Positions 1-64,000 of a DNA stretch of 64,000 nucleotides are shown here, piece by piece. Source of the DNA: Cryptosporangium arvum DSM 44712. Lineage in GTDB: Bacteria; Actinomycetota; Actinomycetes; Mycobacteriales; Cryptosporangiaceae. Position 1 is the stretch's first letter, and each line of letters begins with the position of its first letter. The stretch is from the NCBI RefSeq assembly GCF_000585375.1, contig NZ_KK073874.1, positions 6,230,894 to 6,294,893 of the forward strand, written 5' to 3'. The translations under genes were made by a program, and so were the position numbers. The notes beneath the pieces are model-generated. The model searched no databases. It saw nothing but the letters and a program-made list of their open reading frames with translations, and was not told the origin of the DNA.

Positions 1-1
1 C

Positions 2-380
2 GAGCCGGCCACCACCGAGATGCAGTGGGAGATCACCGACCAGGCGGTCGGGCAACTGGACCGTCCGGCGGGGCGCCCGCCGTCGTGCCGCCGGTGGGCC
101 ATCGACCCGTGGAGCAGCGCGATCCGCCCGCCGCGCCGAGGGTGTCCGGGAGGCGTTGGGCGCGTGGTGGGGTGGTCTGAGCGCGTGGCCGCCCGGGGTG
201 GACGGGTGCGAGGTCGACCCCGGCCCGCAGCCGATTCTGACCGGAGTGACGTCGGTACTCGACCCGGTGGTGGTCAGCGGGGAGTGGGTGGTGTTGCACG
301 CCACGCTGACCGGGACCTCCGTTTCCCTCCGGGCGGTGACGCACCGGATCGGCATCCCGCGCCAGTTCCGCACCGGCTGA
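2..380 (+). CDS. 3' end of an unrecognised protein, probably frame-broken
   Basis: The window opens inside a gene. A plausible reading begins EPATTEMQWEITDQ in frame 2, and a second convincing coding stretch (about 150-380, ending SLRAVTHRIGIPRQFRTG) lies in frame 3. The two therefore do not join without a shift somewhere around 60-150. The C-terminal part looks like alternating beta strands and has no motif I recognise. It ends immediately before the stop of the opposing HxlR gene (381). It may be a damaged gene, or the upstream frame-2 stretch may be fortuitous and the real gene simply enters in frame 3. The family is unknown. Confidence 0.3.
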   Translation, partial: SRPPPRCSGRSPTRRSGNWTVRRGARRRAAGGPSTRGAARSARRAEGVREALGAWWGGLSAWPPGVDGCEVDPGPQPILTGVTSVLDPVVVSGEWVVLHATLTGTSVSLRAVTHRIGIPRQFRTG

Positions 381-770
381 TCAGGCCTTCTCGAGGAGGG
401 CCGCTCCGGTCCGGTACAGCTCGACCAGGAGCGGTTCGAGCTCCCGGCCGGCCGCGGTGAGACGGTAGATCGTCCGGGGAGGGAACCCGGCGGTCCGTCG
501 CCGCTCGACCAGACCGCTCTCCTGCAGACGAGTCAACCGTTCGGTGAGCACCTTCGCGCTCACCGTGGGCAGCCCGCGCCGCAGATCGCCGAACGACAGC
601 GGCCCGCGCACGAGGTCACGCAGCACCAGCGTCGTCCAGCGTCCGCCGATCGCCGCGAGCGCGACCTCCACCGGGCACTCCGCCGTCGGACGGCGGGTCG
701 CCCCGCGCGGATCCGGCACCAGCAGCGGATCGAAGGCGCTACTTACCGTTTGGTGACCTACTCGCGGCAT
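381..770 (-). CDS. HxlR-family winged-helix transcriptional regulator
   Basis: A 129-residue protein with the HxlR layout. The motif CPVEVALAAIGGRWTTLVLR carries the conserved Cys and the GGRW helix, followed by SFGDLRRGLPTVSAKVLTERL (recognition helix) and the wing LVERR...PPRTIYRLT. HxlR proteins are DNA-binding repressors or activators that often answer to reactive aldehydes or quinones. The start at 770 (ATG) gives the usual family length; the frame stays open upstream but that part reads antisense to the next gene. It is divergent from the NTF2-like gene at 786, with only 15 bp between start codons, so the two must share promoter DNA. It probably regulates that neighbour and itself. Confidence 0.85.
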   Translation of the reverse strand: MPRVGHQTVSSAFDPLLVPDPRGATRRPTAECPVEVALAAIGGRWTTLVLRDLVRGPLSFGDLRRGLPTVSAKVLTERLTRLQESGLVERRRTAGFPPRTIYRLTAAGRELEPLLVELYRTGAALLEKA

Positions 771-785
771 CGGTTCACTCGTCAC

Positions 786-1199
786 ATGGACGACAACGAT
801 CCGGCCCGTTCCGACGTTCTCGCGCTGACCACGGTCGCCGCCGAGCATCCGCACGTCTTCGCGCGCGCCTTCGCCACCGGCGACGGCGCGATCGTCGACG
901 CGGTGTACGAGCCGCGTGGCGTCCTGGTCACCGCGCCGGGGCGATGTACCCGCACCAGCGACGGGCGGATCGAGGGCAATCGTCGCGTCCTCGACCTGGG
1001 TCTGCCGATCACGGTCGAACCACGACACGTGTACGTCGCCGACGACATCGCCCTGCTGATCGTGGACTGGACGATCGACGGCACGGACGCCGGCGGCGAA
1101 CACGTCCACCTGGAGGGCACCGCGACCGACGTCGCCCGCCGCGGCGCCGACGGGTGCTGGCGCTACGTGATCGACAACCCGTTCGGCACGGTGCGCTGA
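786..1199 (+). CDS. NTF2/SnoaL-like small protein
   Basis: A 137-residue protein beginning MDDNDPARSDVLALT. It has the NTF2-like cone fold pattern: an N-terminal helix (HPHVFARAFATGDGAIVDAVYEPRGVLV) followed by strands such as PRHVYVADDIALLIVDWTIDG and GCWRYVIDNPF. Family members act as small isomerases, cyclases or ligand-binding proteins, and DUF4440-like members are common in actinomycetes. No catalytic assignment is possible. The ATG at 786 has no obvious Shine-Dalgarno sequence, so a leaderless transcript or the in-frame GTG at 750 is possible. It is divergently paired with the HxlR regulator, which likely controls it. Confidence 0.75.
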   Translation: MDDNDPARSDVLALTTVAAEHPHVFARAFATGDGAIVDAVYEPRGVLVTAPGRCTRTSDGRIEGNRRVLDLGLPITVEPRHVYVADDIALLIVDWTIDGTDAGGEHVHLEGTATDVARRGADGCWRYVIDNPFGTVR

Positions 1200-1292
1200 G
1201 GGCCGGACAGCGCGTCCTGGTTTGACTCAGAAGCGGAGCGGTCAGGTTCTCGGCGTAGGCCACACCACCGACCCTCCACGGAGGACTCACCC

Positions 1293-2021
1293 ATGTCCGT
1301 GAGCGCGGAGCACAAGCTCATGACCAGGCCCGGCACCACCCGGCAGGTGAGGCCGGGCTGGACCGAGATCGTCGTCGGACTGGTCGTTCTCGCCGTCCTC
1401 GCGTACGGGTTCCCGATCCTGCTCCAGTGGGTCGGAGCCGACGACGCGATGGGCCCGATCGCGTTCGGGGTGATCCTGGCCGCGGTCTCCGGCGTCGCGG
1501 GCCTGATCGCCTTCGCGGTGGCGGTCCGGGTCCGCGTCCGCGACCGGAGCGTGTTCGGAGTCCGGCGGACCACCGGGCGCTGGGTGCTGGTCGGGGTGGC
1601 CGGCGGGCTCGTCGCTCTCGTGGTGTCCCGGGCGATCACCTACGCCGTCCTGATGCTCTTCGGCCCGGCCGAGAACGTCCAGCAGAGCTACGCCGACGCC
1701 GCCGGGGGCGGAGTCCTCGCGGCCACGCTCTCGGTGGTGTTCCTGGCCGTGCTCACCCCGATCGGCGAGGAGTTCCTGTTCCGCGGGATCGTCACGACGG
1801 CGTTGCTGCGTTACGGCGCGGCGATCGGCGTCGTCGGAAGCGCGGCGGTCTTCGCAGTCATGCACGGCCTCAACATCGTCTTCATCACCGCGTTCGTCGT
1901 CGGGATCGTCGCGGCCGAACTGCGTCGGCGCAGCGGGTCGATCTGGCCCGGCGTCGTGGTGCACGTCGTCAACAACCTGGTCGCGCAGCTCCTGCTCGTC
2001 GTCCTGGCGGTGGCCGCGTGA
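1293..2021 (+). CDS. CPBP family intramembrane metalloprotease
   Basis: A 242-residue integral membrane protein (about eight hydrophobic segments) carrying the CPBP/Abi signature. The motifs are EEFLFRG (Glu159-Glu160, Arg164), a second motif MHGLN with His191, and a C-terminal VVVHVVNN (His224). Homologues are Rce1-type glutamic/metal intramembrane proteases, some involved in bacteriocin self-immunity. A GGAGG precedes the ATG by about 8 bases, supporting the start. Its stop overlaps the GTG of the next gene by four bases (GTGA), so the two are translationally coupled. No substrate is evident. Confidence 0.9.
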   Translation: MSVSAEHKLMTRPGTTRQVRPGWTEIVVGLVVLAVLAYGFPILLQWVGADDAMGPIAFGVILAAVSGVAGLIAFAVAVRVRVRDRSVFGVRRTTGRWVLVGVAGGLVALVVSRAITYAVLMLFGPAENVQQSYADAAGGGVLAATLSVVFLAVLTPIGEEFLFRGIVTTALLRYGAAIGVVGSAAVFAVMHGLNIVFITAFVVGIVAAELRRRSGSIWPGVVVHVVNNLVAQLLLVVLAVAA

Positions 2022-2479
2022 GCGGCGTGCTGCACGCGAAGCAGAGCGGGCTCTTGCGGAGCGACTACGAGATCAGCCTCGACGACCAGCCACTCGCCCA
2101 CTGGGACGCGAAGAACTGGCGCGCGGGCGGGTCGTTCACGCTCGACGATCGCACGTACGAGGTGCGGTCCGACGTGCTGGCGACCCGCTTCGAGCTGATC
2201 GATCCGACCGGCGCGTCGGTCGCGATCGCCGACCGCGTCGGGCGCAAGCACTGGTCGGTGGAGGCGGACGGCCGGGTCCACACCTTCGAACGTCACTCCG
2301 CCTGGCGGCTGGAGGAACGGCTCGTCGCCGACGGCACGCCGGTCGGGTCGGTGCGCCGCAGCAATCTGTGGAGCGACGAGGCCACCGCGGAGCTCCCTTC
2401 GTTACCGCTGCCGCTGCAGGTCTTCGTCCTGTTCGTCGTCCTCAGCGGCTGGGACATCCTCGCGTCGGCAGCCGGCTGA
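2018..2479 (+). CDS. LURP/tubby-like beta-barrel small protein, coupled to the CPBP protease
   Basis: A 153-residue protein starting at GTG 2018, overlapping the protease stop. It is a run of short beta hairpins (YEISLDDQPLAHW, GGSFTLDDRTYEVRSD, ATRFELIDPTGASVAIADR, KHWSVEADGRVHTFERH). This is the pattern of the LURP-one-related/tubby C-terminal-like scaffold, which binds lipids or sits on membranes. It ends with a single hydrophobic helix (LPLPLQVFVLFVVLSGW), so it may be tail-anchored. The family call is inferred from strand pattern only. Coupling suggests it works with the intramembrane protease. Confidence 0.6.
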   Translation: MSGVLHAKQSGLLRSDYEISLDDQPLAHWDAKNWRAGGSFTLDDRTYEVRSDVLATRFELIDPTGASVAIADRVGRKHWSVEADGRVHTFERHSAWRLEERLVADGTPVGSVRRSNLWSDEATAELPSLPLPLQVFVLFVVLSGWDILASAAG

Positions 2480-2548
2480 CCGACGCGCCGTCCTCGTGCC
2501 CGGCAGGTAGGTCCCGGTCGGCGATCATCGTCGCGAACACCCGCGGCA

Positions 2549-2997
2549 CTAGGACGGCGCGTTCTCCGGTACGGGATCGGCAGGCTTTCGCCAGACTGAA
2601 ACGTGGTTCTCGCTGCTGGAGGTGAAAGCCGCGCCCGCCCAGTCCGCGGTTCGCTGCTCCGGTTCGAGACCGGCCAGCCGGGCCATCAGGTCGCCGGATG
2701 CCCGGCACCCACAACTCGACGACGAACCGGCCGCCCGGCACCAGGTGACGGGCGGCGTTGGCGAAGCACCGCACCTGCTCGTCCTGGGTGCGGAGATAGC
2801 TCAGGCCGTTCCAGACCAGGTAGACCAGCGTGAACCGGCCGGGGACGAACGTGGTGGCCATGTCACCGAGGACCACCGACACCGTTCCTTCCGCATCGCG
2901 GCGTCGCAACTGGTCGGCCATCGTGCGGCGCGTACATCGCCGCCGACGTCTCCTCGTAGTGCTCGGCGGCGTCCTCGTCCCACAGATCGCTGCTCAC
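2549..2997 (-). pseudogene. Class I SAM-dependent methyltransferase relic with two internal deletions
   Basis: Three segments of one methyltransferase lie in order but in different frames. Reading from GTG 2997, the N-terminus SSDLWDEDAAEHYEETSAA is followed by MADQLRRRDAEGTVSVVLGD with the core strand RFTLVYLVWNGLSYL and GGRFVVELWVPGIR. The true C-terminus DLMARLAGLEPEQRTADW ... ENHVSVWRKPA follows, stopping at 2549. Junctions near 2926-2936 and 2693-2701 have lost roughly 60 and 50 codons. The first loss removes the glycine-rich SAM-binding motif I, so the product cannot be functional. Both ends match the usual family termini, so this is erosion by deletion rather than random noise. Confidence 0.8.
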
Positions 2998-3031
2998 GGC
3001 ACTCAGTCATCCAGATCGACGCGGCGGTCGT

Positions 3032-3685
3032 CTAGAGCAATGAGTTCTCGTAGGCGTAGATGACCGCCTGGACGCGGTCACGCAGGCCCAGTTTCGTCAG
3101 GACGTGCGACACGTGAGTCTTGACCGTCTGCTCGCCGACGTAGAGGCGGGACGCGATCTCCGCGTTGGAGCGGCCCCGCGCCATCTCCAGGAGGATCTCG
3201 CGCTCCCGGCCGGTCAGCCGGTCCAGCTGCGTCGACGACGCCGGGGCCGGGGCGGGCGCCAACCCGTCGGTGAAGCGGGTCACCAGCCGGGCGGTGACCG
3301 AGGGATCGATGAGCGCGTCGCCCCGGGCGGCCACGCGGATGGCGCCGAGCAGCTCCTCGGTCGGCATGCTCTTCAGGCAGAAGCCGCTCGCCCCGGCTCG
3401 GAGCCCGCGATAGATATAGCTGTCGTCGTCGTACGTCGTCAGCAGGATGATCCGGGTGGCGCTCCCCCGGCCCAGCACCGCCTCGGCGGCCGCGAGGCCG
3501 TCCATCCTGGGCATCCGGACGTCGAGCACCGCGACGTCCGGCCGCAGACGCTCGATCTCGGTCACCGCCTCCCGCCCGTCGCCGACGTCGCCCACGCACT
3601 CCAGGTCGGGCTGGGTCTCCAGCGCGCTGCGGAACCCGGAGCGGAAGAACTCGTGGTCGTCGGCGAGCAGGACACGGATCGTCAC
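3032..3685 (-). CDS. NarL/LuxR-family response regulator
   Basis: A 217-residue response regulator. The receiver domain (1-120) has the acidic pair Asp9-Asp10 and phospho-acceptor Asp55 in VAVLDVRMPRMDG. A linker rich in Ala/Pro follows, then a LuxR-type helix-turn-helix at about 150-210 (LTGREREILLEMARGRSNAEIA ... VKTHVSHVLTKLGLRDR). It starts at GTG 3685, overlapping the stop of the upstream histidine kinase by four bases, so the two form one transcription and translation unit. It presumably activates target promoters when phosphorylated by that kinase. The target is unknown; the peptidase-like lipoprotein gene directly upstream is a candidate. Confidence 0.93.
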   Translation of the reverse strand: MTIRVLLADDHEFFRSGFRSALETQPDLECVGDVGDGREAVTEIERLRPDVAVLDVRMPRMDGLAAAEAVLGRGSATRIILLTTYDDDSYIYRGLRAGASGFCLKSMPTEELLGAIRVAARGDALIDPSVTARLVTRFTDGLAPAPAPASSTQLDRLTGREREILLEMARGRSNAEIASRLYVGEQTVKTHVSHVLTKLGLRDRVQAVIYAYENSLL

Positions 3686-4836
3686 GTGGACTCCTTGATC
3701 GGGAGGGTCAGGTGGGTACGCCAGATCCCGTCCGCCGCGCCGATCCGCGCGGTGCCGCCGAACAGGTCGACCCGGTGGTGGATGCCGTCGACGCCCCGCC
3801 CGGTGCCCGCCCGACCGGAGCGGCCCACCGGGTTGGTGGCGGTCACCGTGAGGGCGGCGTCGGTCTGGGTCACGGCGAGGTCGAGCGTGCCGTCGCCGTG
3901 CCGGAGCGCGTTGGTGAGGATCTCCTGGACGACGCGGTAGGTCGCGAGGTTCAGCGACCCGGGGAGGCGTTGCGGCGCCAGGTCGGTGACCTCCAGATTC
4001 ACGGCGAGGCCCGCCCGCCGGCTGCCCTCGACGAGGTCGTCGAGGGCGTTGAGGCCGGGTTGGCGGACGCCGTCGGACTCGTTGCCGTGCAGCAGGTCGA
4101 GCATCCGCCGCAGGTCGGCCAGCGCGGCCCGGCTCGAGGCCTCGACCTGCTCGAGCGAGGCGGTCACCTTCGGCGAGCCCGACGCCATCCCCAGCCGGGC
4201 GGCGGCCGCGTGGACGCCGACCGCGCTCACGTGGTGCGAGATCGTGTCGTGCAGGTCGCGGGCGACCGACACCCGCTCGGCCTCGACCGCGAGCGCGGCG
4301 GCCCGCTGCTGTTCCTCGGCCCGGCGTCGGACCTGTTCGATGTAGCCGCTGCGCCCGGTCGTGTGCCGCCCCAGCGTCCACGGCAGGACGGTGTTGGTGA
4401 ACGTGAGCAGTATGTTCGGGGCGGTCTCCTCGTACCCCTGGAGCACCTGGGTGGCGAACATGCCCACGACCAGCGCGCCCAGCGCGGCCCAGGCGCCCCG
4501 GCCGCCGACCCAGGCGCCGGCCCGGTAGGCGGAGAGGAACAGCCCGGCGGCGTTGCCGATGCTGTCGTGGTCCCCGGTGGCCACCAGCAGAGCGACGGCG
4601 ACGCCGACCCGGACCACCGCGTGGACCACCGCCACCGGCCCGGCGGTGCGGGCCGGCAGCGCCAGCGCGAGGTCGGCGAGGACGATGGCCGCGCCGGCGA
4701 GCCAGATCAGGGGGTGGCCGGGCCACTGCGACGCCTGCAGCAGGAACGGTGCCCCGTCGCCGATCACGCACCCCACCGCGACCAGCATCGATTGCCGACG
4801 CAGGGTGGGGGTCTCGTCGCTCTGCCCGGCACGCAT
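3682..4836 (-). CDS. Sensor histidine kinase, HisKA_3 type
   Basis: A 384-residue kinase. Residues 15-160 hold about five membrane helices with almost no extracellular loop. A coiled linker follows, then the HisKA_3 motif ARDLHDTISHHV with phospho-His196. The C-terminal ATPase domain includes YRVVQEILTNALRHG (N box) and GRGVDGIHHRVDLFGG (G boxes). This is the NarX/DesK-like class that pairs with NarL-type regulators, and its partner is encoded immediately downstream with a GTGA overlap. The short loops suggest sensing within the membrane, for example cell-envelope stress, but that is inference. Confidence 0.93.
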   Translation of the reverse strand: MRAGQSDETPTLRRQSMLVAVGCVIGDGAPFLLQASQWPGHPLIWLAGAAIVLADLALALPARTAGPVAVVHAVVRVGVAVALLVATGDHDSIGNAAGLFLSAYRAGAWVGGRGAWAALGALVVGMFATQVLQGYEETAPNILLTFTNTVLPWTLGRHTTGRSGYIEQVRRRAEEQQRAAALAVEAERVSVARDLHDTISHHVSAVGVHAAAARLGMASGSPKVTASLEQVEASSRAALADLRRMLDLLHGNESDGVRQPGLNALDDLVEGSRRAGLAVNLEVTDLAPQRLPGSLNLATYRVVQEILTNALRHGDGTLDLAVTQTDAALTVTATNPVGRSGRAGTGRGVDGIHHRVDLFGGTARIGAADGIWRTHLTLPIKEST

Positions 4837-4849
4837 GGGGTTCCTCGGC

Positions 4850-6340
4850 TCAGCGGTGGGCGTCGCGGATGAACCGGACGATGGCGTCCGCGCCCTGCGG
4901 GGTGGAGGCCGGGGTGTGGCCGGCGCCGGCGATCTCCCGGAAGGTCGCTCGCGGGAATTGTGCCGCAGCCGCGCGTCCCGACGCGCTGGGGGTGTTGGCG
5001 TCCAGATCGCCGCTGAGCACCAGCACCGGGACGTCGGGCAGCGTCGCGCCGACCTCGAACGGGGGCCGCGCGGAGGCGTCCTCCGGCCAGTTCAGGCACG
5101 CACCGGTGTCGTAGTCGGCCCGGGTCGTCCAGGCCCGCGCGGAGAACGGGGCGAAGTCGGCGTCGTCGAGCTTCGCGAGGCTCGCCTCGTAGTCGCCGGT
5201 GCGCTCGGCGATCGGGTCGGCGTAGTCGAAGGCACGCGGGTAGTCGTGGCAGGACGTCGCCCAGGACTGCGCGTCGGACAGCGCGAGCGGACCGTACGAG
5301 TAGATCTCGGCCTGCGCGAGCAGGCTCGTGCGGACCACCTCACGCACCGGACCCAGATCACCGTGCCGCGCGGCCGCGGCGGCGTTCACGAGCGCGAGCG
5401 TGGCCCCGGTGTCCGGCTTGTTGGAGAACACCCGGCCGGCGACGGAGGTCAGCTGCCATTCGTCGAGCGCAATGGTGTGGTTCTTGTTCGTGAAGCGGAC
5501 GTCGACCGACTCGGGCTCGGCGCGCAACCGCTTCAGGAGCGCGGCGAGATCGTCGAGGACCTCGTCGCCGTCGCACTTCTTCGTCCGCGCGCAGACGAGT
5601 CCGATCGCCCGCCGGAACGCGGCCGCTCCGACGGCGCCGGTGGGGTCCTCGTTCACCGCGTACGCCCCGGCCAGGCTCACCGTGCGCACGTGCTCGGGGA
5701 ACCGCTGGGCGTAGGTGGGCATCAGGTAGGTGCCGTAGGAGATGCCGAGCAGGTCGAGGCGGTCCAGGCCGAGCGTCGCGCGGACGGCGTCGACGTCGTC
5801 GGCGACCGCGGTCGTGGCGTAGTCGGATCGCGTGTCGCCGAGCTGGGCGCCGCACTCGCCGATGAGCTGTCGCTGCTTCGCCAGCGGCTCGAAGACCCGC
5901 GTCGGGCCGTTCAGCGCCGGGCAGCTCAGCGCGCTCGAACGGCCGACACCGCGCGGGTCGATCAGCAGCAGGTCACGCCGGTCGAGCAGGGGGGTGAGGG
6001 CCTCGGCGAACAGCTCACCGGAGAGGTCGATCGTCGAGGTCCCGGGTCCGCCGGGATTGGGCACGATCGTGCCCAGCCCGGGACGGGACGTGTCGGTGTG
6101 CGGCACCAGCGCGAACGAGACCCGGATCGTGCCCTTGGCCGGCTGGGCGCGGTCGCGGGGCACGGTGATCTGCCCGCACCGGGCGGTCGGGAGGCCGGGC
6201 AGGTCCGGGCAGGCGACGAGGGCCTTCAGCGTCGCCGTCGACACCGTGGGGGTGAGTTGCGCGCCGGCCGCTGAGGTGGGGGCGGCGGCGCATCCGGCGG
6301 CGAGCAGAGCGCTCATCGCGAGGACTGCGTACTTCTTCAT
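4850..6340 (-). CDS. Secreted S33-type alpha/beta hydrolase lipoprotein (tripeptidyl-aminopeptidase-like)
   Basis: A 496-residue exported protein. It has a lipobox in the signal peptide (LAAGC, Cys17), an oxyanion-hole motif PNPGGPG, RDLLLIDPRGVGRS, and the nucleophile elbow GISYG (Ser201). Acid DLDANTP and His in GAGHTP complete the triad in a TAP-like C-terminal domain. This is the layout of the Streptomyces tripeptidyl aminopeptidase/SlpD-E group, membrane-anchored peptidases that trim peptides outside the cell. It lies just upstream of the two-component operon on the same strand (13-bp gap to the kinase), so it may be cotranscribed with it or sensed by it. Confidence 0.88.
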   Translation of the reverse strand: MKKYAVLAMSALLAAGCAAAPTSAAGAQLTPTVSTATLKALVACPDLPGLPTARCGQITVPRDRAQPAKGTIRVSFALVPHTDTSRPGLGTIVPNPGGPGTSTIDLSGELFAEALTPLLDRRDLLLIDPRGVGRSSALSCPALNGPTRVFEPLAKQRQLIGECGAQLGDTRSDYATTAVADDVDAVRATLGLDRLDLLGISYGTYLMPTYAQRFPEHVRTVSLAGAYAVNEDPTGAVGAAAFRRAIGLVCARTKKCDGDEVLDDLAALLKRLRAEPESVDVRFTNKNHTIALDEWQLTSVAGRVFSNKPDTGATLALVNAAAAARHGDLGPVREVVRTSLLAQAEIYSYGPLALSDAQSWATSCHDYPRAFDYADPIAERTGDYEASLAKLDDADFAPFSARAWTTRADYDTGACLNWPEDASARPPFEVGATLPDVPVLVLSGDLDANTPSASGRAAAAQFPRATFREIAGAGHTPASTPQGADAIVRFIRDAHR

Positions 6341-6619
6341 GAGGCGTCCGTTTCAGGCGAGGGGACGAGGGCGGCCGGCCGGCACCATCGACGATGGCAG
6401 CGGCGCCCGGCCGAGTCGTCCGTCGCGCGCGGGAGAAGTCTCCCTCCCGCGGGTGAGGGGAACCCCTCCGCCGATCGAGGGCCCACATCGGGGCCGCACG
6501 ACGCATCGGCGCGGGCCCGCCGGTCGAGACGCTCGAGTTGCCCGATGCCGCCGGTTCACGCGGCTCGGCGTCGGCCCCGGCTCACGTGCGGGCGCGGAGT
6601 CGTTCAGGGCGGTGGGTGG

Positions 6620-7591
6620 TCAGGTGCTGACCGTGTCCCGGACGCCGAGTACGTCGATCAGCCGGGCCGCCCGGGTGTCCGGGGTGCGGATCAGCCGGGC
6701 GAGCAGGTCGGCCGTGTCCCGCGGGAAGTCCGGCCCCTTCGGAGCCAGGTCGTCGATCCTGTGGGCGTCCGTACCCAGGTCGGCCGACTCGGCCGCGGCC
6801 AGTGCGGACGCGTACGTCACGCCGGCTTCGGCCAGCGCGGCCCCGCCGCCGTACTTGTCGGCGGCGTCCTGCACCAGGAAGGGGTAGAGCTGCGCGACCT
6901 CGTGGGTGGCCAGGATCCCCAGGATCACGTCGTCGGTGCGGGCGCGTTTGGTGCCGCGGCGCTGGGCCTGGGCGTTGGCCTCGTAGCGTGCCCAGTAGAC
7001 CGGCACCCGGGCGACATTCATCTTGACGACCTTGTTCAGTGCCGACTTCAGCCGGCCGAACAGGCCACTACCGCCGTACTGCGTCCGTCCGATCAGGACG
7101 TCCCGGGTCGGCCGCAGCGACACCTCGACCCGGTCGGTGAAGTCCGGCGTGCGGCCCTCGGCCAGCGCGGCCCGCAGCGCGGCGACGTCGACCCGGCCCA
7201 GACGCAGCACCTCGACGGCCTGGCTCGTCTCGTCCTCGAGAAGGTGGGTCAGCAGTTCGACCGGGGTGGCACGGGGGCCGGCCGCGGCGACGGTGCGGTC
7301 GAGCGCGGCCTGCGCGGCGGGGGTCAGCGGCACCGTCTTGTCGGCCAGCCGGTAGGTGTGCTCGGGGATCGCCGGCGAGTCGTCCGGGCCGGGGCCGGCC
7401 AGCTCGTGGGCCCGGAACAGTGCCTCGATCACCAGCGTCGTCATCTCGACCGCGGCCAGCGGCTCGCCCGCACCGTGCCAGGTGAGGCCCTTCAGCAGGT
7501 GGGCGGTGCTGATTCGTCCCTCCTTCGCGGCGTGCGACGCGAGCGTCAGCGGGAGTTCGAGGGGCGACTCTTCCAGTGCGAGGACGTCCAT
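6620..7591 (-). CDS. Clp N-terminal repeat protein without ATPase domain
   Basis: A 323-residue soluble protein. Its first half contains two Clp-N-like helical repeats (about 15-75 with AAKEGRISTAHLLKGL, and about 88-150 with PLTPAAQAALDRTVAAAG ... VELLTHLLEDE). A third similar helical region occurs near the C-terminus (TDDVILGILATHEVAQLYPFL). No Walker motif is present, so it cannot be a ClpC/ClpA ATPase. Stand-alone Clp-N proteins are thought to bind substrates or adaptors. The basic middle section (SALNKVVKMNVARVPVYWARYEANAQAQRRG) is unusual. No operon partner is evident; the 279-bp stretch at 6341-6619 upstream of the neighbouring lipoprotein shows no gene. Confidence 0.75.
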   Translation of the reverse strand: MDVLALEESPLELPLTLASHAAKEGRISTAHLLKGLTWHGAGEPLAAVEMTTLVIEALFRAHELAGPGPDDSPAIPEHTYRLADKTVPLTPAAQAALDRTVAAAGPRATPVELLTHLLEDETSQAVEVLRLGRVDVAALRAALAEGRTPDFTDRVEVSLRPTRDVLIGRTQYGGSGLFGRLKSALNKVVKMNVARVPVYWARYEANAQAQRRGTKRARTDDVILGILATHEVAQLYPFLVQDAADKYGGGAALAEAGVTYASALAAAESADLGTDAHRIDDLAPKGPDFPRDTADLLARLIRTPDTRAARLIDVLGVRDTVST

Positions 7592-7632
7592 ACCGGAAGG
7601 GTAGGAGTCGTCGCAAACAGGTCATCCCGCAT

Positions 7633-7660
7633 CGGTCGGGGACTGAAGTGTTCCCGACCG
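7633..7660. repeat. Inverted repeat upstream of small-peptide gene 1
   Basis: CGGTCGGG and CCCGACCG form a perfect 8-bp stem around a 12-base loop. It sits directly before the conserved CGAACGTTCG element that both small-peptide genes share, but the second gene lacks this stem. It could end transcription from the left or bind a regulator. Confidence 0.5.
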
Positions 7661-7699
7661 AACGTTCGTGGCGTCAGGGCGCTGATCGAGCGCGGGCCC
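7659..7699 (+). promoter_or_regulatory. Conserved upstream module of small-peptide gene 1
   Basis: It contains the 10-bp palindrome CGAACGTTCG (7659-7668) followed, at an offset of exactly 19 bases from its first base, by GGCGCTGATCGAGC. The same two blocks at the same offset occur before the paralogous peptide gene (12854). The module begins 108 bases before the ATG here. Because the surrounding non-coding DNA differs, this is likely a promoter or operator kept by selection or by recent duplication. Confidence 0.6.
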
Positions 7700-7766
7700 G
7701 ATCGGCGGGAACCTGGTCTCAGGACGGGGAGACACCCCGCACCCCACCTTCAGGAGGCTGGACGAC

Positions 7767-7889
7767 ATGAGCGGCTGCTACGACTACTCGTACAACGAGT
7801 GCTACGACTACAACGAGTACAAGCCGCGCCGTCGTCGCCACCACAAGAAGCGCTACAACGACTGCTGGGACTACAACCCCTGCAGCTGA
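7767..7889 (+). CDS. 40-residue Tyr/Asp/Cys-rich basic-core peptide (copy 1)
   Basis: It begins at an ATG preceded by CAGGAGG and a 10-base spacer. The peptide opens MSGCYDYSYNECYDYNEYKP, then has a basic core RRRRHHKKRYN, then ends DCWDYNPCS. It has four cysteines (4, 12, 33, 39), nine Tyr and no hydrophobic signal segment. It lies in a self-contained unit: an upstream conserved module, a ribosome site identical to copy 2, and a perfect hairpin terminator 13 bases after the stop. A paralogue lies 5.2 kb away (12954). I do not recognise the family. Possible roles include a metal- or RNA-binding peptide, a disulfide peptide or a modified-peptide precursor; nothing in the sequence decides. Confidence 0.8.
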   Translation: MSGCYDYSYNECYDYNEYKPRRRRHHKKRYNDCWDYNPCS

Positions 7890-7901
7890 CGTCTTTCGCG
7901 G

Positions 7902-7932
7902 AGGCCCGGAGCGCGTATTGCGCTCCGGGCCT
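7902..7932 (+). terminator. Perfect 13-bp hairpin after small-peptide gene 1
   Basis: AGGCCCGGAGCGC pairs perfectly with GCGCTCCGGGCCT around a GTATT loop. It is followed by only a weak T-rich tail (TGTTGG), as usual in high-GC actinomycetes. It starts 12 bases after the peptide stop codon. A near-identical hairpin follows the paralogue. Confidence 0.85.
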
Positions 7933-8027
7933 TGTTGGTGATCGGCACCATGTCAGGCCCTCGGCGGGGTGGCGGCCCTGATTCTGCTGCGTTTACTCGT
8001 CCGGTTGGACCGGCCCTGTCGTTGATA

Positions 8028-8468
8028 TCACTCGCTGACGGAACCTTTATCGGCGCCCATCATTCCGACGAGCACCATCAACAACCCACTGGTCGCCATA
8101 CAGAGCATGAACGGCCAGATCGGCAGACCGGCAACTGCGTTAGGCCGCCACAGATACAGCAGAGCCGCCGCAGAGAGCAACACAAGTCCCGCTGCTCCGC
8201 CTCTGACCAGCTGTGGAGCCCGAACACCGCGGGCCACCGGCCCTCGACCCCACCGGCCACCGATGACGGTGGCCAGCACGAGCAGCACGGCGAATCCGAT
8301 GCCGAAGGGAGTGCCGGCGCCGGTGCCGGCGCTCAACAAGACGATGAAGCCGATACCACTCGATGTTGCCGCGAGAACGAACAGCACCTGGCGCACGGCC
8401 GCATACTCCTCACGGTAGGAGGCCACCCCGGACGCTCGGTGCCCCACCTCCCTGTCGTACAAACCCAC
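8028..8468 (-). CDS. Small four-helix membrane protein of unknown function
   Basis: About 146 residues from GTG 8468, chosen because a GGAG lies upstream. Four clear hydrophobic segments can be seen: VRQVLFVLAATSSGIGFIVLL, PFGIGFAVLLVLATVIGG, GGAAGLVLLSAAALLYLW and IWPFMLCMATSGLLMVLVGMM. The N-terminus (GLYDREVGHRASGVASYREEYAAV) is charged and cytoplasmic-like. There is no motif, and no partner gene in an operon. It sits between the peptide 1 terminator and a DinB relic. Confidence 0.7.
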   Translation of the reverse strand: MGLYDREVGHRASGVASYREEYAAVRQVLFVLAATSSGIGFIVLLSAGTGAGTPFGIGFAVLLVLATVIGGRWGRGPVARGVRAPQLVRGGAAGLVLLSAAALLYLWRPNAVAGLPIWPFMLCMATSGLLMVLVGMMGADKGSVSE

Positions 8469-8502
8469 CAAGGCTCCGCAGTCGGATCCACCTGCTTGTC
8501 GA

Positions 8503-8781
8503 TCAGCCAGTCGGGGCCGCCGCTGCCTGCTCGATCTTCGCGCGATGGTCTGCGCGGGCTGCCGTGTCGATCTTTTCCTCGTACTCGGCTCTCAGCCCGG
8601 TCCGGCCGTCGAGCTGCTCGCGCGAGATGTCAGCGTGAACCTCACCGAAATACCAGGCCTCGCAGGTCGCCATGTGCTTCACCAGACCAAGGAGATTGGT
8701 TCCTTCGCGGGGTCGTCGATCATGGCGATCAGCTTGCCGCGCGGCACCAACAGGGATCCGCCCGAGCTCATACATTCGTGA
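8503..8781 (-). pseudogene. DinB/DUF664-type (mycothiol-transferase-like) relic with internal deletion
   Basis: The readable frame has the N-terminal family motif TNLLGLVKHMATCEAWYFGEV joined directly to the family C-terminus HADISREQLDGRTGLRAEYEEKID. In intact members about 100 residues, including the metal-binding His positions, lie between these blocks (junction about 8633-8645). Upstream of the motif the expected N-terminus is in another frame (from ATG 8781, MSDTRHECMSS). This is a decayed gene of the same style as the methyltransferase relic at 2549. Confidence 0.7.
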
Positions 8782-8972
8782 CGGGTGTCGCTCATCGGCC
8801 GGTCAGCGGGACTCCGGCCGGGCCTGACGAAGATTCGGAATCGCGGCGGGCAGCCGCGTCGGTCGATCCTTCGACCGCAGATGCGGGAACGCGCGATGTC
8901 GAACGCCGACGGTCGGCTACGACTCCTGGCTGCCGGACCGTCCCTGACTACACGAGAGAGCAGAGAGCCCGG

Positions 8973-9344
8973 ATGAGCGTTTCACTCAACAAGCAACTGG
9001 TCGAGACCTACCTCGAGGGTTTCCGCACCAACGACCACGCCAAGATCCTGTCCTGCCTGTCCGACGACATCCGATGGACCGTCTTCGGGCACTTCCAGCT
9101 GACCGGCAAAGAGGCCTACGACGACGCTATCGAGGGACCTGGCTGGGTCGGCCCTCCCCAGTTGGAGCTCGTGCGGATGATCGAAGAGGGCGACACGATC
9201 ATGGCTGAGCTACGGGGGTCGGTTCCCCAGCAGGCCGGCGAACCGATGCGCATGTCGATGGCCGAGGTCTTCGTGATCCGCGACGGCAAGATCACCGAGC
9301 GCCGCGCCTGGGTGATTCCGCTCGTCGAGAACGACCACCGCTGA
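8973..9344 (+). CDS. SnoaL/NTF2-like protein
   Basis: A 123-residue protein with a classic ketosteroid-isomerase-like start: KQLVETYLEGFRTNDHAKILSCLSDDIRWTVFG. Strands LVRMIEEGDTIMAELRGSV and MSMAEVFVIRDGKITERRAWV follow. These are small alpha+beta barrel proteins with isomerase, hydratase or ligand-binding roles. The ATG at 8973 is well supported by the family N-terminus. It is a monocistronic gene ending 14 bases before a strong hairpin. It is not closely similar to the NTF2-like protein at 786. Confidence 0.85.
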   Translation: MSVSLNKQLVETYLEGFRTNDHAKILSCLSDDIRWTVFGHFQLTGKEAYDDAIEGPGWVGPPQLELVRMIEEGDTIMAELRGSVPQQAGEPMRMSMAEVFVIRDGKITERRAWVIPLVENDHR

Positions 9345-9358
9345 CCGGTTCGTCGGCA

Positions 9359-9390
9359 CGCTGAGGGAGCCATGGGCGGTTCCCTCAGCG
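9359..9390 (+). terminator. Hairpin terminator after the SnoaL-like gene
   Basis: CGCTGAGGGA and TCCCTCAGCG form a perfect 10-bp stem (longer with near-pairs CC/GG inside) 14 bases after the stop. It may also help separate the opposing DUF6928-like gene that ends at 9487. Confidence 0.75.
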
Positions 9391-9486
9391 CGGGTGAGGG
9401 CGACCTCGCCTCCGTAGCCCGTCGACGCGGAGGCCCGAAGCGCGCATCGCCGGACGATCGCCTGCGAGCAACGGCCATCGCTCGGG

Positions 9487-10239
9487 TCAGCGCCCGGTGT
9501 CGCCGATCTCTTGAAGTGTGCCGTCGGGCATCATGCGGTAGCGACGCGGCGGTCCCATCTGCTGCAACAGTTGCTTCATCGTGGCGTCACGTTCCGCCGG
9601 TTCGCGGCCGGTCGAGTCAGCGACCCGGAACCCCAGCAGCGGAACCTGCTGCGGGTCGACGTCGTCCGGGTCCGGACGACCTTCCACGATGAACCCGAAC
9701 AGGGCGCGCAAGGCGTCCTCACCCAGCTCCAGCGGGTGAAATGGAAGCGGGTACCGATCCCCCGAGAGCGTCGACCCGACCGGCCGCTCGCCCGCCCAGT
9801 ACGGACGCTCGAAGTCGTACGGTTCGCCGATGTTCTCCCCGATGGCGCCGTCCGGAGAGATGCTCAGCGAGCGGACCAGGGAACCGTTCTCCCACACCGC
9901 GAAACACAGCCCGTCAGAACCTGAGTGCATCCCGTGCATGACGATCCGCCGGTCGGCTCCGAGGCGGAGCAGATGGGCAGGAAGCTGTGACGGCCGGTCG
10001 TGGACGAGCCGGCGATCGCAGAACAACACGGTGCCCGCCAGGGCCGTCGCATAGCTGATGTCATCCGGCGGGTAGACGGCATCACCGAGCCACCCGTCGC
10101 CGATCGGTGTCACCTCGTAGCCGGGGTGCACTCTGCGCACCAGGGCGAGGACCTCCGCCGGGTCAGCGCGAACCGCTCCCCGCAACGCCCGGCGCAGATC
10201 GCCTTCGGTGACAGCGAACAGCGCGGTCTTCGCGCCCAT
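9487..10239 (-). CDS. DUF6928-like protein
   Basis: A 250-residue cytoplasmic protein beginning MGAKTALFAVTEGDLRRALRG, the recognisable N-terminus of the DUF6928 family of actinomycetes. A GGAGGG lies before ATG 10239, ruling out the longer upstream reading. Later blocks include HGMHSGSDGLCFAVWENGSLVRSLSISPDGAIGENIGEPYDFERPYW and a C-terminal RYRMMPDGTLQEIGDTGR. The function is unknown. Genes of this kind are often found among SMI1/immunity-like genes, which would fit this neighbourhood of small unknown proteins, but that is only context. Confidence 0.7.
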   Translation of the reverse strand: MGAKTALFAVTEGDLRRALRGAVRADPAEVLALVRRVHPGYEVTPIGDGWLGDAVYPPDDISYATALAGTVLFCDRRLVHDRPSQLPAHLLRLGADRRIVMHGMHSGSDGLCFAVWENGSLVRSLSISPDGAIGENIGEPYDFERPYWAGERPVGSTLSGDRYPLPFHPLELGEDALRALFGFIVEGRPDPDDVDPQQVPLLGFRVADSTGREPAERDATMKQLLQQMGPPRRYRMMPDGTLQEIGDTGR

Positions 10240-10332
10240 TGAGCCCTCCTGTGTAAGCGGACAGTGCCCGCACCGTAGTTCCCGCGACAACCGGCCATCC
10301 AGGGGACCGGCACGCCCCGCGGCTCGGGTGTT

Positions 10333-10965
10333 TCAGGCTGGGACGACCAGGAAGTCCGTGACGAAGCTGGTCACCGAACCATCCCTCGCGTGTCCGACGT
10401 ACGTGGGATAGATTCCGTCGCCCCAGCCTGAGCTCACCGTGATGACGTTCGCCCCGCTTGCCTCCTCGGTGACGGCGTCAATCGCGCCGGGAGCGGCCGG
10501 CACCTGCGCCGGGATGTAGACCTCATCCAGGTCGTCGAACTCCCACTCGCCCAGCGCCCGGACCGCGACCAGGTCCGCAAGCGTGCCCACGCCCGCGCCG
10601 ACCGAATACCCGAAGTAGCCGTCCTCGCCGAGCTGGTCGACGTCCTGCCCGTCGACCAGCGCCAGTTCCCACCGCAGCGTCGGCTGCTCGCTGATCACCA
10701 ATTCCAGCGCGGCGGTCCGCCGATCCGCGCTCCCGCCGCCCCGGTGGATGGCCGCGACCCACGCACGTAACGCGTACCGGCCCGGCGCGACAGTCGCCGT
10801 GAACGGCGGCGACTCGTCCGCTCCGATCAACGGATCACACCCGACGATCTGACCGCTCGGAATCGTCACCGTGCCGACGAATTCGTCCGCGACGACCATC
10901 GTGAGATCCCCGTCGACGAACTGAGCGCCGGTGGTCCGCACGGCCCCCAAGTCAGGCCGATACAT
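10333..10965 (-). CDS. DUF4241-like protein
   Basis: A 210-residue reading with the DUF4241 pattern: FVGTVTIPSGQIVGCDPLIG, then APGRYALRAWVAAIH, LELVISEQPTLRWELALV, GYFGYSVGAGVGTLADLVAVRAL and a C-terminal NVITVSSGWGDGIYPTYVGHARDGSVTSFVTDFLVV. These are soluble beta-rich proteins of unknown function. The start is uncertain. The same frame stays open to 11397 with plausible coding usage, so an upstream extension (for example ATG 11034) is possible. However, that region lies antisense to the fragment at 11191-11766. No good ribosome site decides the start. Confidence 0.65.
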   Translation of the reverse strand: MYRPDLGAVRTTGAQFVDGDLTMVVADEFVGTVTIPSGQIVGCDPLIGADESPPFTATVAPGRYALRAWVAAIHRGGGSADRRTAALELVISEQPTLRWELALVDGQDVDQLGEDGYFGYSVGAGVGTLADLVAVRALGEWEFDDLDEVYIPAQVPAAPGAIDAVTEEASGANVITVSSGWGDGIYPTYVGHARDGSVTSFVTDFLVVPA

Positions 10966-11190
10966 CCGCTCTCGCCCCTGTTCAAGGACGCCGTGAATTA
11001 AGGCGCGCGCCGTATCGGACTCGAAGGGACCCATACACGAAGCGCGCTGCCGCGACCCTACAGCCCGGACCGCGACCAGTACGGCATCGGGCAGCTCGTC
11101 GCGGCAGAAGAGGTTGTTCGTGATCGCGCGTCCATTCGTCGCCTGGCTGAGTGTCCTGAATAGAGACGTATGGACGGCGGGCTTCCATGA

Positions 11191-11766
11191 AAGGTCGGTG
11201 CGGATCTCCGTGTTTCGCGCAATGCTCACCGAAGCACCGTCGCTTCCGCTCGCAGGGACGCGCAGGGACGGTTCCGATGGGGCGGAGTCTACCCCGGCAG
11301 TCAGCTGCGCCTGGAGATCGAGGTCAAGTACCTCCTCCGCCGCGTGCACACGAGAATTGACGGCGAGGACTTCGACCTGCCCGACCACAGTGCACACGAC
11401 CTCAGCCGCTTCGACGTGATCAAGGACGTTCGTCGCGTTGAAAGCCTCGTCGCCGCCGGGCTAGCGCATGCAGGCTGTTCACTGACCTTGACCAACGACC
11501 CGCTCTACTGGCAACCAGCCCGGCGGGCCGAGCCGCGGGACAAGGCATTTCACCTCCACGACCAGCGCACTCTCTCCGGGACCCTGGCGTGGCCCCCAGA
11601 CGTACCTCCAGGCTCGATCGCGGGACGCGAAGCTCCACTCGACCTCACCGGTACCTATCGGCTGCACTGGCAGCCGTATAGCACCATCGAAAACGCTGTC
11701 GGAGGCCGCGGAACCGAGCTGCGCTACCTGGCTGTCAGCGTCTCCGGGCTACCTGCCGCCACCTGA
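11191..11766 (+). CDS. Fragment of an unrecognised protein, N-terminus missing or displaced
   Basis: A well-formed protein is readable from about 11260 (GRFRWGGVYPGSQLRLEIEV) through LSRFDVIKDVRRVESLVAAGL, LTLTNDPLYWQPA, LTGTYRLHWQPYSTIE to LRYLAVSVSG. The LEIEVKYL ... SLTLTNDPLYW pattern resembles conserved actinomycete hypothetical proteins that may be nuclease-like, but I cannot name the family. The only usable in-frame start is GTG 11344, which would cut away conserved-looking sequence, and a TGA blocks the frame at 11188. The N-terminus is therefore probably lost or shifted. It overlaps the possible 5' extension of the DUF4241-like gene on the other strand. Confidence 0.5.
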   Translation, partial: KVGADLRVSRNAHRSTVASARRDAQGRFRWGGVYPGSQLRLEIEVKYLLRRVHTRIDGEDFDLPDHSAHDLSRFDVIKDVRRVESLVAAGLAHAGCSLTLTNDPLYWQPARRAEPRDKAFHLHDQRTLSGTLAWPPDVPPGSIAGREAPLDLTGTYRLHWQPYSTIENAVGGRGTELRYLAVSVSGLPAAT

Positions 11767-11924
11767 GCGATCTTTGCTCGCGTCGAAGCACACACTGCGG
11801 TATGAGGCGGATGTTCACGATGCATCGCTCCTGGCGTCTGAGAATGGCGTCTGGGAATGACGTCATGGCATCGGTCCTCAAGCGACATCCCGACGAGTTC
11901 GGCCGCTGGGTAGCTCGTTGCGGT

Positions 11925-12662
11925 TCACAGTGGCAGGAGGTCCTTGGCGAGCCGGTGCCGGATGCGCCACTCGTTCTGCGTCCCGGTCCGCCGCGGAAAT
12001 CCGCCGTTCCGGAAGACGTAGTTCAGGTACTCGACGAACGGACTGGTCGTTTCAGCGGCGAACAGTGCGTCGGCGCAGCCATCCGGCACGATGACGCCGT
12101 ACGGTGGCCCACCGCTCCGACTGGCCTTGTGGGTTCCGTCCGGGCTGAGCGGGAGGACGAGCAGACGGTCGTCCCCGGTTTCCTGCCACATCTCCAGCTC
12201 GCCGGCGTAGTAATCGGTCATCGGCTGGTCCGCGGGGTAGCGCGAACCTTCCACCTCGCAGACGAGCGGGTCCGCCTCGGCCGCGGTGGGCCACTCCGGG
12301 TGGCTCCCGACGAGCCACACGTCACCGACACCGCGCGCCCAGGCTCGCAGCGTCAGCGGCACCTCACCGAAACGCCGGTCGAGCCAGTCGACGAGCTCGG
12401 ACGCGCGGGCAGTCGGCGGGTAATGCGGCGTCAACGGTGTGCGGTCGTCGTCGTTGGTGTGGAAGCGGTAACCGTCAGCCGTGAGCCGTTCGACGATGAC
12501 TTCGACGTTCTGCCGGGCCCGGCGCGCCATCTCGTCGCAGACCTGCTGCGCTTCGTCCTCCAGCTCCGGATCGCGCCGGATCGCGTTCCCCCGCTGACGC
12601 ATCTCGTGCCAAACCGACGCCCGATCACCGGCGAGGTAGCGGCTCAGCCATCGCTGCGACAT
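11925..12662 (-). CDS. Conserved hypothetical soluble protein
   Basis: A 245-residue protein starting MSQRWLSRYLAGDRASVWHEM. The N-terminal third is helical and charged (ELEDEAQQVCDEMARRARQNVEVIVERLTADGYRF). The rest is mixed alpha/beta with VPLTLRAWARGVGDVWLVGSHPEW, a Pro/Asp-rich loop, ADQPMTDYYAGELEMWQE and a C-terminus FVEYLNYVFRNGGFP ... RHRLAKDLLPL. The C-terminal region resembles SMI1/KNR4-related actinomycete proteins (predicted ligands followed by FVEYLN), but this is a loose likeness. It has no membrane segment, signal or catalytic motif, and is a lone gene before peptide copy 2. Confidence 0.65.
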   Translation of the reverse strand: MSQRWLSRYLAGDRASVWHEMRQRGNAIRRDPELEDEAQQVCDEMARRARQNVEVIVERLTADGYRFHTNDDDRTPLTPHYPPTARASELVDWLDRRFGEVPLTLRAWARGVGDVWLVGSHPEWPTAAEADPLVCEVEGSRYPADQPMTDYYAGELEMWQETGDDRLLVLPLSPDGTHKASRSGGPPYGVIVPDGCADALFAAETTSPFVEYLNYVFRNGGFPRRTGTQNEWRIRHRLAKDLLPL

Positions 12663-12853
12663 TCGGTGATCATGCCCGTCCTGGACCCGCGTCCGGACAC
12701 ATGGAGTCCGCGAACCGGTACGGCGAGCGTGGACCAGTCCTCGCTCGCGTCAGCGGTAGTGGACGCGGCCGGTCGCGGAGCCACCGCCCACCCGGTTCGA
12801 TCCTGACGGCGCCGCTCCGTGCACCGTCAGCGGCATGAGCGAGTGTCGGCAAG

Positions 12854-12894
12854 CGAACGTTCGGACCGTAACGGCGCCGATCGAGCCCGCCCCG
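12854..12894 (+). promoter_or_regulatory. Conserved upstream module of small-peptide gene 2
   Basis: CGAACGTTCG (12854-12863) and GGCGCCGATCGAGC (from 12873) repeat the arrangement found before peptide gene 1, with identical 19-base offset and one mismatch in the second block. The module begins 100 bases before the ATG. Flanking DNA is otherwise different, which argues that these blocks matter for expression. Confidence 0.6.
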
Positions 12895-12953
12895 CATTGA
12901 CGCGAAGCTAGTGGCACAGCAGGAACACACAAACTTTCAGGAGGCTGGACGAC

Positions 12954-13082
12954 ATGAGCGGCTCCTACGACTACGACTACGACCAGTGCAACGACTGGGA
13001 CTACAACGAGTGCAAGCCGCGCCGTCGCCGCCACCACAAGAAGCGCTACAACGACTGCTGGGACTACAGCCCCTGCAGCTGA
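12954..13082 (+). CDS. 42-residue Tyr/Asp/Cys-rich basic-core peptide (copy 2)
   Basis: A paralogue of the peptide at 7767. It opens MSGSYDYDYDQCNDWDYNEC, continues with the same core KPRRRRHHKKRYN and ends DCWDYSPCS. Relative to copy 1 it has a two-residue insertion (WD) and scattered substitutions in the acidic N-terminal half, while the core and tail are almost unchanged. Cysteines are at 12, 20, 35 and 41: three align with copy 1 and the fourth has moved, so both copies keep four. The ribosome site and the bases up to the ATG (TTCAGGAGGCTGGACGAC) are identical in both. No export signal is visible; function unknown. Confidence 0.8.
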   Translation: MSGSYDYDYDQCNDWDYNECKPRRRRHHKKRYNDCWDYSPCS

Positions 13083-13101
13083 CGCACCCCGCACCACCAC
13101 C

Positions 13102-13130
13102 GGCCCGGAGCGCACCACGCGCCCCGGGCC
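13102..13130 (+). terminator. Hairpin after small-peptide gene 2
   Basis: GGCCCGGAGCGC pairs with GCGCCCCGGGCC around ACCAC with one A/C mismatch. It is the counterpart of the hairpin after peptide gene 1 and lies 19 bases after the stop. The 170 bases that follow show no gene. Confidence 0.75.
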
Positions 13131-13306
13131 GCGCCACGTCCGGGCGCCGCCCCCCGCATCGAGGAATGCGCTCGGCGGCAAGAGGGCGAGTTCGATGCTG
13201 GCGTCTGAACGTCTGGCGCCACCTCGTGTCGAGGTCGACGCTTGGTTCACCGGGGTGCTCGATGCGGTACGGATTCAGTCTCCGAACGCGCTCGGGCGCG
13301 TTGTCG

Positions 13307-14233
13307 TCAGGGCCGGGGGGCGGGCAGGCCGGCGAGTCCGGCGCAGTCCCGCCACAGGGCCTCCTCCCGGAGCGGATCGAACGACTCCGGCGACGAGCGG
13401 GCGACGCGGGTCCGGTCGATGTACGAACCGGACTCGCCGGGTCGCGGACCGATCGCGGCGTTCGCGAGCTGAGCACCCGCGGCGCGGGCCCGCTGGGCGA
13501 ACGGCAGGAGGCTCAGCGCCGGGGCCAGCAGCGTGAACAGGCGCCGGGTGCCCGGCCCGGCGTCGCGGACCAGATCGGTGTCCGGGACGAGACCCGGATT
13601 GAACGCGTACGCGTCGACCCCCTCGGGCAGTCGCCGGGCCAGTTCGTGCACCAGGTAAATGACCGCCAGCTTGCTGGTCGAGTACGCGCGACGTCCGGCG
13701 CGTGCGGTCGACGCCTCCCCTCCCGTGCCCGGGGCGGCCAGCGTGCGCGGATCGGCCCAGCGGGGCCGGGGCACGACCGGGGCGCCGGCACCGGCATGGG
13801 TGTCACTGCTCGTCACGACGATCCGTCCGGGAGCCGTGAGCCGGTCGGCGAGCGTCCGGATCAGGACGTAGTTCGCGAGCACGTTGACGCCGAACGTGGT
13901 CTCGATCCCGTCGGCGGTGGCGCCGGTGGTGGAGGTGAGCTGGAGGCCGGCGTTGGCCACGATCCCTGACAACGGCGGTAGGTCACCGCTGTCGACGGCG
14001 GCGCCGACCTCTGCCGCGGCCCGCTGGACGTCAGCCAGTGCGGCCAGGTCGGCCCGTACCGCTGTGACGTTCGGGTTACCCGATACCCGCGCCAACTCGC
14101 CGGGCAGCGTTGACGCGGTGTCGCCACGGGCGAGGACGACCAGGTGCAGCGCCGGATCGGTGGAGAGCATCCGCTCGGCCGCGGAACGGCCGATCCCACG
14201 GCTGGCGCCGGTCATGAGCATCGTTCGGGACAT
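13307..14233 (-). CDS. Short-chain dehydrogenase/reductase
   Basis: A 308-residue classical-type SDR. It has the Rossmann motif TGASRGIGRSAAE at residues 8-20, the NAG motif VANAGLQ, the catalytic Tyr-x3-Lys in YSTSKLAVIYL, and the Ser region VVTSSDTHAG. A GAGGAGG site precedes ATG 14233. The length and the long C-terminus match the retinol-dehydrogenase/protochlorophyllide-reductase-like SDRs of actinomycetes. It is divergent from the TetR gene at 14310 across a 76-bp gap with palindromes, so it is probably the regulated target. Substrate unknown. Confidence 0.88.
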   Translation of the reverse strand: MSRTMLMTGASRGIGRSAAERMLSTDPALHLVVLARGDTASTLPGELARVSGNPNVTAVRADLAALADVQRAAAEVGAAVDSGDLPPLSGIVANAGLQLTSTTGATADGIETTFGVNVLANYVLIRTLADRLTAPGRIVVTSSDTHAGAGAPVVPRPRWADPRTLAAPGTGGEASTARAGRRAYSTSKLAVIYLVHELARRLPEGVDAYAFNPGLVPDTDLVRDAGPGTRRLFTLLAPALSLLPFAQRARAAGAQLANAAIGPRPGESGSYIDRTRVARSSPESFDPLREEALWRDCAGLAGLPAPRP

Positions 14234-14267
14234 GAGTCCTCCTCGGCTTCGGATGCTTCAGGCACCA

Positions 14268-14290
14268 AGTACCGTATGGTACTCAGTACC
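14268..14290. promoter_or_regulatory. Probable TetR operator between SDR and TetR genes
   Basis: AGTACC-GTAT-GGTACT (14268-14283) is a perfect inverted repeat. It overlaps a second one, GGTAC-TCA-GTACC (14278-14290), giving three alternating half-sites. Its position in the divergent intergenic region is the usual place for autoregulation by the adjacent TetR protein. Confidence 0.7.
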
Positions 14291-14309
14291 ACATTGCTAG
14301 AGTGGAGGC

Positions 14310-14927
14310 ATGTCACTGCGCGAACGCAAACGGCAGCAGGCGCGCGAGCGCATCGTGGGGGCGGCTTACGACCTGTTCGCCGAACGCGGATTCGACGCGG
14401 TCACCGTCGCGGACATCGCCGCTCGTGCGGAGGTCGGCCGCACCACGTTCTTCCGCTACTTCGGTGACAAGCAGGAGGTCGTGTTCGCCGACGAGCAGCG
14501 CCACGCCGATCGACTGGGCGCGGTGCGGGAGTCGACCGACGGGGACGCCACGACCCTGCCCGCGGCGATGGTCCTGGTACGCGCGATCGTGCTGGCGATC
14601 AGCGAGGAGGTCGTGGCCGATCCGGTCCGGTACGCCGCGCACGACCGCCTGGTCAACCGGCACCCCGAGCTGCGCGACCGGATGCACCGCAAACACGACC
14701 ATCTCACCGGCGTTCTCGAGGAGACACTCGCCGCGCGCGGCGCCGATCCCGGGATGGCGGCGCTGGCCGCGCGCCTGGGCATCGCCTGCTTCGAAGCGGC
14801 CCGCCGTACCGCTGCCGGCGACGCAGCCGCCCTGTCCGCCGCGCTGCTCCACAACTTCGACACGCTCGACGAGCTCGGCTCCGCCCCGGTCAGCGCGGAG
14901 CCGGTCGTGAGCCGGGCACGCCGGTGA
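14310..14927 (+). CDS. TetR-family regulator
   Basis: A 205-residue protein with an N-terminal TetR helix-turn-helix: RERIVGAAYDLFAERGFDAVTVADIAARAEVGRTTFFRYFGDKQEVV (residues 12-58). A helical ligand domain follows. The FFRYF form is typical of the AcrR-like subgroup that controls neighbouring oxidoreductases. A GGAGG lies very close to the ATG (one base spacing), so initiation may be weak or leaderless. It is divergent from the SDR at 13307 and likely represses it through the palindromes at 14268. Confidence 0.9.
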   Translation: MSLRERKRQQARERIVGAAYDLFAERGFDAVTVADIAARAEVGRTTFFRYFGDKQEVVFADEQRHADRLGAVRESTDGDATTLPAAMVLVRAIVLAISEEVVADPVRYAAHDRLVNRHPELRDRMHRKHDHLTGVLEETLAARGADPGMAALAARLGIACFEAARRTAAGDAAALSAALLHNFDTLDELGSAPVSAEPVVSRARR

Positions 14928-15265
14928 AGCGCGCGGCGACTCCTGGAGCTCTGTGCAGTACATCCGACCATCGGCAGATCCGGATGCCGACGTCAGTCAG
15001 ATCCAGCGACGACGACGCGGGCGTGCGGTCTCAGCCCTTGCTGCGCTTGAACCAACGCCGCCTCAAGTGGGGCTCGGTCTGGTCGAACTGGGCCTCCACC
15101 GCCCGCTGATGGTCACTTCGCAATACCGACAGGCACGCGGCGAGACCGGTGCGCAGAGCGCCACACGTGCCGCAGTTGGGCCGGGTGCAGCCGCGGTGAT
15201 CGTTGGCGATGACAGCCAGGCCCGGTCGCATCGGGGCTCCAGCCGACACTGGTCACAGCCCCTAG
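14928..15265. other. Largely non-coding gap before the IS element
   Basis: Apart from the weak small reading at 15031-15231 (minus strand), I see no gene, RNA or strong hairpin in these 338 bases. The IS element inserts at its right end. Confidence 0.4.
15031..15231 (-). CDS. Possible small Cys-rich protein
   Basis: A 66-residue reading from ATG 15231: MRPGLAVIANDHRGCTRPNC then GTCGALRTGLAACLS and a basic tail RRRWFKRSKG. The spacing C-x4-C-x2-C-x9-C looks like a small zinc knuckle, and third-codon GC is high. There is no good ribosome site and no recognised family. It could be the surviving end of a gene interrupted by the IS or simply chance. Confidence 0.35.
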   Translation of the reverse strand: MRPGLAVIANDHRGCTRPNCGTCGALRTGLAACLSVLRSDHQRAVEAQFDQTEPHLRRRWFKRSKG

Positions 15266-15281
15266 GGCCTGTTTGAAAAGC
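15266..15281 (+). repeat. IS inverted repeat, left end
   Basis: GGCCTGTTTGAAAAGC; matches the other end at 15 of 16 positions. CTAG lies directly outside. Confidence 0.85.
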
Positions 15282-15284
15282 TGG

Positions 15285-16156
15285 TCACCGTAGCCATTCG
15301 TTGATCGCGGCGATGTGCAGCGTCGTGAGAAAGCGGACGGCGAGTTTGTCGTAGCGAGTCGCGACCGCCCGGTAGCGCTTGAGGCGGTTGATCCCGCACT
15401 CGACCGCGTGGCGCTGCTTGTAGGTCTCGGCGTTGAACGTCGGTGGGCGGCCGCCGGCGCTGCCGCGACGTCGGCGGTGGGCCAACCGGTCGGCTGGTTC
15501 GGGGATGGTGGCGCGGATTCCGCGTCGGCGCAGGTAGACGCGGTTGGCGCGGGATCCGTAGGCCTTATCGGCTAGGACCCGCGCCGGCCGTGTCCTGGGC
15601 CTGCCGACTCGACCGGGGACACCGATCGCGTCGATCACCGGCTGGAACTGCGGCGCGTCTCCGGCCTGCCCGGCGGTGACCAGCAGCGACAGCGGACGCT
15701 GTCCGCCCTCGGCCGCGAGATGGATCTTGGTGCTCAACCCGCCGCGTGACCGTCCCAGACCATGGTCGTTGGGCTCTGCGGTGCACCCTCCCGGCGGTTG
15801 TTTCTGATCGACCCCCTTTTACGGGCGCCCGCGGCGTGCTGGTGAGCCCGGACCACGGTGGAGTCGACGGACACGTCCCAGGTGATCAGCCCCCGGGCCT
15901 GGGCGCGGGACTGCAGATCGGACACGATGCGCGCCCAGGTCCCGTCCCGCTGCCAGTCCCGGAACAGCGCATACGCGGTCTCCCACGGCCCATACCGTTC
16001 GGGCAGGTCCCGCCACGGCGCCCCGGTCCTCACCCGCCACCGGATCCCATCAATGACCTGCCGCCGCGAACGCGGCGGCCGACCACCCGGCTTAGCCGAC
16101 GGCAACACCGCCGACAAGACTTCCCACTCCGCATTCGTCAGATCACCACGAGCCAC
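15285..16156 (-). CDS. IS5-type DDE transposase made by -1 frameshift (OrfA/OrfB)
   Basis: OrfA (16156 to 15734) starts [19 protein letters not shown] and has the DUF4096-type DNA-binding region ([22 protein letters not shown]). It also holds the first catalytic Asp in [19 protein letters not shown]. OrfB (to 15285) continues [20 protein letters not shown], then the second Asp in [11 protein letters not shown] and the catalytic Glu region [27 protein letters not shown]. The frames join naturally if the ribosome slips back one base on AAAAGGGGG at 15812-15820, a known mechanism in this IS group. So it need not be a pseudogene. Confidence 0.85.
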
Positions 16157-16177
16157 GCATCACCCAACGAACGAAGC

Positions 16178-16193
16178 GCTTTTCAAACACGCC
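16178..16193 (-). repeat. IS inverted repeat, right end
   Basis: Reverse complement reads GGCGTGTTTGAAAAGC; the outside flank is CTAG. Confidence 0.85.
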
Positions 16194-16218
16194 CTAGGCC
16201 GCCGCTCCACTCTCTGCA

Positions 16219-16821
16219 TCACTTCTTGTCGCGCGCGTCCAGCATCCGCTTGATCTGTCCGGCGTCCGTGCCTGGACGAACGCTGGGGAACGGAGCGGCG
16301 CGCAGTCCCGCGAGATGGATGTCGAGAAAACGCTCCCAGGCCTCGGGGGCAACGGAACCGCTCACGGCGACGACACCGCGTACTCCCCAGATCAGGATCT
16401 GGAGGTCGCCCTTGGTGGCGCTGTCGTTGATCGTGCGATGCGTCTTCGCCTGGGTCAGAAGTTGGTCGAACAGGCTGTCGAGTTGCTCGCCCACGCCCGG
16501 GCCCAGATCGCTGATGAAGCGGTCGGAATAGCCGAGGTGGTCGATCAAAGACCTGCTGAGCAGGCGGAGAAATTCCTCCAGACCGGTCCCGTCCCCTCGC
16601 GCGAGAGCCTCCTGTGCAGCTGCGACGAGACCCTCGTACATCGAATTCACCAATTGGCTGAGCAGGAGTTCCTTGTTCGGGAAATGCCGGTAGACGGTGC
16701 CGACACCGACGCCCGCGCGGCTGGCGACAACGTCCAGGCCCACGTCGGTTCCCAGCTCGGAGAACACCTCATGGGCGCTCCTCAGGATCAGCTCCTGGTT
16801 GCGGGCCGCGTCTCGGCGCAC
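16219..16821 (-). CDS. TetR-family regulator of the adjacent exporter
   Basis: A 200-residue protein from GTG 16821 (AAAGGAG upstream). Its TetR HTH spans about 8-55: NQELILRSAHEVFSELGTDVGLDVVASRAGVGVGTVYRHFPNKELLL. The C-terminal SBP-like helices contain WGVRGVVAVSGSVAPEAWERFL. The gene overlaps the end of the upstream MFS gene by 34 bases, so the two are cotranscribed. An IS element has inserted 22 bases beyond its stop. It probably represses the MFS exporter by binding the 20-bp palindrome at 18279. Confidence 0.9.
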   Translation of the reverse strand: MRRDAARNQELILRSAHEVFSELGTDVGLDVVASRAGVGVGTVYRHFPNKELLLSQLVNSMYEGLVAAAQEALARGDGTGLEEFLRLLSRSLIDHLGYSDRFISDLGPGVGEQLDSLFDQLLTQAKTHRTINDSATKGDLQILIWGVRGVVAVSGSVAPEAWERFLDIHLAGLRAAPFPSVRPGTDAGQIKRMLDARDKK

Positions 16822-18221
16822 GAGGGCTCCTTTCGCGGCACGCTGGGGGTTTCCGGTATCAGAAGCGCGGCCACGGCGGCCAGCACGAAGACGAATGCCA
16901 TCGCGGCGAAGCCGACTATATATCCGGACCTTTCCGGCAAGCCGTTCGGCATCAGCTGTGACGTCACGACGCTTGCCATCAGCGCCGCGCCGACCGAGCC
17001 GCCGATCGTCCGGATGTTGGCGTTCATGCCGCTGGCGACGCCGGTCTGCGACGGTGGAACGGCCGCGACGACGAGACCCGACATCGCCGCGAAGACGAGT
17101 CCGAGCCCGACTCCGATGAGGGCCGAGGACAGATAGATCTCCCACGTGTGCTCGTGTGCGACGGCGAGCAGGGCCATGGCAGCGCCACCGATGAGACACC
17201 CGAGGACCACGACTCGCCTGGCACTGATGATCGACGCGAGGCGTCCGGCGAACACGCCGGACACGAACATGGTGATCGACGAAGGCAGGAGCAGCAGACC
17301 GGACTCGGCGATGCTGGCGCCGAAGCCGTAGCCGGCGGACGGAGAGGTCTGGACGAACTGCGGAAGAAAGGCGAAGACCGCGTACATCGTGGCGCCGGTG
17401 AGCAGAGCTATCAGGTTGCTGGTCCAGATGGTGGTCAAGCGCAACATCCGCAGATCGATCAGAGGTGTCGCGGCCCGCTGCTCGGCCCGGATCCATAGTC
17501 CGCCTGCCACGAGCGCCCCGGCCAGCAAGCCGATGACAACCGGTGAGCCCCAGCCCTCGGCGGGTGCATGGTTCATCGCCAGCAGCAGACACACCAGCCA
17601 AGCGGAGAGCAGGACCGCGGGCAGCCAGCTCACCGTTCCGCCGCGACGTTCCGGTGAGGGCGGCACCAGGAAGCGCGCGGCTACGGCGGCCACCAGCGTC
17701 ACGATCATGGGCAACCAGAACAGCCAGCGGTAGCCCAGGTGGTCGACGATGGGACCGGCCAGGACGATGCCGAGACCCCCTCCGACCGCGCTCAACGAGG
17801 CGATCAACCCAACGGCACCGGCGACCTTTTCCCTTGGGAACTCGTCACGGACGATGCCGAAGGACAGCGGGAGAGCGCCACCGCCGAGGCCTTGGACGAC
17901 CCGGGCGATGATCATCACCGTCATGTTCGTGGCCACCGCCGCCAGCAGGGACCCCACGGACAGGGCCAGAAGGACGAAGACCAGAACACCTCGCCGGCCC
18001 AGCAGGTCGCCGATCCGGCCCATGATCGGCGTGCAGATCGAGGCCGCCAGCAGGTAGGCGGTCAGAACCCAGGTGACGGTGGCCTGACTGGTGTGCAGGA
18101 CCGTCACCATCGTCGCGAGGACGGGCGTCAGCAAGGACTGCATCAAGGTGAAAGCGACGACCGACGACGCCAGGACGGCGAAGGTCGCGTTGAGCGGGAT
18201 ACGGCGGGTCTGGGAGTCCAC
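16788..18221 (-). CDS. MFS drug exporter, DHA2 (14-helix) family
   Basis: A 477-residue permease from GTG 18221 (VDSQTRRIPLNATFAV). It has motif A GRIGDLLGRRGVLV in the loop after helix 2, motif B-like IIARVVQGLGGGALPLSFG, motif C in GLIASLSAVGGGLGIVLAGPIVD, and fourteen predicted helices. DHA2 members export drugs, dyes or the host's own metabolites by proton antiport. It is followed in the same transcript by a TetR repressor, the standard arrangement for inducible exporters. A longer in-frame reading upstream to 18413 is not supported because it would run over the operator. Confidence 0.9.
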   Translation of the reverse strand: MDSQTRRIPLNATFAVLASSVVAFTLMQSLLTPVLATMVTVLHTSQATVTWVLTAYLLAASICTPIMGRIGDLLGRRGVLVFVLLALSVGSLLAAVATNMTVMIIARVVQGLGGGALPLSFGIVRDEFPREKVAGAVGLIASLSAVGGGLGIVLAGPIVDHLGYRWLFWLPMIVTLVAAVAARFLVPPSPERRGGTVSWLPAVLLSAWLVCLLLAMNHAPAEGWGSPVVIGLLAGALVAGGLWIRAEQRAATPLIDLRMLRLTTIWTSNLIALLTGATMYAVFAFLPQFVQTSPSAGYGFGASIAESGLLLLPSSITMFVSGVFAGRLASIISARRVVVLGCLIGGAAMALLAVAHEHTWEIYLSSALIGVGLGLVFAAMSGLVVAAVPPSQTGVASGMNANIRTIGGSVGAALMASVVTSQLMPNGLPERSGYIVGFAAMAFVFVLAAVAALLIPETPSVPRKEPSCAETRPATRS

Positions 18222-18278
18222 GGGGACCTCGAGCTTCCAACGGCGCGTTCGGTGTGCGCCGTCGACTGTACATGAATC

Positions 18279-18298
18279 GGAAACGGACGTCCGCTTCC
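18279..18298. promoter_or_regulatory. Probable TetR operator upstream of the DHA2 exporter
   Basis: GGAAACGGACGTCCGCTTCC is a near-perfect 20-bp palindrome (one symmetric mismatch pair) centred on GGACGTCC, about 58 bases before the exporter GTG. Sites of this form, AAACGGAC-GTCCGTTT, are common beside TetR-controlled exporters in actinomycetes. Confidence 0.75.
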
Positions 18299-18468
18299 GT
18301 TTTGACGCTGTCGCGGGTACCTTCACCGACCAGGACCCCTCCGACGAGAAAGAGATCCGGAATTCCATCGCCAATCGCAGCAAGGGTGAAGCTGGGCGCA
18401 TCACGCTTCGCACCCCTGGCCGGCGCCTCGGGCCGACGCGGCAACTTCACCGATCGGCTGAGGGCCGG

Positions 18469-20004
18469 ATGCGGATGAAGATCAGGTGGAGCACTCGCGA
18501 GCTGGCCGAGGTGGCCGGCACCACGGTGAAGACCGTCCGTCACTACCACCGGACCGGGCTGCTGCCCGAGCCGCACCGGGCCGACAACGGGTACAGACAG
18601 TACGAGACCACGCACTTGATCCGGTTGCTGCGGATTCGCCGCCTCGTAGAACTCGGAGTGTCACTGCCGGAGATCACGGTCATCGAGGGCTCGGGCGAGG
18701 GCGCCGAACAGACCTTCCGCGCCTTGGACGCCGAGCTGGCGGCGAGCATCGAACACCAGCAACGGGTCCGGGCAGAACTGGCGCTGATCATGGGTGACGT
18801 CAGCCTGGCCGGCCTACCGTCCGGTTTCGACGGTCACGTCGGTAGCCGGTCGCGGGCCACCCACGCGTTCGTGCTTGTCGCCGTCCGGCTGCTGGACCCG
18901 TCGGTCGTCGAAACCCTGCGCGAGCTGATGTCCACGCCGCGAAGTGATACGGCGACAGAGTTCGACACCCTGCCCGGCGATGCGAACGAGCAGACACGGC
19001 AGAGTCTCGCGGAGCGGTACGCGCCCGAGGTCATCCGCACTGTCCACAGCCACCCTCGGCTGAAGGACGTGGCGGAACGGGCCGCGACCGGCCTCGACAT
19101 GGGCCCGTGGTCCGTGGTGATCGAGGGAATCCTCGAGCTGCACAACACGGCCCAGATCGACGTCATCAAGCGCATGTACGCCGCCCTTCACCCGCCCGGG
19201 ACGGGCACAGCGCCTGACGCAACTCGTGACGGTGCCCCACGGGGGCGTGATCGGCCGACGCGCACGAGGCGCGGCTGGAGCACACGAGAACTGGCCGAGA
19301 TCGCCGGCCTCACCGTGAAAACGGTGAGGCACTACCACGCGATCGGTCTGCTGGCGGAGCCGGAGCGGCTGGCCAACGGCTACAAGCAGTACCGGCTGCC
19401 CCACCTCGTCCGGCTCCTGGAGATCCGCCGGCTCACTGATCTCGGCATGAGGCTGTCCGACATCGCGGCCACGCAGCATCGGGTTGAGGACGCGGAGCAG
19501 TTGTTCAGCGCGCTCGACTCCGCGACGGCCGCTGACATCGAACGCAAGGAGCGCACCCGCGCCGAGTTGGCGGAGATCCGGAAGCAGCAGCACCTGACCG
19601 AGCTGCCGCCCGGATTCGGCGGAGTCGCCGATGACCTTACGGGCAGCGATCGAACGATCGCCATGCTCGGCTCACGAGTCTTCGAACCCTGGGTCATGCA
19701 GGAGCTGAAGGCGCTGATGTCGCACCCGCGCACCGCCTGCGCGCGCGAGTTCGACTCGCTGCCCGCCGACGCCGACGAGAAGACCCGGCAACTTCTGGCC
19801 GAACGGTACGCGCCCGAGGTTCACCAGCACCAACAGCGGCACCCGGACCTGATGGCCGTGGCCGAGGACGGCAAAGCGGGCCGCGGGCCGCGTCACTGGG
19901 CGATCATCGGCCAAGCAATCACCGAGCTGTACAACCCCGCCCAGCTCGACGTCCTGCACCGCATGAAAGTCATCATCGCCGGCCAGGTCGAAAGCCGCTC
20001 TTGA
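18469..20004 (+). CDS. Single-chain tandem MerR regulator (MerR-effector-MerR-effector)
   Basis: A 511-residue protein made of two full MerR-type regulators end to end. Unit 1 (about 5-245) has winged helix STRELAEVAGTTVKTVRHYHRTGLL and dimer-helix/effector region ending NTAQIDVIKRMYAAL. A basic linker (about 246-268, GRDRPTRTRR) follows. Unit 2 (269-511) has STRELAEIAGLTVKTVRHYHAIGLL, again followed by an effector region with the repeated block AERYAPEV and a C-terminal NPAQLDVLHRMKVII. Normal MerR proteins have one unit and dimerise. Here the halves differ clearly, so the duplication is old. ATG 18469 is chosen; ATG 18475 is also possible. Confidence 0.85.
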   Translation: MRMKIRWSTRELAEVAGTTVKTVRHYHRTGLLPEPHRADNGYRQYETTHLIRLLRIRRLVELGVSLPEITVIEGSGEGAEQTFRALDAELAASIEHQQRVRAELALIMGDVSLAGLPSGFDGHVGSRSRATHAFVLVAVRLLDPSVVETLRELMSTPRSDTATEFDTLPGDANEQTRQSLAERYAPEVIRTVHSHPRLKDVAERAATGLDMGPWSVVIEGILELHNTAQIDVIKRMYAALHPPGTGTAPDATRDGAPRGRDRPTRTRRGWSTRELAEIAGLTVKTVRHYHAIGLLAEPERLANGYKQYRLPHLVRLLEIRRLTDLGMRLSDIAATQHRVEDAEQLFSALDSATAADIERKERTRAELAEIRKQQHLTELPPGFGGVADDLTGSDRTIAMLGSRVFEPWVMQELKALMSHPRTACAREFDSLPADADEKTRQLLAERYAPEVHQHQQRHPDLMAVAEDGKAGRGPRHWAIIGQAITELYNPAQLDVLHRMKVIIAGQVESRS

Positions 20005-20051
20005 CGTTGCCCCACGGGCACGGCATCGAGAGCGATCCCTCCAACAGCGAC

Positions 20052-20215
20052 AGTCCACGCCTCGTGGTGATGACCGGTGCCGTCGATCCTGGTCGGGGCC
20101 CGTGGCGTTGGGCGTGACGTGCCCGCTGGTGTCTCAACCCTCCAGCTGGATCTCGCCTCTCTCGGCAAGGTCCGGGAATTCGCGGAAGCGTACGTTTCCC
20201 TGGTGAAGGGCGAGG
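20052..20215 (+). pseudogene. N-terminal relic of a short-chain dehydrogenase
   Basis: RLVVMTGA (frame of 20061) is followed in a different frame by ILVGARGVGRDVPAGVST then LQLDLASLGKVREFAEAY. This is the start of an SDR with the glycine-rich nucleotide-binding stretch deleted between about 20082 and 20086. The copy is cut off where the stop of the opposing MFS-hydrolase gene lies. It is another relic that kept flanking pieces but lost the core. Confidence 0.65.
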
Positions 20216-22468
20216 TCACCTACCCCGATCCGGCCGTTCGCCCGCGACGAACTGCAGATCCTTACCCCGGAGCCAGGTTCGCACGGTCTGGACCAGTTCC
20301 TCCTTGCGCTCCAGCGGCAACCAGTGCCCGGCAGGCAGACTCGTCTCGGTCAGGTCCGCGCAGGCCGAGCGCATCGGGTCACCCTGGTGATTGCCCGTCA
20401 CGGTGCAGATCGCGTCCCAGTCGCCGTTGACGAACAGCACCGGCAGGGTCAGGCGGCCACCGTCGGGCGCCTCGCGGGCATAGGCGATGTTGGCGGCGTC
20501 GTTGGTGTACCACGCGCAGGACGGGCCGAAGCCCTGCGCCTTGAACGCCCGGACCAGCACGTCGAAGTCCTCGGCGGGCCAGAGAGCCGGGTCGGCCGCG
20601 GTCGGCGGGGCGTGGTGCTCGCCGCCGAAGCGGCCACCGTCCCGGGTGACCGTCGCGGTCGGTGCGACCTGGCCGAGCGCGTCGGGGTCACCCGGCCGAT
20701 AGATCGACGCCAGAGTGGCGGCCGGGTCCGCATCGAGGTCCGCGACCGCGGCGTCGAAGTGGGTGGTGTAGTGGCGGTAGTAGTCCCACTGGCCGTCCGG
20801 GTAGCGGTCGGCTGGATAGATCGTCCGATCGACCAGCGGCACGAGCGTGGCCAGGCTGTTCGAGTCCGGGAAGTACGCCCACGAGGTCAGTACGACGCCG
20901 CGGCAGCGCTCGGGCGCATGGGCGGCAACCGCGCCGGCCACGATGGAGCCCCAGTCGTGCCCGACCCAGACCGCCGGTCCTCCCCCGAGCTGGTCGTGCA
21001 GCTCCCCCAGGTCGGCCACGACCTCCCTGATGGCGTAGTCCTCGTTGGCCGCCGGGGCGGCGGACGCACCGAAGCCGCGGAGGTCGGGGGCGACGCAGTG
21101 CCAGCCGTCGGCGGCGAACGCCTCCAGCTGGGCGCGCCACATCAACCCGATGGCCGGCCAGCCGTGCAAGAAGATCATCAGCGGTCCGTCGGCCGGGCCG
21201 GACTCGACGTAGTGCGTCGCCTGACGAGCCGTGCGGAAGGTGCGGAAACTCAACGACGGGGCCCGAGCCGGCCGAGGCTCGGAGCCACCGGCCCGACGGC
21301 CGTGCATGATTCCGGCGACGGCGGCCAGGACGACCAGGACGATTTCCAAGGCCCCGTACGCGACGGCGGTGGGCTGGAGACCGAACCGCTCGACGGCGAG
21401 ACCGGCCGCGAGCGCCGGCACACTGAAGGCGAGGTAACTGGCGATGTACATGGTCGCGAACACCTGGCCGCGCCGGGCCTCCGGCGCGGCCACGCTCAGC
21501 GCTCCCAGGGCGAACCGGAACGACGCACCGAAGCCGCATCCCGCGAACACCGAGCCGACCACGTAGAGCGTCAACGTACCGGTCAGCATGGCGACGACCG
21601 TGATCAGGACGCCGACGGCGAGAGTCCCGTAGCCGAACCCCTCCCGCAGCCGGGGCGGCGTCACCGTCGATGCCAGCGTGCCCGCGATCCCGGCGGCGAA
21701 GAACGCCCCGAGCACGATGCCGACGACAAAATGACTGCGTACGCCGAGCACGGTGCCGAGCACCGACGACCCTAGGGACAGATACAGTCCGGCGAGCGCC
21801 CATGTCGCCGCGATGGACGGCAGCAGGGACAGGAACACCGGCCGCGTCTCGAGCGGCAGTCCGGCGCTGGGTCGCAGCGACCGCCAGATCGATTCGCGCG
21901 GTGCCACATCGGAACGGGCCCGCTCGGGAGTCAGCCAGACGAGCGCGGCCAGCACCAGATAGACGATGCCGAGGATCCAGAAGACGAGTTGGCGCGGCAG
22001 CGGCGCGAACTCCACCAGCGCACCGGCGAGGACCGCCCCGATCGCGATGCCCAGCGCGGGGACCGAGCTGCTGACGATCGAAGCGGATCGCGGGTTCGGT
22101 GCGGAGTCCGTGATCATCGCCGTGGTGGTGCCCGTGGCGGCGCCGACCGCGAATCCCTGCACGATGCGCGCGAGGGTCAGGTCACCGGTGCCTCCGGCGA
22201 TCGCGAAGAGCAGCATGCCCAGCGCGAGGAGCACCAGGGCTCCGGAGGCGACCGGCCGGCGTCCGATCCGGTCGGAGAGCGATCCGACGGTCAGCAGCGC
22301 GGCGAGCAGCGCGAAGACGTACACGGCGAAGATGAACGTCAACGTGAAGGCCGAGAAGCCCCAGAGCTGCTGGTAGACGGGGTAGAGCGGGGACGGCGCC
22401 GAGGCCGCCGTCAGCGTCGCGGCACCGGCGGCCCCGGCGACGACGTAGGAGACTGGACGAGTGAGCAC
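20216..22468 (-). CDS. MFS transporter fused to an epoxide-hydrolase-like alpha/beta hydrolase
   Basis: One uninterrupted 750-residue frame. Residues 1-390 form a 12-helix MFS permease (signature GSLSDRIGRRPVASGALVLL at 63-82, RIVQGFAVGAATG at 101-113). After a short Pro/Arg linker (395-405), residues 415-745 form an alpha/beta hydrolase. This has HGWP (435-438), PDLRGFGAS, the nucleophile elbow VGHDWGS (Asp505), cap tyrosine candidate in AWYTND, the acid in VNGDWDAI (Asp683/Asp685) and His715 in AGHW. Asp as nucleophile with HGWP is typical of epoxide hydrolases and related dehalogenases. The enzyme would sit at the inner membrane face, perhaps modifying what is exported. It is controlled by the divergent TetR gene. 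Confidence 0.85.
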   Translation of the reverse strand: MLTRPVSYVVAGAAGAATLTAASAPSPLYPVYQQLWGFSAFTLTFIFAVYVFALLAALLTVGSLSDRIGRRPVASGALVLLALGMLLFAIAGGTGDLTLARIVQGFAVGAATGTTTAMITDSAPNPRSASIVSSSVPALGIAIGAVLAGALVEFAPLPRQLVFWILGIVYLVLAALVWLTPERARSDVAPRESIWRSLRPSAGLPLETRPVFLSLLPSIAATWALAGLYLSLGSSVLGTVLGVRSHFVVGIVLGAFFAAGIAGTLASTVTPPRLREGFGYGTLAVGVLITVVAMLTGTLTLYVVGSVFAGCGFGASFRFALGALSVAAPEARRGQVFATMYIASYLAFSVPALAAGLAVERFGLQPTAVAYGALEIVLVVLAAVAGIMHGRRAGGSEPRPARAPSLSFRTFRTARQATHYVESGPADGPLMIFLHGWPAIGLMWRAQLEAFAADGWHCVAPDLRGFGASAAPAANEDYAIREVVADLGELHDQLGGGPAVWVGHDWGSIVAGAVAAHAPERCRGVVLTSWAYFPDSNSLATLVPLVDRTIYPADRYPDGQWDYYRHYTTHFDAAVADLDADPAATLASIYRPGDPDALGQVAPTATVTRDGGRFGGEHHAPPTAADPALWPAEDFDVLVRAFKAQGFGPSCAWYTNDAANIAYAREAPDGGRLTLPVLFVNGDWDAICTVTGNHQGDPMRSACADLTETSLPAGHWLPLERKEELVQTVRTWLRGKDLQFVAGERPDRGR

Positions 22469-22481
22469 GCGACCTCCGTCA

Positions 22482-22501
22482 AAAGCAATAATCTTTGCTT
22501 T
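22482..22501. promoter_or_regulatory. Probable TetR operator between the fusion gene and TetR
   Basis: AAAGCAA-TAATCT-TTGCTTT is a perfect 7-bp inverted repeat, AT-rich in a GC-rich genome. It lies 13 bases upstream of the fusion gene start and 46 bases before the TetR GTG. Confidence 0.7.
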
Positions 22502-22546
22502 AACCGTCGTTCGGGCCGGTCAAACGTGCTCACGTATGATCGTGGG

Positions 22547-23107
22547 GTGTCTGACCGAGGAGCCGCACGTCGCCCCGGCGGACGAAGTGACCGGGTGCTC
22601 ACCGCGATCTACACCGCGGTCGGCGAGCTGGTCGGGACGGGAGCCGACCGGATCAGCTTCCCGGTGATCGCCGAGCGGGCCGGGATCAACCCGACGACGC
22701 TGTACCGCCGCTGGCCGGACGTCAACGCGCTGCTCGAGGAGGTCGCGGTCGCCGCCCTCACCCGGGACGGCGACGCGCTGCCCGACACCGGGTCGTTCGA
22801 GCAGGACCTGACGGCGTGGGCGAGCGTCATCGCGCGCGACGTCACCCGCCCCGAACGGGTCCGCTACATGCGTGCGATGGTCGCCGCCCGCGTCGACCTC
22901 GTGGTGCACTGCGCGGTCACCGAGAAGCGGGGTGAACAGGCGGCGGAGATGGTCCGCCGGGCCCACGAGCGTGGCGAGCAGACGCCGACGGTCCCGCAGA
23001 TCCTCGACCACGTCATCGCGCCGCTGTACCACCACGTCGTCTTCGCCCTGCCCGCGGACGAGCAGTACGCGCGACGGCTGGTCCGCGACGTCCTGTCGAT
23101 GGCCTGA
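22547..23107 (+). CDS. TetR-family regulator, divergent from the MFS-hydrolase fusion
   Basis: A 186-residue protein from GTG 22547. Its HTH covers about 15-60: DRVLTAIYTAVGELVGTGADRISFPVIAERAGINPTTLYRRWPDVNALL. The TetR_C_33/16-like C-terminal domain ends VIAPLYHHVVFALPADEQYARRLVRDVLSM. The divergent arrangement and the palindrome at 22482 make it the likely repressor of the fusion gene and of itself. Confidence 0.9.
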   Translation: MSDRGAARRPGGRSDRVLTAIYTAVGELVGTGADRISFPVIAERAGINPTTLYRRWPDVNALLEEVAVAALTRDGDALPDTGSFEQDLTAWASVIARDVTRPERVRYMRAMVAARVDLVVHCAVTEKRGEQAAEMVRRAHERGEQTPTVPQILDHVIAPLYHHVVFALPADEQYARRLVRDVLSMA

Positions 23108-23339
23108 ACCAACGCCGAGTGGCCTGAGCTCGGATCCGCCCACGGCGGGCGCTGTGTCCAGGACCGGGCCGGCAGAAGCCGCCGCGGAGCTCCGGCTGCA
23201 GCAAGGTGACGGCGCGGGAGCCACTCCCCCGATGCGCACTCCGCCTTCGGAGTGCGACCCGAAGAGTGCGGCCGGGCGTACCCATCGCCGTCGGCGACTC
23301 AACGACGACCCATCCGACCCAGAAGGGCTCGGCCCGCGA

Positions 23340-23600
23340 CTCGTGGTTCGTGTCGCGCGCGGTGGGGCTCGCTCATGTGCTGCGTGATGCCGTTGGGCCG
23401 CAGCGCCTTCCGCTCGGCTCGGCTCCGCTCGGCTCGGCTCGGCCAACGACAATGCCGGAAGCTGAGCCCTCGGCTGCCTCGCCCGGGCCCGCAAGTACCG
23501 GGACAGCGCCCGTGTTTGCCGATCTCCGACAGCCACTCGCCGGTCGACCGGTTCAGCGTCGACGTCGGACCAGCTGTCAGGGCGTCAGACTCAGCGAAGT
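23340..23600 (-). pseudogene. Tyrosine recombinase relic A (middle part)
   Basis: Reading right to left, LNRSTGEWLSEIGKHG corresponds to LYRSTGTRLSEIGND of relic C (26150), and ALRPNGITQHM corresponds to its MRPNGIKIRL. The DNA between is scrambled and includes a short tandem repeat. No N-terminal or catalytic C-terminal part is attached. Confidence 0.55.
23411..23443. repeat. Short tandem CGGCTC-type repeat
   Basis: Units of CGGCT(C) are repeated about five to six times with one CCGCTC variant, inside the recombinase relic. It is probably slippage in dead sequence. Confidence 0.6.
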
Positions 23601-23971
23601 CATCGATTCGAAAACGAGGAGTCCGTACTCCGTCAGCGGCAGAACCCTCGTGGCTCAGGCTCAGGGCCAGCCGCAACCCCACGGCCGTGCGAGCGGGACG
23701 AGCGAATCAAACGCTACGAGGCACCAAGGCAGGTACTCGCCCTCGCGGTGCGCTTGGCGACGCCGGCCGCTCGACGCGCCGTCATTCATCACGAAAGGAC
23801 TCTCCGCGAGCAACGCCCGATCCATACCGCTCTGCTGGTCTTCAGCACCGCACCGGATGCGTCCAGCTGAGTGGCTCCTGCTCACCGCGAACTCGTTTAA
23901 ATTAGACCAACGCGGCCGCTGGGCAACGGTGTGTCGCCCAGCGACCGCATCAGCCTGACCGCTCAGACTTG
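23600..23971. other. Gap between recombinase relics, no gene seen
   Basis: About 370 bases with open frames in several phases but no recognisable protein, hairpin or RNA. It is lower in GC at 23880-23915 than the rest of the window, consistent with degraded mobile DNA. Confidence 0.4.
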
Positions 23972-24110
23972 CTCGCCGATACCCAGTCGCTGTTGGGCGC
24001 GTTCGGCCGACGCGCTCGCCCCGTAGTGCCGCGGCATATCCGAGCAGCACTATCAGGTCGCCCGTATCGCCGCCGTCGAGCTGAACTCGTGCGCGAAGCT
24101 GATTAACCCT
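23972..24110 (-). pseudogene. Tyrosine recombinase relic B (C-terminal fragment)
   Basis: GGDTGDLIVLLGYAA and the adjoining DNA match the C-terminal GGDTGDLMVLLGGASAGMPRHYG region of relic C, including the segment that should hold the catalytic Tyr. Here the HYG region is damaged. It lies on the wrong side of relic A to belong to the same copy, so at least two extra copies or a rearrangement are implied. Confidence 0.6.
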
Positions 24111-24249
24111 GCCGGGTAGCAGTCTTGCGAACTTCTGAGCGTGCCGACCGAAACCGGATGCCCGGGTCGGCGGGACGAGCGGGCAGGCCCGGCCTCCGGC
24201 TTTGAGCGCGAGGCCGAAGGCGCCGCGCTCGCCGATCGCCGCCGGAGGT

Positions 24250-25008
24250 TCAGAGTTGAGTGCCGCCGGAGGCATCGATGACCTGGCCGGTGATCCAGCG
24301 GCCCTGGTCGGAGGCGAGGAATGCGACGATGTCGGCGATGTCCTCCGGCTCGCCGAGGCGTCCGAGGGCGACGCGGGCCGTGGCCTGTGCGGCGGCCGGC
24401 TCATTGGTAAGCAGGTGGGCGTTGTTGTCGGTAAGCGTGACGCCGGGCGACACCGCGTTGACGGTAATCCTCCGGGGTCCGAGCTGCTGGGCGAGGGTGT
24501 GCGTGAATGCGTCCAGGGCACCCTTGGCCGCGGCGTAGGCGATCAGCTCCGGGCTGGCGACCGTGGCCGCGATGCTGGAGATGTTGATGATCCGGCCGCC
24601 GTCGCGCAAGCGCGGCAGCGCGAGCTTGGTGACGAAGAACGGCGCTTTCACGCTCGTCGCGAACACCCGGTCGAATTCGTCCTCGGCGAGCCCTTCCAGC
24701 CGGGTGAAGCTGCCCTTGGCGGCGTTGTGGACGAGGATGTCGAGCCCGCCGCCGGGCGCCAGGTCTCCGGCCGCCTCGTCGAACGCCGCCCACAGGTGGC
24801 CCGCGTCGCCCGGGGTACCCAAGTCGGTGTGCAGGGCGAACGCCCGGCCACCGTCCCGGACGATCCGCTCGACGGTGTCCCGGGCGGCCGCCTCGTTGCG
24901 GGACCAGACGATGCCGACGATCGCGCCGTCGCGGGCGAACCGTTCGGCGATCGCCCGGCCGATTCCGCGGCTACCGCCGGTGATGAGCGCGACCTTGTTC
25001 TCCAACAT
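24250..25008 (-). CDS. Short-chain dehydrogenase/reductase (FabG-like)
   Basis: A 252-residue classical SDR. It has Rossmann motif TGGSRGIGRAIAE (10-22), VHNAAKG, SSIAATVASPELIAYAAAKGALDAF with the Tyr-x3-Lys pair, NAVSPGVTLT and C-terminal WITGQVIDASGG. GGAGG lies 6 bases before the ATG. The form is that of FabG-like or glucose-dehydrogenase-like oxidoreductases; substrate unknown. It is divergent from a MarR gene (25115), with a large palindrome between them, so it is probably the repressed target. It is boxed in by recombinase relics, suggesting the pair arrived with an integrative element. Confidence 0.9.
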   Translation of the reverse strand: MLENKVALITGGSRGIGRAIAERFARDGAIVGIVWSRNEAAARDTVERIVRDGGRAFALHTDLGTPGDAGHLWAAFDEAAGDLAPGGGLDILVHNAAKGSFTRLEGLAEDEFDRVFATSVKAPFFVTKLALPRLRDGGRIINISSIAATVASPELIAYAAAKGALDAFTHTLAQQLGPRRITVNAVSPGVTLTDNNAHLLTNEPAAAQATARVALGRLGEPEDIADIVAFLASDQGRWITGQVIDASGGTQL

Positions 25009-25025
25009 CGGTGCCTCCGAAAAAT

Positions 25026-25058
25026 TATGTGGCCAGACAAAATTTGTCTAGACACATA
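25026..25058. promoter_or_regulatory. Extended MarR operator between SDR and MarR genes
   Basis: The core AGACAAA-A-TTTGTCT (25035-25049) is a perfect palindrome. It extends outward to TATGTG/CACATA with two mismatches, giving a 33-bp near-palindrome that is unusually AT-rich here. It lies 18 bases from the SDR start and would cover its promoter. Confidence 0.8.
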
Positions 25059-25114
25059 TATGCCGGGTCGGGCGCGTCCTGCAAGATGGCAGACATCACT
25101 GAGGAGGCCGGCCG

Positions 25115-25567
25115 ATGAACCCACCGACCCTGGTCGAGCACGCGCCGCTGAGCTTCGGGCTGTTCGCGATGTGCCGGACCATGTTCGGCTATGGCACCGA
25201 GTTGCTCCTCCGGCTCGGCCTCTATCCGGGCCAGGAGCTCATCCTCATGCGCCTGTACGACGCCGATGGCCAGACCCAGTCCGACCTGCAGGCCTCCCTC
25301 GGCTCCGACCACTCCACGATCTCGCGCAGCATCCGCCGTATGGAAGAGGCCGGGCTGGTCACCCGCAGCCCCGCCGACCACGACCGGCGGGCGATGGTCG
25401 TCTCGCTCACCGACGCCGGACGCGCCCTGCGACCCGGGCTCACCGAAATGTGGGGCACGATGGAGGCCGCTCTGAGCGGTGCGCTGACCGAGCAGGAGCG
25501 CACCGACCTGCCGCGTACCGTCTGTTCCTTGCACCGGGCCTTGGCCTCGGCCCGCGCCGCCGGCTGA
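25115..25567 (+). CDS. MarR-family regulator
   Basis: A 150-residue protein with the MarR core: GLYPGQELILMRLYDADGQTQSDLQASLGSDHSTISRSIRRMEEAGLVTRSPADHDRRAMVVSLTDAGRAL. The recognition helix is SDHSTISRSIRRMEEAG and the wing has the conserved D-R-R. GAGGAGG precedes the ATG. It is divergent from the SDR at 24250 and likely binds the palindrome at 25026, releasing it on binding a small aromatic or oxidant ligand. Confidence 0.92.
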   Translation: MNPPTLVEHAPLSFGLFAMCRTMFGYGTELLLRLGLYPGQELILMRLYDADGQTQSDLQASLGSDHSTISRSIRRMEEAGLVTRSPADHDRRAMVVSLTDAGRALRPGLTEMWGTMEAALSGALTEQERTDLPRTVCSLHRALASARAAG

Positions 25568-25651
25568 CGGGCGAGAGGCCCCGGTACATGCCCGCAGTCA
25601 ACCTTTCAACATCGTGACGACGTAGTCACGTCCACGCGGGATTCCGAACCC

Positions 25652-26630
25652 TCAGTCCCCAACGGCCAAGCCGACACGGGCCATGCGCTCTTCTCGGACG
25701 GTGAAGGCCGCCGTCGAGCCAGGGCGGCCCGACGACGGCCGACGCGCGGCCAGAACGCTTCGCCGATACCGAGACGGGCCTGCGTCCGCTGGGCGCGCTC
25801 CGTAGTGGCGCGGCATGCCCGCCGACGCCCCGCCGAGCAGCACCATCAAATCCCCGGTGTCGCCGCCGGCGAGCTTCCACTCGTGCGCGAAGCCGTGCCG
25901 CCATCGGTGCGCGTGCACGTGCGCCACCCCGGCGGTCTCGCCGAGGCGCCGCAGCCGGATCTTGATCCCGTTGGGCCGCAACGCCCGACCGTCCCGCGCC
26001 AGCCACAGTTCCGGCGACTGCGACCCGGGATGCGTGGCTCACGCCCGCAGATACCGGCTCAATGCCTGCCGGTCTTCGGCCCGAACCGCACCCGCCGGTC
26101 CTTCGCGCCTTCCCGTGCAGATGCACCGAGTCGTTGCCTATCTCCGACAACCGCGTCCCCGTCGACCGGTAGAGCCGGATCAGCGCCGTGTCCCGCACCG
26201 CGAGGAAGCTCTTCCCGCGGCAAGCCGCCAACAGCTTCGCGGTGTCTCGTCCCCGAGCACCGCCACCAGCTTCACCGGCGTCCGCGGCTCCCGAATCCGG
26301 CGCATCGGCGACCGGTCGATCACTTCCTCGTCCAGTTGCAGCCAGCCGAAGAACTGCTTGAGGCACTTGCGCTTGTTCAACGCCGTCCCTGCCGAGCGGG
26401 TCTCGACCATCCACGCCTGGAAGGCCTCGACGTGCGCCCGCGTCACCGCAGCGGGGTTCACCGCCGCCTCGTCGGCGTCCGGATCCGGCGACTGCTCCTC
26501 CAGATACCGCGCGAGCCGCGCGGCGGCCAGCAGGTAGTTGTAGCGGGTCGTCTCCGGGTGGTTGGCGGTCCGCAGCGACCGATCCCAGTAAAGGAGTCCA
26601 GCAGCGGCGTGCTCGACCTCGACGAACGTT
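25652..26630 (-). pseudogene. Tyrosine recombinase/integrase relic C, frameshifted
   Basis: From about 26630 leftwards an integrase can be followed across frames. The SAM-like N-terminal domain NPAAVTRAHVEAFQAWMVE ... LNKRKCLKQFFGWLQLDEEV comes first, then KLLAACRGKSFLAVRDTALIR, LYRSTGTRLSEIGND. The C-terminal catalytic part follows: MRPNGIKIRLRRLGETAGVAHVHAHRWRHGFAHEW (HxxR region) and LLGGASAGMPRHYGA with the Tyr. At least two frame changes (near 26250 and 25980) break it. It lies just beyond the 3' end of tRNA-Pro, the usual attachment site position for such integrases. Confidence 0.75.
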
Positions 26631-26640
26631 CCTGAACACG

Positions 26641-26681
26641 AAAAAGGGTTCCCTCAGGTCATCTGACCTGCGGAAACCCTT
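26641..26681 (-). terminator. Rho-independent terminator of tRNA-Pro
   Basis: On the minus strand AAGGGTTTCCGCAGGTCA pairs with TGACCTGAGGGAACCCTT through a bulged stem of about 17 bp, followed by TTTTTC. It directly follows the tRNA 3' end. Confidence 0.88.
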
Positions 26682-26688
26682 GCCGTTG

Positions 26689-26762
<74 letters not shown>

Positions 26763-26935
26763 AATGTCGTCGCGCCGCTGGCGCGCTGACGGGATAACCC
26801 TACCGCACGGTCGCGCGGAGGTTCTCACCCCGGTTGCCACCCCAGGTGCAATTTAGTTGCGAACTCACCCAAATCGTGGCTGAGGGCGCGAACTGGCCGG
26901 AGAGTGGGGAACACGACCCCCACGAGGAGCTTTCG

Positions 26936-27583
26936 ATGACCATCCCCCTGCCCGCCGGCACCCAGCTGATCCTCACCGGCCCTGCTCAGGCCGTCGAGTT
27001 ATTGACGCTGGCTGCGGCCGAGGTCGGCGACCAGGAGCAGATCTCGGTGCTGGTGATGGGCTCGGACGCCCCGCCGCAGCGCGGGATGATCAGCATCCCG
27101 ACCCCGTTCGGCGTCATGCGGACGATCGCCGCGCTCGACGTGGACGAAGGCACGGTCACGCTCAAGATGTCGAAGATCCCGCCCGCGTGGCAGCGCCGGG
27201 ACGCGCACCGCATGCCGCTCGTCGTCCCGATCCGTGGCACCACGGTCTCGCTGCCCGCGCTCGCCGGCGCCGGTGCGCCCGGTCCGCAGCGGCCGGTGCG
27301 GTTCAACGGCACGACGCTCGACATCTCGCCCGGCGGCCTCTCGGCCCGGCTCACGGTGGAGTCCGACGCGCTGCGGCTCCCGGCCGGCGTCCGCGACGTG
27401 TTCCTGGAGATCGACCCGTTCAGCTCGCACCCGGTGGCCGCCACGCTGCGGGTGGTCGACGTGCGTTCCGACCGGCTGCGCGGCGAGTTCGAGTACCTCT
27501 CCCCCAGCGACTGGCTCCACCTGGCCCAGCTCGCGCGCGACGCGTCCGATCTCCCGCCGTTCGACGGACCGGGGCTGCCCTAG
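26936..27583 (+). CDS. PilZ-domain protein (putative c-di-GMP receptor)
   Basis: A 215-residue protein from ATG 26936 (GAGGAG upstream). The N-terminal 80 residues form a YcgR_N-like beta domain. The PilZ domain carries both c-di-GMP signatures: an Arg pair RRDAHR (Arg88, Arg92) and D-x-S-x-x-G in LDISPGGLS (Asp129, Ser131, Gly134). The insertion between the two (about 105-120, rich in Gly/Ala/Pro) is longer than usual. Such proteins transmit c-di-GMP levels to motility or development. No flagellar or cyclase gene is nearby in the window. Its stop overlaps that of the opposing gene (27580) by four bases. Confidence 0.85.
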   Translation: MTIPLPAGTQLILTGPAQAVELLTLAAAEVGDQEQISVLVMGSDAPPQRGMISIPTPFGVMRTIAALDVDEGTVTLKMSKIPPAWQRRDAHRMPLVVPIRGTTVSLPALAGAGAPGPQRPVRFNGTTLDISPGGLSARLTVESDALRLPAGVRDVFLEIDPFSSHPVAATLRVVDVRSDRLRGEFEYLSPSDWLHLAQLARDASDLPPFDGPGLP

Positions 27584-27858
27584 CCGATCTCGCGGTTGAG
27601 CGCGTCGATCACCCGCTGCACCAGACCGCTGTCGGCCGCCTCCAGCGGCCCGTGCATCTCCACCGACGACCAGGGCGAGGCCACCCCGACGCTGCCTCGC
27701 AACTGGTCGTCCCAGGCCGGGCCCTCGCACAACGACCACCAGTGGAAGTCCTCGAGGGTGCCCAGCGTCTCCGACCGCTGCTTGGCCGCTTCGTCGCTGC
27801 GCACCCAGATGTCGCCGAACCTGTCCCGCCACGCGGTGTTGTTCGCCGGCTCGCTCAC
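27580..27858 (-). CDS. Small hypothetical protein
   Basis: A 92-residue acidic protein from GTG 27858, with AAGGAGA upstream. Trp-rich blocks are TAWRDRFGDIWVRSDEAAKQ, DFHWWSLCEGPAWDD and SPWSSVEMHGPLEAADSG. No family is recognised. It lies downstream of, and on the same strand as, the membrane protein at 27932 and a further small gene at 29225, so the three may be one transcript. Confidence 0.65.
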   Translation of the reverse strand: MSEPANNTAWRDRFGDIWVRSDEAAKQRSETLGTLEDFHWWSLCEGPAWDDQLRGSVGVASPWSSVEMHGPLEAADSGLVQRVIDALNREIG

Positions 27859-27931
27859 TGTCCGTCTCCTTCTGCCGCCCGTTACCAGGATCAGGCATGG
27901 CGACGCCGATCCGCGCGCCCTTCCCGGCGGC

Positions 27932-29188
27932 TCATCCGTCCCGGCCACCACAGGACTCGATCGTCGCCAGTTCCTTCGCGTACCAGGCGGCCTGGTCGGG
28001 GTCGGGCCGGTCGAGCACGTCGAACACCTCGTCCAGGTTCGCCCGGTCGGTCAGGACCGGCTCGACCGATTCGTCGGCCGACCACCGGGGCGTGCCGCTG
28101 GTGAACAGCAACCAGGCGGTGACGTGGTCGACGGCGGCGACGAGCGGCCGGTCGTGCTCCGGCGGCAGCGGCTCCCGGTAACACCCGTCCGGCGTCGGGA
28201 CCAGGTTCAGCGCGAGCGTGTACCGCACCAGGTCCGCGTCGTGCTCCGGGCCCCACTGGAAGCGCACCCGGCCCGGCCCGCCGGCTTCGCTGATCGTGCC
28301 GGGCATCCGCACCCCGTAGGGCGCCCAGCCCCGCTCCAGTTCGGACACCGCGACCCCGACCTCGGCCAACGCGTCCACGTGCTCGGGGCGCAGGCAGATG
28401 CGCACGTCGCCGTCGAAACATCGCGTGTCGTCGGGGCGGGGGCGGGCGGTCGCGCTGCGCGTCGCGTCGGGAAGAAGCAGTGCGGTGACGGAGGCGACCA
28501 CGACGGGAACCGTGACCGCGAGCGCGACCGACCGGGCGGTGTGCGCGGCCTGGTGGACGGCGGCCAGCACGCCGGCGAGCAGGCCGACCGCGACGACGGC
28601 GGAGGCCACCGCGGCCGGGCGGTACCAGGTCTCGTCGCCGGCGCAGCAGCCGGCGAACTGCCCGTTGAGCTGGGTGACCACCGGGAGGCCGAGCCAGCCC
28701 GGGAGCAGCAGCCACACCACCCAGATACCCACGAGCGCGAAGGTAGCGGGACCCCCCGACAGAATCAGGCCGAGCCAGGCCGCGAGCACGACCTGCGCGA
28801 TCAGCGCGACGACACTCACCGCGAGCAGGCCCACCGCGATCCCGGCCCCGTGGTACAGCGCGACGCCGCCGACGGCCGCCAGCTGGGCGACGACCGCGAA
28901 CGCGAGCAGCGGCCAGATCGCGCCGAGCAGGGCCGTGACCGGCCGCCGGACGGCCGCCCCGCCGCTGGAGAGCGCCGACCCGCGCAGCGCGGCCGCGATC
29001 CCGATCAGGACCGAGAGGTACACCGGCTTCGCGGTCTCCGCGGTGAGCGAGACCGCGTAGTCCGAGTCCTCCGGCGCGAGGACGTAGACCACCAGGAACA
29101 CCACATAGACCGGCAGGACCACGGCGAGCACCCTGAGCTGCGCGCTCCGGACCGGCGCCGGTCCGTCGGCGACGCGCGTGCCCGACAT
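27932..29188 (-). CDS. Polytopic membrane protein with C-terminal soluble domain, unknown function
   Basis: A 418-residue protein. Residues 18-245 hold about six hydrophobic segments (for example LRVLAVVLPVYVVFLVVYVL, LIGIAAALRG, LLAFAVVAQLAAVGGVALY, VALIAQVVLAAWLGLIL, FALVGIWVVWLLLPGWLGL). They are followed by a basic boundary (ATARPRPDDTRCFDG) and a 165-residue outer or cytoplasmic domain with paired Cys (CFDGDVRICL). That domain holds strands such as RYTLALNLVP and helix DVFDVLDRPDPDQAAWYAKELATIESCGG. It looks like an ABC-2-associated protein without an ATPase partner. I do not recognise it. Confidence 0.7.
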   Translation of the reverse strand: MSGTRVADGPAPVRSAQLRVLAVVLPVYVVFLVVYVLAPEDSDYAVSLTAETAKPVYLSVLIGIAAALRGSALSSGGAAVRRPVTALLGAIWPLLAFAVVAQLAAVGGVALYHGAGIAVGLLAVSVVALIAQVVLAAWLGLILSGGPATFALVGIWVVWLLLPGWLGLPVVTQLNGQFAGCCAGDETWYRPAAVASAVVAVGLLAGVLAAVHQAAHTARSVALAVTVPVVVASVTALLLPDATRSATARPRPDDTRCFDGDVRICLRPEHVDALAEVGVAVSELERGWAPYGVRMPGTISEAGGPGRVRFQWGPEHDADLVRYTLALNLVPTPDGCYREPLPPEHDRPLVAAVDHVTAWLLFTSGTPRWSADESVEPVLTDRANLDEVFDVLDRPDPDQAAWYAKELATIESCGGRDG

Positions 29189-29224
29189 GTAGTTGTGCCC
29201 TCCCCGGTCGGCGGAGGACCGAGG

Positions 29225-29485
29225 TTAGCTGGCCACCGCACCCGCGCGTTGCGCCGCCTCGTAGGCCACTTCCATGCCCTGGTGCTTGGCGGTCGCGATG
29301 GCCGCGGCGAGCTGGGCCGCGGTCAGGCTGACGACCTGGTCGGGGTCCTGCTGCCACTGCGCGCGGCTGGTGTCGATGAGCGCGCCGCCGATGCCGGCGT
29401 CGAGCCCGCCGGCGTTCATGCTCAGCTGGTGCTCGGAGATCTCCTCGCGGATCGCGTAGAGAATCTCCTGGTTCGGCGTGTTCAC
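29225..29485 (-). CDS. Small hypothetical helical protein
   Basis: An 86-residue protein from GTG 29485, preceded by GGAGGG. It is alpha-helical and polar: QEILYAIREEISEHQLSMN, TSRAQWQQDPDQVVSLTAAQLAAAIATAKHQGMEVAYEAAQ. It has no Cys, signal or membrane segment. It is upstream of the membrane protein on the same strand with a 36-base gap. Confidence 0.6.
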   Translation of the reverse strand: MNTPNQEILYAIREEISEHQLSMNAGGLDAGIGGALIDTSRAQWQQDPDQVVSLTAAQLAAAIATAKHQGMEVAYEAAQRAGAVAS

Positions 29486-29591
29486 GGCCCCTCCTTCGCC
29501 CGGTACTGACGGCTGGGGCATTCCCCGCCGGACCCCGCTCGACACCGAACCCCCTCGACAGTGAAACTACGAAATCGTATAGTCCGATCTC

Positions 29592-30005
29592 GTGACTTGG
29601 TCGCCGCTCCTCGCGCTGCAGCGCGCCACCCACGCCACCCTCCAGGTCCTCGCGGCCGAACTCGTCGATCTGGACCTGACCGCCTCCGAGATCAACGCAC
29701 TCGCGAACCTCGCCGACGGGCGCCCGCGCACGGTCTCGGAGCTCGGCGCCGACGTCGGCTCCCGCCCCACCACCCTGACCAGCGTCCTCGACCGTCTGGA
29801 ACGGCGCGGCCACATCACCCGCGGGGTCCGCCCCGGTGACCGCCGCGTCGTGCTGATCGAACTCACCCCTTCCGGGCGGGCCACGGCCGCTGTCGTCACC
29901 GACGCGATCCGCGACCTCGAACAACGCGCGCTCGGTGCGCTGCCACCCGACGAACTCGCCGGCCTGCGGGCCGGACTCGACGCACTCACGGAGGTTTCCC
30001 GATGA
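29592..30005 (+). CDS. MarR-family regulator
   Basis: A 137-residue protein from GTG 29592. MarR HTH: LTASEINALANLADGRPRTVSELGADVGSRPTTLTSVLDRLERRGHITRGVRPGDRRVVLIELTPSGRA, including the conserved DRR wing. It is the first gene of a coupled trio (ATGA overlap with 30002, GTGA overlap of 30002 with 30334) and probably autoregulates it. The short AT-rich stretch just before it (AAACTACGAAATCGTATAGT) contains an inverted repeat ACTACGA/TCGTATAGT that may be its operator. Confidence 0.9.
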   Translation: MTWSPLLALQRATHATLQVLAAELVDLDLTASEINALANLADGRPRTVSELGADVGSRPTTLTSVLDRLERRGHITRGVRPGDRRVVLIELTPSGRATAAVVTDAIRDLEQRALGALPPDELAGLRAGLDALTEVSR

Positions 30006-30337
30006 GTTTCGACGCCCTGCTGGACGACGTGATGACCGACGCCGAGCGCTTCGGCCATCGCGAACACCTGCACCTGACCTGGCTGGCCGTCCGCAGGTAC
30101 GGCGTGCCCGGGGCCACCGAGCTGATCAGCGACGGGATCCGGCGCGTCGGCGGGGCGAGGTACCACGCGACCGTCACCCGGGCCTGGGTGGAGCTGGTCG
30201 GCTCCGACTTCGACACGTTCCTGCGCGGCCACCCCGCGCTGCTCGACCAGGATCTGCTGCTCCGCTACTACTCGCCGGAAGCGCTGGCCACGGGCCGCGA
30301 CCGCTGGGTCGCGCCGGACAAGGCGCCGCTGCCGTGA
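30002..30337 (+). CDS. Small conserved hypothetical protein with H-x-E-H-x-H motif
   Basis: A 111-residue helical protein, ATG overlapping the MarR stop. It contains FGHREHLHLTWLAVRRYG and a later RYHATVTRAWVELVG, giving a cluster of His that could bind a metal. It is a recurring actinomycete type, function unknown. It sits between and is coupled to a MarR regulator and a Zn-alcohol dehydrogenase, so it likely serves the same response. Confidence 0.7.
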   Translation: MSFDALLDDVMTDAERFGHREHLHLTWLAVRRYGVPGATELISDGIRRVGGARYHATVTRAWVELVGSDFDTFLRGHPALLDQDLLLRYYSPEALATGRDRWVAPDKAPLP

Positions 30338-31341
30338 AGGCCGTCCTGTTCTCACGGTTCGGTGGCCCGCTCTCCGTCGCCGACGTGCCCGACCCGTCGC
30401 CCGCGCCGCACGGCGTCGTCGTCGCGGTCGACGCGACCGGGGTGTGCCGCAGCGACTGGCACGGCTGGCAGGGGCACGACGACGACATCACGCTCCCGCA
30501 CGTACCGGGGCACGAACTGGCCGGCACGGTGGTCGCGGTCGGCGCTTCGGTGCGGCGCTGGCGAGTCGGCGACGTGGTCACGACGCCGTTCGTCACCGCG
30601 TGCGGCTCCTGCGAGGAGTGCGCCACCGGCAACCAGCAGGTGTGCCGCGAGCAGACCCAGCCGGGCTTCACCGGGTGGGGCTCGTTCGCGGAGTTCGTCG
30701 CGCTGGACCACGCCGACGTCAACCTGGTGCGTGTCACCGGTTCCCCGGTGCACGCGGCCGCACTCGGCTGCCGGGTCGCGACCGCGTTCCGCGCGGTCAC
30801 CGACGTCGCGCGGGTGCGCGCCGGCGAGTTCGTCGCCGTGCACGGCTGCGGTGGCGTCGGCCTGTCGGCCGTCGCGATCGCGGTGGCCGCGGGTGCCCGG
30901 GTGGTCGCCACTGATCCCTCCGCGGACGCCCGGCAGCTCGCGTCGTCGTTCGGCGCCGCGCACGTGCTGGATCCCTCGTCGGCCGACGAGATCCTCGAGC
31001 TGACCGGCGGCGGCGCCCACGTGTCGCTGGACGCGGTGGGCCACCCGGCGGCGTGCGAGGCCTCGATCCGGTGCCTTCGCCGGCGCGGACGGCACGTGCA
31101 GGTGGGTTTGTTGCCGCCGGTCGCCGGGCGCGCGGTCGTGCCGATGGAGCGGGTGATCGCGTACGAGCTCCAGGTGCTGGGCAGCCACGGCATGGCCGCC
31201 CACGACTACCCACGGCTGTTCCGGCTGGGGCTCCCGCTCGACCGCCTGGTGACGAGGGAGCTCCCGCTGACCGCCGGGCCGTCCGCCCTGGCCGAGGTGG
31301 CCGCCGCCGCCACGCCCGGCATCACGGTGCTCCGACCGTGA
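30334..31341 (+). CDS. Zinc-dependent alcohol dehydrogenase (MDR superfamily)
   Basis: A 335-residue enzyme from GTG 30334 (GTGA overlap). Catalytic zinc ligands: Cys38 in GVCRSDWH and His60-Glu61 in PGHE. Structural zinc cysteines 90, 93, 96 and 104 are in CGSCEECATGNQQVC. The NAD(P) motif is GCGGVGLSAVAIA. Third in a coupled MarR-unknown-ADH operon, probably inducible by an alcohol or aldehyde. The substrate is not deducible. Its stop is one base from the stop of the opposing gene. Confidence 0.92.
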   Translation: MKAVLFSRFGGPLSVADVPDPSPAPHGVVVAVDATGVCRSDWHGWQGHDDDITLPHVPGHELAGTVVAVGASVRRWRVGDVVTTPFVTACGSCEECATGNQQVCREQTQPGFTGWGSFAEFVALDHADVNLVRVTGSPVHAAALGCRVATAFRAVTDVARVRAGEFVAVHGCGGVGLSAVAIAVAAGARVVATDPSADARQLASSFGAAHVLDPSSADEILELTGGGAHVSLDAVGHPAACEASIRCLRRRGRHVQVGLLPPVAGRAVVPMERVIAYELQVLGSHGMAAHDYPRLFRLGLPLDRLVTRELPLTAGPSALAEVAAAATPGITVLRP

Positions 31342-31342
31342 C

Positions 31343-32071
31343 TCAGTTGCGCCTGCCCAGACCGGGCAGGCCGCCGCGGTAGGCCCGTACGGAGACCTCG
31401 CTCTCCAGATCAGGGTCGTAGTTCGGCGTCAGGTCGGCCAGCTCCCGCGGACGGCTCCCGCGAGCGACGCGGTCGGTGGGAGGTGTGGAGAGACGCCGGG
31501 GTGTCCGGCCCACGCGCTGCCGCGTCCGACCGAAGGCACGCGCGCAGTCGCGGCACACCGTCACATCGTCGGGCGGTAACGCGCCGCCGGTCGCCGACGT
31601 CGGAATGGTGAAGCCACACATGGTCTGCGTGGGAATCTCGATACTCACTCGGTGCGCCGTGCTCGCCCCGCGTGAGGTCCCACTGCGCCAGGAGGGATTC
31701 CAGACCGCCCAATCGGGCGTCCAGGGCACCGGACAACTCCCGTTCGCTGCGACCGCAGGCTCGTCGATGAGGTCGCGACCGTCGTGGATGGCGCTTCGCC
31801 TCGCCCGGCCCAACGCGGCCGCACAGTTGCCGCAGCTGGACATTCCGAACGGATGGTGATCGTCCAGGGCAGCGGCGCTCGGAACCTCCAGCCCGCACAG
31901 GGTCCGCACGGACTTCTTCCTACTCATTCGGTGGGCCGTACCTGCGCCGCTCAGGCCACGGGTCCGCTTCGACGCTCCCCAGCTCACCCAGGCCGGATCC
32001 CAACGCTCCGCACCCGGGCTGGACCGGTGCTCGACGTCCGATCGGGAGGGGGATGCGATCTCCGGCGTCAT
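31343..32071 (-). CDS. Protein with a duplicated His-Cys-Cys-Cys (zinc-ribbon-like) domain
   Basis: A 242-residue protein with two copies of a roughly 65-residue unit. Copy 1 (22-92) runs WDPAWVSWG ... GTAHRMSRKKSVRTLCGLEV ... SSCGNCAAALGRARR. Copy 2 (118-186) runs WAVWNPSWRSG ... STAHRVSIEIPTQTMCGFTI ... TVCRDCARAFGRTRQ. In both, His, Cys, Cys, Cys fall at identical spacing (H-x11-C-x20-C-x2-C: His47/Cys59/80/83 and His140/Cys152/173/176), strongly suggesting a metal site. The tail is basic and disordered. I do not know the family name. A start further in (Met49) would remove part of copy 1, so the long form is preferred. Confidence 0.7.
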   Translation of the reverse strand: MTPEIASPSRSDVEHRSSPGAERWDPAWVSWGASKRTRGLSGAGTAHRMSRKKSVRTLCGLEVPSAAALDDHHPFGMSSCGNCAAALGRARRSAIHDGRDLIDEPAVAANGSCPVPWTPDWAVWNPSWRSGTSRGASTAHRVSIEIPTQTMCGFTIPTSATGGALPPDDVTVCRDCARAFGRTRQRVGRTPRRLSTPPTDRVARGSRPRELADLTPNYDPDLESEVSVRAYRGGLPGLGRRN

Positions 32072-32116
32072 CGGCGGCCGAGGGTCCGAGTTGAGGCCCC
32101 TCGTGGTCGCGCTGGG

Positions 32117-32854
32117 TCATCCCTCGCGCAGGTGGTCGACCACCAGTTCCGGGGTGGTGGGGTCGTCGGAGGGCCAGCCGGGGAAGTCGAAGACCGCGAT
32201 CATGTGCTGCATCGGGTAGTCGGGCGGGTCCGGGCACTCCCGGACGGGCTCGCCGTCGACGAGGAACGTCGCTCGGGTGGGGGTCCAGTCGACGGCGTAG
32301 GTGTGGAACTCGGAGACGTCGATCGGGAGGCGGGGGGCGGCGAAGTCCTCGCGGGTGTGCGGGTCGCGGAACGCGTGCAGCCCCATGCCGACCTCGGCCG
32401 AGACGCCGGGCTCGACCGCCTTGCCGAACACCTCGGCGACGCAGATCTCGGCGCAGTGCGCGGGGTCGTCCTCGAAACCCACCATCCACCACGCCGCCAT
32501 CGAGCGGGGGGTGAGCACCATCCGGGCCCGCATCTCCAGGTAGCCGTGGTGCGGCAAACTTCCCCGGAACAGCGGCTGCGCCTCGCGGACGCGGAGCCCG
32601 GGGCGGTAGGGCTGCTGGCCGACGGTGCTCCCGGCCGGTCCGGAGAAGTTGCCCGACTGCACCGCGGACACCCGGAGCGGGGGCTCGTGGTCGCCGTCGC
32701 ACCACACTGCCTGCTCCGGCGGCACGGACAGCCGCAGACACGAGTCACGCACCTCGTACGTGGCGCGGGTGGCCGCTCGGGAGCTCCAGGCCGGCAGGTA
32801 GTGCGGCAGCCAGGTGCCGGTGTCGAGCGTGGTGCCGTCGAACTCGTCAGACAC
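32117..32854 (-). CDS. GH16-fold (laminarinase/concanavalin-like) cytoplasmic protein
   Basis: A 245-residue beta-jelly-roll protein with GH16 landmarks: SDEFDGTTLDTGTWLPHY at the N-terminus, GYLEMRARM, FHTYAVDWTPTRATFLVDGEPV and C-terminal FPGWPSDDPTTPELVVDHLR. The catalytic E-x-D-x-x-E box reads EICVAE (Glu136, Cys138, Glu141). The two Glu are present but the assisting Asp is Cys. No signal peptide is visible, odd for a glucan hydrolase. It overlaps the upstream Sel1 gene by eight bases and is coupled to it. It may be a binding protein or an atypical hydrolase. Confidence 0.75.
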   Translation of the reverse strand: MSDEFDGTTLDTGTWLPHYLPAWSSRAATRATYEVRDSCLRLSVPPEQAVWCDGDHEPPLRVSAVQSGNFSGPAGSTVGQQPYRPGLRVREAQPLFRGSLPHHGYLEMRARMVLTPRSMAAWWMVGFEDDPAHCAEICVAEVFGKAVEPGVSAEVGMGLHAFRDPHTREDFAAPRLPIDVSEFHTYAVDWTPTRATFLVDGEPVRECPDPPDYPMQHMIAVFDFPGWPSDDPTTPELVVDHLREG

Positions 32855-33719
32855 CGGAGGCCTCCCGGAGAGTCCGCAGGTGGTGCTCGGCCTGCGGGTC
32901 TCCGGCGTCGACCGCCCGCTGGTACCAGCGTTCGGCCTCGGCGCGTTCGCCGCGCTCCGAGTGGAGCACCGCGAGGTTGTTCATCGCGCCCGAGAACCCG
33001 GCGCGGGCCGCTCGGCGCAGCCACCTCTCGCCGGCCCGCTCGTCGCCCGCGGCCAGCGCGAGCTGGGCCAGCGACCCCATCGCGTACGCGTTGTCGTGCC
33101 GGGCCGCCTGCTCCAGCCAGTGGAGGCCCTCCGGGTCGCGCTCGTCGTGGAGGAGCAGGCCGAGCAGGTACATCGACTCGGCGTGCCCGGCCTCGGCGGC
33201 CCGCCGCCACCACGGCCGGGCGTCGCCGGGACGACCGGCGTCGTCGAGCAGGGCACCGAGCCCGCACCAGGCGTCCGGGGTGGCGGACGCGTCGGCGCGG
33301 GCCTCGGCCGCGGTGACGACCGCGTCGGCCTGCTCGGTGTCGCCCCGGTCGCGGTACAGGCGGCGCAGCGCGAGCGCCGCGGTCAGGTCACCGGCCTCGG
33401 CGGCCGCGCGCAGCCCGGGCTCGGCCCGCGCCCGGAGCTCGGTCGCCTTCGCGAGCTGCCCCCGCCTGGTGTGCACGGCGGCGAGGTTCAGCGCCGCCTC
33501 GGGCACGCCGGCGTCGGCGGCCCGACGCAGCCACTGGAGGCCTTCGATGGTCTTCCCGGCGCGGATCCGCTGCTTGCCGAGCTCGTTGCAGGCGGGGCCG
33601 TGACCGGCCACGGCGGCCTGCTCGAACAGCGACACCGACGGCAGCTCGTGCCCGAGCAGATCGAGCCGCCGCCCCTCCCGGTACAGCTCGTCCGGACTCC
33701 GACGCCGCCAGCGAAACAT
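32847..33719 (-). CDS. Sel1/TPR repeat protein
   Basis: A 290-residue all-helical protein with about six Sel1-like repeats, for example GLQWLRRAADAGVPEAALNLAAVHTRRGQ, ARPWWRRAAEAGHAESMYLLGLLLHDER, GLHWLEQAARHDNAYAMGSLAQLALAAGD and GERWLRRAARAGFSGAMNNLAVLHSERG. Such arrays are protein-interaction scaffolds. The N-terminus MFRWRRRSPDELYREGRRLD is basic; no signal peptide. It is followed, with overlap, by the GH16-fold gene, so the two may act together. Confidence 0.85.
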   Translation of the reverse strand: MFRWRRRSPDELYREGRRLDLLGHELPSVSLFEQAAVAGHGPACNELGKQRIRAGKTIEGLQWLRRAADAGVPEAALNLAAVHTRRGQLAKATELRARAEPGLRAAAEAGDLTAALALRRLYRDRGDTEQADAVVTAAEARADASATPDAWCGLGALLDDAGRPGDARPWWRRAAEAGHAESMYLLGLLLHDERDPEGLHWLEQAARHDNAYAMGSLAQLALAAGDERAGERWLRRAARAGFSGAMNNLAVLHSERGERAEAERWYQRAVDAGDPQAEHHLRTLREASGV

Positions 33720-33738
33720 GCGCCAAGTATGCCGTCGG

Positions 33739-34454
33739 CTACTCGAGGCCGGGGTAGGACGCGTGTACGTCGCCGCCGAAGAGCTGCCAGTAGAACGCGT
33801 TCATCGTCGCGGCGGCGGGCGCGCGCCGGGCGAGGATCGAGGCGACGACCGGAGGCAGGTCGCCGGGAAGGTGCCCGGCCGCGCACCGCCGCACGGTGAC
33901 CGTCCAGATGGAGCAGTTCGCGGTCGCGCAGGAACGCCGCGGTTTCGATCAACTGCCGCTCGACGACCTCCGCCTTCCCGACCGGGTCCTCGCGGAGCCA
34001 TTCGGACAACGCCATCGGGAGGTGCTCGAAGAACAGGACGAGGCTCCACGAGGCGTCCGCGAGGGCCTCCAGACGAGTGCGCGCGGCCGGCGAGCCGCCG
34101 AGGCGGGCCACCGCCGCGTCCACGTCCGCGAACTCCGGCGCCACCGGCGCGCGGCCCGGCAGGACCCGCCAGCCGTGGAGCACCGGGAAGGCGCGGGTCC
34201 GGCCGGTGCGGACCGCGTCGGTGACGACCTGGTTCGCCGCCAGCTCGCGCCACGCACCGAACCCGGGGCTGCCGATGCCGTACTGGCAGAACGTCGGGAG
34301 GCCGAACAGGTTCCCGGTGTCGCCGGGGCGCGCCCGCTCCCGGTCGGTCAACGGGATCCGTTTGGCGAACACCCGGACGCCGTCGAGCCGGAGCGTCGTC
34401 GAGGAGAGCGACGAGTTCCGCATCGCTGTACCCGATCTCCACGGAGCCGAGCAT
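33739..34454 (-). pseudogene. Kinase/phosphotransferase-like protein relic
   Basis: From ATG 34454 the reading MLGSVEIGYSDAELVALL shifts frame into RLDGVRVFAKRIPLTDRER, GLPTFCQYGIGSPGFGAWREL and LVLFFEHLPMALSEWL. It continues to the catalytic-loop start LLHLDGH, and then, after a junction near 33858-33895, to a different frame ending APAAATMNAFYWQLFGGDVH at stop 33739. This matches the ends of an actinomycete protein-kinase-like family. The part after the catalytic loop, including the metal-binding Asp region, has been deleted. ATG 34423 (MRNSSLSS) could start the main frame directly. Either way the product lacks the activation segment. Confidence 0.7.
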
Positions 34455-34562
34455 GGTAAGACGCTTCGCCGCCGCTGTCCACCCGAGCCCGACCGCCGTT
34501 CAGGGGCACCGGCCGACGCACACTGTCCCGGGGGAACACGTGGGGAAACGGAGGGGGATCCC

Positions 34563-35708
34563 GTGCTGGGGGAACGGTGTGCGGAGACGGTGCTGATCGG
34601 ACGGGACCGGGAGCTGGGGGCGCTCCGGTCGCTGCTGGAGCGCACGGCGGCCGGTCGGCTGACGCTGGCGGTCGTGGAGGGCGCGCCGGGCGCCGGCAAG
34701 ACACGGCTGCTGCAGGAGTTCGTCCGGATCGCGCGGCGGCGTGGGGCGTCGACCGCGCGGGAGACCGACTGGATCGACGGCAGCGGCATGTGGCGGATCG
34801 TCGCGTCCGGACGCGGCGACGGGCCGTCCGGACCGGGGGTGGGGACCGGGCCGCGGCTGCTCACCTGTGAGCATCCGCAGTGGATCCACCCGCGGGTCTG
34901 GCCCGAGCTGGAGGCGATCGCGCGTACGGTCCCGCTCCTGGTGGTGCTGACGCGACGCACCGGGGCGAGCGGGCCCGAGCTCGCCGACCCGCACCGGCTG
35001 GTGCTCGGGCCGCTGTCGGGGCCGGCGGTGAGCGCGTTGCTCGGGACGCTCGTCGGCGCGGTTCCGGACGCCGAGTTGCGTTCGCTCGCGGAGGTGGCCG
35101 GCGGCAACCCGCAGGCGCTCGAGGACCTGGTGACCGGCCTCCGCGAGGAAGCTCTGCTGGGGCTGCCCGCCCCGGCCCGGCTGCCCGCCAGGACCCGCGC
35201 ACGGCTCGACGCGACGCTCGCGGGTCTGTCGCCGACGGCACGGCACCTGGTGCAGGTGGCGTCGACCCTCGGAGTGCGGTTCGACGTGCGCGAGCTGGCC
35301 GGTCGGCTGCACCGCAGCGCCGCGTCGCTGGTGCCTGCCGTGCACGAGGCGATCACGTCGGGGCTGGTGGTGGGCGTCGAGGACGCGCTGCGGTTCCGGC
35401 ACGAACTGGTGCGGGCGGCGGCCGAGGAGTCGCTGCCCCGCCCGGTGCGCCGCGCCCTCCGGGACGAACGCGCACCGGCTCGCCGGGCCGACCCGGCGAC
35501 GGGTCGAGGCTGGGACGGACTGAGCGAACCCGAGCGGCGGGTCGCGGCGCTCGCGGGCTGCGGGCTGACGAATCAGCAGATCGCGCGGCGGATCGAGCGG
35601 TCCCCGCACACCGTGAACTTCCACCTGCGCCAGGTCTTCCGGAAGCTCGGCGTCGCCTCGCGGACCGAACTCGCCCACACCTACGCCGCCAGCGCGCTCA
35701 GCACCTGA
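34563..35708 (+). CDS. Compact LuxR/LAL-type ATPase regulator
   Basis: A 381-residue protein from GTG 34563 (GGAGGGGGAT upstream). Walker A GAPGAGKT (40-47) is in a STAND-like ATPase domain. Walker B is degenerate (LLTCEHPQWIHPRVWPEL in place of the usual DDAHWAD). Sensor region VPLLVVLTRR and winged-helix-like SPTARHLVQVASTLG follow. A C-terminal LuxR HTH (about 318-375) has LSEPERRVAALAGCGLTNQQIARRIERSPHTVNFHLRQVFRKLGV. LAL regulators are usually about 900 residues; here the long TPR region is absent. It converges on the biosynthetic operon, overlapping the last gene by 28 bases, and is a candidate pathway regulator. Confidence 0.85.
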   Translation: MLGERCAETVLIGRDRELGALRSLLERTAAGRLTLAVVEGAPGAGKTRLLQEFVRIARRRGASTARETDWIDGSGMWRIVASGRGDGPSGPGVGTGPRLLTCEHPQWIHPRVWPELEAIARTVPLLVVLTRRTGASGPELADPHRLVLGPLSGPAVSALLGTLVGAVPDAELRSLAEVAGGNPQALEDLVTGLREEALLGLPAPARLPARTRARLDATLAGLSPTARHLVQVASTLGVRFDVRELAGRLHRSAASLVPAVHEAITSGLVVGVEDALRFRHELVRAAAEESLPRPVRRALRDERAPARRADPATGRGWDGLSEPERRVAALAGCGLTNQQIARRIERSPHTVNFHLRQVFRKLGVASRTELAHTYAASALST

Positions 35709-36319
35709 TCGGTGGTCGGCGTCACCGCGCAGCGGCGGGCGGCGTACCACAGCGCCCATCGGTGTTCCTCGGCGCTGAAGTCGGCGACGGCGTCGGCCAC
35801 GAGGAACGGCTGGACGTCGTACGCGTAGGCGTCGGCCGCGGTGAGCAGGCAACCGATGTGGGCGAACACGCCGCAGACGATCAGCTGGTCACGCCCGGCG
35901 GCGGCCAGGTCGGCCGCGAGCGTCGTCCGGTGGAACGCACTGTAGCGGTGCTTGATCAGCACCGCGTCGCCCGGCGCGGGCGCCACGGTCGGCTCGATCG
36001 CGCGGTCCCCGGCGTCGTCGGCCATGCCTGCGCCCCACACGTCGTGCAGCAGCCCGCGGTCGGTGCGGGACATGCGGCCGGGCTGGGCGCTGTGCACGAC
36101 CGGTATCCCGCGGGCGGCCGCGGCGTCCTTGAGCCGCCGGACGTTCGCCAGCAGCTCGACCGTCGGCGAGCGGCCGGGTGGGAGGAACCCGAGGAAGTAG
36201 CCCTGCATGTCGTGCACGAGCAGCACCGCTCGCGCCGGGTCGGGCCGCCAGCCGGCCGGGCCGGCGCTCAGCTCGGCCGCGGTCGGCATCGGGTACGGAT
36301 CGATCGCCGGGATCGGCAC
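35681..36319 (-). CDS. phzD-like: PhzD/EntB-type isochorismatase (ADIC hydrolase)
   Basis: A 212-residue enzyme from GTG 36319 (AGGAGG upstream). It starts with the family's IPAIDPYPMPTAAEL. Catalytic Asp37 is in LLVHDMQGYF and Lys123 in LIKHRYSAF. At the position where other cysteine hydrolases have Cys it has Gly156 in GVFAHIGCL, diagnostic of isochorismatases. With a PhzE-type partner (41898) the predicted reaction is vinyl-ether hydrolysis of 2-amino-2-deoxyisochorismate to trans-2,3-dihydro-3-hydroxyanthranilate plus pyruvate. It is the last gene of the coupled seven-gene operon, 8 bases after the dehydrogenase. No aryl-carrier domain is attached, unlike EntB. Confidence 0.9.
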   Translation of the reverse strand: MPIPAIDPYPMPTAAELSAGPAGWRPDPARAVLLVHDMQGYFLGFLPPGRSPTVELLANVRRLKDAAAARGIPVVHSAQPGRMSRTDRGLLHDVWGAGMADDAGDRAIEPTVAPAPGDAVLIKHRYSAFHRTTLAADLAAAGRDQLIVCGVFAHIGCLLTAADAYAYDVQPFLVADAVADFSAEEHRWALWYAARRCAVTPTTDQVLSALAA

Positions 36320-36327
36320 GGGACCTC

Positions 36328-37062
36328 CTAGGCGCGGAGCGCGGCTCCGCCGTCGACGTACAGGTCGTGCATCGTGATGTGGCGGGCCCGGTCGGAGGCG
36401 AGAAAGACCACCGCGTCGGCGACGTCCGACGCCTCCGCGAGCCGTCCGAGCGGAATGCCGACGCGGTGCCGGTCCGGCGCGCCGCGCAGCGTGGCCTCGC
36501 GGTCGGCCGGGCCGGTCCACATGTCACGCAGCATCGGTGTGTCGGTCGAGCCCGGGGCCACCACGTTGCACCGGATCCCGAACTCGGCGAGCTCGAGCCC
36601 GAGGCAGCGCGTGAAGTGGGCCGCAGCCGCTTTGGAGGCCGCGTAGGCCGCCATCCCGCTGCGGGGCACGCCGGCGGCGTTGGAGGCGACGGTGACGATC
36701 GCGCCGCGGCGGCGGGGCACCATCCGCCGGGCGACGGCCCGGCTGACCCGGAACACTCCCCCGGCGTTGACGTCGAACACCCGGGCCCACTCGTCGTCGC
36801 CCAGGTCCACCGCCGGGCCGGTCGCGAGCACGCCGGCCACGTTCACCAGCACGTCGATCGCCCCGACCCGCGCCTCGATCCGGTCCACCGCCCGGTCGAC
36901 GGCGGCGGGGTCCCGGACGTCGAGGGTCACCGCCGCCGGGGCCTGCAGGTCGGCCGGTACGACCCGGCACCCTTCGGCGGTCAACGCGGTCACCACCGCC
37001 GCCCCGATCCCGCCCGCGGCCCCGGTGACCAGCGCCACCGTGCCCTCCAGCCCGGTGCTCAC
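36328..37062 (-). CDS. entA-like: EntA/DhbA-like dehydrogenase (SDR), predicted dihydro-hydroxyanthranilate oxidation
   Basis: A 244-residue SDR. It has [12 protein letters not shown] (14-25), acidic Asp38 after strand 2 (NAD preference), [33 protein letters not shown] with the Tyr-x3-Lys pair, [13 protein letters not shown], and the EntA-like C-terminus [18 protein letters not shown]. EntA homologues aromatise 2,3-dihydro-2,3-dihydroxybenzoate. Beside PhzD/PhzE homologues the expected substrate is dihydro-3-hydroxyanthranilate, giving 3-hydroxyanthranilic acid. It overlaps the upstream monooxygenase by four bases. Confidence 0.88.
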
Positions 37063-38021
37063 CGGTCACCCCCGGCGGCCAGCCGCTGGTCCCGGGCGCG
37101 CTGCTCCGGACCGTCCGGGAGGTGGTTGTCGATGCCCGCACGCCGCACCGCCTCGGCCAGGGCGGTCGCGCGAGGAGTGCGCTCCGCGTCGTAGCGGGCC
37201 AGCGCGGCGTCGATCGACGGTGCCGCCGCCAGGCACGAGGCCAGCGCGTCGGCGTCGAGCAGCGCCTGGGACGCGCCCTGGGCCAGGTAGGGCAGCATCG
37301 GGTGGGCGGCGTCCCCGACCAGCGCCACCCGTCCCGCGACCCGGCGGGGCAGCGGCGCCCGGTCGCACAGCTCGTGCCGCACCGGCGCCCGGCCCCGGGC
37401 CAGCAGTTCCCGGACGTCGGCGTGCCAGGCGTCGAACGAGGACCCGACGGCCACGACGTTGAGCACGCCGGGCGCGATCGGGTAGCTGACGCAGTGCTGA
37501 CCGGGCCCCAGCCAGACGCGGACCCGCGGCGGATCGGGCCACGGGGCCCGCACCAGCACGCGCCGGGCGAACACGCCGGACGTCCGTACCTCGTCCGCCG
37601 CCACCGCCCGACGCACCACCGACCGCAACCCGTCGGCCCCGACGACCAGGTCGGCCGGGACGCTGCGGCCACTCGACAGGTGGACCGCGTCGGACACCCC
37701 CACGCAGCGCGCGCGGCGCACCGGGACACCGGCTCCCAGCGCGCGATGCAGATCCGCGCGGCGCATCGCGGCGTACGGTGCCTCGAGCGGCGTCCGGGCG
37801 ATCAGCGCGCCGGAGTCCCAGCGGCGCAGCTCCCGGAACGCCGGCCGCACCGCGAACGACAGGTCGACGCCCCACCGCTCCAGCAGCCGCACCGCGGCCG
37901 GCCCGAGCTGGAGGCCGTACCCGGACGGCGGGGAGCCCTGCTCCAGCACGACGCACGGCACGCCGAGCGCGCGGGCCGTGGCCAGCCCGGCGATTCCTCC
38001 ACCCACCACGACGATCCTCAT
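37059..38021 (-). CDS. FAD-dependent aromatic monooxygenase
   Basis: A 320-residue flavoprotein of the salicylate-hydroxylase type. It has the GxGxxG dinucleotide motif [16 protein letters not shown] (3-18), the DG motif [15 protein letters not shown], and the GD motif [28 protein letters not shown]. It is shorter than typical 390-residue members, with a trimmed C-terminus. In the operon it overlaps both neighbours (one and four bases). Likely role: ring hydroxylation (possibly decarboxylating) of an aminophenolic acid or of the final heterocycle; the sequence does not say which. Confidence 0.88.
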
Positions 38022-39259
38022 CAGTAGTACCGCAGGGCGGTGTCCCAGTCCTCGCCCGGACCGAACAGCGACCGTGGTTTCAGCACGTCCGACCACGCGG
38101 TCAGCCGGGCGACCGGCACCAGGCCGCCCGGCGGGACCGCGGTCACCCGGACGTCGCCGATCGCGGCGGTCAGGTCCGCGCAGGCGGCCGCCCGGTACCG
38201 GTCGGCGACCTCGATCTGCAGTTCCAGCCGCTCCCCGGTCCGCGCGCGCCAGAACAGCACGCCGTACTCGGCCGGCAGCGAGAACACGTGGTCGTCCAGC
38301 TCGGCTTCGGTCAGTGCGCCGGAACGACCGAGCACCCGGACGTCGGGCAGCCACCAGCCGCACGCGCAGTCGCGGTAGGACACCTCGACCTCGTCCTCGA
38401 TCGCGTAGCGCAGCAACGGCATCGCCTCCCGGTAGAGCGGCGTGACGACGAGCCGACCCCGCCCGGCCGGGGTGATCTCCCCGGTGACCGGGTCGTGGAC
38501 CTCGCACACCACCCGGTCGGCCCACAGGTGCAGCCGTCCTTCCGGGCAGGCCCCGGCCAGGCTCCCGGCTTCGGTCGCGCCGTACTCCTCGACGACCGGC
38601 ACCCCCCACAGCTCCTCGATCCGGGCCCGGCGGGCCCGGCCGAGCCGGTCACCGCCGACGAACAACGCACGCAGCGCGGGGAAATCGTGGGCCGGCGAGT
38701 ACCCGGCCAGCCGCGCGGCCGCCGCCCAGAGCAGCGTCTCGGTCGCCAGCGACCAGGTGACCGTCACGTCGAGGTCGTGCAGCACCCGCACCAGCCGGGC
38801 GTAGGGCATCGCCAGCGACCGGTTGTCGGCCGGCACCACGGTCGCGCCGGCGCGGCGGGCGGCCGCGTGCGCCAGGTGCCCGGTGATCATCAGCGCGTAC
38901 GGCGTCCGCACCAGGAACGTGTCGTCGGCGCGGAGGCCCACGTGCTTGCGCGCGTAGCGGCTCGCGAGGTCGTCCCAGTCGGCGTCGGTGTAGTACGACG
39001 CGGTGGGCGAACCGGTGCTGCCGCTGGACTCGTGATAGGTCGCCAGTGCGGCGCGCTCGACCGCCAGCAGGCCGAACGGGTAGGCGTCGCGGAGGTCGGC
39101 TTTGGTCGTGAGCGGCGCGTCGGCGAGCGTCGGCGGCACGCCCCGGGCGGCGTAGAACGGCGACTTCGACGCGGACGTGAGCACCGCGTCCAGCCGCGGG
39201 CGCTGGAGCCGGGCCAGCTCCTCGAACGAGGACCAGTCCCCGAGTGCGGGCAGGGTCAT
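38021..39259 (-). CDS. PaaK-like AMP-forming ligase
   Basis: A 412-residue adenylate-forming enzyme. The P-loop-like motif is SSGSTGSPT (78-86), A5 motif EEYGATEAGS (224-233), A7-like LLRYAIEDEVEV, a Cys pair DCACGWW (298-303) as in phenylacetate-CoA ligases, and catalytic Lys394 in DVLKPRSLFG. It activates an aryl carboxylate as AMP or CoA ester. Its partner, the amidohydrolase-fold gene, overlaps by four bases. Ligase plus amidohydrolase is the pair known to form the benzoxazole ring in nataxazole- and caboxamycin-type pathways. The acid activated here would be 3-hydroxyanthranilate or 3-amino-4-hydroxybenzoate. Confidence 0.88.
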   Translation of the reverse strand: MTLPALGDWSSFEELARLQRPRLDAVLTSASKSPFYAARGVPPTLADAPLTTKADLRDAYPFGLLAVERAALATYHESSGSTGSPTASYYTDADWDDLASRYARKHVGLRADDTFLVRTPYALMITGHLAHAAARRAGATVVPADNRSLAMPYARLVRVLHDLDVTVTWSLATETLLWAAAARLAGYSPAHDFPALRALFVGGDRLGRARRARIEELWGVPVVEEYGATEAGSLAGACPEGRLHLWADRVVCEVHDPVTGEITPAGRGRLVVTPLYREAMPLLRYAIEDEVEVSYRDCACGWWLPDVRVLGRSGALTEAELDDHVFSLPAEYGVLFWRARTGERLELQIEVADRYRAAACADLTAAIGDVRVTAVPPGGLVPVARLTAWSDVLKPRSLFGPGEDWDTALRYY

Positions 39260-39993
39260 GACTCCCCCAGTAAGCGGCGGGCGTTGGTGTCGGTGACCGC
39301 GCGGTAGGTCGGGCGGTCGAGGTCGAGGGCCGCGAGTTTGACCAGCTCGACGCGGGGATCCTGGAGCGGGTACTCGGTACCGAACAGCACCCGGCCGGGC
39401 CCGAGGCGGGCCAGCGCCAGGCGCGCGACGGCGGTGAACGCGCCGGAGAGTTCGGCGGCGACGTTCGGGTGCGGCGCGAGGACCGCGAGGCCGCGCGCGT
39501 CGAGGCCGGTGGAGCCGCAGTGGCCGAACACGAAGTCGACGCGCGGGAAGGCGCGGGCCAGTGCGGCCAGGTCCGCCGCCCGGGTACCGGGGCGGCCCAG
39601 GCACACCGTGTAGACGGGGTGCCGGTGGGTCGCGGCCGTCGCCACCAGGTCGCGCACGCGCGGGTCGTCGTAGCGGAAGCCGTGGACCGCCGGGGAGATC
39701 TCCAGGCCGCGGTACCGGTCCGCCGCCGTCGCGTAGGCCTCGGCGTCGGCGAACGGGTCGGCGAAGAAGAACGGCAGCAGCGCGCCGCCACTGCCCCGCG
39801 CGGCGGCCAGCACCGCGGTGTTGTCCGCCGCCGGCCCCGGCTCGGCCCGGTCGGCGGTGATCCGCTCGGAGAGCTCGTCCAGCGTGACGAGGCCACCCGC
39901 GCAGACCGCGGCGCGGGCGATGCCGGCCGCGCCCATCGCGTCGCGCAGCCCTGCGTCGAGCCGGGCGTGGAAGTCGATCACTGCTCGTGACAC
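39256..39993 (-). CDS. Amidohydrolase-fold protein, putative benzoxazole-type cyclase
   Basis: A 245-residue TIM-barrel protein of the amidohydrolase-2 (ACMSD-like) group: VIDFHARLD at the start, strands with RHPVYTVCLG (His125), VDFVFGHCGS (His158), and RVLFGTEYPL near the end. The usual HxH metal pair is His9-x-Arg11, and the final Asp ligand of FGSDYP is Glu207 in FGTEYP. The metal site is therefore altered, and ordinary hydrolysis is doubtful. It sits between the ligase (4-base overlap) and the dehydroquinate-synthase-II gene (16-base overlap). By analogy to benzoxazole pathways it should close the oxazole ring. Confidence 0.82.
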   Translation of the reverse strand: MSRAVIDFHARLDAGLRDAMGAAGIARAAVCAGGLVTLDELSERITADRAEPGPAADNTAVLAAARGSGGALLPFFFADPFADAEAYATAADRYRGLEISPAVHGFRYDDPRVRDLVATAATHRHPVYTVCLGRPGTRAADLAALARAFPRVDFVFGHCGSTGLDARGLAVLAPHPNVAAELSGAFTAVARLALARLGPGRVLFGTEYPLQDPRVELVKLAALDLDRPTYRAVTDTNARRLLGES

Positions 39994-41015
39994 AGTTCGT
40001 CGATCGGGTACCCCACGTGCCGGGCCCGCTCGGGCAGGTGGCCCAGCAGCGAGTCCCCCGGCCGCAGCGCGGTGGAGTTCAGCACCCGCGCCCCCGGCCC
40101 CAGCAGCCGCACGTGCCAGTCGTCCTGCACGATCAGGTTCACCGGTTCACCCGACCCGGCCACCGCGGAGATCGAGAGCAGCGGCCGCGTCTCGATCTTC
40201 ACCCGCCCCACCGTCACCGGCCGGGTCCGGCCGTCGGCGCCCACCGCGAGCACGGTGCTGCCCGCACGCACCTCGCTCAGGTACCGGGTCCGGGCGTCGT
40301 CGGCCAGCGTGTACGACATGATCGCGCCGGCGTTCACCCGGAACGGCCGGGTCGGCATGTACGGCAGCGGATGCGTCTCGCTCACGCACAGCACCAGCGC
40401 CCTGGCTCGCGACCCGACCAGGATCCCCTCGTCCTGCGCCAGGTAGGTGCACGTGTCGACGCAGGCCCGCTCGCCCGTCCCGGCGTGCGCGACGCCGGTC
40501 ACGGTCAGCGTCTCCAGCGGCAGGGCCGGGGTGCGGCGCCGCAGCGCCGCGGCCAGCCGGGTGCAGTCCCCCGGCCGCGCCGCGGCCAGCATCACCGCCC
40601 CCGGACCGTGTTCGAGCACCCCGGCGTGCACCGCCGCCTCGTCCACGTCGTCCACCACGGTGACGACCAGCCCGTCGGCGTCGGCCGCCGCGGCCAGCAC
40701 GATCTCCAGCGGGATGTTCGTGGGATCGGTGAACCGCAGCACCGTGCACGGGTCGCGGCGCGCGCTCGCGCAGGCCTCGGCCAGGCTGTCGGCGTCGTCG
40801 ACCGTGAGACACCGCGCGACGAGGTCGGCGACCCCGGTCCCGGCCGGGAGCTCGGGCCCCTTCGGGGCCAGCACCCGTTTCACCGTCGGCGGCACCGCCG
40901 CCAGGTCGTCCGCCCCGTCGGCCACGATCGCGTCGAAACCGCAGTGCAGTGCTTCTTCGCGGACGACGTCGGTCAGGTCGCCGAGCCCGCGGGTGTCGAG
41001 CCAGAGCCCGGTCAT
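39978..41015 (-). CDS. griH-like: 3-dehydroquinate synthase II family (GriH-like 3-amino-4-hydroxybenzoate synthase)
   Basis: A 345-residue protein of the archaeal-type dehydroquinate synthase II family. Recognisable blocks are DPTNIPLEIVLAAA, ETLTVTGVAHAGTGERACVDTC, GILVGSRARALVLCVSETHPLPYMPTRPFRVNAGAIMSY and RYLSEVRAGSTVLAVG. In actinomycetes this family's known member GriH turns the GriI product into 3-amino-4-hydroxybenzoate. The GriI-like gene lies directly upstream with a 4-base overlap, making that role much more likely than shikimate synthesis. Confidence 0.9.
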   Translation of the reverse strand: MTGLWLDTRGLGDLTDVVREEALHCGFDAIVADGADDLAAVPPTVKRVLAPKGPELPAGTGVADLVARCLTVDDADSLAEACASARRDPCTVLRFTDPTNIPLEIVLAAAADADGLVVTVVDDVDEAAVHAGVLEHGPGAVMLAAARPGDCTRLAAALRRRTPALPLETLTVTGVAHAGTGERACVDTCTYLAQDEGILVGSRARALVLCVSETHPLPYMPTRPFRVNAGAIMSYTLADDARTRYLSEVRAGSTVLAVGADGRTRPVTVGRVKIETRPLLSISAVAGSGEPVNLIVQDDWHVRLLGPGARVLNSTALRPGDSLLGHLPERARHVGYPIDELCHEQ

Positions 41016-41809
41016 CGCGCCACCGCCGCCGGCCGCCCGTGCACCAGCGCGGAGAGCCGCCGCACCCGCTCGCCGGGATCGTCGGCGGTGAACACGAACC
41101 GCCCGGCCGCCACCCCGCCCGCCCCGCCGTGCACCGCGCTCAGCAACTGCTCGAACGTCTCCTCCGGGTCGGCCGACGCCCCACCGGCCGCGATCACCGG
41201 GATCGGGCAGGCCGCGGTGATCGCGGTGACCTCGCCCGACGACGACGGCAGCGCGGTCTTCACCAGGTCCGCGCCGAGCTCGGCCGCGATCGTCACGGCG
41301 TGCGCGACGACGTCCGGGGCGTGCGGATCGGGCACCGCCGGGCCGCGGGCGTAGACCATCGCCAGCAACGGAAGACCCCAGCGGTCGCAGGCGTCGGCGA
41401 CCGCGGCCAGGTCGGCGATCTGGCGCTCCTCGGTGGCCGAGCCCACGTTCACGTGGACGCTCACCCCGTGGGCGCCGAGACGCAGGGCCTCCTCGACCCC
41501 GCAGACCAGGTACTTGGCGTCCGGATCGCCGGCCAGGCCGGTGCTGGCCGACAGGTGCACCAGCAGCGACAGCTCGCGGAACCGGTGCGGCCGCAGCCGG
41601 CGCACCGCGCCCTTGTGCAGGACGACGGCGTCCGCACCGGCGTCGGCGATCGTGCCGACCAGCCGATCCAGATGTCCACTGTGCGCGGCCGGACCCACGC
41701 TGATCGGATGGTCCAGCGGCACGATCAGCAACCGGCCGGAATCGCGGCGGTAGAGGTGCTGGAGCCGAACGCTCCGGGCGAAATTGATCACGCCGCCGAC
41801 GCTAGGCAA
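41012..41809 (-). CDS. griI-like: Class I aldolase, GriI-like (C7 aminophenol precursor synthase)
   Basis: A 265-residue DeoC/FbaB-type TIM barrel. It starts near VGGVINFARSVRLQHLYRR, with active-site Asp33 in IVPLDHPISVG, Tyr153 in MVYARG and Schiff-base Lys184 in ADLVKTALP. A phosphate-binding AAGGAS and GGVAAGRFVF follow. The known homologue GriI joins aspartate semialdehyde to dihydroxyacetone phosphate, the first step to 3-amino-4-hydroxybenzoate. It is the first gene of the seven-gene operon, reading away from the 88-bp divergent control region that holds the tandem palindrome. No clear Shine-Dalgarno precedes the ATG at 41809, so a leaderless or alternative start is possible. Confidence 0.9.
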   Translation of the reverse strand: MPSVGGVINFARSVRLQHLYRRDSGRLLIVPLDHPISVGPAAHSGHLDRLVGTIADAGADAVVLHKGAVRRLRPHRFRELSLLVHLSASTGLAGDPDAKYLVCGVEEALRLGAHGVSVHVNVGSATEERQIADLAAVADACDRWGLPLLAMVYARGPAVPDPHAPDVVAHAVTIAAELGADLVKTALPSSSGEVTAITAACPIPVIAAGGASADPEETFEQLLSAVHGGAGGVAAGRFVFTADDPGERVRRLSALVHGRPAAVAR

Positions 41810-41826
41810 TTCGACGCGCGGCGCCC

Positions 41827-41862
41827 ACTACTGATCCGGGTAGCACTACTCGATCGAGTAGT
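41827..41862. promoter_or_regulatory. Tandem 18-bp palindromic operator in the divergent biosynthetic promoter
   Basis: Two directly adjoining 18-mers: ACTACTGATCCGGGTAGC (41827-41844, imperfect) and ACTACTCGATCGAGTAGT (41845-41862, a perfect palindrome). They share the first six bases and the TAG in the right half. They lie in the middle of the 88-bp gap between the operon start (41809) and phzE-like (41898), so one regulator could govern both directions. Confidence 0.75.
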
Positions 41863-41897
41863 TGCGGCTCGGCCACCGCATTCGGCACAACAGAGGA

Positions 41898-43769
41898 ATG
41901 GAGGAAGAGAACACCGCGTTCGCCGTCATCAGCCGAAGTGATCGGGTGGAGGTGCTGACCGGTGCGGTGAGCGTCGTACCCCGGATCGCCGACCTGCCGC
42001 TGCCGGCACCGGGCGAGCCCGGCGTCCTCGCGATCGTGCCGTACCGGCAGATCACCGAGCGCGGGCTGGACGCCGTCGACGACCGCGAGCCGCTGGTGGC
42101 GATGACCGTCGCGACCGCCACGACGGTGCCGCTCGATTCCCTGCCCACGAGTGCGGGAACGCCGCTGACCGGCGGTTTCGACCTCTCCGACGACGAGTAC
42201 GCGGCGGCGGTGCGGCGCGTGGTCACCGACGCCATCGGGCAGGGCACCGGCTCGAACTTCGTGCTGCGGCGCTCGTTCCGGGCCGAGGTGCCGGGATGGT
42301 CGCGGCGGGTCGCGCTCGGTGTCTTCCGGCGGCTGGCCGAGCAGGAGCGCGGCGCCTACTGGACGTTCCTCGTGCACTGGAACGGACGGACGTTGATCGG
42401 CGCCACCCCCGAGCGGCAGGTGCGCTATGCCGGTGGAATCGCGACGATGAGCCCGATCAGCGGCACCTACCGGCATCCGGAGAACGGACCCGACGACCGC
42501 GGACTCCTCGCTTTTCTCGACGACCGGAAAGAGACCGAGGAATTGTTCATGGTCGTCGACGAGGAATTGAAGATGATGGCGCGGATCTGTGACCGGCCAC
42601 CCCGGCTGCGGGGACCGTGGCTGCGTCCGATGTCGAAGGTCACGCACACCGAGTACGCGGTCGAGGGCCCGGCGTCGCGGGATCCGCGTGACGTACTGGC
42701 ACGGACGCTCCCGGCGCCGACGGTGACCGGGAGTCCGCTGGCGGCGGCGTGCTCGGTGGTCGCGGAGCACGAGCGGGGCGGCCGCGGCTACTACGGTGGT
42801 GCGCTGGCGTGGTTCGGGTGGCGGGACGGGCGGCGCGTGCTGGACTCGGCGCTGCTCATCCGCACCGCCGACGTGCGTGCGGACGGCACGCTGACGCTGG
42901 GCGTCGGCTCGACGCTCGTCCGCCGCTCCGACCCGGCCGCCGAGGCCGCCGAGACCCGGGCCAAGGCCGAGGCCCTCCTGGCCGCGTTCGCACCGGCCGG
43001 CGTCGGCCCCGCACCGCTGCCTCCGGTCGCCGCGGGCGTGCCGGCCGCGCTGCGGCGTCGCAACCGGGGGCTCTCGCGGTACTGGCGCGGCGCCCGGCGC
43101 AGCCCGCCCCCGGAGCCGCCCGCGCGACGGATGGTGCTCGTCGACGCGGGCGACGACTTCACCGCGATGCTCGCCGCGATCGCCGGCTCGCTCGGCGTCG
43201 ACGTGGCCGTCCGCCCGGCCGGCGCACCGGACGACGCCCTCACCGCGGGGCTCGCGCCGGACGACCCGGTGCTGATCGGACCGGGCCCGGGCGACCCCCG
43301 CGACCTGACCGTGCCGCGCATCGCCCGCCTGCACACGATCACCCGCGCGGCGCTGACCGACCGGCGCCCCGTCCTCGCCGTCTGCCTGGGTCACCAGGTG
43401 CTCTGCCACACGCTCGGCCTGCCGATCCGGCGTCTGCCGGTGCCGGCGCAGGGCCTGCGTCGTCGTGTCGACTGGTGGGGCGACCCGGAGTGGCTGGGCT
43501 TCTACCACACGTTCGCCGCCGTCCACGGCAGCGACCGGTGGCGCTGCCCGGCGACCGGCGCCCCGGTCCGCCTCCTGCGCGACGCCCGGACCGGCGCCGT
43601 CCACGCGCTGGCCGCACCGCGGGTGCGATCGGTCCAGTTCCACGTCGAATCGGTGCTCACCGAACACGGACCGGCGATCCTGCGGCGGCTGCTGCGCGCG
43701 GTCACCGCCGAGGCGGCCCTCGCGCGGTGCCCGCAAACGGTGGCTAGCGGGAACCGTGGCAGCCGGTAA
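41898..43769 (+). CDS. phzE-like: PhzE-type 2-amino-2-deoxyisochorismate synthase (fused TrpE/TrpG)
   Basis: A 623-residue fusion. The N-terminal chorismate-binding domain (about 95-365) has GSNFVLRRSFRAEV, GAYWTFLVHWNGRTLIGATPERQV, ISGTYRHPENG and VVDEELKMMARICD. It also has the C-terminal-core motif SPLAAACSVVAEHERGGRGYYGGALAWFG, closely PhzE-like. The glutamine amidotransferase domain (about 410-620) has oxyanion motif GPGPGDPRDL, nucleophile Cys496 in VCLGHQVL and His582/Glu584 in QFHVES. It makes ADIC from chorismate and glutamine, without pyruvate loss. It is divergent from the operon holding PhzD and EntA-like enzymes that would finish 3-hydroxyanthranilate. Confidence 0.93.
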   Translation: MEEENTAFAVISRSDRVEVLTGAVSVVPRIADLPLPAPGEPGVLAIVPYRQITERGLDAVDDREPLVAMTVATATTVPLDSLPTSAGTPLTGGFDLSDDEYAAAVRRVVTDAIGQGTGSNFVLRRSFRAEVPGWSRRVALGVFRRLAEQERGAYWTFLVHWNGRTLIGATPERQVRYAGGIATMSPISGTYRHPENGPDDRGLLAFLDDRKETEELFMVVDEELKMMARICDRPPRLRGPWLRPMSKVTHTEYAVEGPASRDPRDVLARTLPAPTVTGSPLAAACSVVAEHERGGRGYYGGALAWFGWRDGRRVLDSALLIRTADVRADGTLTLGVGSTLVRRSDPAAEAAETRAKAEALLAAFAPAGVGPAPLPPVAAGVPAALRRRNRGLSRYWRGARRSPPPEPPARRMVLVDAGDDFTAMLAAIAGSLGVDVAVRPAGAPDDALTAGLAPDDPVLIGPGPGDPRDLTVPRIARLHTITRAALTDRRPVLAVCLGHQVLCHTLGLPIRRLPVPAQGLRRRVDWWGDPEWLGFYHTFAAVHGSDRWRCPATGAPVRLLRDARTGAVHALAAPRVRSVQFHVESVLTEHGPAILRRLLRAVTAEAALARCPQTVASGNRGSR

Positions 43770-43779
43770 CCTTTCCCGC

Positions 43780-46536
43780 GTGCCCGCGCCAGGCCCTCCC
43801 CCGCCGGTCGGCCGCGCCCGTGAACTCGACGTGCTGCGACGCGCCCTCCGCGACACCGCCGACGGCGCCGGCGGCTGCGCCGTCCTGACCGGACCGGCCG
43901 GGATCGGCAAGTCCCGGCTGCTCCAGGCCACCGTCGACGCGGCTCTCCGGATGCCGCTGCCGGTCGCGTTCCGGCGCGCGTTCGAACTCGACCGGGCCGT
44001 CGGGCTGATGACGCTCGGCTCGACGCTCCGCGGGTGCGTACCGCCCACCGACGCGTTCGCCTGGCTGGCGGGCGGGGCCGGCCGGTCGTTCGGCACGGTG
44101 GAGCGGCTCGGCGCGACCCTGGAGGCGCTGGCCGCCCGGCGCCCGCTGCTCGTCGTGATCGACGACGCCCACTGGACGGACGAGTTCAGCGCGGCCGCCC
44201 TCCGCCAGCTGATCCCGGCGCTGGCCTCGTCGCCGGTGCGGTGGCTGTTCGCCCGCCGCCCCGAACCGCTCGACACCCCCGGGCGGCGGCTGCTCGACTG
44301 GCTGGTCCAGGACGGCGCGGTCGAGCTGGCGCTGGGCCGGCTGGCCGACGAGGCGGTCGGCGAGCTCTGCGCCCAGGTGCTCGGGGCCGCGGTCGACGAC
44401 ACCGTGCTGGCCCTGGCCCGCGGTCTCGACGGCATCCCGCTGCAGATCACCCAACTCATGTCGTCGCTGCGGGTCACCGACCAGCTCGTGGTCGCCGACG
44501 GGGTCGCTTCGGTCGTGGGCACCGACCTGCCGTCGAGCTTCGTCGCGATGATCCGGCAGGTCCTCGACCAGCTGCCCGAGCCGACCCGCCGGCTGGTCCG
44601 GGCCGCCTCGGTGTTCGACCGGCCGGTCGGCGTCGACGAACTGGGCCGCCTGCTCGACCGGCGGCCGGCCGACCTGATCGGTCTGGTCGAGCAGGCCACC
44701 GCGGCCAGCGTGCTGACCGAGGAGGGCCGCGACCTCACGTTCGTCCACGACCAGGTGCGCCGAGCGGTCTACCACACGCTCAGCCCGTCGATCGCCGCCG
44801 TTCTCCACCAGGAGGCGGCCGCGATCGCCCGCGCCGACGGGCGCCGGCCGATGGAGATCGCCCGCCACCTCGTCGCCGGGGGCGCCGGCGGTCGCCGGGA
44901 CACCGTCGACCTGTTGCGTGCCGCCGCCCGGGACGTCGCCGACGTCGCCCCGAGCACCGCCGCGGACTTCGTCCGGCACGCCCTGGAGACGCTCGGCGAA
45001 CACGACCCCGGCCGCGATCCGCTGGTCGCGGAGGCGGTCGGCTACCTCGCCGCGGCCGGGCGGCTGACCGAGGCCCAGCAGCTGGGGCGCACCGTGCTGC
45101 GTGCCGGGCTCGACCGGGGCACCGAGGCCCTGCTGCTGCTCGGGCTGGCCGAGGCGTGCAAACACGCGGGCCGGAACGAGACCGCTGTCGACTACGCCGA
45201 CCAGGGCCTGGAACACGTGTCCGGCACCGATCCGGTGGCCGCCCGGCTCCACGCGATCCGGGCCCACGCGCTCGTCTACGCCGGGCCGCTCGCCGAAGCC
45301 GACCGCGCGGGTGAGCGCGCCGACACGATCGGGGAAGCGACCGGCAACCCGGGCGCGTCGGTGTTCGGTCGCACCGCGCGCAGCCTCGTCGCGCTGACCA
45401 CCGGCGACCTGGTGGCCGCGCACCGGCACGCGGCCGGAGCCGTCGAGCTCGCCGACGCCGCCGGTGGGGAGGCGCTCCAGCGGCACCCCCGGATCTGGCT
45501 GGCCGGCGCGCTGACCGCGCTCGACCGGTTCGCCGAGGCCGGGCGGGTGCTCGAGCGGGGCCGGGCGGAGTCCGAACGGCTGGGCACCGGCTGGTCGGCG
45601 CCGCTCTGGCACTACTACACCGCCGGGCTGCTCGCCGCCCGCGGCCAGCTCGACGAGGCGCTGGCCGAGGCCGACGCCGGGGTGGCGGTCGCCGAGCAGC
45701 TGGGCTCCCACCAGCTCGCGGTGCCGCTGCTCGCGACGCTGACCCGGCTGGCCGTCGACCGCGACGAACCGGCCGCCGCCGAGGACTACCTGGGCCGCAT
45801 GCACCGGCTCGTCCGCACCGGCATCACCGCCGCGCCCGAGGACGTCGACTGGGCCGAAGGCGTGCTCGTCGACGCCACCGCCGGACCGGCCGCCGCGATG
45901 CCGACGCTGGCCCCGCTCTACGACGTGCTGCCCGAGCGGCCGATGCTGGTCGCCCACGACCCCGGCACCGCGGCCACCCTGGTGCGGATCGCGCTGGCCG
46001 CCGACGACCCCGGCCGCGCCCGGACCGCCGCCGACGCCACCCGCGAGCTCGCCCGCCGCCATCCGGAGCTGCCCGCCCCGGCCGGGGCAGCGGCCCACGC
46101 CGACGGGCTGCGGCGCCGCGACCTGACGGCGCTGCGTGCCGCGATCGAGCACTTCCGGCGGACGCCGCGCCGCCTCGCGCTCGCCGCCGCGCTGGAGGAC
46201 GCCGCCGCACTCGCCGACGAACCCCACGTCGCCCGGGGCTGGCGGCGCGAGGCGTTGACGCTCGCGGTCGCCTGCGGAGCCCAGCGGGCCCGCCGGCGTC
46301 TCGAGCAACTCCTCGGCGTGGCCTCGGAGTCCGGGCTCGGCCGGCTCTCCCCGGCCGAGCGCCGGGTCGCGCTGCTCGTCGCCGACGGGCTGACCAACCA
46401 CCAGGTCGCCCAGCAGCTGCACCTGTCCCGGCACACCGTCGACAGCCACCTGCGCAAGATCTTCGCCAAGTGGGACATCCAGAGCCGGGTCGCGCTGGCG
46501 ATGATGGTGGCCACCGAGAATCACGGAAAGACGTGA
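43780..46536 (+). CDS. Large LuxR-family (LAL) ATPase regulator
   Basis: A 918-residue STAND regulator. Walker A is GPAGIGKS (38-45), Walker B RPLLVVIDDAHWTDE (about 120-135), a long TPR-like helical middle (about 370-830) and a C-terminal LuxR HTH: LSPAERRVALLVADGLTNHQVAQQLHLSRHTVDSHLRKIFAKWDI. GTG 43780 is chosen; in-frame GTG 43756 is also possible. It begins 10 bases after the PhzE-like stop and is probably cotranscribed. It is therefore the best candidate for the pathway-specific activator that binds the tandem palindrome. Confidence 0.92.
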   Translation: MPAPGPPPPVGRARELDVLRRALRDTADGAGGCAVLTGPAGIGKSRLLQATVDAALRMPLPVAFRRAFELDRAVGLMTLGSTLRGCVPPTDAFAWLAGGAGRSFGTVERLGATLEALAARRPLLVVIDDAHWTDEFSAAALRQLIPALASSPVRWLFARRPEPLDTPGRRLLDWLVQDGAVELALGRLADEAVGELCAQVLGAAVDDTVLALARGLDGIPLQITQLMSSLRVTDQLVVADGVASVVGTDLPSSFVAMIRQVLDQLPEPTRRLVRAASVFDRPVGVDELGRLLDRRPADLIGLVEQATAASVLTEEGRDLTFVHDQVRRAVYHTLSPSIAAVLHQEAAAIARADGRRPMEIARHLVAGGAGGRRDTVDLLRAAARDVADVAPSTAADFVRHALETLGEHDPGRDPLVAEAVGYLAAAGRLTEAQQLGRTVLRAGLDRGTEALLLLGLAEACKHAGRNETAVDYADQGLEHVSGTDPVAARLHAIRAHALVYAGPLAEADRAGERADTIGEATGNPGASVFGRTARSLVALTTGDLVAAHRHAAGAVELADAAGGEALQRHPRIWLAGALTALDRFAEAGRVLERGRAESERLGTGWSAPLWHYYTAGLLAARGQLDEALAEADAGVAVAEQLGSHQLAVPLLATLTRLAVDRDEPAAAEDYLGRMHRLVRTGITAAPEDVDWAEGVLVDATAGPAAAMPTLAPLYDVLPERPMLVAHDPGTAATLVRIALAADDPGRARTAADATRELARRHPELPAPAGAAAHADGLRRRDLTALRAAIEHFRRTPRRLALAAALEDAAALADEPHVARGWRREALTLAVACGAQRARRRLEQLLGVASESGLGRLSPAERRVALLVADGLTNHQVAQQLHLSRHTVDSHLRKIFAKWDIQSRVALAMMVATENHGKT

Positions 46537-46599
46537 TGGCGTCCGGACGGTCGCCCACCCCAGCATGACTCCCACACGGGGGATTCACGGGGAGGTCCG

Positions 46600-48132
46600 G
46601 TGGCCGCAGACGCATCGGAAGCGCAGGTACTGATCGTCGGAGCGGGCTCCGTGGGGTCGATCCTGGCGTTGGAGCTGGCGCACCACGGGGTGCCGAGCGT
46701 CGTCGTGGACCGGGCCGTGAACCCGCCCCAGTCCTCCGACGTGGACTACCTGGACAGCCGCAGCATGGAGTTGATGCGGCGGCTGCGGCTGGCCGCGACG
46801 ATCCGCGCGCAGGGCGTCGGGCCGGAGAACTCCGGCGGCGTGGAGTGGCGGAGCCAGGGCCTCGACGAGCCACCGGTGCTCGTGCTCACGGTTCCGTCCC
46901 TCGACGAACTACGCGGCCGGTACGCGCAGGTCGAGGACGGCAGCGCACCGGTGGAGCTGCCGCAGCGGGTGTCCGGCGTCCGGCTCGCTACCGGGTTGCG
47001 GGCCGCCGTCGAGCACCACCCGCTGATCGACCTGCGCCTCGGCTGGACGTTCACCGGCCTGCGGGTCGACGGCGAGCGGGTCGTCGCGACCGCGATCGAC
47101 CGGGGCGCGGGGGCGGCCCGCCGCACCATCACGACCCGGTTCGTCGCCGGGTGCGACGGCGCCCGCAGCACGGTCCGCCAGTGCCTGGACATCCCGATGG
47201 CCGAGCTCACCGACCCGGTGCAGCACTGCTCGGTGTACTTCCGCAGCCCCGACCTGACCCGGCGGTTCACCGAACGGCGACCGTCGACGGTCATCGTCGG
47301 CACGCTGACGCTGGAGGCCCGCGCCGACGGGAGCGACACCTGGGTCGGTCACCTGCGGGTCGCGCCGGGCGATCCGGTCACCGCCGACCCGGAGGCGCTG
47401 CTGCGTGCCGGGCTGGGCCGCGCCGGGCTGGGCAACCGCCTGGAGACCGCCGAGATCCTCGACGTGACCCAGTGGGACGACGCCCTCGCGGTGGCCGACC
47501 GCTACCGCGCCGGGCCGGTGTTCCTGGTCGGGGAATCCGCGCACCGCTTCTACCCGGTCGGCGCCAACGCGGCGACGAGCGTCGGTGACGCGGTGGACCT
47601 CGGGTGGAAGCTGGCCGGTGTGCTCAACGGCTGGGGCGGCTCCGGGCTGCTCGACAGCTACGAGGCCGAGCGTCGCCCGCGGGCCCTGATGGACCGGGAG
47701 CTCGTCGCGCGCGGGCTGGAGACCCGGCGTCGCGTCGAGCGGCTGGCCGCCGCCGGGGCGTCGCGCGAGTTCCTCGCCGGCGTGCTGCGCCAGGAGATCG
47801 CACCCGACGACACCGGGCTCCCCGAGGGGCGGGCCCCGGCGGTGCGCCTCGACGACGGCACCCAGCTCTTCGACCGTCTCGGCCCGCAGTTCACGCTCGT
47901 CGACCTGACCGAGGACGAGGCCGGTCGCGCGCTGGTGCTCGTCGCGCGCCGGCGCGGGATCCCGATGGCCCACCTCGTCGTCACCGACCGGGCGGTGCGG
48001 ACCCGGTGGGACCGCCGGCTGGTGCTGGTCCGGCCCGACCAGCGCATCGCGTGGCGCGCCGACCACGCCCCGGCCGACTGGGACACGGTGCTCGACCGGA
48101 TCAGTGGCCACCTCGGTCCCGAAACCCCGTGA
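46600..48132 (+). CDS. FAD-dependent monooxygenase (PheA/TfdB/MhpA-like)
   Basis: A 510-residue flavin hydroxylase from GTG 46600 (GGAGGTCC upstream). It has AQVLIVGAGSVGSILALELA (8-27), active region DVDYLDSRSMELMRRL, DG motif FVAGCDGARSTVRQCL, and GD-type motif VFLVGESAHRFYPVGANAATSVGDAVDLGWKL (GES in place of GDA). A thioredoxin-like C-terminal domain (about 400-505) follows. The class hydroxylates phenols or polyketide aromatics. It lies 63 bases after the LuxR gene on the same strand and is a plausible tailoring enzyme of the cluster, though membership is inferred from position. Confidence 0.88.
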   Translation: MAADASEAQVLIVGAGSVGSILALELAHHGVPSVVVDRAVNPPQSSDVDYLDSRSMELMRRLRLAATIRAQGVGPENSGGVEWRSQGLDEPPVLVLTVPSLDELRGRYAQVEDGSAPVELPQRVSGVRLATGLRAAVEHHPLIDLRLGWTFTGLRVDGERVVATAIDRGAGAARRTITTRFVAGCDGARSTVRQCLDIPMAELTDPVQHCSVYFRSPDLTRRFTERRPSTVIVGTLTLEARADGSDTWVGHLRVAPGDPVTADPEALLRAGLGRAGLGNRLETAEILDVTQWDDALAVADRYRAGPVFLVGESAHRFYPVGANAATSVGDAVDLGWKLAGVLNGWGGSGLLDSYEAERRPRALMDRELVARGLETRRRVERLAAAGASREFLAGVLRQEIAPDDTGLPEGRAPAVRLDDGTQLFDRLGPQFTLVDLTEDEAGRALVLVARRRGIPMAHLVVTDRAVRTRWDRRLVLVRPDQRIAWRADHAPADWDTVLDRISGHLGPETP

Positions 48133-48235
48133 TCACGTCATGTCCGGCGGCGGCCGGGCACGGCACCCTCGAAGCGTCGCCGGCCGCGGACGGAGGCAGC
48201 GTCGGAGGGGTGCGCTGTCTTCGGTCCCGGACCCG

Positions 48236-49186
48236 TCACGAGGTTCGAGTGAGCAGCTCGACCAGTCGCGGGGCGAACGGGGCGTCGAGGGAGAGCACCA
48301 CCCGGCACCGGGCTCCGGGCCGCTGCGGGTGGCCGACCCGCTCGCCGCGCAGGTCGCAGATCGTCTGGCCGCGTCCGGGGCCGTCGGTCGCGTCCACCAC
48401 GACCGGCACCGTCGGGGCCATTACGGGGGTGGCCCCGGCGGCGGCCACAGCCGCGGCCAGCGGGTCGTGCAGCGGGGCGCAGCGCCGGCCGAAGCCCTCG
48501 ACGTAGAACGTGAAGTACACGTCGAGCATCCGGCCCAGTGCGCGCGGGAGGGGCCGGTCGGCGTCCAGCAGCGCGGCGCGACCGGCCTCTTCCAGCACGT
48601 GCTCCATCGTGACGTCGAGCGTCACCAGCGTGACCGGCCAGTCGGTCGAGAGCACGCGGTCGGCGGCCTCCGGGTCGTTGTAGATGTTCGCCTCCGCCAC
48701 CGGCGTCACGTTCCCCGGCGCCTTCGCCGCCCCGCCCATCACGACGACGCTCTCCACCAGACGCGGGAGGTCCGGGTCGGCGTCGAGCGCGCGGGCGAGG
48801 TTGGTGAGCGGGCCGATCGCGAGCACCCGCAGCCGCCCCCGGTGCTCGCGGGCGAGGCGGAGCAGGAGCTCCACCGCGGTGGACTCCGGGTCGCGCGGGC
48901 TGCGCGGCAGCTCGACGTCGCCGACGCCGTTCGCGCCGTGGATGTGTGCCGGGCCACCGGGCCAGCTCCCGGCGAGCGGCCGCTCGGCGCCGACCGCCAC
49001 CGGGACGTGGTCGTGGCCGCCGAGCGCGAGCAGGTCCAGCGTGTTGCGTGCGGCCCGGTGCGCGTCGATGTTGCCGAACACAGTGCCGACGCCGACCAGA
49101 TCGACGTCGGGGTGGGCCATCAGGTACGCGATCGCGAGCGAGTCGTCGATGCCGGTGTCGCAGTCGAGGTAGATCGGGTGCCCCAT
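48236..49186 (-). CDS. Inosine/uridine-preferring nucleoside hydrolase
   Basis: A 316-residue enzyme with the calcium-site motif YLDCDTGIDDSLA (Asp8, Asp10, Asp14, Asp15), the central ANIYNDPEAADRVLSTDWPVTLVTLDVT block and C-terminal HDPLAAAVAAAG. It splits ribonucleosides to base and ribose, for salvage. The ATG at 49186 matches the family start. It is a lone gene divergent from the hypothetical at 49239 by 52 bases, and marks the right boundary of the biosynthetic region. Confidence 0.92.
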   Translation of the reverse strand: MGHPIYLDCDTGIDDSLAIAYLMAHPDVDLVGVGTVFGNIDAHRAARNTLDLLALGGHDHVPVAVGAERPLAGSWPGGPAHIHGANGVGDVELPRSPRDPESTAVELLLRLAREHRGRLRVLAIGPLTNLARALDADPDLPRLVESVVVMGGAAKAPGNVTPVAEANIYNDPEAADRVLSTDWPVTLVTLDVTMEHVLEEAGRAALLDADRPLPRALGRMLDVYFTFYVEGFGRRCAPLHDPLAAAVAAAGATPVMAPTVPVVVDATDGPGRGQTICDLRGERVGHPQRPGARCRVVLSLDAPFAPRLVELLTRTS

Positions 49187-49238
49187 GGCGTCATTGTCTC
49201 CGGATGCGGTCCGGTGCCCGGTGGGTGAGGCTGGGCCC

Positions 49239-49841
49239 ATGGGGCAGCGGTTGCGGTTCGACGGGTGGATCGGCGGCGTGGGGACGACGAGCGGCACCCG
49301 GTTGGTGCTCGGGCACTGGCCGGAGTCGCCGTTCGGGCCGGTCAGCGACGTGATGGTCGAGGACGCCACGGGGCGGCGGACGCTCGTCGCGACGTCGGAC
49401 GAGCTGGCCGGGTTCGTCGCGGCCACGTACCGGTTCGACGAGGTGCTGGTGGAGCCGGTGCGCGTGCGGCCGGGCCCGGAGTGGGTCGTGGAGGCCGGTC
49501 CGCTCCGGTGCACGTTCACCCCCGGCGGCCGGCGTCCGCTGGGGTGGCTGCTGCGTGCGGTGCCGTCGCGGCTGGCCGGTACACCCGCCTGGGTGCGGCT
49601 GATCGACCTGCCGGCACGGGTCGTGCTGCCGGGGGTACGCACGCACGGGAGCGCGGGCAACGGGCGGTACGAGTGGTACGGCGCCCGGGACGTGCGGCCG
49701 ATCGTCGCCGCGTCGGCCTCGTGGGAGTCCGCGGACCTGGGGACGCTGACGCCGATCGACCCGCCGGTGCGCTTCGGGTTCGGCTCGACGCCCCGCGACC
49801 CGTCGCTGGTGCGGATCACCACCACGGTGGCGGTGCCCTGA
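49239..49841 (+). CDS. Conserved hypothetical protein
   Basis: A 200-residue beta-rich protein starting MGQRLRFDGWIGGVGTTSGTRLVLGHWPESPFGPVSDVMVE, with later WVVEAGPLRCTFTPGGRRPLGWLLRAVP and GRYEWYGARDVRPIVAASASWE. It looks like a small actinomycete family of unknown function (heparinase- or lipocalin-like strand pattern, not diagnostic). No signal peptide. It ends 7 bases before a strong bidirectional terminator. Confidence 0.7.
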   Translation: MGQRLRFDGWIGGVGTTSGTRLVLGHWPESPFGPVSDVMVEDATGRRTLVATSDELAGFVAATYRFDEVLVEPVRVRPGPEWVVEAGPLRCTFTPGGRRPLGWLLRAVPSRLAGTPAWVRLIDLPARVVLPGVRTHGSAGNGRYEWYGARDVRPIVAASASWESADLGTLTPIDPPVRFGFGSTPRDPSLVRITTTVAVP

Positions 49842-49848
49842 CGTGAAG

Positions 49849-49883
49849 AACCGGCCCGGAGGAGGCGGGTCCCCGGGCCGGTT
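49849..49883. terminator. Bidirectional terminator between convergent genes
   Basis: AACCGGCCCGG and CCGGGCCGGTT form a perfect 11-bp stem between the stops of the genes at 49841 (+) and 49896 (-). Confidence 0.85.
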
Positions 49884-49895
49884 CGTGCGGGACGA

Positions 49896-50573
49896 TCAGC
49901 CGACGCGCTCGATCAGCGCGCGGCGGATCAGGAACTTACCGGGCTCGCGGACCTGCTCGAACGCGGCGTTGTTCAGCAGCGCGCAGCTGCCGGACGCGCC
50001 GGTCACCTGGACGGTGATCGACTTGTTGTTGTCCAGGTTGGTCACGCGCAGCGTGGTGCCGACCGGGAATTGGTTGCTGGAGGCCGCCGGGGCGCCGTCC
50101 TCACCGGAGAGCGTGATCGTGCTGCCGTTGCAGACCTGCTGCGCGTTGCCGTTGTTCGCCGGCGGGGCCGGTGCCTCCGCGGCCGGGTCGGCGGCCGGAG
50201 GCTGCGCCGCGGGCGGCTGAGCGGCCGGGGGCTGGGCGGCGGGCGGCTGGGCGGCGGCGCCGTCGGCGACGACGTTCGCGGTGCATTCGGCGACCACGCG
50301 CCGCTGCTGGATCAGGTCGACGACGGCCTGCCGGTTGGCGATCCGCGCGTCGGACAGCGCGTCGGGGTTGGCCTGCTGCTGCGCGATGAAGTTCAGGTTG
50401 TTCTTCAGCGCGGTGTCCAGGCCGCCGCAGTCCTCCTTCGGCGCCTGGGGCGCGGCGGCGTTCTCGCCGGCCGAACTCACGCCGATGCCCACCGCGGTCG
50501 CACCGCCGAAGACCACGAGCATGCCCACCCCGACTGCTGCCTTACGCCGCCATCCCAGGTTCCGATTCGCCAC
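49896..50573 (-). CDS. Secreted protein with Pro-rich linker and C-terminal double-psi-barrel-like domain
   Basis: A 225-residue exported protein. The signal/anchor is KAAVGVGMLVVFGGATAVGIGVSS after a twin-Arg-free basic start. A helical region with Cys49 and Cys97 comes next, then a linker with four AAQPP-type repeats (about 108-128) and a C-terminal beta domain. That domain has VCNGSTITLSG, FPVGTTLRVTNLDNNKSITVQVTG and PGKFLIRRALIERVG. The last part resembles RlpA/expansin-like double-psi barrels, which bind or cut peptidoglycan. The Asp usually needed for cleavage is not evident, so binding is more likely. Confidence 0.75.
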   Translation of the reverse strand: MANRNLGWRRKAAVGVGMLVVFGGATAVGIGVSSAGENAAAPQAPKEDCGGLDTALKNNLNFIAQQQANPDALSDARIANRQAVVDLIQQRRVVAECTANVVADGAAAQPPAAQPPAAQPPAAQPPAADPAAEAPAPPANNGNAQQVCNGSTITLSGEDGAPAASSNQFPVGTTLRVTNLDNNKSITVQVTGASGSCALLNNAAFEQVREPGKFLIRRALIERVG

Positions 50574-50690
50574 GACACACCCTTCGACCGATCATCATTG
50601 ACACCGTGCAGGCCCCTGCACTTTCGATACCGAGGTACGGATGTCGTGGTGGGGTCGGTTCGAATAATGGGATCTCTTAAGGTTTTTGAC

Positions 50691-51275
50691 TCAACCCGTC
50701 CGATTCGCGGCGGCCGCGAACAGCAGCGCGGGTCTCTTGTCGACAGTCGAAACGTGCACGTGGTCGTAGTGCCCGCCGGTGACGTCGGCCGGGTCGTACA
50801 CCCCCGCGCCCCGATAGGGACGCCAGCCCTCCCCGTCGTGCTCCCAGGACCAGATCCGGCCCTGGAAGATCACGTAGTGGACGCGCAGCGCGATGGCGTG
50901 GGTGCGCAGCCAGCGCGCGAGCTCCCAGCCGCCCCGGACACCGGCACGATCGGGGAACGCGCCGATCCGGCCGATCGTGTAGTCGCACGCGCGTCCGTGG
51001 GGATGGTCGCTGCGCGGGTTCCACGCGTGCTCGTCCCAGCACGAGACCGGGAGGTCCCCGAAGCGGTGGCGCACCTGGAACGTCAGCCACGCGATCGGCG
51101 CGGTGACGCAGCCGTCGGTGTCCGACGGGTCCGGGATCACGCAGCCCCGCGGCCCGCCGACGTACGGCAGCGGCGCGGGCGGCGGTGCTCCCGCCGCCAC
51201 CGGGACGGCGGGTGGGTGCGGGCCGCCCACCCCGAGCAGAACGCCGAGCACCCCCGCGACCCCCGGAATCCCCAT
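50691..51275 (-). CDS. Secreted M15/ARB-07466-like cell-wall domain protein
   Basis: A 194-residue protein with a weak signal region (GIPGVAGVLGVLLGVGG) and a Pro-rich stretch. A domain with zinc-peptidase-like motifs SDHPHGRACDYTIG (His, Asp) and HYDHVHVS (His pair) follows. This matches the ARB-07466-type C-terminal domain of actinomycete exported proteins, related to D-Ala-D-Ala carboxypeptidases of family M15. Paired Cys (VSCWDE ... GRACDY) may form a disulfide. It neighbours another secreted envelope protein, separated by about 117 bases. Confidence 0.8.
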   Translation of the reverse strand: MGIPGVAGVLGVLLGVGGPHPPAVPVAAGAPPPAPLPYVGGPRGCVIPDPSDTDGCVTAPIAWLTFQVRHRFGDLPVSCWDEHAWNPRSDHPHGRACDYTIGRIGAFPDRAGVRGGWELARWLRTHAIALRVHYVIFQGRIWSWEHDGEGWRPYRGAGVYDPADVTGGHYDHVHVSTVDKRPALLFAAAANRTG

Positions 51276-51322
51276 CCGAGCACGGTAGAGCGCCCGGACC
51301 GGGGTGGCGGCAGGCGCGCCGG

Positions 51323-52357
51323 TCAGTCGTCGGCGAGGAGTTCGCGGACCCGGGGGATCACCTTGGTGCCGTAGAGCTCGACCGCGGTCGCCATGTGCTC
51401 GTGCGGGATCGGCCCGTTCGTGTACTTCAGATCGAACCGCTGGATGCCCAGCGCACGCACCGTCCGGGCGATCTTCCGCGCGACGGTCTCCGGTGACCCG
51501 AGGTGCAGCGCCCCGTGGTTGACGTCGGACTCGAACCGGCCCCGGGTGTACTTCGGCCAGCCGCGTTCGGCGCCGATGCGGTTGTGCATCGTGCGTGCGT
51601 GCGGCCAGACGATCTCCGCGGCCTCCTCGTCGGTCGCCGCGACGAACCCCGGCGAGTGCACCGAGACCGGCAGCGGCTCGCGTCCGAACTCGGCGAGGGC
51701 CCGGTGGTAGAGCTCGACGAACGGCGCGAACCGGGCCGGGTCCCCGCCGATGATCGCCAGCGCCAGCGGCAACCCGTACCGCGCCGCGCGCACCACCGAC
51801 TCCGGGCTCCCCCCGACGCCGATCGACGCGCTCAGCCGCCCCGACTCGACCTTCGGGAACACCTCCTGGTCGACCAGCGGCGGGCGCACGGTGCCGCTCC
51901 AGGACACCGGCCCACCCTCGAGCAGCGCCACCACCAGGTCGAGCTTCTCGCTGAACAACGTCTCGTAGTCGCTCAGGTCGTACCCGAACAGCGGGAACGA
52001 CTCGGTGAACGACCCCCGGCCGAGCGTCATCTCGGCGCGGCCGCGCGCGATCGCGTCGAGCGTCGCGAACCGCTCGTACACCCGCACCGGGTCGTCGGAG
52101 CTGAGCACGGTGACCGCGGTACGCAGCCGGATCCGTGAGGTCCGCGCGGCGATCGCCGCGAGCACGATCTCCGGCGCCGAGATCGCGAAGTCGTCGCGAT
52201 GGTGCTCCCCGACCCCGAAGCTGTCGACCCCGACCTGCTCGGCGAGCACGCCCTCGTCGACGACGTTCCGAATCACCTGCGCGTACGGGATCGGGTTCCC
52301 GTCCAGGTCCGTGCTCCGATCACCGAACGTGTCGAGCCCGAACTCCAAGTCCGTCAT
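51323..52357 (-). CDS. LLM-class flavin-dependent oxidoreductase
   Basis: A 344-residue luciferase-like TIM barrel (bacterial luciferase/F420 class). It has FGLDTFGDRS, VGVDSFGVGEHHRDDFAISAPEIVLAAIAARTSRIRL, the cis-peptide region TVLSSDDPVRVYERFATLDAIARGRAEMTLGRGSF and C-terminal LKYTNGPIPHEHM. It binds FMN or F420; substrate unknown. Its 5' end overlaps the upstream gene's 3' end by 38 bases. The GGAGG before the ATG lies inside the upstream gene, so the two are cotranscribed. Confidence 0.9.
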   Translation of the reverse strand: MTDLEFGLDTFGDRSTDLDGNPIPYAQVIRNVVDEGVLAEQVGVDSFGVGEHHRDDFAISAPEIVLAAIAARTSRIRLRTAVTVLSSDDPVRVYERFATLDAIARGRAEMTLGRGSFTESFPLFGYDLSDYETLFSEKLDLVVALLEGGPVSWSGTVRPPLVDQEVFPKVESGRLSASIGVGGSPESVVRAARYGLPLALAIIGGDPARFAPFVELYHRALAEFGREPLPVSVHSPGFVAATDEEAAEIVWPHARTMHNRIGAERGWPKYTRGRFESDVNHGALHLGSPETVARKIARTVRALGIQRFDLKYTNGPIPHEHMATAVELYGTKVIPRVRELLADD

Positions 52358-53258
52358 CTGTAACCTCCGCGGGGTCGAGTATCACCCGGAACAACCCGCG
52401 CGGATCCTGCAGGGTCGCCGGTGGCCGCACCGCCGAGCGGGCCACCACGTGCGTGAACCGCGCCGGGCGGCGGTGCGGCAGCGGCTGCCCCGCTGCCCAG
52501 CGGTAGTCGCCGGCGACCTCACCCAGCAGCAGCGCGGCCCCCTCCTCCACCGGGACACCGACCAGGTCGCCCGGCCTCATCTCGTCGAGGAAGGACGACA
52601 GCTGGCGGAGCGCCTTCGCCGGCCGTCGCCCGGAGAGCTCCTTCGCCAGGTCACGGAGCTCGGCCTGCTCCAGACCGGTCGCGTCGACGTCGACACCGGA
52701 CTCGGTGCCGAGGCCGACCACGCCCAGGGACAACGCGGTGCCCAGGGCCGGCGCGTCCGACGGACGCACGATCCAGACCGGCACCCCGGACGGGGCCGGG
52801 GCCGGGGGGACGTCGTCCGCCGGGGGCCACACGTACGGCAGGTCGTCGGGGGTGTCGGGGAACAGCGGGCCGTAGAACGCGGGATCTTTGGCGCGCAGGT
52901 TCGACCGGTGCGAGCGGTGCACCGCCTCGTCCCCGACCCAGCTCGGCAGCAGCCCGGCCGCCGCGGCCTCACCCGGGGTGAGACCGGCGGCGTCGGGTGC
53001 GAACTCGGCGATCGGGGCCGCGGTGCTGTCGGCGAACCCGCGCGACCGCCAGCCCCGGACCATCGCCAGGCCGTACACGACCAGGCCGGCCGTGCGTCCG
53101 CGCCACATCGTCACGACCGGGTGGGTCGCCCAGCCGTAGTCGGGTAGCTCGAGCGCGCGCAGCACCTGGAGCGTCTCGACCCGTTGTTTGCCGAGGCGGG
53201 CGGAGTCGAGCAGCGCGGCGGAGCGGTCGAAGTCGGCGACCGGCAGGAAGGTTTGCAG
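52320..53258 (-). CDS. Pyr_excise/MSMEG_6728-like protein, probable CTG start
   Basis: A 312-residue reading. The conserved N-terminus QTFLPVADFDRSAALLDSAR then LGKQRVETLQVLRALELPDY is that of the pyrimidine-dimer-glycosylase-like (MSMEG_6728) family and extends in frame to a CTG at 53258. No ATG/GTG/TTG lies nearer the conserved start; the next usable one (53165) would delete this block. The CTG immediately follows the GntP stop (TGACTG), suggesting re-initiation. The second half, with EMRPGDLVGVPVEEGAALLLGEVAGDY, looks like an added SH3-like or restriction-type domain. Function is uncertain; DNA repair is a family guess. Confidence 0.75.
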   Translation of the reverse strand: MQTFLPVADFDRSAALLDSARLGKQRVETLQVLRALELPDYGWATHPVVTMWRGRTAGLVVYGLAMVRGWRSRGFADSTAAPIAEFAPDAAGLTPGEAAAAGLLPSWVGDEAVHRSHRSNLRAKDPAFYGPLFPDTPDDLPYVWPPADDVPPAPAPSGVPVWIVRPSDAPALGTALSLGVVGLGTESGVDVDATGLEQAELRDLAKELSGRRPAKALRQLSSFLDEMRPGDLVGVPVEEGAALLLGEVAGDYRWAAGQPLPHRRPARFTHVVARSAVRPPATLQDPRGLFRVILDPAEVTDDGLGVRARHVR

Positions 53259-54767
53259 TCAGACCACCAGATCGAGGAGGAGGACGCCGATCAGACCGCA
53301 CACCGAGATGAGGCACTCCATCACGGTCCAGGTCTTGAGCGTCTGGCCGACGGTGGTACCGAGGTACTCCTTGATCAGCCAGAACCCGGCGTCGTTGACG
53401 TGGGACAGGAACAGCGAGCCGGCGCCGATCGCCAGCACCATCAGCGAGATCTCCGGGCTGGACAGATCGGCGGCCACCGGGGCCAGGATCCCGGAGGCGG
53501 TCACCGTGGCGACGGTGGCCGAACCGGTGGCGACGCGGATCAGCACGGCGACGATCCAGGCCAGCAGCAGCACCGGGAGCGCGCTGCCCTCGACCGTGTC
53601 GGCGATGATCTGCGCGAGGCCGGTGTCGATGAGCACCTGCTTCAGGCCACCACCGGCGCCGACGATGAGCAGGATGCCGGCGATCGGCGGGAGCGAGTCG
53701 CCGAGCGTGGAGGCGATCGCGCCGCGGTCCATGCCGGCGCCCAGCCCGAGCCCGACGATGCCGACGAGCACCGCGATCGTGAGCGCGATCAGCGGCGTGC
53801 CGACGAAGTCGACCGCGTCCTTGACCGGGCTCTCGCTGTCCGGCGCGACGACGTCGGCGATGGCCTTGGCCAGCATGAGCACGACCGGCAGCAGGATGCA
53901 GGCGAGCGTGGTGCCGAAGCTCGGCCGCTTACGTGACGTGACCAGCGACCCGGTGTCGCCGCGGCCCCGGTAGTCGTCGGTGCCGGAGGAGGCGTCGGCC
54001 GCGTCCTCGACGTCGGTCCCGCCGGTCCCGGCGGTCCGCGTCGCTCCGTCGGTGCGTGCCGCCGACGAGTCCTGGTCGGTCTGGAAGAGCGCGGGCACCG
54101 GGACGTCGACCCAGCGGGCGGCCCAGCGGCTGAAGAGCGGACCCGAGATCAGCACGGTCGGGACCGCCACCAGCAGGCCCAGCGCGAGCGTCAGCCCGAG
54201 GTTGGCGTTCAACGCGCTCACCGCCACCAGCGGGCCGGGGTGCGGCGGCACCAGGCCGTGCATCACCGAGAGGCCGGCGAGCGTCGGGATCGCGATCCGG
54301 AACAGCGGCAGGCCCGACCGGCGGGCCACCAGGATGATCACCGGGATCAGCAGCACGACCCCGATCTCGAAGAACATCGGCAGCCCGATGATCGCCCCGA
54401 CCAGCGCCATCAACCACGGCAGCGCGCCCGGGCGGGCCCGCCCGACGATCGTGTCGACGATCTGGTCGGCGCCGCCGGAGTCGGCGAGCAGCTTGCCGAA
54501 CATCGCGCCGAGGCCGATCAGCAGACCGACCGACGCCATCGTGTCGCCGAACCCGCCGCTGAAGCTCTCCGCGACGTCACCGGCCGGCAGCCCGGCGCCC
54601 AGCCCGAGCCCGATCGCGCCCACCGTCAGCGCGATGAACGGGTGCATCTTCACCCAGGTGATCAGCACGACGACGACCGCGATCCCGATCAGCGCGGCGA
54701 CGATCAGCCGCGGATCGGAGCTCGCGGGCGCGGGTGCGTCGGCGGCGAGAACTCTCGTGACATCCAT
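53259..54767 (-). CDS. GntP-family gluconate:proton symporter
   Basis: A 502-residue permease with about thirteen helices. It has VKMHPFIALTVGAIGLGLGAG, GFGDTMASVGLLIGLGAMFGKLL, the family motif VPPHPGPLVAVSALNANLG and GGGLKQVLIDTGLAQIIAD, and C-terminal SHVNDAGFWLIKEYL. GntP members import gluconate or related sugar acids. An unusual acidic Ser/Thr/Gly-rich insertion (about 228-275) interrupts the middle loop. No gluconate kinase is adjacent. It precedes and probably couples to the CTG-start gene. Confidence 0.92.
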   Translation of the reverse strand: MDVTRVLAADAPAPASSDPRLIVAALIGIAVVVVLITWVKMHPFIALTVGAIGLGLGAGLPAGDVAESFSGGFGDTMASVGLLIGLGAMFGKLLADSGGADQIVDTIVGRARPGALPWLMALVGAIIGLPMFFEIGVVLLIPVIILVARRSGLPLFRIAIPTLAGLSVMHGLVPPHPGPLVAVSALNANLGLTLALGLLVAVPTVLISGPLFSRWAARWVDVPVPALFQTDQDSSAARTDGATRTAGTGGTDVEDAADASSGTDDYRGRGDTGSLVTSRKRPSFGTTLACILLPVVLMLAKAIADVVAPDSESPVKDAVDFVGTPLIALTIAVLVGIVGLGLGAGMDRGAIASTLGDSLPPIAGILLIVGAGGGLKQVLIDTGLAQIIADTVEGSALPVLLLAWIVAVLIRVATGSATVATVTASGILAPVAADLSSPEISLMVLAIGAGSLFLSHVNDAGFWLIKEYLGTTVGQTLKTWTVMECLISVCGLIGVLLLDLVV

Positions 54768-55014
54768 ACGGGCTCCCGGTGTGTCCCCGGCGGACCTCGG
54801 CGCCCGCCGAGAGGCGCTTACCCCGACTTCAGCTCCGGTAGTCGGGTCGTACCGTCATGCCCCCGGCGCGGCGGCCCGGCGCTCGGCGGGCGCGATCCCG
54901 AGCAGCAGGGTGCTCCGTGGGACGTGCAGCGCACGGAACTCCTGGCGGAGTACGCGAGACACGGACCCTTACCGTCCGGTAAACCGGAGGGCGATCGGGA
55001 CCGAGGGAGGCGCT

Positions 55015-55512
55015 GTGGCCGACAGTGACGTGCTGAGCACGCAGAAGCGTGGACGCCGGATCGCGTTGTCGAAGGAGGAGCTCGACGCGTTCCTCACCGA
55101 GAGCCGGACCTGCCGGGTCGCCACGCTCACGTCGTCGGGCGCGCCGCACGTCTCACCGCTCTGGTACGTCTGGGACGGCACGTCGCTCTGGCTCTACTCG
55201 ATCGTGAAGAGCCAGCGCTGGGCCGACATCCTGCGTGATCCGCGGGTGGCGGTCGTCGTCGACGCCGGCCACGACTTCTTCGAGCTGCACGGCGTCGAGC
55301 TGCGGGGAACGCTGGAGCAGGTCGGGGAGGCGCCGCGCACCGGCGCCGAGTCGATCGCCGAGCTGGAGGCGGCCGAGCGCCTGTTCGCCGCGAAGTACTT
55401 CGACGGCGAGCAGAACATGTACCACGACGGCAGGCACGGCTGGGTGCGTCTCACGCCGAGCAAGATCGCCTCCTGGGACCACCGCAAGATCGCCGGTCTC
55501 AACGGCGCGTAG
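55015..55512 (+). CDS. PNPOx-like flavin/F420 split-barrel protein
   Basis: A 165-residue protein from GTG 55015 (GGAGG upstream). It has the pyridoxamine-oxidase-like barrel: ELDAFLTESRTCRVATLTSSGAPHVSPLWYVWDGTSLWLYSI, SQRWADILRDPRVAVVVDAG and a C-terminal GWVRLTPSKIASWDHRK. Related actinomycete proteins bind F420 or heme. The substrate is unknown. It is divergent from GntP across a 247-bp gap in which AACCG/CGGTT-type repeats are seen but no gene. Confidence 0.88.
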   Translation: MADSDVLSTQKRGRRIALSKEELDAFLTESRTCRVATLTSSGAPHVSPLWYVWDGTSLWLYSIVKSQRWADILRDPRVAVVVDAGHDFFELHGVELRGTLEQVGEAPRTGAESIAELEAAERLFAAKYFDGEQNMYHDGRHGWVRLTPSKIASWDHRKIAGLNGA

Positions 55513-56214
55513 TCAGACGACGAAGCCGCCGGTGGCGCGCAGGTTCTGGCCGGTGATCCAGCCGGAGTCCGGGCCGGCCAGGAACGCCACCACGGCCGCG
55601 ATGTCCGCCGGGCGGCCGAGGCGGCCCAGCGCGGTCAGGGCGGTGGCCGTCGCCACCGCCTCGGGCGGGTTGGTCCGGTGTAACAGCTCGGTCCCGGTCG
55701 CACCCGGTGAGACCGCGTTGACGGTGATGCCGCGCGGCCCGAGCTCGCGGGCCGCGACGGCGGTGAGCTGCTCCAGCGCGCCTTTGCTGGCGCAGTAGAG
55801 GCTGTGGCCGGGCGCGGGCACGACCGTGTTCAGCGTGGAGACGTTGACGATGCGGCCGTGGTCGCGCAGCAGCGTCGCCGCCCGCTGCATCGCGAACAAC
55901 GGGAACTTCGTGTTGACGGTGAGCACGCGCTCGAACTCGGCCGGGGTGAGCGCGGCGATCGGTGCCGCCGGGTTGATCGCGGCGTTGTTGACGAGGATGT
56001 CGAACCCGTCGGCGACCGGGGCGAACAGCGCGTCGAGGGTGGCGAGGTCGGCCTGGTCGGCGCGCACGGCGGTCGTGCCGTCGACGGGAGCGCCGGGTGC
56101 CTCGCGATAGCTGAACACGACCCGGGCGCCCCGCCGGGCCAGCTCGTGCACGATCGCCCGGCCGATGCCCCGCGAACCGCCGGTGACCACCGCGACCTTC
56201 CCGGTCAGCTCCAT
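55513..56214 (-). CDS. Short-chain dehydrogenase/reductase
   Basis: A 233-residue SDR. It has TGGSRGIGRAIVHEL (11-25), NNAAINPAAP, NVSTLNTVVPAPGHSLYCASKGALEQL with the Tyr-x3-Lys pair and C-terminal GWITGQNLRATGGFVV. It is in the same subgroup as the SDR at 24250 (similar ending and substrate loop). ATG 56214 fits the family. It abuts the stop of the PNPOx gene and lies 11 bases after the AraC gene on the same strand, so it is probably cotranscribed with that regulator. Confidence 0.9.
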   Translation of the reverse strand: MELTGKVAVVTGGSRGIGRAIVHELARRGARVVFSYREAPGAPVDGTTAVRADQADLATLDALFAPVADGFDILVNNAAINPAAPIAALTPAEFERVLTVNTKFPLFAMQRAATLLRDHGRIVNVSTLNTVVPAPGHSLYCASKGALEQLTAVAARELGPRGITVNAVSPGATGTELLHRTNPPEAVATATALTALGRLGRPADIAAVVAFLAGPDSGWITGQNLRATGGFVV

Positions 56215-56225
56215 ACCCGCGGACG

Positions 56226-57011
56226 CTAGTGAGCCGGACGCACCGCGTCTTGGACGAATGCGAACAGTTCGCCCGGCGTCGATCCGAGCAGCGCGCGGGT
56301 CTCCCGGCTCAGGTGCGACTGGTCGGCGAACCCGACCGCGGCGGCGTCGCCGAGCGTGGCGGCGGGCGCGGTCAACACCCCGACCGCGCGCTGCAGGCGG
56401 GCCACCCGGGCGACGGTCTGCGGGGACAGCCCGATCCGGCGCCGGAACTCCAGCTCCAGGTAGCGGCGGCTGACGCCGAGTTCGGCCGCGAGCGCCCCGA
56501 CCCGCACCCCGGCCGGGTCCTGCAGGCGCCACCAGGCCCGGTCGACGGTCCGCTGCACCCGGCGGCCCCGGAGACGCCCGGTGAGGATCGTGTCGAGCGC
56601 GGCGACGCGCGAGGGCCAGTCGGGTAGCTCGGCCAGCCGATCCGCCAGGCGGCCGAGGCCGGCGTCCAGGACGACCGTGGCCCCGGCCACCGCCGCGGCC
56701 TCGGCGCCGAGCAGGGCGCGGACACCGGCCGGGGTCAGGCCGACCGACACCCCCGAGCGCCAGGGACGGCCGTCGTGCACCGCGCCGGTGCGGCGGGCGC
56801 CGGTGACCAGCCGCGCGCCCTCGTCGGCGTCGAGCAGCAGCGTCGTGAGCGTGATCGGGAACATCCGGCGGCGGACCGGCGGGCCGCCGAGCGCGCGGTA
56901 CCCGCCGTACCCCACCACGTACGGCCGGAGCCACGGCGCGGCGGCCGCCACCGCGCTCGAACAGCGCCCGGCAGCCGGCTCCGCGAGCGCGGAGTGGAGT
57001 TGGGCCAGCAC
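56226..57011 (-). CDS. AraC-family regulator
   Basis: A 261-residue protein. The N-terminal sensor domain (1-145) resembles the DUF6597-type (MFPITLTTLLLDADEG). The C-terminal double HTH has VGALAAELGVSRRYLELEFRRRIGLSPQTVARVARLQRAVGVL then GFADQSHLSRETRALLGSTPGEL. It reads in the same direction as the SDR it precedes and divergently from the DHA1 exporter (57135). Either may be its target. Confidence 0.9.
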   Translation of the reverse strand: MLAQLHSALAEPAAGRCSSAVAAAAPWLRPYVVGYGGYRALGGPPVRRRMFPITLTTLLLDADEGARLVTGARRTGAVHDGRPWRSGVSVGLTPAGVRALLGAEAAAVAGATVVLDAGLGRLADRLAELPDWPSRVAALDTILTGRLRGRRVQRTVDRAWWRLQDPAGVRVGALAAELGVSRRYLELEFRRRIGLSPQTVARVARLQRAVGVLTAPAATLGDAAAVGFADQSHLSRETRALLGSTPGELFAFVQDAVRPAH

Positions 57012-57134
57012 GCGCCCCAGTATGGCTGTGACGCGAACCTCTCTAGAACGTTCTAGGGATCCGGGTATAGCGTTACCAGCGGTTGGCCCGCGATCCGCGC
57101 ACCGGTGCGCATCGGAACCGTACCGGAGGCTTCG

Positions 57135-58385
57135 GTGGAGGCTGTGTCACGCGCGCGTCGCAACGCCGCGCTGCTCTCGCTCGCGCTGGGTGGGTTCGCG
57201 GTCGGCCTGACCGAGTTCGTCGCGATGGGGTTGCTCCCCGAGATGGCGCGCGGGCTGCTCCCCGCGGAGTACGCCCGCTCGACGTCGGACGCCGTGGCCG
57301 AGACCGGCTGGACGATCACGGTCTACGCGCTCGGCGTCGTCGTCGGGGCGCCCACGATCGCCGCGCTGACCGCCCGGATGCCGCGCAAGCAGCTCGTCGT
57401 CGGCCTGCTCGCGCTGTTCGCGGCCGGTACCGTCGCCTCCGCGCTCGCGCCGACGTTCCCACTGGTCCTGCTGGCGCGGTTCGTCGCGGCGCTGCCGCAC
57501 GGTGCGTACTTCGGCGCCGCCGGCATGGTCGCGGCCGCGTTGATCGGCCCCGGCAGCCAGGCGAAGGGCTTCGCCGCGGTGCTGACCGGCCTGACCGCGG
57601 CGAACGTCTTCGGCGTCCCGCTGATCACGAGCCTCGGGCAGGCGACGAGCTGGCGGGTCGCGTACGCGGCGATCGCCGGGATGTTCGTGCTGACGCTGGT
57701 CGCGGTGCTGGCCACCGTGCCGGCGATCGCGGCCGCGCCGGGCGGGTCACCGCGGGCCGAGCTGAGCGCGTTCCGCTCGCCGCAGATGTGGCTCGCCGCG
57801 GCGATCGGCGCGATCGGCTTCGCCGGGTTCTTCGCGGTGTACAGCTACATCTCCCCGGTGACGACGAACACCACCGGCCTGTCGCCGGGCGCGGTGCCGT
57901 GGGTGCTGGCCACGATCGGGCTCGGGATGACGGTCGGGAACCTGCTCGGGGGCGTGGTCGGGGACCGGAACGTGCGGCGCAGCATCGTGCTCGGGCTCGG
58001 CTCGGTGGTGCTGGCCGCGTCGGCGTTCGCGCTGTCTGCCGGGCACCCGGCCGGGCTGTTCGTCGCCGCGTTCCTGGTGGGGGCGGCCTGCCTGGTGACC
58101 GCGCCCGCGCTCCAGGCCCGGCTGATCGAGGTGGCGCCCGGCGCCCAGCTGATGGGCGCGGCGATCAACCAGTCCGCGACGAACATCGGCAACAGCCTCG
58201 GCGCCGCGCTCGGCGGCCTGGTGATCGCCCGCGGTCTCGGGTACACCGCCCCGGCCTGGGTGGGGGCCGTGCTCGCCGCCGCCGGCGTGGTCGTCGCGGT
58301 GATCAGCTTCCGCCTCGACCGCCGGCCCGCCGGCCCGCCGGTAGTCCCGGACCCGGATGCGCGGGCCGCGGTCGCGCACCGCTGA
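57135..58385 (+). CDS. MFS exporter, DHA1 (12-helix) family
   Basis: A 416-residue permease. GTG 57135 is chosen because CCGGAGG ends 5 bases upstream; the frame is open to 57105. Signature GLTEFVAMGLLPEMARGL in helix 1 is typical of the AraJ/YdhP-type arabinose/drug exporters. Motif A-like TARMPRKQLVVGLLALF follows helix 2, ARFVAALPHGAYFG comes next, and helix 11 has NQSATNIGNSLGAALGG. It likely exports sugars or drugs. A LacI regulator follows 43 bases downstream on the same strand. Confidence 0.9.
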   Translation: MEAVSRARRNAALLSLALGGFAVGLTEFVAMGLLPEMARGLLPAEYARSTSDAVAETGWTITVYALGVVVGAPTIAALTARMPRKQLVVGLLALFAAGTVASALAPTFPLVLLARFVAALPHGAYFGAAGMVAAALIGPGSQAKGFAAVLTGLTAANVFGVPLITSLGQATSWRVAYAAIAGMFVLTLVAVLATVPAIAAAPGGSPRAELSAFRSPQMWLAAAIGAIGFAGFFAVYSYISPVTTNTTGLSPGAVPWVLATIGLGMTVGNLLGGVVGDRNVRRSIVLGLGSVVLAASAFALSAGHPAGLFVAAFLVGAACLVTAPALQARLIEVAPGAQLMGAAINQSATNIGNSLGAALGGLVIARGLGYTAPAWVGAVLAAAGVVVAVISFRLDRRPAGPPVVPDPDARAAVAHR

Positions 58386-58428
58386 CGTCCGCCCGCGCGG
58401 GGACGGGACCGCTCAGTACGCTACGGCG

Positions 58429-59436
58429 ATGACCGCGCGGCGTCCCACCTTGGCCGACGTCGCGGCCGAGGCCGGGGTGTCGACCGCGCTGGTGTCGATC
58501 GTCATGCGCGACGCGCCCGGCGCGAGCGCGGCCACCCGGCAGCGGGTGCTGGAGGTCGCCGACCGGATCGGGTACCGCCCCGACCGGCGCGCCCGGCTGC
58601 TGCGCAGTGGACGCAGCCGGCTGCTCGGTGTCGTCTTCAACGTGCAGCACGCGTTCCACGGCGATCTGCTCACCGGCCTCTACGACGCGGCCGCGCGGCT
58701 GGACTACGAGCTGACGCTCAGCGCGGTGACCCCGCACCGCGACGAGCACACCGCGATCGCCGGTCTGCTCCAGGACCGCTGCGAGGCGCTGCTGGTGATC
58801 GGACCGTCGTCCCCGACCTCGGCGCTCGCCGGGATCGCGGCGCGGATGCCCGTCGTCGCGCTCGGCCGCGACGTGCGCCACCACGCCGTCGACGTCGTCC
58901 GGAACGCGGACTGCCAGGGCCTGCACCAGGCCGTGGACCACCTGGTCTCGCTGGGGCACCGCCGGATCGTCCACCTCGACGGCGGGCGCACGCCGGGCAC
59001 CGCCGAGCGGCGACGCGGCTACCGCGACCAGATGCGCAGGCACGGACTCGACGCCGAGATCCGGATCGTGCCGGGCGGACCGACCGGGGAGGACGGAGCG
59101 GCCGCCGTGGCCGCGCTGCTGGACGACCCGCCGACGGCGATCACGGTGTTCAACGACCTCGCCGCGACCGGCGTGCTCGACACGCTGCGCCGGGTCGGCC
59201 TGCGCGTACCGGACGACGTCAGCGTCGTGGGCTACGACGACAGCCGGCTCGCCCGGCTGACCTACCTCGACCTCACCACGATCGCGCAGGACACCACCGC
59301 GATGACGACGCACGCGGTCGAACGTGCGATCGCCCGCATCGAAGGCACCCCGGTGCTCCAGCGCGAGGTCGTCACTCCCCCGCACCTGGTGCCGCGGGGG
59401 ACGACCGCAGCAGCCACTCCACCGCGGCGGCCCTGA
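58429..59436 (+). CDS. LacI-family regulator
   Basis: A 335-residue protein with N-terminal HTH PTLADVAAEAGVSTALVSIVMRD (6-28), hinge helix VLEVADRIGYRPDRRARLLRSG and a periplasmic-binding-like effector domain (LLGVVFNVQHAFHGDLLTGLYDAAARL; VVGYDDSRLARLTYLDLTTIAQD). It lacks a nearby sugar-uptake operon; the preceding DHA1 exporter is the obvious candidate target. The ATG at 58429 is well placed. Its last 65 bases overlap the opposing DUF3445 gene. Confidence 0.92.
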   Translation: MTARRPTLADVAAEAGVSTALVSIVMRDAPGASAATRQRVLEVADRIGYRPDRRARLLRSGRSRLLGVVFNVQHAFHGDLLTGLYDAAARLDYELTLSAVTPHRDEHTAIAGLLQDRCEALLVIGPSSPTSALAGIAARMPVVALGRDVRHHAVDVVRNADCQGLHQAVDHLVSLGHRRIVHLDGGRTPGTAERRRGYRDQMRRHGLDAEIRIVPGGPTGEDGAAAVAALLDDPPTAITVFNDLAATGVLDTLRRVGLRVPDDVSVVGYDDSRLARLTYLDLTTIAQDTTAMTTHAVERAIARIEGTPVLQREVVTPPHLVPRGTTAAATPPRRP

Positions 59437-60349
59437 ACGGCGCCAGACCCTTGTAGGACGCCATGTCCTCGGGAAGTTCGGCGAGCACGCGCCCGAACCG
59501 CCGGCGCCACGCGGGCACGGTCGCGATCCGCGCGAGCGAGGCCAGGTACGTCCGGATCAGGAACAGAATCGCCCCCGAGTGGCCCAACCGGATCAGATGC
59601 TGCACCTCGACCCGCAGGTACAGCCGGCGCGCCAGCTCGTCCCCGGCTAGCGACCCGGCCGCCGACCGGACCGGCCCCCACACCGGGTAGGCCTCGGTCG
59701 ACTGGTCGAGCCGCCCGTCGAGCGTCGCCGACCAGTTCGTGCGCCGGTACTCGTCGCCGGGTTGCAGGCGCATCAGGAACCGTTCGGCCCGCGCCACCAC
59801 CCCGTCCTCGTGCACCCGGGGCACCGGCCCGTGGATCTCGGTGAACGTCATCCCGACGTCGAACGCCACCGACCACCCGGCCGCGAACGTGACCAGCCCG
59901 GCTTCCATCCACAGCGCGCCGTCGCGCTGGTCGAGCAGCACGATGTCGTCCTGGATCTGGCTGCCGAGGAACCCCAGCGGGCCACCCGGCAGCTCGTCGC
60001 CCTCCCGGAAGGCGACGTCGACCCCGAGGAGGTCGTTGCGCCACCGGTACCGCTCGCCCGCGACGTCCAGCCGCATCGCGTCGGGACGGGAGTCCGAGAG
60101 CTCGCGCAGGACCGTGACCAACGCGTCCCAGCACGCCGGTCCGGCCGACGGCCGGACGACGAGCCGGCCCGGATCCGACGCCAGGATCCGGGCCCGCTCG
60201 GCCAACTCGGCGCAGTACGCCGAGTCGACGTCGATCACGGACGAGCCCCACGAGCCCGCCTCCGTGCGCACCGGCACACGGGCACGCTCGACGTTCGTGC
60301 CGTACCGGAAGGTGTCGGCCCGGAACGGGAACGGGAACCGGGAGATCAC
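59372..60349 (-). CDS. DUF3445 protein (heme-dependent oxidative N-demethylase-like)
   Basis: A 325-residue soluble protein from GTG 60349. Family blocks are FPFPFRADTFRYGT, LDVDSAYCAELAERARIL-like region, LGSQIQDDIVLLDQRDGALWMEAGLVTFAAGWSVAFDVGMTFTEIHGPVP, MRLQPGDEYRRTNWSATLDGRLDQ and LYLRVEVQHLIRLGHSGAILFLIRTYLASL. Members bind heme and demethylate amines. It overlaps the stop of the upstream aldo/keto-reductase gene (GTGA) and converges, with overlap, on the LacI gene. Confidence 0.85.
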   Translation of the reverse strand: MISRFPFPFRADTFRYGTNVERARVPVRTEAGSWGSSVIDVDSAYCAELAERARILASDPGRLVVRPSAGPACWDALVTVLRELSDSRPDAMRLDVAGERYRWRNDLLGVDVAFREGDELPGGPLGFLGSQIQDDIVLLDQRDGALWMEAGLVTFAAGWSVAFDVGMTFTEIHGPVPRVHEDGVVARAERFLMRLQPGDEYRRTNWSATLDGRLDQSTEAYPVWGPVRSAAGSLAGDELARRLYLRVEVQHLIRLGHSGAILFLIRTYLASLARIATVPAWRRRFGRVLAELPEDMASYKGLAPFRAAAVEWLLRSSPAAPGAGE

Positions 60350-61182
60350 CCCGTGATGGCCGCGACCTCGGCCGGCGAGAGCCGCAGCGACGCCGCCGCG
60401 ATGTTGTCCTCGAGGTGCTCGATCGAGCCGGTGCCGGGGATCGGCAGGATCTGCGGTGAACGCGCCAGCAGCCATGCCAGCACGACCTGCCGCGGCGAGA
60501 CCCCGTGGTCGACCGCGGCGTCCTTCACCGCGGCGATGTCGCCGCTGATCGGCGCCCAGGGCAGGAACACGAACTGCGACTGCTCGGCGAGGTCGACGAC
60601 CGTCTCCGAGGACCGGTCCTCGACGTTGTAGCGGTTCTGCACCGAGACGACCGGCGTGAGGCCCTGGGCGATCGCGATCTGGGTCTCGTCGAAGTTCGAG
60701 ACCCCGAGGTGCCGGATCTTGCCGGCGTTCTTGGCCTCGATCAGGACGCCGAGGGACTCCTCGATCGGTACGTTCGGGTCGGGACGGTGGAACTGGTACA
60801 GCGGGATCTGCTCCAGCTTCAACCGCTTGAGGCTGCCGTCGAGCGCCTTGACCAGGTGCTCCGGCGTGCCGTTGACCGGCCACTGGCCCGGCCCGGTGCG
60901 GGTCAGGCCGCCCTTGGTGGCGATGACCAGGTCGTCGGCGTAGGGGTACAGGGCCTCGGCGATCAGCTCCTCGCTGACGTTCGGGCCGTACGAGTCGGCG
61001 GTGTCGATGAAGTTGACGCCGAGCTCGACGGCCCGGCGCAGGACGGCTTTGGCGACCTCACGGTCCGGCGGGTCGCCCCAGACACCGGTCCCGGTGATGC
61101 GCATCGCGCCGAACCCGAGACGGTTGACGGTGAGGTCCCCACCGACGTCGATGGTGCCGGCCGCTCCGGCGTTGAGAGTCAT
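60346..61182 (-). CDS. Aldo/keto reductase
   Basis: A 278-residue (alpha/beta)8 reductase. The AKR signature is FGAMRITG ... GVNFIDTADSYGPNVSEELIAEAL with catalytic Asp and Tyr; the Lys is in LVIATKGGL, with the His region LYQFHRPDPN. The NADPH-binding end is ILPIPGTGSIEHLEDNIAA. It reduces aldehydes or ketones; substrate unknown. It is coupled downstream to the DUF3445 gene. Confidence 0.92.
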   Translation of the reverse strand: MTLNAGAAGTIDVGGDLTVNRLGFGAMRITGTGVWGDPPDREVAKAVLRRAVELGVNFIDTADSYGPNVSEELIAEALYPYADDLVIATKGGLTRTGPGQWPVNGTPEHLVKALDGSLKRLKLEQIPLYQFHRPDPNVPIEESLGVLIEAKNAGKIRHLGVSNFDETQIAIAQGLTPVVSVQNRYNVEDRSSETVVDLAEQSQFVFLPWAPISGDIAAVKDAAVDHGVSPRQVVLAWLLARSPQILPIPGTGSIEHLEDNIAAASLRLSPAEVAAITG

Positions 61183-61200
61183 GCTCCGAACCTACGCCGC

Positions 61201-61896
61201 TCACCAGGGAACTGCCCCGTGCCGATCCTGGAAGGTTCCGGTGGGGCCGTCGGAGCCGATCGTGGCCAGCGCGACGATCGCGTCGGTGCCCTCGCTGATC
61301 GTCTGCGGGCCGCTGTGGCCGTTGAAGTCGGTGGCGGTGTAACCCGGGTCGACGACGTTGATCCGCATCTGCGGGAGCGCCTTCGCGTACTGCGTGGTCA
61401 GCATCGAGAGGGCGGCCTTGGACGCGTCGTACAGCGGCATCGCGAACGTCGACTCGAAGCGCTCCGGGTCATGGGTGACACCGAACGAGCCCAGGCCACT
61501 GCCGACGTTGACGATCACCGGCGCGCCGGACCTGCTCAGCAGCGGCAGGAACGCGTGGGTCACCCGCACGACGCCGACGACGTTCGTCTCGAAGACCGCG
61601 CGGGCGTCGTCGCCGGTGATCTCGGCCGGCGGCGGGTTGACGCCGGGGACACCCGCGTTGTTGATCAGGACGTCGACGTGGCCCTCGTGGGCGGCGACGT
61701 CGGCGGCGGCCGCGGCGACGGAGGCGTCGTCGGTCACGTCGATCTGGACGAAACGGGCGTTGAGTTCCGCGGCGGCGGCTCGGCCGCGCTCGGGGTCGCG
61801 GGCGCCGACGATCACGGTGTGGCCGGCCTCGATCAGGCGGCGGGCGGACTCGAAGCCGAGGCTCTTGTTGGCCCCGGTGATGAACGTGGTGGTCAT
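61201..61896 (-). CDS. Short-chain dehydrogenase/reductase
   Basis: A 231-residue SDR. It has TGANKSLGFESARRL (8-22), acidic start of strand 2 (VGARDPERG), NNAGVPG, NVGSGLGSFGV and YDASKAALSMLTTQYAKAL with the Tyr-x3-Lys pair, then NVVDPGYTATDFNGHSG. The NKSLG version of the Gly motif and the ending TGTFQDRHGAVPW mark the carbonyl-reductase-like group. It is divergent from the XRE regulator at 62000 (103-bp gap), its likely controller. Confidence 0.92.
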   Translation of the reverse strand: MTTTFITGANKSLGFESARRLIEAGHTVIVGARDPERGRAAAAELNARFVQIDVTDDASVAAAAADVAAHEGHVDVLINNAGVPGVNPPPAEITGDDARAVFETNVVGVVRVTHAFLPLLSRSGAPVIVNVGSGLGSFGVTHDPERFESTFAMPLYDASKAALSMLTTQYAKALPQMRINVVDPGYTATDFNGHSGPQTISEGTDAIVALATIGSDGPTGTFQDRHGAVPW

Positions 61897-61999
61897 GGCG
61901 TCGACGATCCGCCCGGTCGCCGGGGGCTACCAGTGCCTCCCACGACGGTAGGACTGGCAGTACCAGGCCGGACGGGTCTTCCCGAGGGATGATCGGAGC

Positions 62000-62839
62000 A
62001 TGCAGACGCTCGGTGAGACGCTCCGGATCTGGCGTGATCGGCTGTCGCCGGTCGACGTCGGGATCCCGTCCGCGGGCGGGCGGCGGGCGCTCGGGCTCCG
62101 CCGGGAGGAGCTGGCGAGCCTGGCCGGGCTCTCGGTCGACTACGTCGTGCGGCTCGAGCAGGGCCGGGCCACCACCCCGTCGCCGCAGGTCGTGGCCGCG
62201 CTGGCGCGCGCGCTCCAGCTCGGGACGTGCGAGCGCGATCATCTGTACCGGCTGGCCGGGCTGGCCCCGCCGTCGCCGGGCCTGGTCTCCGACTTCGTCT
62301 CGCCCGGCGTGCAGCGGCTGCTGACCCGGCTCGGCGAGATCCCGCTCGGGGTCTTCCGCGCGGACTGGACGCTGATCCGGTGGAGCCCGCTGTGGGCGGC
62401 GCTGATCGGGGATCCCGCGGAGTTCCCCGCCGACCGCAACCTGATCCGGGGGGTGTTCGGGCTGACCGGCGCGCGGGCGCTCGCGCACTGGCCGGTGGTG
62501 TCGGAGTACGGGCCGGACGTGCTGGACGCGGCGCTGGTCTCGGACCTGCGCGCGGCCGCGGCGACCTACCCGGACGACCCGGAGCTCGCGGCGTTGATCG
62601 CGGACGCCCGGGCCGGGAGCAGCCGGTTCGCCGAGCTCTGGGCCACCGGGGCGGTCGGGGTGCACATCGCCGACCGGAAGACGGTCCAGCACCCGGTGGT
62701 GGGCCCGATCACGCTGGACTGCGACGTGCTGACGGTTCCGTGCGCGGATCTGCGGATCGTGACGTACACGGCACCGGCCGGCTCGGAGGACGCGGGGAAG
62801 CTGGACTTCCTGCGGGTGGTACCGGCCGCGCTGCCGTGA
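62000..62839 (+). CDS. XRE-family regulator with MmyB-like C-terminal domain
   Basis: A 279-residue protein with HTH (about 30-75) LGLRREELASLAGLSVDYVVRLEQGRATTPSPQVVAALARAL. The C-terminal MmyB-like ligand domain includes VFRADWTLIRWSPLWAALIGDP, RNLIRGVFGLTGARALAHW and VGPITLDCDVLTVPCADLRIVTYTA. This type commonly sits divergent from an SDR and controls it, as here (61201). Confidence 0.92.
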   Translation: MQTLGETLRIWRDRLSPVDVGIPSAGGRRALGLRREELASLAGLSVDYVVRLEQGRATTPSPQVVAALARALQLGTCERDHLYRLAGLAPPSPGLVSDFVSPGVQRLLTRLGEIPLGVFRADWTLIRWSPLWAALIGDPAEFPADRNLIRGVFGLTGARALAHWPVVSEYGPDVLDAALVSDLRAAAATYPDDPELAALIADARAGSSRFAELWATGAVGVHIADRKTVQHPVVGPITLDCDVLTVPCADLRIVTYTAPAGSEDAGKLDFLRVVPAALP

Positions 62840-62878
62840 CCACCCGGAGGGTCCGGCCGGTCCCAGTAGGGTGAGCTG

Positions 62879-63949
62879 ATGCGGATCGCGTCGACGCTCG
62901 CGGTCCTCGTGGTCACCGCGATGGACGTCTGGTGGAACCCGCCCGGCACCCCGGAACCCGACGCGATCAGCTACACCCTGATCGTCCTCTCCGGACTCGC
63001 GCTGTTCGTCCGGCACCGCGCTCCGCTGCCCGCCCTGCTGCTGTGTGCCGGCGTCTACACGGCCTGGACGATCCAGGGCCAGCGCGGCGAGCTGCTCCTG
63101 CTGCCGGCCGCGGTGGCCCTCTACACGGTCGCGGTACGCAGCGGACGCCGCCGCACGCTTGTCGTCGGCGCCGCCGCGGTGCTCTGGTCGTCCACGCTCG
63201 AATGGTTTGTCGTCGACCGGTCCAGCGCCCCCGGCGCCGCGTTCGCCTGGCCGGTCGTCGCGCTGCTGCTCGGCGAGGTGGTCCGGGCCCGGCGCGAGTT
63301 GCAGACCCGGGCCGCGGCGGAGCGGGAGCGCGACATCGCCCGTGAACGCGTACGCATCGCCCGTGACGTCCACGACGTGGTCGCGCACGTGCTGGCCGGG
63401 GTGACCGTGCAGATGGGCGTCGCGGTCGCCGCCGTCGACCGCGATCCGGCCGCCGCTCGCGCGGCCCTCCAGCAGGCCCGGACGGCGAGTCGCGGCGCGC
63501 TGGCCGAACTCCGCACGTCGGTCGCGCTGCTCCGCCACGGCGGGCCGACGGCCGACGGCGAACCGCTCCCCGGCCTGGCCGACCTCCCCGCGCTCGTCGA
63601 CGGCGTGCGCCCGGCCGGCCTCGACGTACGGCTCGACGTGGACGCCGGTGAGCTACCCGCCGTGCTCGGGCTGACCGTGTACCGCATCGTCCAGGAAGCG
63701 CTGACGAACGTGGTCCGGCACGCCCGGGCCACGTCCGCCGTGGTGACCGTCGCCCGAGGTCCGGACGCCGTGCGGGTGGACGTCGTCGACGACGGCACCG
63801 GCGGCAGCGGCGGTCCGCCCGGGTTCGGGATCCTGGGCATGACCGAGCGGGCGGCCGGCGTCGGCGGGCGGCTGGACGCGGGGCCGGGGCCGGAGCGGGG
63901 CTTCCGGGTCCGGGCGGTGCTCCCCCTGCCTCCCGGGGAGGAGCCGTGA
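62879..63949 (+). CDS. Sensor histidine kinase, HisKA_3 type
   Basis: A 356-residue kinase with four short membrane segments in the first 135 residues. Phospho-His165 is in IARDVHDVVAHVLAG, and the ATPase domain has YRIVQEALTNVVRHA and GFGILGMTERAAGVGG. It has almost no external loop. The next gene, a response regulator, starts with a GTGA overlap. It is the second NarL-type pair in the window, not obviously a duplicate of the one at 3032-4836. Confidence 0.93.
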   Translation: MRIASTLAVLVVTAMDVWWNPPGTPEPDAISYTLIVLSGLALFVRHRAPLPALLLCAGVYTAWTIQGQRGELLLLPAAVALYTVAVRSGRRRTLVVGAAAVLWSSTLEWFVVDRSSAPGAAFAWPVVALLLGEVVRARRELQTRAAAERERDIARERVRIARDVHDVVAHVLAGVTVQMGVAVAAVDRDPAAARAALQQARTASRGALAELRTSVALLRHGGPTADGEPLPGLADLPALVDGVRPAGLDVRLDVDAGELPAVLGLTVYRIVQEALTNVVRHARATSAVVTVARGPDAVRVDVVDDGTGGSGGPPGFGILGMTERAAGVGGRLDAGPGPERGFRVRAVLPLPPGEEP

Positions 63950-64000
63950 CGATCCGGCTGGTGCTCGCCGACGACCAGACGATCGTCCGCGCCGGATTCC
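63946..64000 (+). CDS. Response regulator, cut by the window end
   Basis: Only the first 18 codons are present: VTIRLVLADDQTIVRAGF, with the acidic pair Asp9-Asp10 of a receiver domain. GTG 63946 overlaps the kinase stop. It is the partner of the kinase at 62879. Confidence 0.9.
   Translation, partial: MTIRLVLADDQTIVRAGF

Follow-up and report, generated by a model that had tools for sequence, protein, structure and literature searches.

The window, a stretch of 64,000 nucleotides from Cryptosporangium arvum DSM 44712, harbours a seven-gene operon and a divergent phzE-like gene (35681–43769) which encode routes to 3-hydroxyanthranilate and 3-amino-4-hydroxybenzoate. What a single cluster would make of two different ortho-aminophenols is the question raised by this locus. 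The initial annotation answered it with a benzoxazole; its gene inventory was right, whereas the product is probably another one.

The operon occupies the minus strand, its genes overlapping by 4, 16, 4, 1 and 4 bp before a last gap of 8 bp. It begins with a GriI-like aldolase (41012–41791; Pfam DeoC, Lys184 in the numbering of the initial annotation), which scores over the cut-off of NCBIfam NF005556 and under those of TIGR01949 and the BagB/FevI model, and a GriH-like 3-amino-4-hydroxybenzoate synthase of the DHQS II family (39978–41015; PF01959, 333 bits), the sole PF01959 gene of the whole genome. These are followed by an amidohydrolase-fold protein (39256–39993; Amidohydro_2) with an apparently altered metal site, a PaaK-like adenylating ligase (38021–39259), a FAD-dependent aromatic hydroxylase (37059–38021; operon FMO), an EntA-like SDR (36328–37062) and a PhzD-like isochorismatase (35681–36319; D37, K123 and G156 present, PDB match 1nf9). 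The latter is predicted to turn ADIC into DHHA, and the SDR, which exceeds the cut-offs of two 2,3-dihydro-2,3-dihydroxybenzoate dehydrogenase equivalogs (TIGR04316 and NF006074), to convert DHHA into 3-hydroxyanthranilate. The plus-strand PhzE-like ADIC synthase (41898–43769; C496, H582 and E584 present) combines chorismate-binding and glutamine amidotransferase domains and matches PDB 3r74 with 508 bits. The genes lie where the initial annotation placed them, and the residues it quotes are present. The flavin hydroxylase said to complete the set is indeed present in the operon, but a second one, FMO2 (46600–48132, plus strand; FAD_binding_3 and Rng_hyd_C, RebC-like), which belongs to the same gene set, had been overlooked, and so had two plus-strand LuxR-type regulators: LuxR1 (34563–35708), at the far end of the operon, and the AAA regulator LuxR2 (43831–46536), which lies between phzE and FMO2 in the clade of the window.

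The gene set recurs in other genomes and hence is not a chance assembly. All nine biosynthetic genes are found in the same order in one congener, and a second congener (G003) lacks the operon FMO only. In the tree clade of the window, 16 further loci, all from Micromonosporaceae, retain GriI, GriH, the ligase and the FMO; FMO2 and LuxR2 (at least 300 bits) are each present in 15 of them and LuxR1 (at least 150 bits) in eight. PhzE and PhzD are not nearby in 6 of these 16 loci and EntA is missing in 9, which was counted against a diazepinomicin-type pathway. A PhzE-like gene elsewhere was detected in 16 of 17 genomes, 13 of the 16 lying outside the genus of the window. Kynureninase, a possible source of 3-hydroxyanthranilate for loci devoid of PhzE, proved uninformative, since it matches nearly everywhere (24 of 25 genomes, 21 over the cut-off). 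Across the 64 loci compared, both routes are complete in 27, from several families, and many loci show just one of the two within the DNA examined.

The ligase belongs to the NatL2/AjiA1 group, shares 59% identity with NatL2 over the aligned columns, retains its zinc ligands (C, H, C, C) and aligns with the structure of ClxA (9s3l, recognised by residue match); in this it is the NatL2/ClxA-type ligase expected of a benzoxazole cluster. In NatL2, Glu235 is the residue binding the 3-OH group of the donor, 3-hydroxyanthranilate, as available passages of PMC7204872 describe, and the window ligase also has Glu at the equivalent position. This residue is Glu in all 32 readable loci with PhzE, Asp in all eight loci whose amidohydrolase metal site is intact, and Asn in myxobacterial homologues in or near the pfx gene order. 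In the tree, however, the Glu/Asp change arose about twice, and no significance was reached when PhzE and position 235 were compared by an independent-pairs test; both points were counted against a diazepinomicin-type pathway. The earlier proposal that two different ortho-aminophenol routes feed one NatL2/AjiA1-type ligase is supported.

The same does not hold for the benzoxazole ring. In the sequence alignment, the HxH motif of the amidohydrolase has become HxR (Arg11) and the strand-5 His is replaced by Val130, while His9, His158 and Glu207 are retained. The metal site thus appears to be gone, and the intact-metal condensing amidohydrolase of benzoxazole clusters (His, His, His, Asp/Glu and a catalytic His) would be lacking. 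Arg11 occurs in 56 of 64 relatives, the second His position being Val or Ala in all but two of the 56, and Arg11 and Val130 occur together in 34 of 34 relatives from loci with PhzE. Meanwhile, the His ligands are kept in eight loci (actinobacterial/Hyalangium) with no 3-hydroxyanthranilate genes nearby, and in all 13 aligned myxobacterial homologues, one of which is the same Hyalangium locus. The 56:8 ratio is biased, since the 64 loci were found by a scan with a peptide pattern containing Glu98. Glu98 stands where intact-type actinobacterial relatives carry Lys; as 7 of the 13 myxobacterial homologues have Met or Leu there, the K98E change alone is uninformative on metal loss. Distant relatives gave no polarity for position 11, since the three rows that align there all carry Arg. 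Weak profile matches in the PDB were mostly to hydroxybenzoate-type decarboxylases; with its metal ligands substituted, the protein was not assigned a decarboxylase role.

A better counterpart is found in the clusters of diazepinomicin (ECO-4601/TLN-4601), described for Micromonospora 046Eco-11 and S. griseoflavus Tu4000 (PMC3871700, PMC5958127). According to available passages of this literature, ring A of diazepinomicin, a compound which reached a phase II cancer trial (PMC3871700), is 3-hydroxyanthranilate, as shown by feeding (PMC3871700); ring B was guessed to derive from 3-amino-5-hydroxybenzoate, the prenyltransferase is the only enzyme tested individually, and passages naming both diazepinomicin and 3-amino-4-hydroxybenzoate draw no link between the two. 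The cluster compared here is the M. chalcea proxy, not the original diazepinomicin sequence. It runs from HMG-CoA synthase, a 296-aa prenyltransferase and a histidine kinase on to PhzE, then through aspartokinase, GriI, GriH, amidohydrolase, ligase, FMO, EntA and PhzD, and further on to FMO2 and DAHP synthase, an order which fits the account of the diazepinomicin cluster in available parts of PMC3871700. If the prenyltransferase is counted as orf11, then PhzE, EntA and PhzD become 19, 26 and 27, the numbers used in PMC5958127, although the orf list in the accessible text of that paper, taken in order, swaps the orf19/orf26 pairing and places DAHP synthase at orf33 (32 by the present count). 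An ABBA prenyltransferase (PF11468) was detected in 12 of 35 genomes searched, in 11 of the 12 at 5.5–21.7 kb from the amidohydrolase on the same contig. It was not found in the genome of the window or in congeners G002 and G003, and neither DAHP synthase nor aspartokinase occurs among the window genes scanned; both observations were counted against a diazepinomicin-like core. The core gene set also occurs in several Micromonosporaceae without this prenyltransferase. The M. chalcea and Glycomyces loci contain genes which would supply both routes, DAHP synthase and aspartokinase, and this was counted in favour of such a core; aspartokinase is also carried by seven of the eight intact-metal loci, another point on the negative side. 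On that side, too, the divergent arm differs in Glycomyces (FMO2 adjoins the operon arm, PhzE follows, LuxR is absent), and in M. chalcea FMO2 has a downstream position.

The earlier remark that described benzoxazole clusters use one aminophenol source holds for these in the accounts available, but the dual aminophenol set lies inside diazepinomicin-type clusters (PMC3871700, PMC5958127). As far as the M. chalcea proxy shows, this approaches what the initial annotation named as refuting it, a known cluster with the same eight genes and another product.

The window cluster most plausibly encodes a variant of the diazepinomicin core pathway that lacks prenylation, and it would make a dibenzodiazepinone. 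PhzE, PhzD and the EntA-like SDR would supply 3-hydroxyanthranilate as ring A, GriI and GriH 3-amino-4-hydroxybenzoate. The operon FMO would exchange the carboxyl group of the latter for a hydroxyl and FMO2 add another, giving 2-amino-6-hydroxy-hydroquinone/quinone as ring B. The ligase could then adenylate 3-hydroxyanthranilate and transfer it to the ring-B aminophenol, perhaps as an ester first, as with NatL2. With the NatAM metal site, the driver of water loss to benzoxazole, apparently missing, the amidohydrolase homologue may permit or aid conversion of the intermediate into the amide through an O-to-N acyl shift, its ring closure onto the quinone carbonyl, or both. The product would perhaps be 4,6,8-trihydroxy-dibenzodiazepin-11-one (C13H10N2O4, calculated 258.064 Da). 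Gene content points to 3-amino-4-hydroxybenzoate as the source of ring B in diazepinomicin, and this precursor, when mapped onto ring B, is consistent with the 6,8-dihydroxy pattern of diazepinomicin. Addition of a farnesyl group to the predicted mass gives 462.25 (calculated), the mass listed in PMC7692728. More tentatively, a joint proposition may be entertained: that a benzoxazole ligase/amidohydrolase pair was re-purposed for dibenzodiazepinones by dismantling the metal centre through the changes that left HxR in place of HxH and Val in place of the strand-5 His, the shared intermediate passing to an amide and a seven-membered ring; that the amidohydrolase became a metal-free fold catalyst of the acyl shift or diazepine closure; and that ring B comes from 3-amino-4-hydroxybenzoate rather than 3-amino-5-hydroxybenzoate.

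The mixed 2-aryl-benzoxazole of the initial annotation, for which the ligase would couple both aminophenols and arginine take over the role of zinc in ring closure, seems unlikely. The similarity of the ligase to NatL2, the three retained amidohydrolase residues and the occurrence of this family in closoxazole-type gene orders speak for it. One must bear in mind, however, that the homologues in those gene orders keep the histidines, as well as the invariable Arg11/Val130 pair of the PhzE-bearing relatives and the same core within prenyltransferase clusters; moreover, no obvious role would be left for a carboxyl-removing type of hydroxylase or for FMO2, and no chain named NatAM appeared among the PDB matches of the amidohydrolase (single sequence or 58-sequence profile), the presence of NatAM in that PDB copy not being established.

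By its PDB matches (8rqh, 8x38, 8gsm, 8uiq and 4bjy among 36), the operon FMO is close to decarboxylating hydroxybenzoate hydroxylases. According to the gene caller used here, it comprises 320 aa, compared with 345–437 aa in ten aligned relatives; its counterpart has 376 aa in G002 and is absent at its place in G003, and both the shortness and this absence were weighed against a diazepinomicin-type core, as was an FMO beside an intact-His amidohydrolase in a myxobacterial cluster. If the enzyme were inactive in this genus, the acceptor would keep its carboxyl group and an amide or carboxylated diazepine would result, in line with the variable presence of PhzE, PhzD and EntA in the clade. Such an outcome is quite improbable, given that the enzyme retains the GxGxxG, DG and GD motifs in the alignment and that an FMO match exists in 16 of 16 other loci of the clade. 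That each route leads to a product of its own, or that the two aminophenols undergo coupling of the phenoxazinone type, is very improbable: ortho-aminophenols do couple oxidatively and loci with one visible route are many, but there is a single operon with one ligase and one amidohydrolase, both routes are often complete together, and Pfam revealed no phenoxazinone-synthase-like oxidase among 18 window genes.

The proposed prenyl-less diazepinomicin relative can be set against other known systems. The closoxazole clusters clx and pfx share GriI, GriH, an adenylating ligase and a small amidohydrolase with the window, but their five genes, as described in the available text, comprise two ligases and none for 3-hydroxyanthranilate (PMC12118335, PMC12519233). 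Myxobacterial homologues in or near pfx order also differ in keeping the His ligands and in having ligase Asn at NatL2 position 235. The amidohydrolases of pfx-order clusters share ∼30% identity with that of Hyalangium, a comparison which covers these homologues in place of ClxD and PfxB. The nataxazole, AJI9561, A33853 and microechmycin clusters resemble the window in their 3-hydroxyanthranilate block and NatL2/AjiA1-group ligase, and the available passages make no mention of GriI/GriH (PMC7204872, PMC9864271); NatAM differs from the window amidohydrolase in its ∼490 residues and intact zinc site (PMC7204872, same limit). Bagremycin, an ester of 3-amino-4-hydroxybenzoate with vinylphenol (PMC11093986, in part), and ferroverdin provide the top NCBIfam models for the ligase (BagE/FevW) and GriI (BagB/FevI) and the second for GriH (BagC/FevH), yet the window scores below all three cut-offs. 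Mycemycin, a dibenzoxazepinone, came into question since an amidohydrolase is encoded in its clusters, but was rejected: accessible parts of PMC5867642 link tryptophan dioxygenase and kynureninase with the supply of its precursors, and myeD, in which a deletion of 1410 bp was made, must encode a much longer protein. Ahbamycin, made from 3-amino-4-hydroxybenzoate, was likewise discarded, the main text of its paper mentioning neither 'hydroxyanthranil' nor 'amidohydrolase'.

A further point on the negative side is that a diazepinomicin core has also been reported from a Streptomyces cluster which is said to show little homology or synteny to that of diazepinomicin (PMC6524458). The diazepinomicin cluster itself differs from the window in its ABBA farnesyltransferase (PF11468), mevalonate genes (no such families among 10 flanking genes scanned here), DAHP synthase, aspartokinase and two-component system; the window has two LuxR-type regulators. 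Both share the PhzE/PhzD/MxcC-like (EntA-like) route to 3-hydroxyanthranilate, and with the M. chalcea proxy the window shares, at 39–63% protein identity, the divergent phzE and the order GriI-GriH-amidohydrolase (R11)-ligase-FMO-EntA-PhzD, the window FMO being short, as well as an FMO2 (39% identity), which in the proxy lies downstream. For diazepinomicin, this comparison puts forward 3-amino-4-hydroxybenzoate as a ring-B precursor and a hydroxylase for removal of the carboxyl group, both open to testing, together with a protein that may close the ring. The sequence marks, amidohydrolase Arg11/Val130 versus two His and ligase Glu235 versus Asp or Asn, could help cluster mining to tell diazepinomicin-type from benzoxazole clusters.

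All eight genes of the initial annotation at 35681-43769, together with their coordinates and the catalytic residues quoted for them, were confirmed in the sequence of this 9.2 Mb single-contig genome. The seven minus-strand genes (GriI-GriH-amidohydrolase-ligase-FMO-EntA-PhzD) overlap or lie no more than 8 bp apart, with PhzE (41898-43769, +) divergent from them, and the GriH-like protein is the sole match to the DHQS II family in the genome. The set is flanked, beyond the region first annotated, by two LuxR-type regulators (34563-35708 and 43831-46536) and a second FAD aromatic hydroxylase, FMO2 (46600-48132, +). The proposal that the cluster combines routes to 3-hydroxyanthranilate and 3-amino-4-hydroxybenzoate is supported. 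The further suggestion that the two are joined into a mixed benzoxazole, however, is not borne out by the amidohydrolase, and the cluster is best explained as a relative of the known diazepinomicin kind that lacks the prenyl part.

The amidohydrolase homologue is a 245 aa protein of the Amidohydro_2 family, and no chain named NatAM was among its PDB matches, whether the query was the single sequence (4 chains, E ≤10) or a profile of 58 sequences (12 chains). The profile aligns Val130 with the His of the 'YIHPA' motif in decarboxylases of the LigW type, over a weak stretch of 11 bits; Glu207 pairs with an Asp, and His158 with the 'GHMG' His. The residues matched in this way are taken to have metal-ligand roles. 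By motif order, such roles fit the NatAM ligands His75, His77, His253 and Asp345 and the catalytic His290 named in PMC7204872.

GTDB genomes were scanned with an alignment of four sequences and two short peptide patterns, which gave 64 loci. Their ratios are not frequencies in nature because one pattern, EISPAVHG, contains Glu98 and favours window-type relatives; eight carry His11-Lys98-His130 and 56 carry Arg11-Glu98 (the residue state of L072 was entered by hand). Position 130 in the latter is Val (52), Ala (2) or His (2), and Arg11 with Val130 was found in 34 of the 34 loci bearing PhzE. PhzE, PhzD, EntA and FMO were found in the stored DNA of none of the eight His11-type loci, which include Nocardiopsis lucentensis and Hyalangium. 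A homologue with the His residues intact is also that of Streptomyces aurantiogriseus (L093). Among distant Amidohydro_2 relatives aligning at these positions, Lys98 occurs in 14 of 18 rows and His130 in 12 of 19, while only three rows align at position 11, all with Arg, so that the ancestral state there is not polarised. In a quick maximum-likelihood tree with SH-aLRT supports only, a branch with support 96 separates the His11-type rows from the rest, and the window falls in a clade of 18 rows (the window, its congener G002 and 16 loci; support 99). Two distant Amidohydro_2 proteins (L006, L010), with D-H-x-R and Arg at 130 and 158, possibly represent another metal-less group.

Clusters of the benzoxazole type served as controls. 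Of 96 genomes in the Hyalangium family, 13 have a match to the Hyalangium amidohydrolase, and five of eight fetched regions (L116, L117, L118, L119 and L121, from five genomes) have the order ligase - amidohydrolase - ligase - GriH - GriI, which is that of the pfx closoxazole cluster (PMC12118335). L122 deviates in the strand of one ligase, and GriI and GriH were not seen in L120. All 13 aligned myxobacterial amidohydrolases, one being the Hyalangium locus itself and two more near-copies, retain His9, His11, His130, His158 and Glu207. At position 98 six have Lys, six Met and one Leu, so Lys98 does not belong to the fixed residues of the site. The eighth fetched region, L115 (7767-15844), combines GriI, GriH, aspartokinase, FMO, one ligase (Asn235) and an amidohydrolase with intact His residues, a combination that differs from both the closoxazole and the diazepinomicin-type sets; FMO thus does not require the Arg11 type.

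In the PDB the ligase is matched best by AjiA1 (493 bits) and NatL2 (480 bits), with ClxA next (164 bits; entry 9s3l, taken as ClxA since Y218, Y219, T222 and N226 are positioned as PMC12519233 states), and the four zinc ligands and Lys418 of NatL2 are retained. Position 235 of the window's ligase is Glu, as in NatL2, where Glu235 binds the donor, 3-hydroxyanthranilate, at its 3-hydroxyl (PMC7204872). The residue is Glu in all 32 readable PhzE-bearing loci, Asp in all eight His11-type loci, and Glu in 18 and Asp in three of the other readable Arg11 loci (three were unread); the pfx-like myxobacterial ligases have Asn in 8 of 8 aligned. On a conservative count, the Glu/Asp pattern needs roughly two changes across the tree, and an independent-pairs test of PhzE against position 235 was not significant.

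The amidohydrolase query gave some match in 48 of 200 related genomes, with strong matches (at least 54% identity) in the window's genome, the congeners G002 and G003, and a Glycomyces; the third congener, G001, had no match. G002 holds the complete block from FMO2 through the first LuxR gene in unchanged order, and G003 the same block but for the operon FMO, missing from its place. The Glycomyces locus has all nine biosynthetic genes (37-62% identity) with an identical operon order; FMO2 precedes PhzE in its divergent arm, and no LuxR match was seen there. Two additional genes there encode an aspartokinase, placed ahead of griI, and a class-II DAHP synthase, placed past phzE; these enzymes supply aspartate semialdehyde and the chorismate route, respectively. 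Aspartate semialdehyde is the precursor of 3-amino-4-hydroxybenzoate (PMC12118335). That a single cluster provides for the supply of both routes argues that the two run together, with the caveat that aspartokinase also occurs in seven of the eight intact-metal-type clusters, which have no 3-hydroxyanthranilate genes.

A gene was counted as present at one of the 64 loci when its tblastn bit score in the stored DNA passed a threshold. Nine loci are shorter than 20 kb, and absences in these are weak. PhzE was found in 34 of 64, GriI, GriH, ligase, PhzE, PhzD and EntA together in 27, and these six with both flavin hydroxylases in 21. In the 16 loci of the window's clade, GriI, GriH, ligase and FMO are constant (16/16) and FMO2 nearly so (15/16), while PhzE and PhzD each occur in ten and EntA in seven; loci lacking these may rely on kynureninase or on PhzE-like genes located in other parts of the genome.

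In Phytohabitans maris (L037), a PhzF-family gene (13846-14616, -) adjoins PhzD and EntA is missing, a hint that the fate of DHHA there may be phenazine-like or otherwise altered. Beside FMO2, a conserved protein of about 200 aa is encoded in nine of 11 annotated loci (L036, 486-1103, -; L041, 1024-1635, -; L037, L042, L044, L045, L048, L051, L083); it had no Pfam match in the two members scanned and no match in the window. Two gammaproteobacterial MAG loci (L082, L086) match GriI, GriH, amidohydrolase, ligase and FMO, the amidohydrolase being intermediate (Arg11 and Glu98, but His130 retained) and the ligase having Asp235. Amidohydrolase-ligase-FMO sets without GriI/GriH in stored DNA occur in L054 and L070, the latter also without 3-hydroxyanthranilate genes.

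The ABBA prenyltransferase family (PF11468) was sought in 35 genomes, namely the window's, G002, G003 and those of 33 of the 64 loci (two sharing one genome). It was present in 12, on the same contig 5.5-21.7 kb from the amidohydrolase in 11 and 56 kb away in the twelfth, and absent from the window's genome, G002 and G003. All 11 prenyltransferase-bearing rows lie inside one 16-row tree group (support 98). In one genome, that of Phytohabitans suffuscus, two clusters (L039 and L063) represent both the prenyl-less and the prenyltransferase type.

In Micromonospora chalcea DSM 43026, genes of mevalonate type (a GHMP-kinase fragment, diphosphomevalonate decarboxylase, GHMP kinase, FMN_dh protein, HMG-CoA reductase and HMG-CoA synthase) are followed by a prenyltransferase of 296 aa, histidine kinase, response regulator, two DUFs, multicopper oxidase, glyoxalase and a small ORF (not Pfam-scanned). 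PhzE then diverges from aspartokinase-GriI-GriH-amidohydrolase-ligase-FMO-EntA-PhzD, and SDR, DUF6081, symporter, FMO2 and DAHP synthase come next. The diazepinomicin prenyltransferase DzmP is likewise 296 aa, its gene, orf11, lying between HMG-CoA synthase orf10 and sensor orf12; ring A was traced by feeding to 3-hydroxyanthranilate, the enzymes for which resemble PhzE, PhzD and MxcC (PMC3871700). Diazepinomicin orf33, 19, 27 and 26 are listed as homologues of lim3-6, and in assays Lim6 and Lim5 make ADIC and DHHA (PMC5958127). Counted from the M. chalcea prenyltransferase as orf11, PhzE is 19, EntA 26, PhzD 27 and DAHP synthase 32, equal to those numbers except for one unit (32 versus orf33), although the order printed there would pair orf19 and orf26 the opposite way. 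On this count, the six ORFs that separate 19 from 26 in M. chalcea encode aspartokinase, GriI, GriH, amidohydrolase, ligase and FMO. The report of a diazepinomicin core from a Streptomyces cluster with little homology or synteny to the diazepinomicin cluster (PMC6524458) fits poorly with this link.

A proposal carried in the literature derives ring B from 3-amino-5-hydroxybenzoate (PMC3871700, PMC6524458). Nevertheless, no look-alike of an aminotransferase-type 3-amino-5-hydroxybenzoate synthase was found among the M. chalcea genes examined (Pfam; BLAST against window and Glycomyces genes), and GriI and GriH are present. 3-Amino-4-hydroxybenzoate would fit the substitution pattern of ring B, provided that a hydroxyl takes the place of its carboxyl and a further hydroxyl is added at one ring position. 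The set includes two flavin hydroxylases, and a PDB search placed the operon FMO (37059-38021, -) near decarboxylating vanillate, 4-hydroxybenzoate and 6-hydroxynicotinate hydroxylases and tropone and salicylate monooxygenases. Judged by gene content, ring B would thus come from 3-amino-4-hydroxybenzoate, an assignment made by no open-access paper among the matches listed.

According to PMC7204872, the first product of NatL2 is an ester, and the hemiorthoamide collapses in solution to the amide, whereas the zinc centre of NatAM removes water to give the benzoxazole; PfxB also seems to act on the ester (PMC12118335). Loss of the metal centre, in whose place Arg11 and Glu98 might pair, would leave the amide outcome open; the ring-B phenol would remain free to be oxidised to a quinone, with which the ring-A amine could condense to the diazepine. 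Calculated masses are 258.064 Da for a dibenzodiazepinone product (C13H10N2O4), 270.064 Da for the mixed benzoxazole (C14H10N2O4) and 288.075 Da for an uncyclised amide or ester (C14H12N2O5). Such redirection of the intermediate would explain a benzoxazole-type ligase/amidohydrolase pair in diazepinomicin-type clusters; that metal-site loss is the switch between the two chemistries is a tentative idea, to which we give somewhat less than even weight. The operon FMO is 320 aa long in the window, compared with 345-437 aa in ten relatives (376 in G002). Since this gene is short, or missing in G003, and PhzE, PhzD and EntA are variable, the product of the window may be closely related to the diazepinomicin core without being identical to it.
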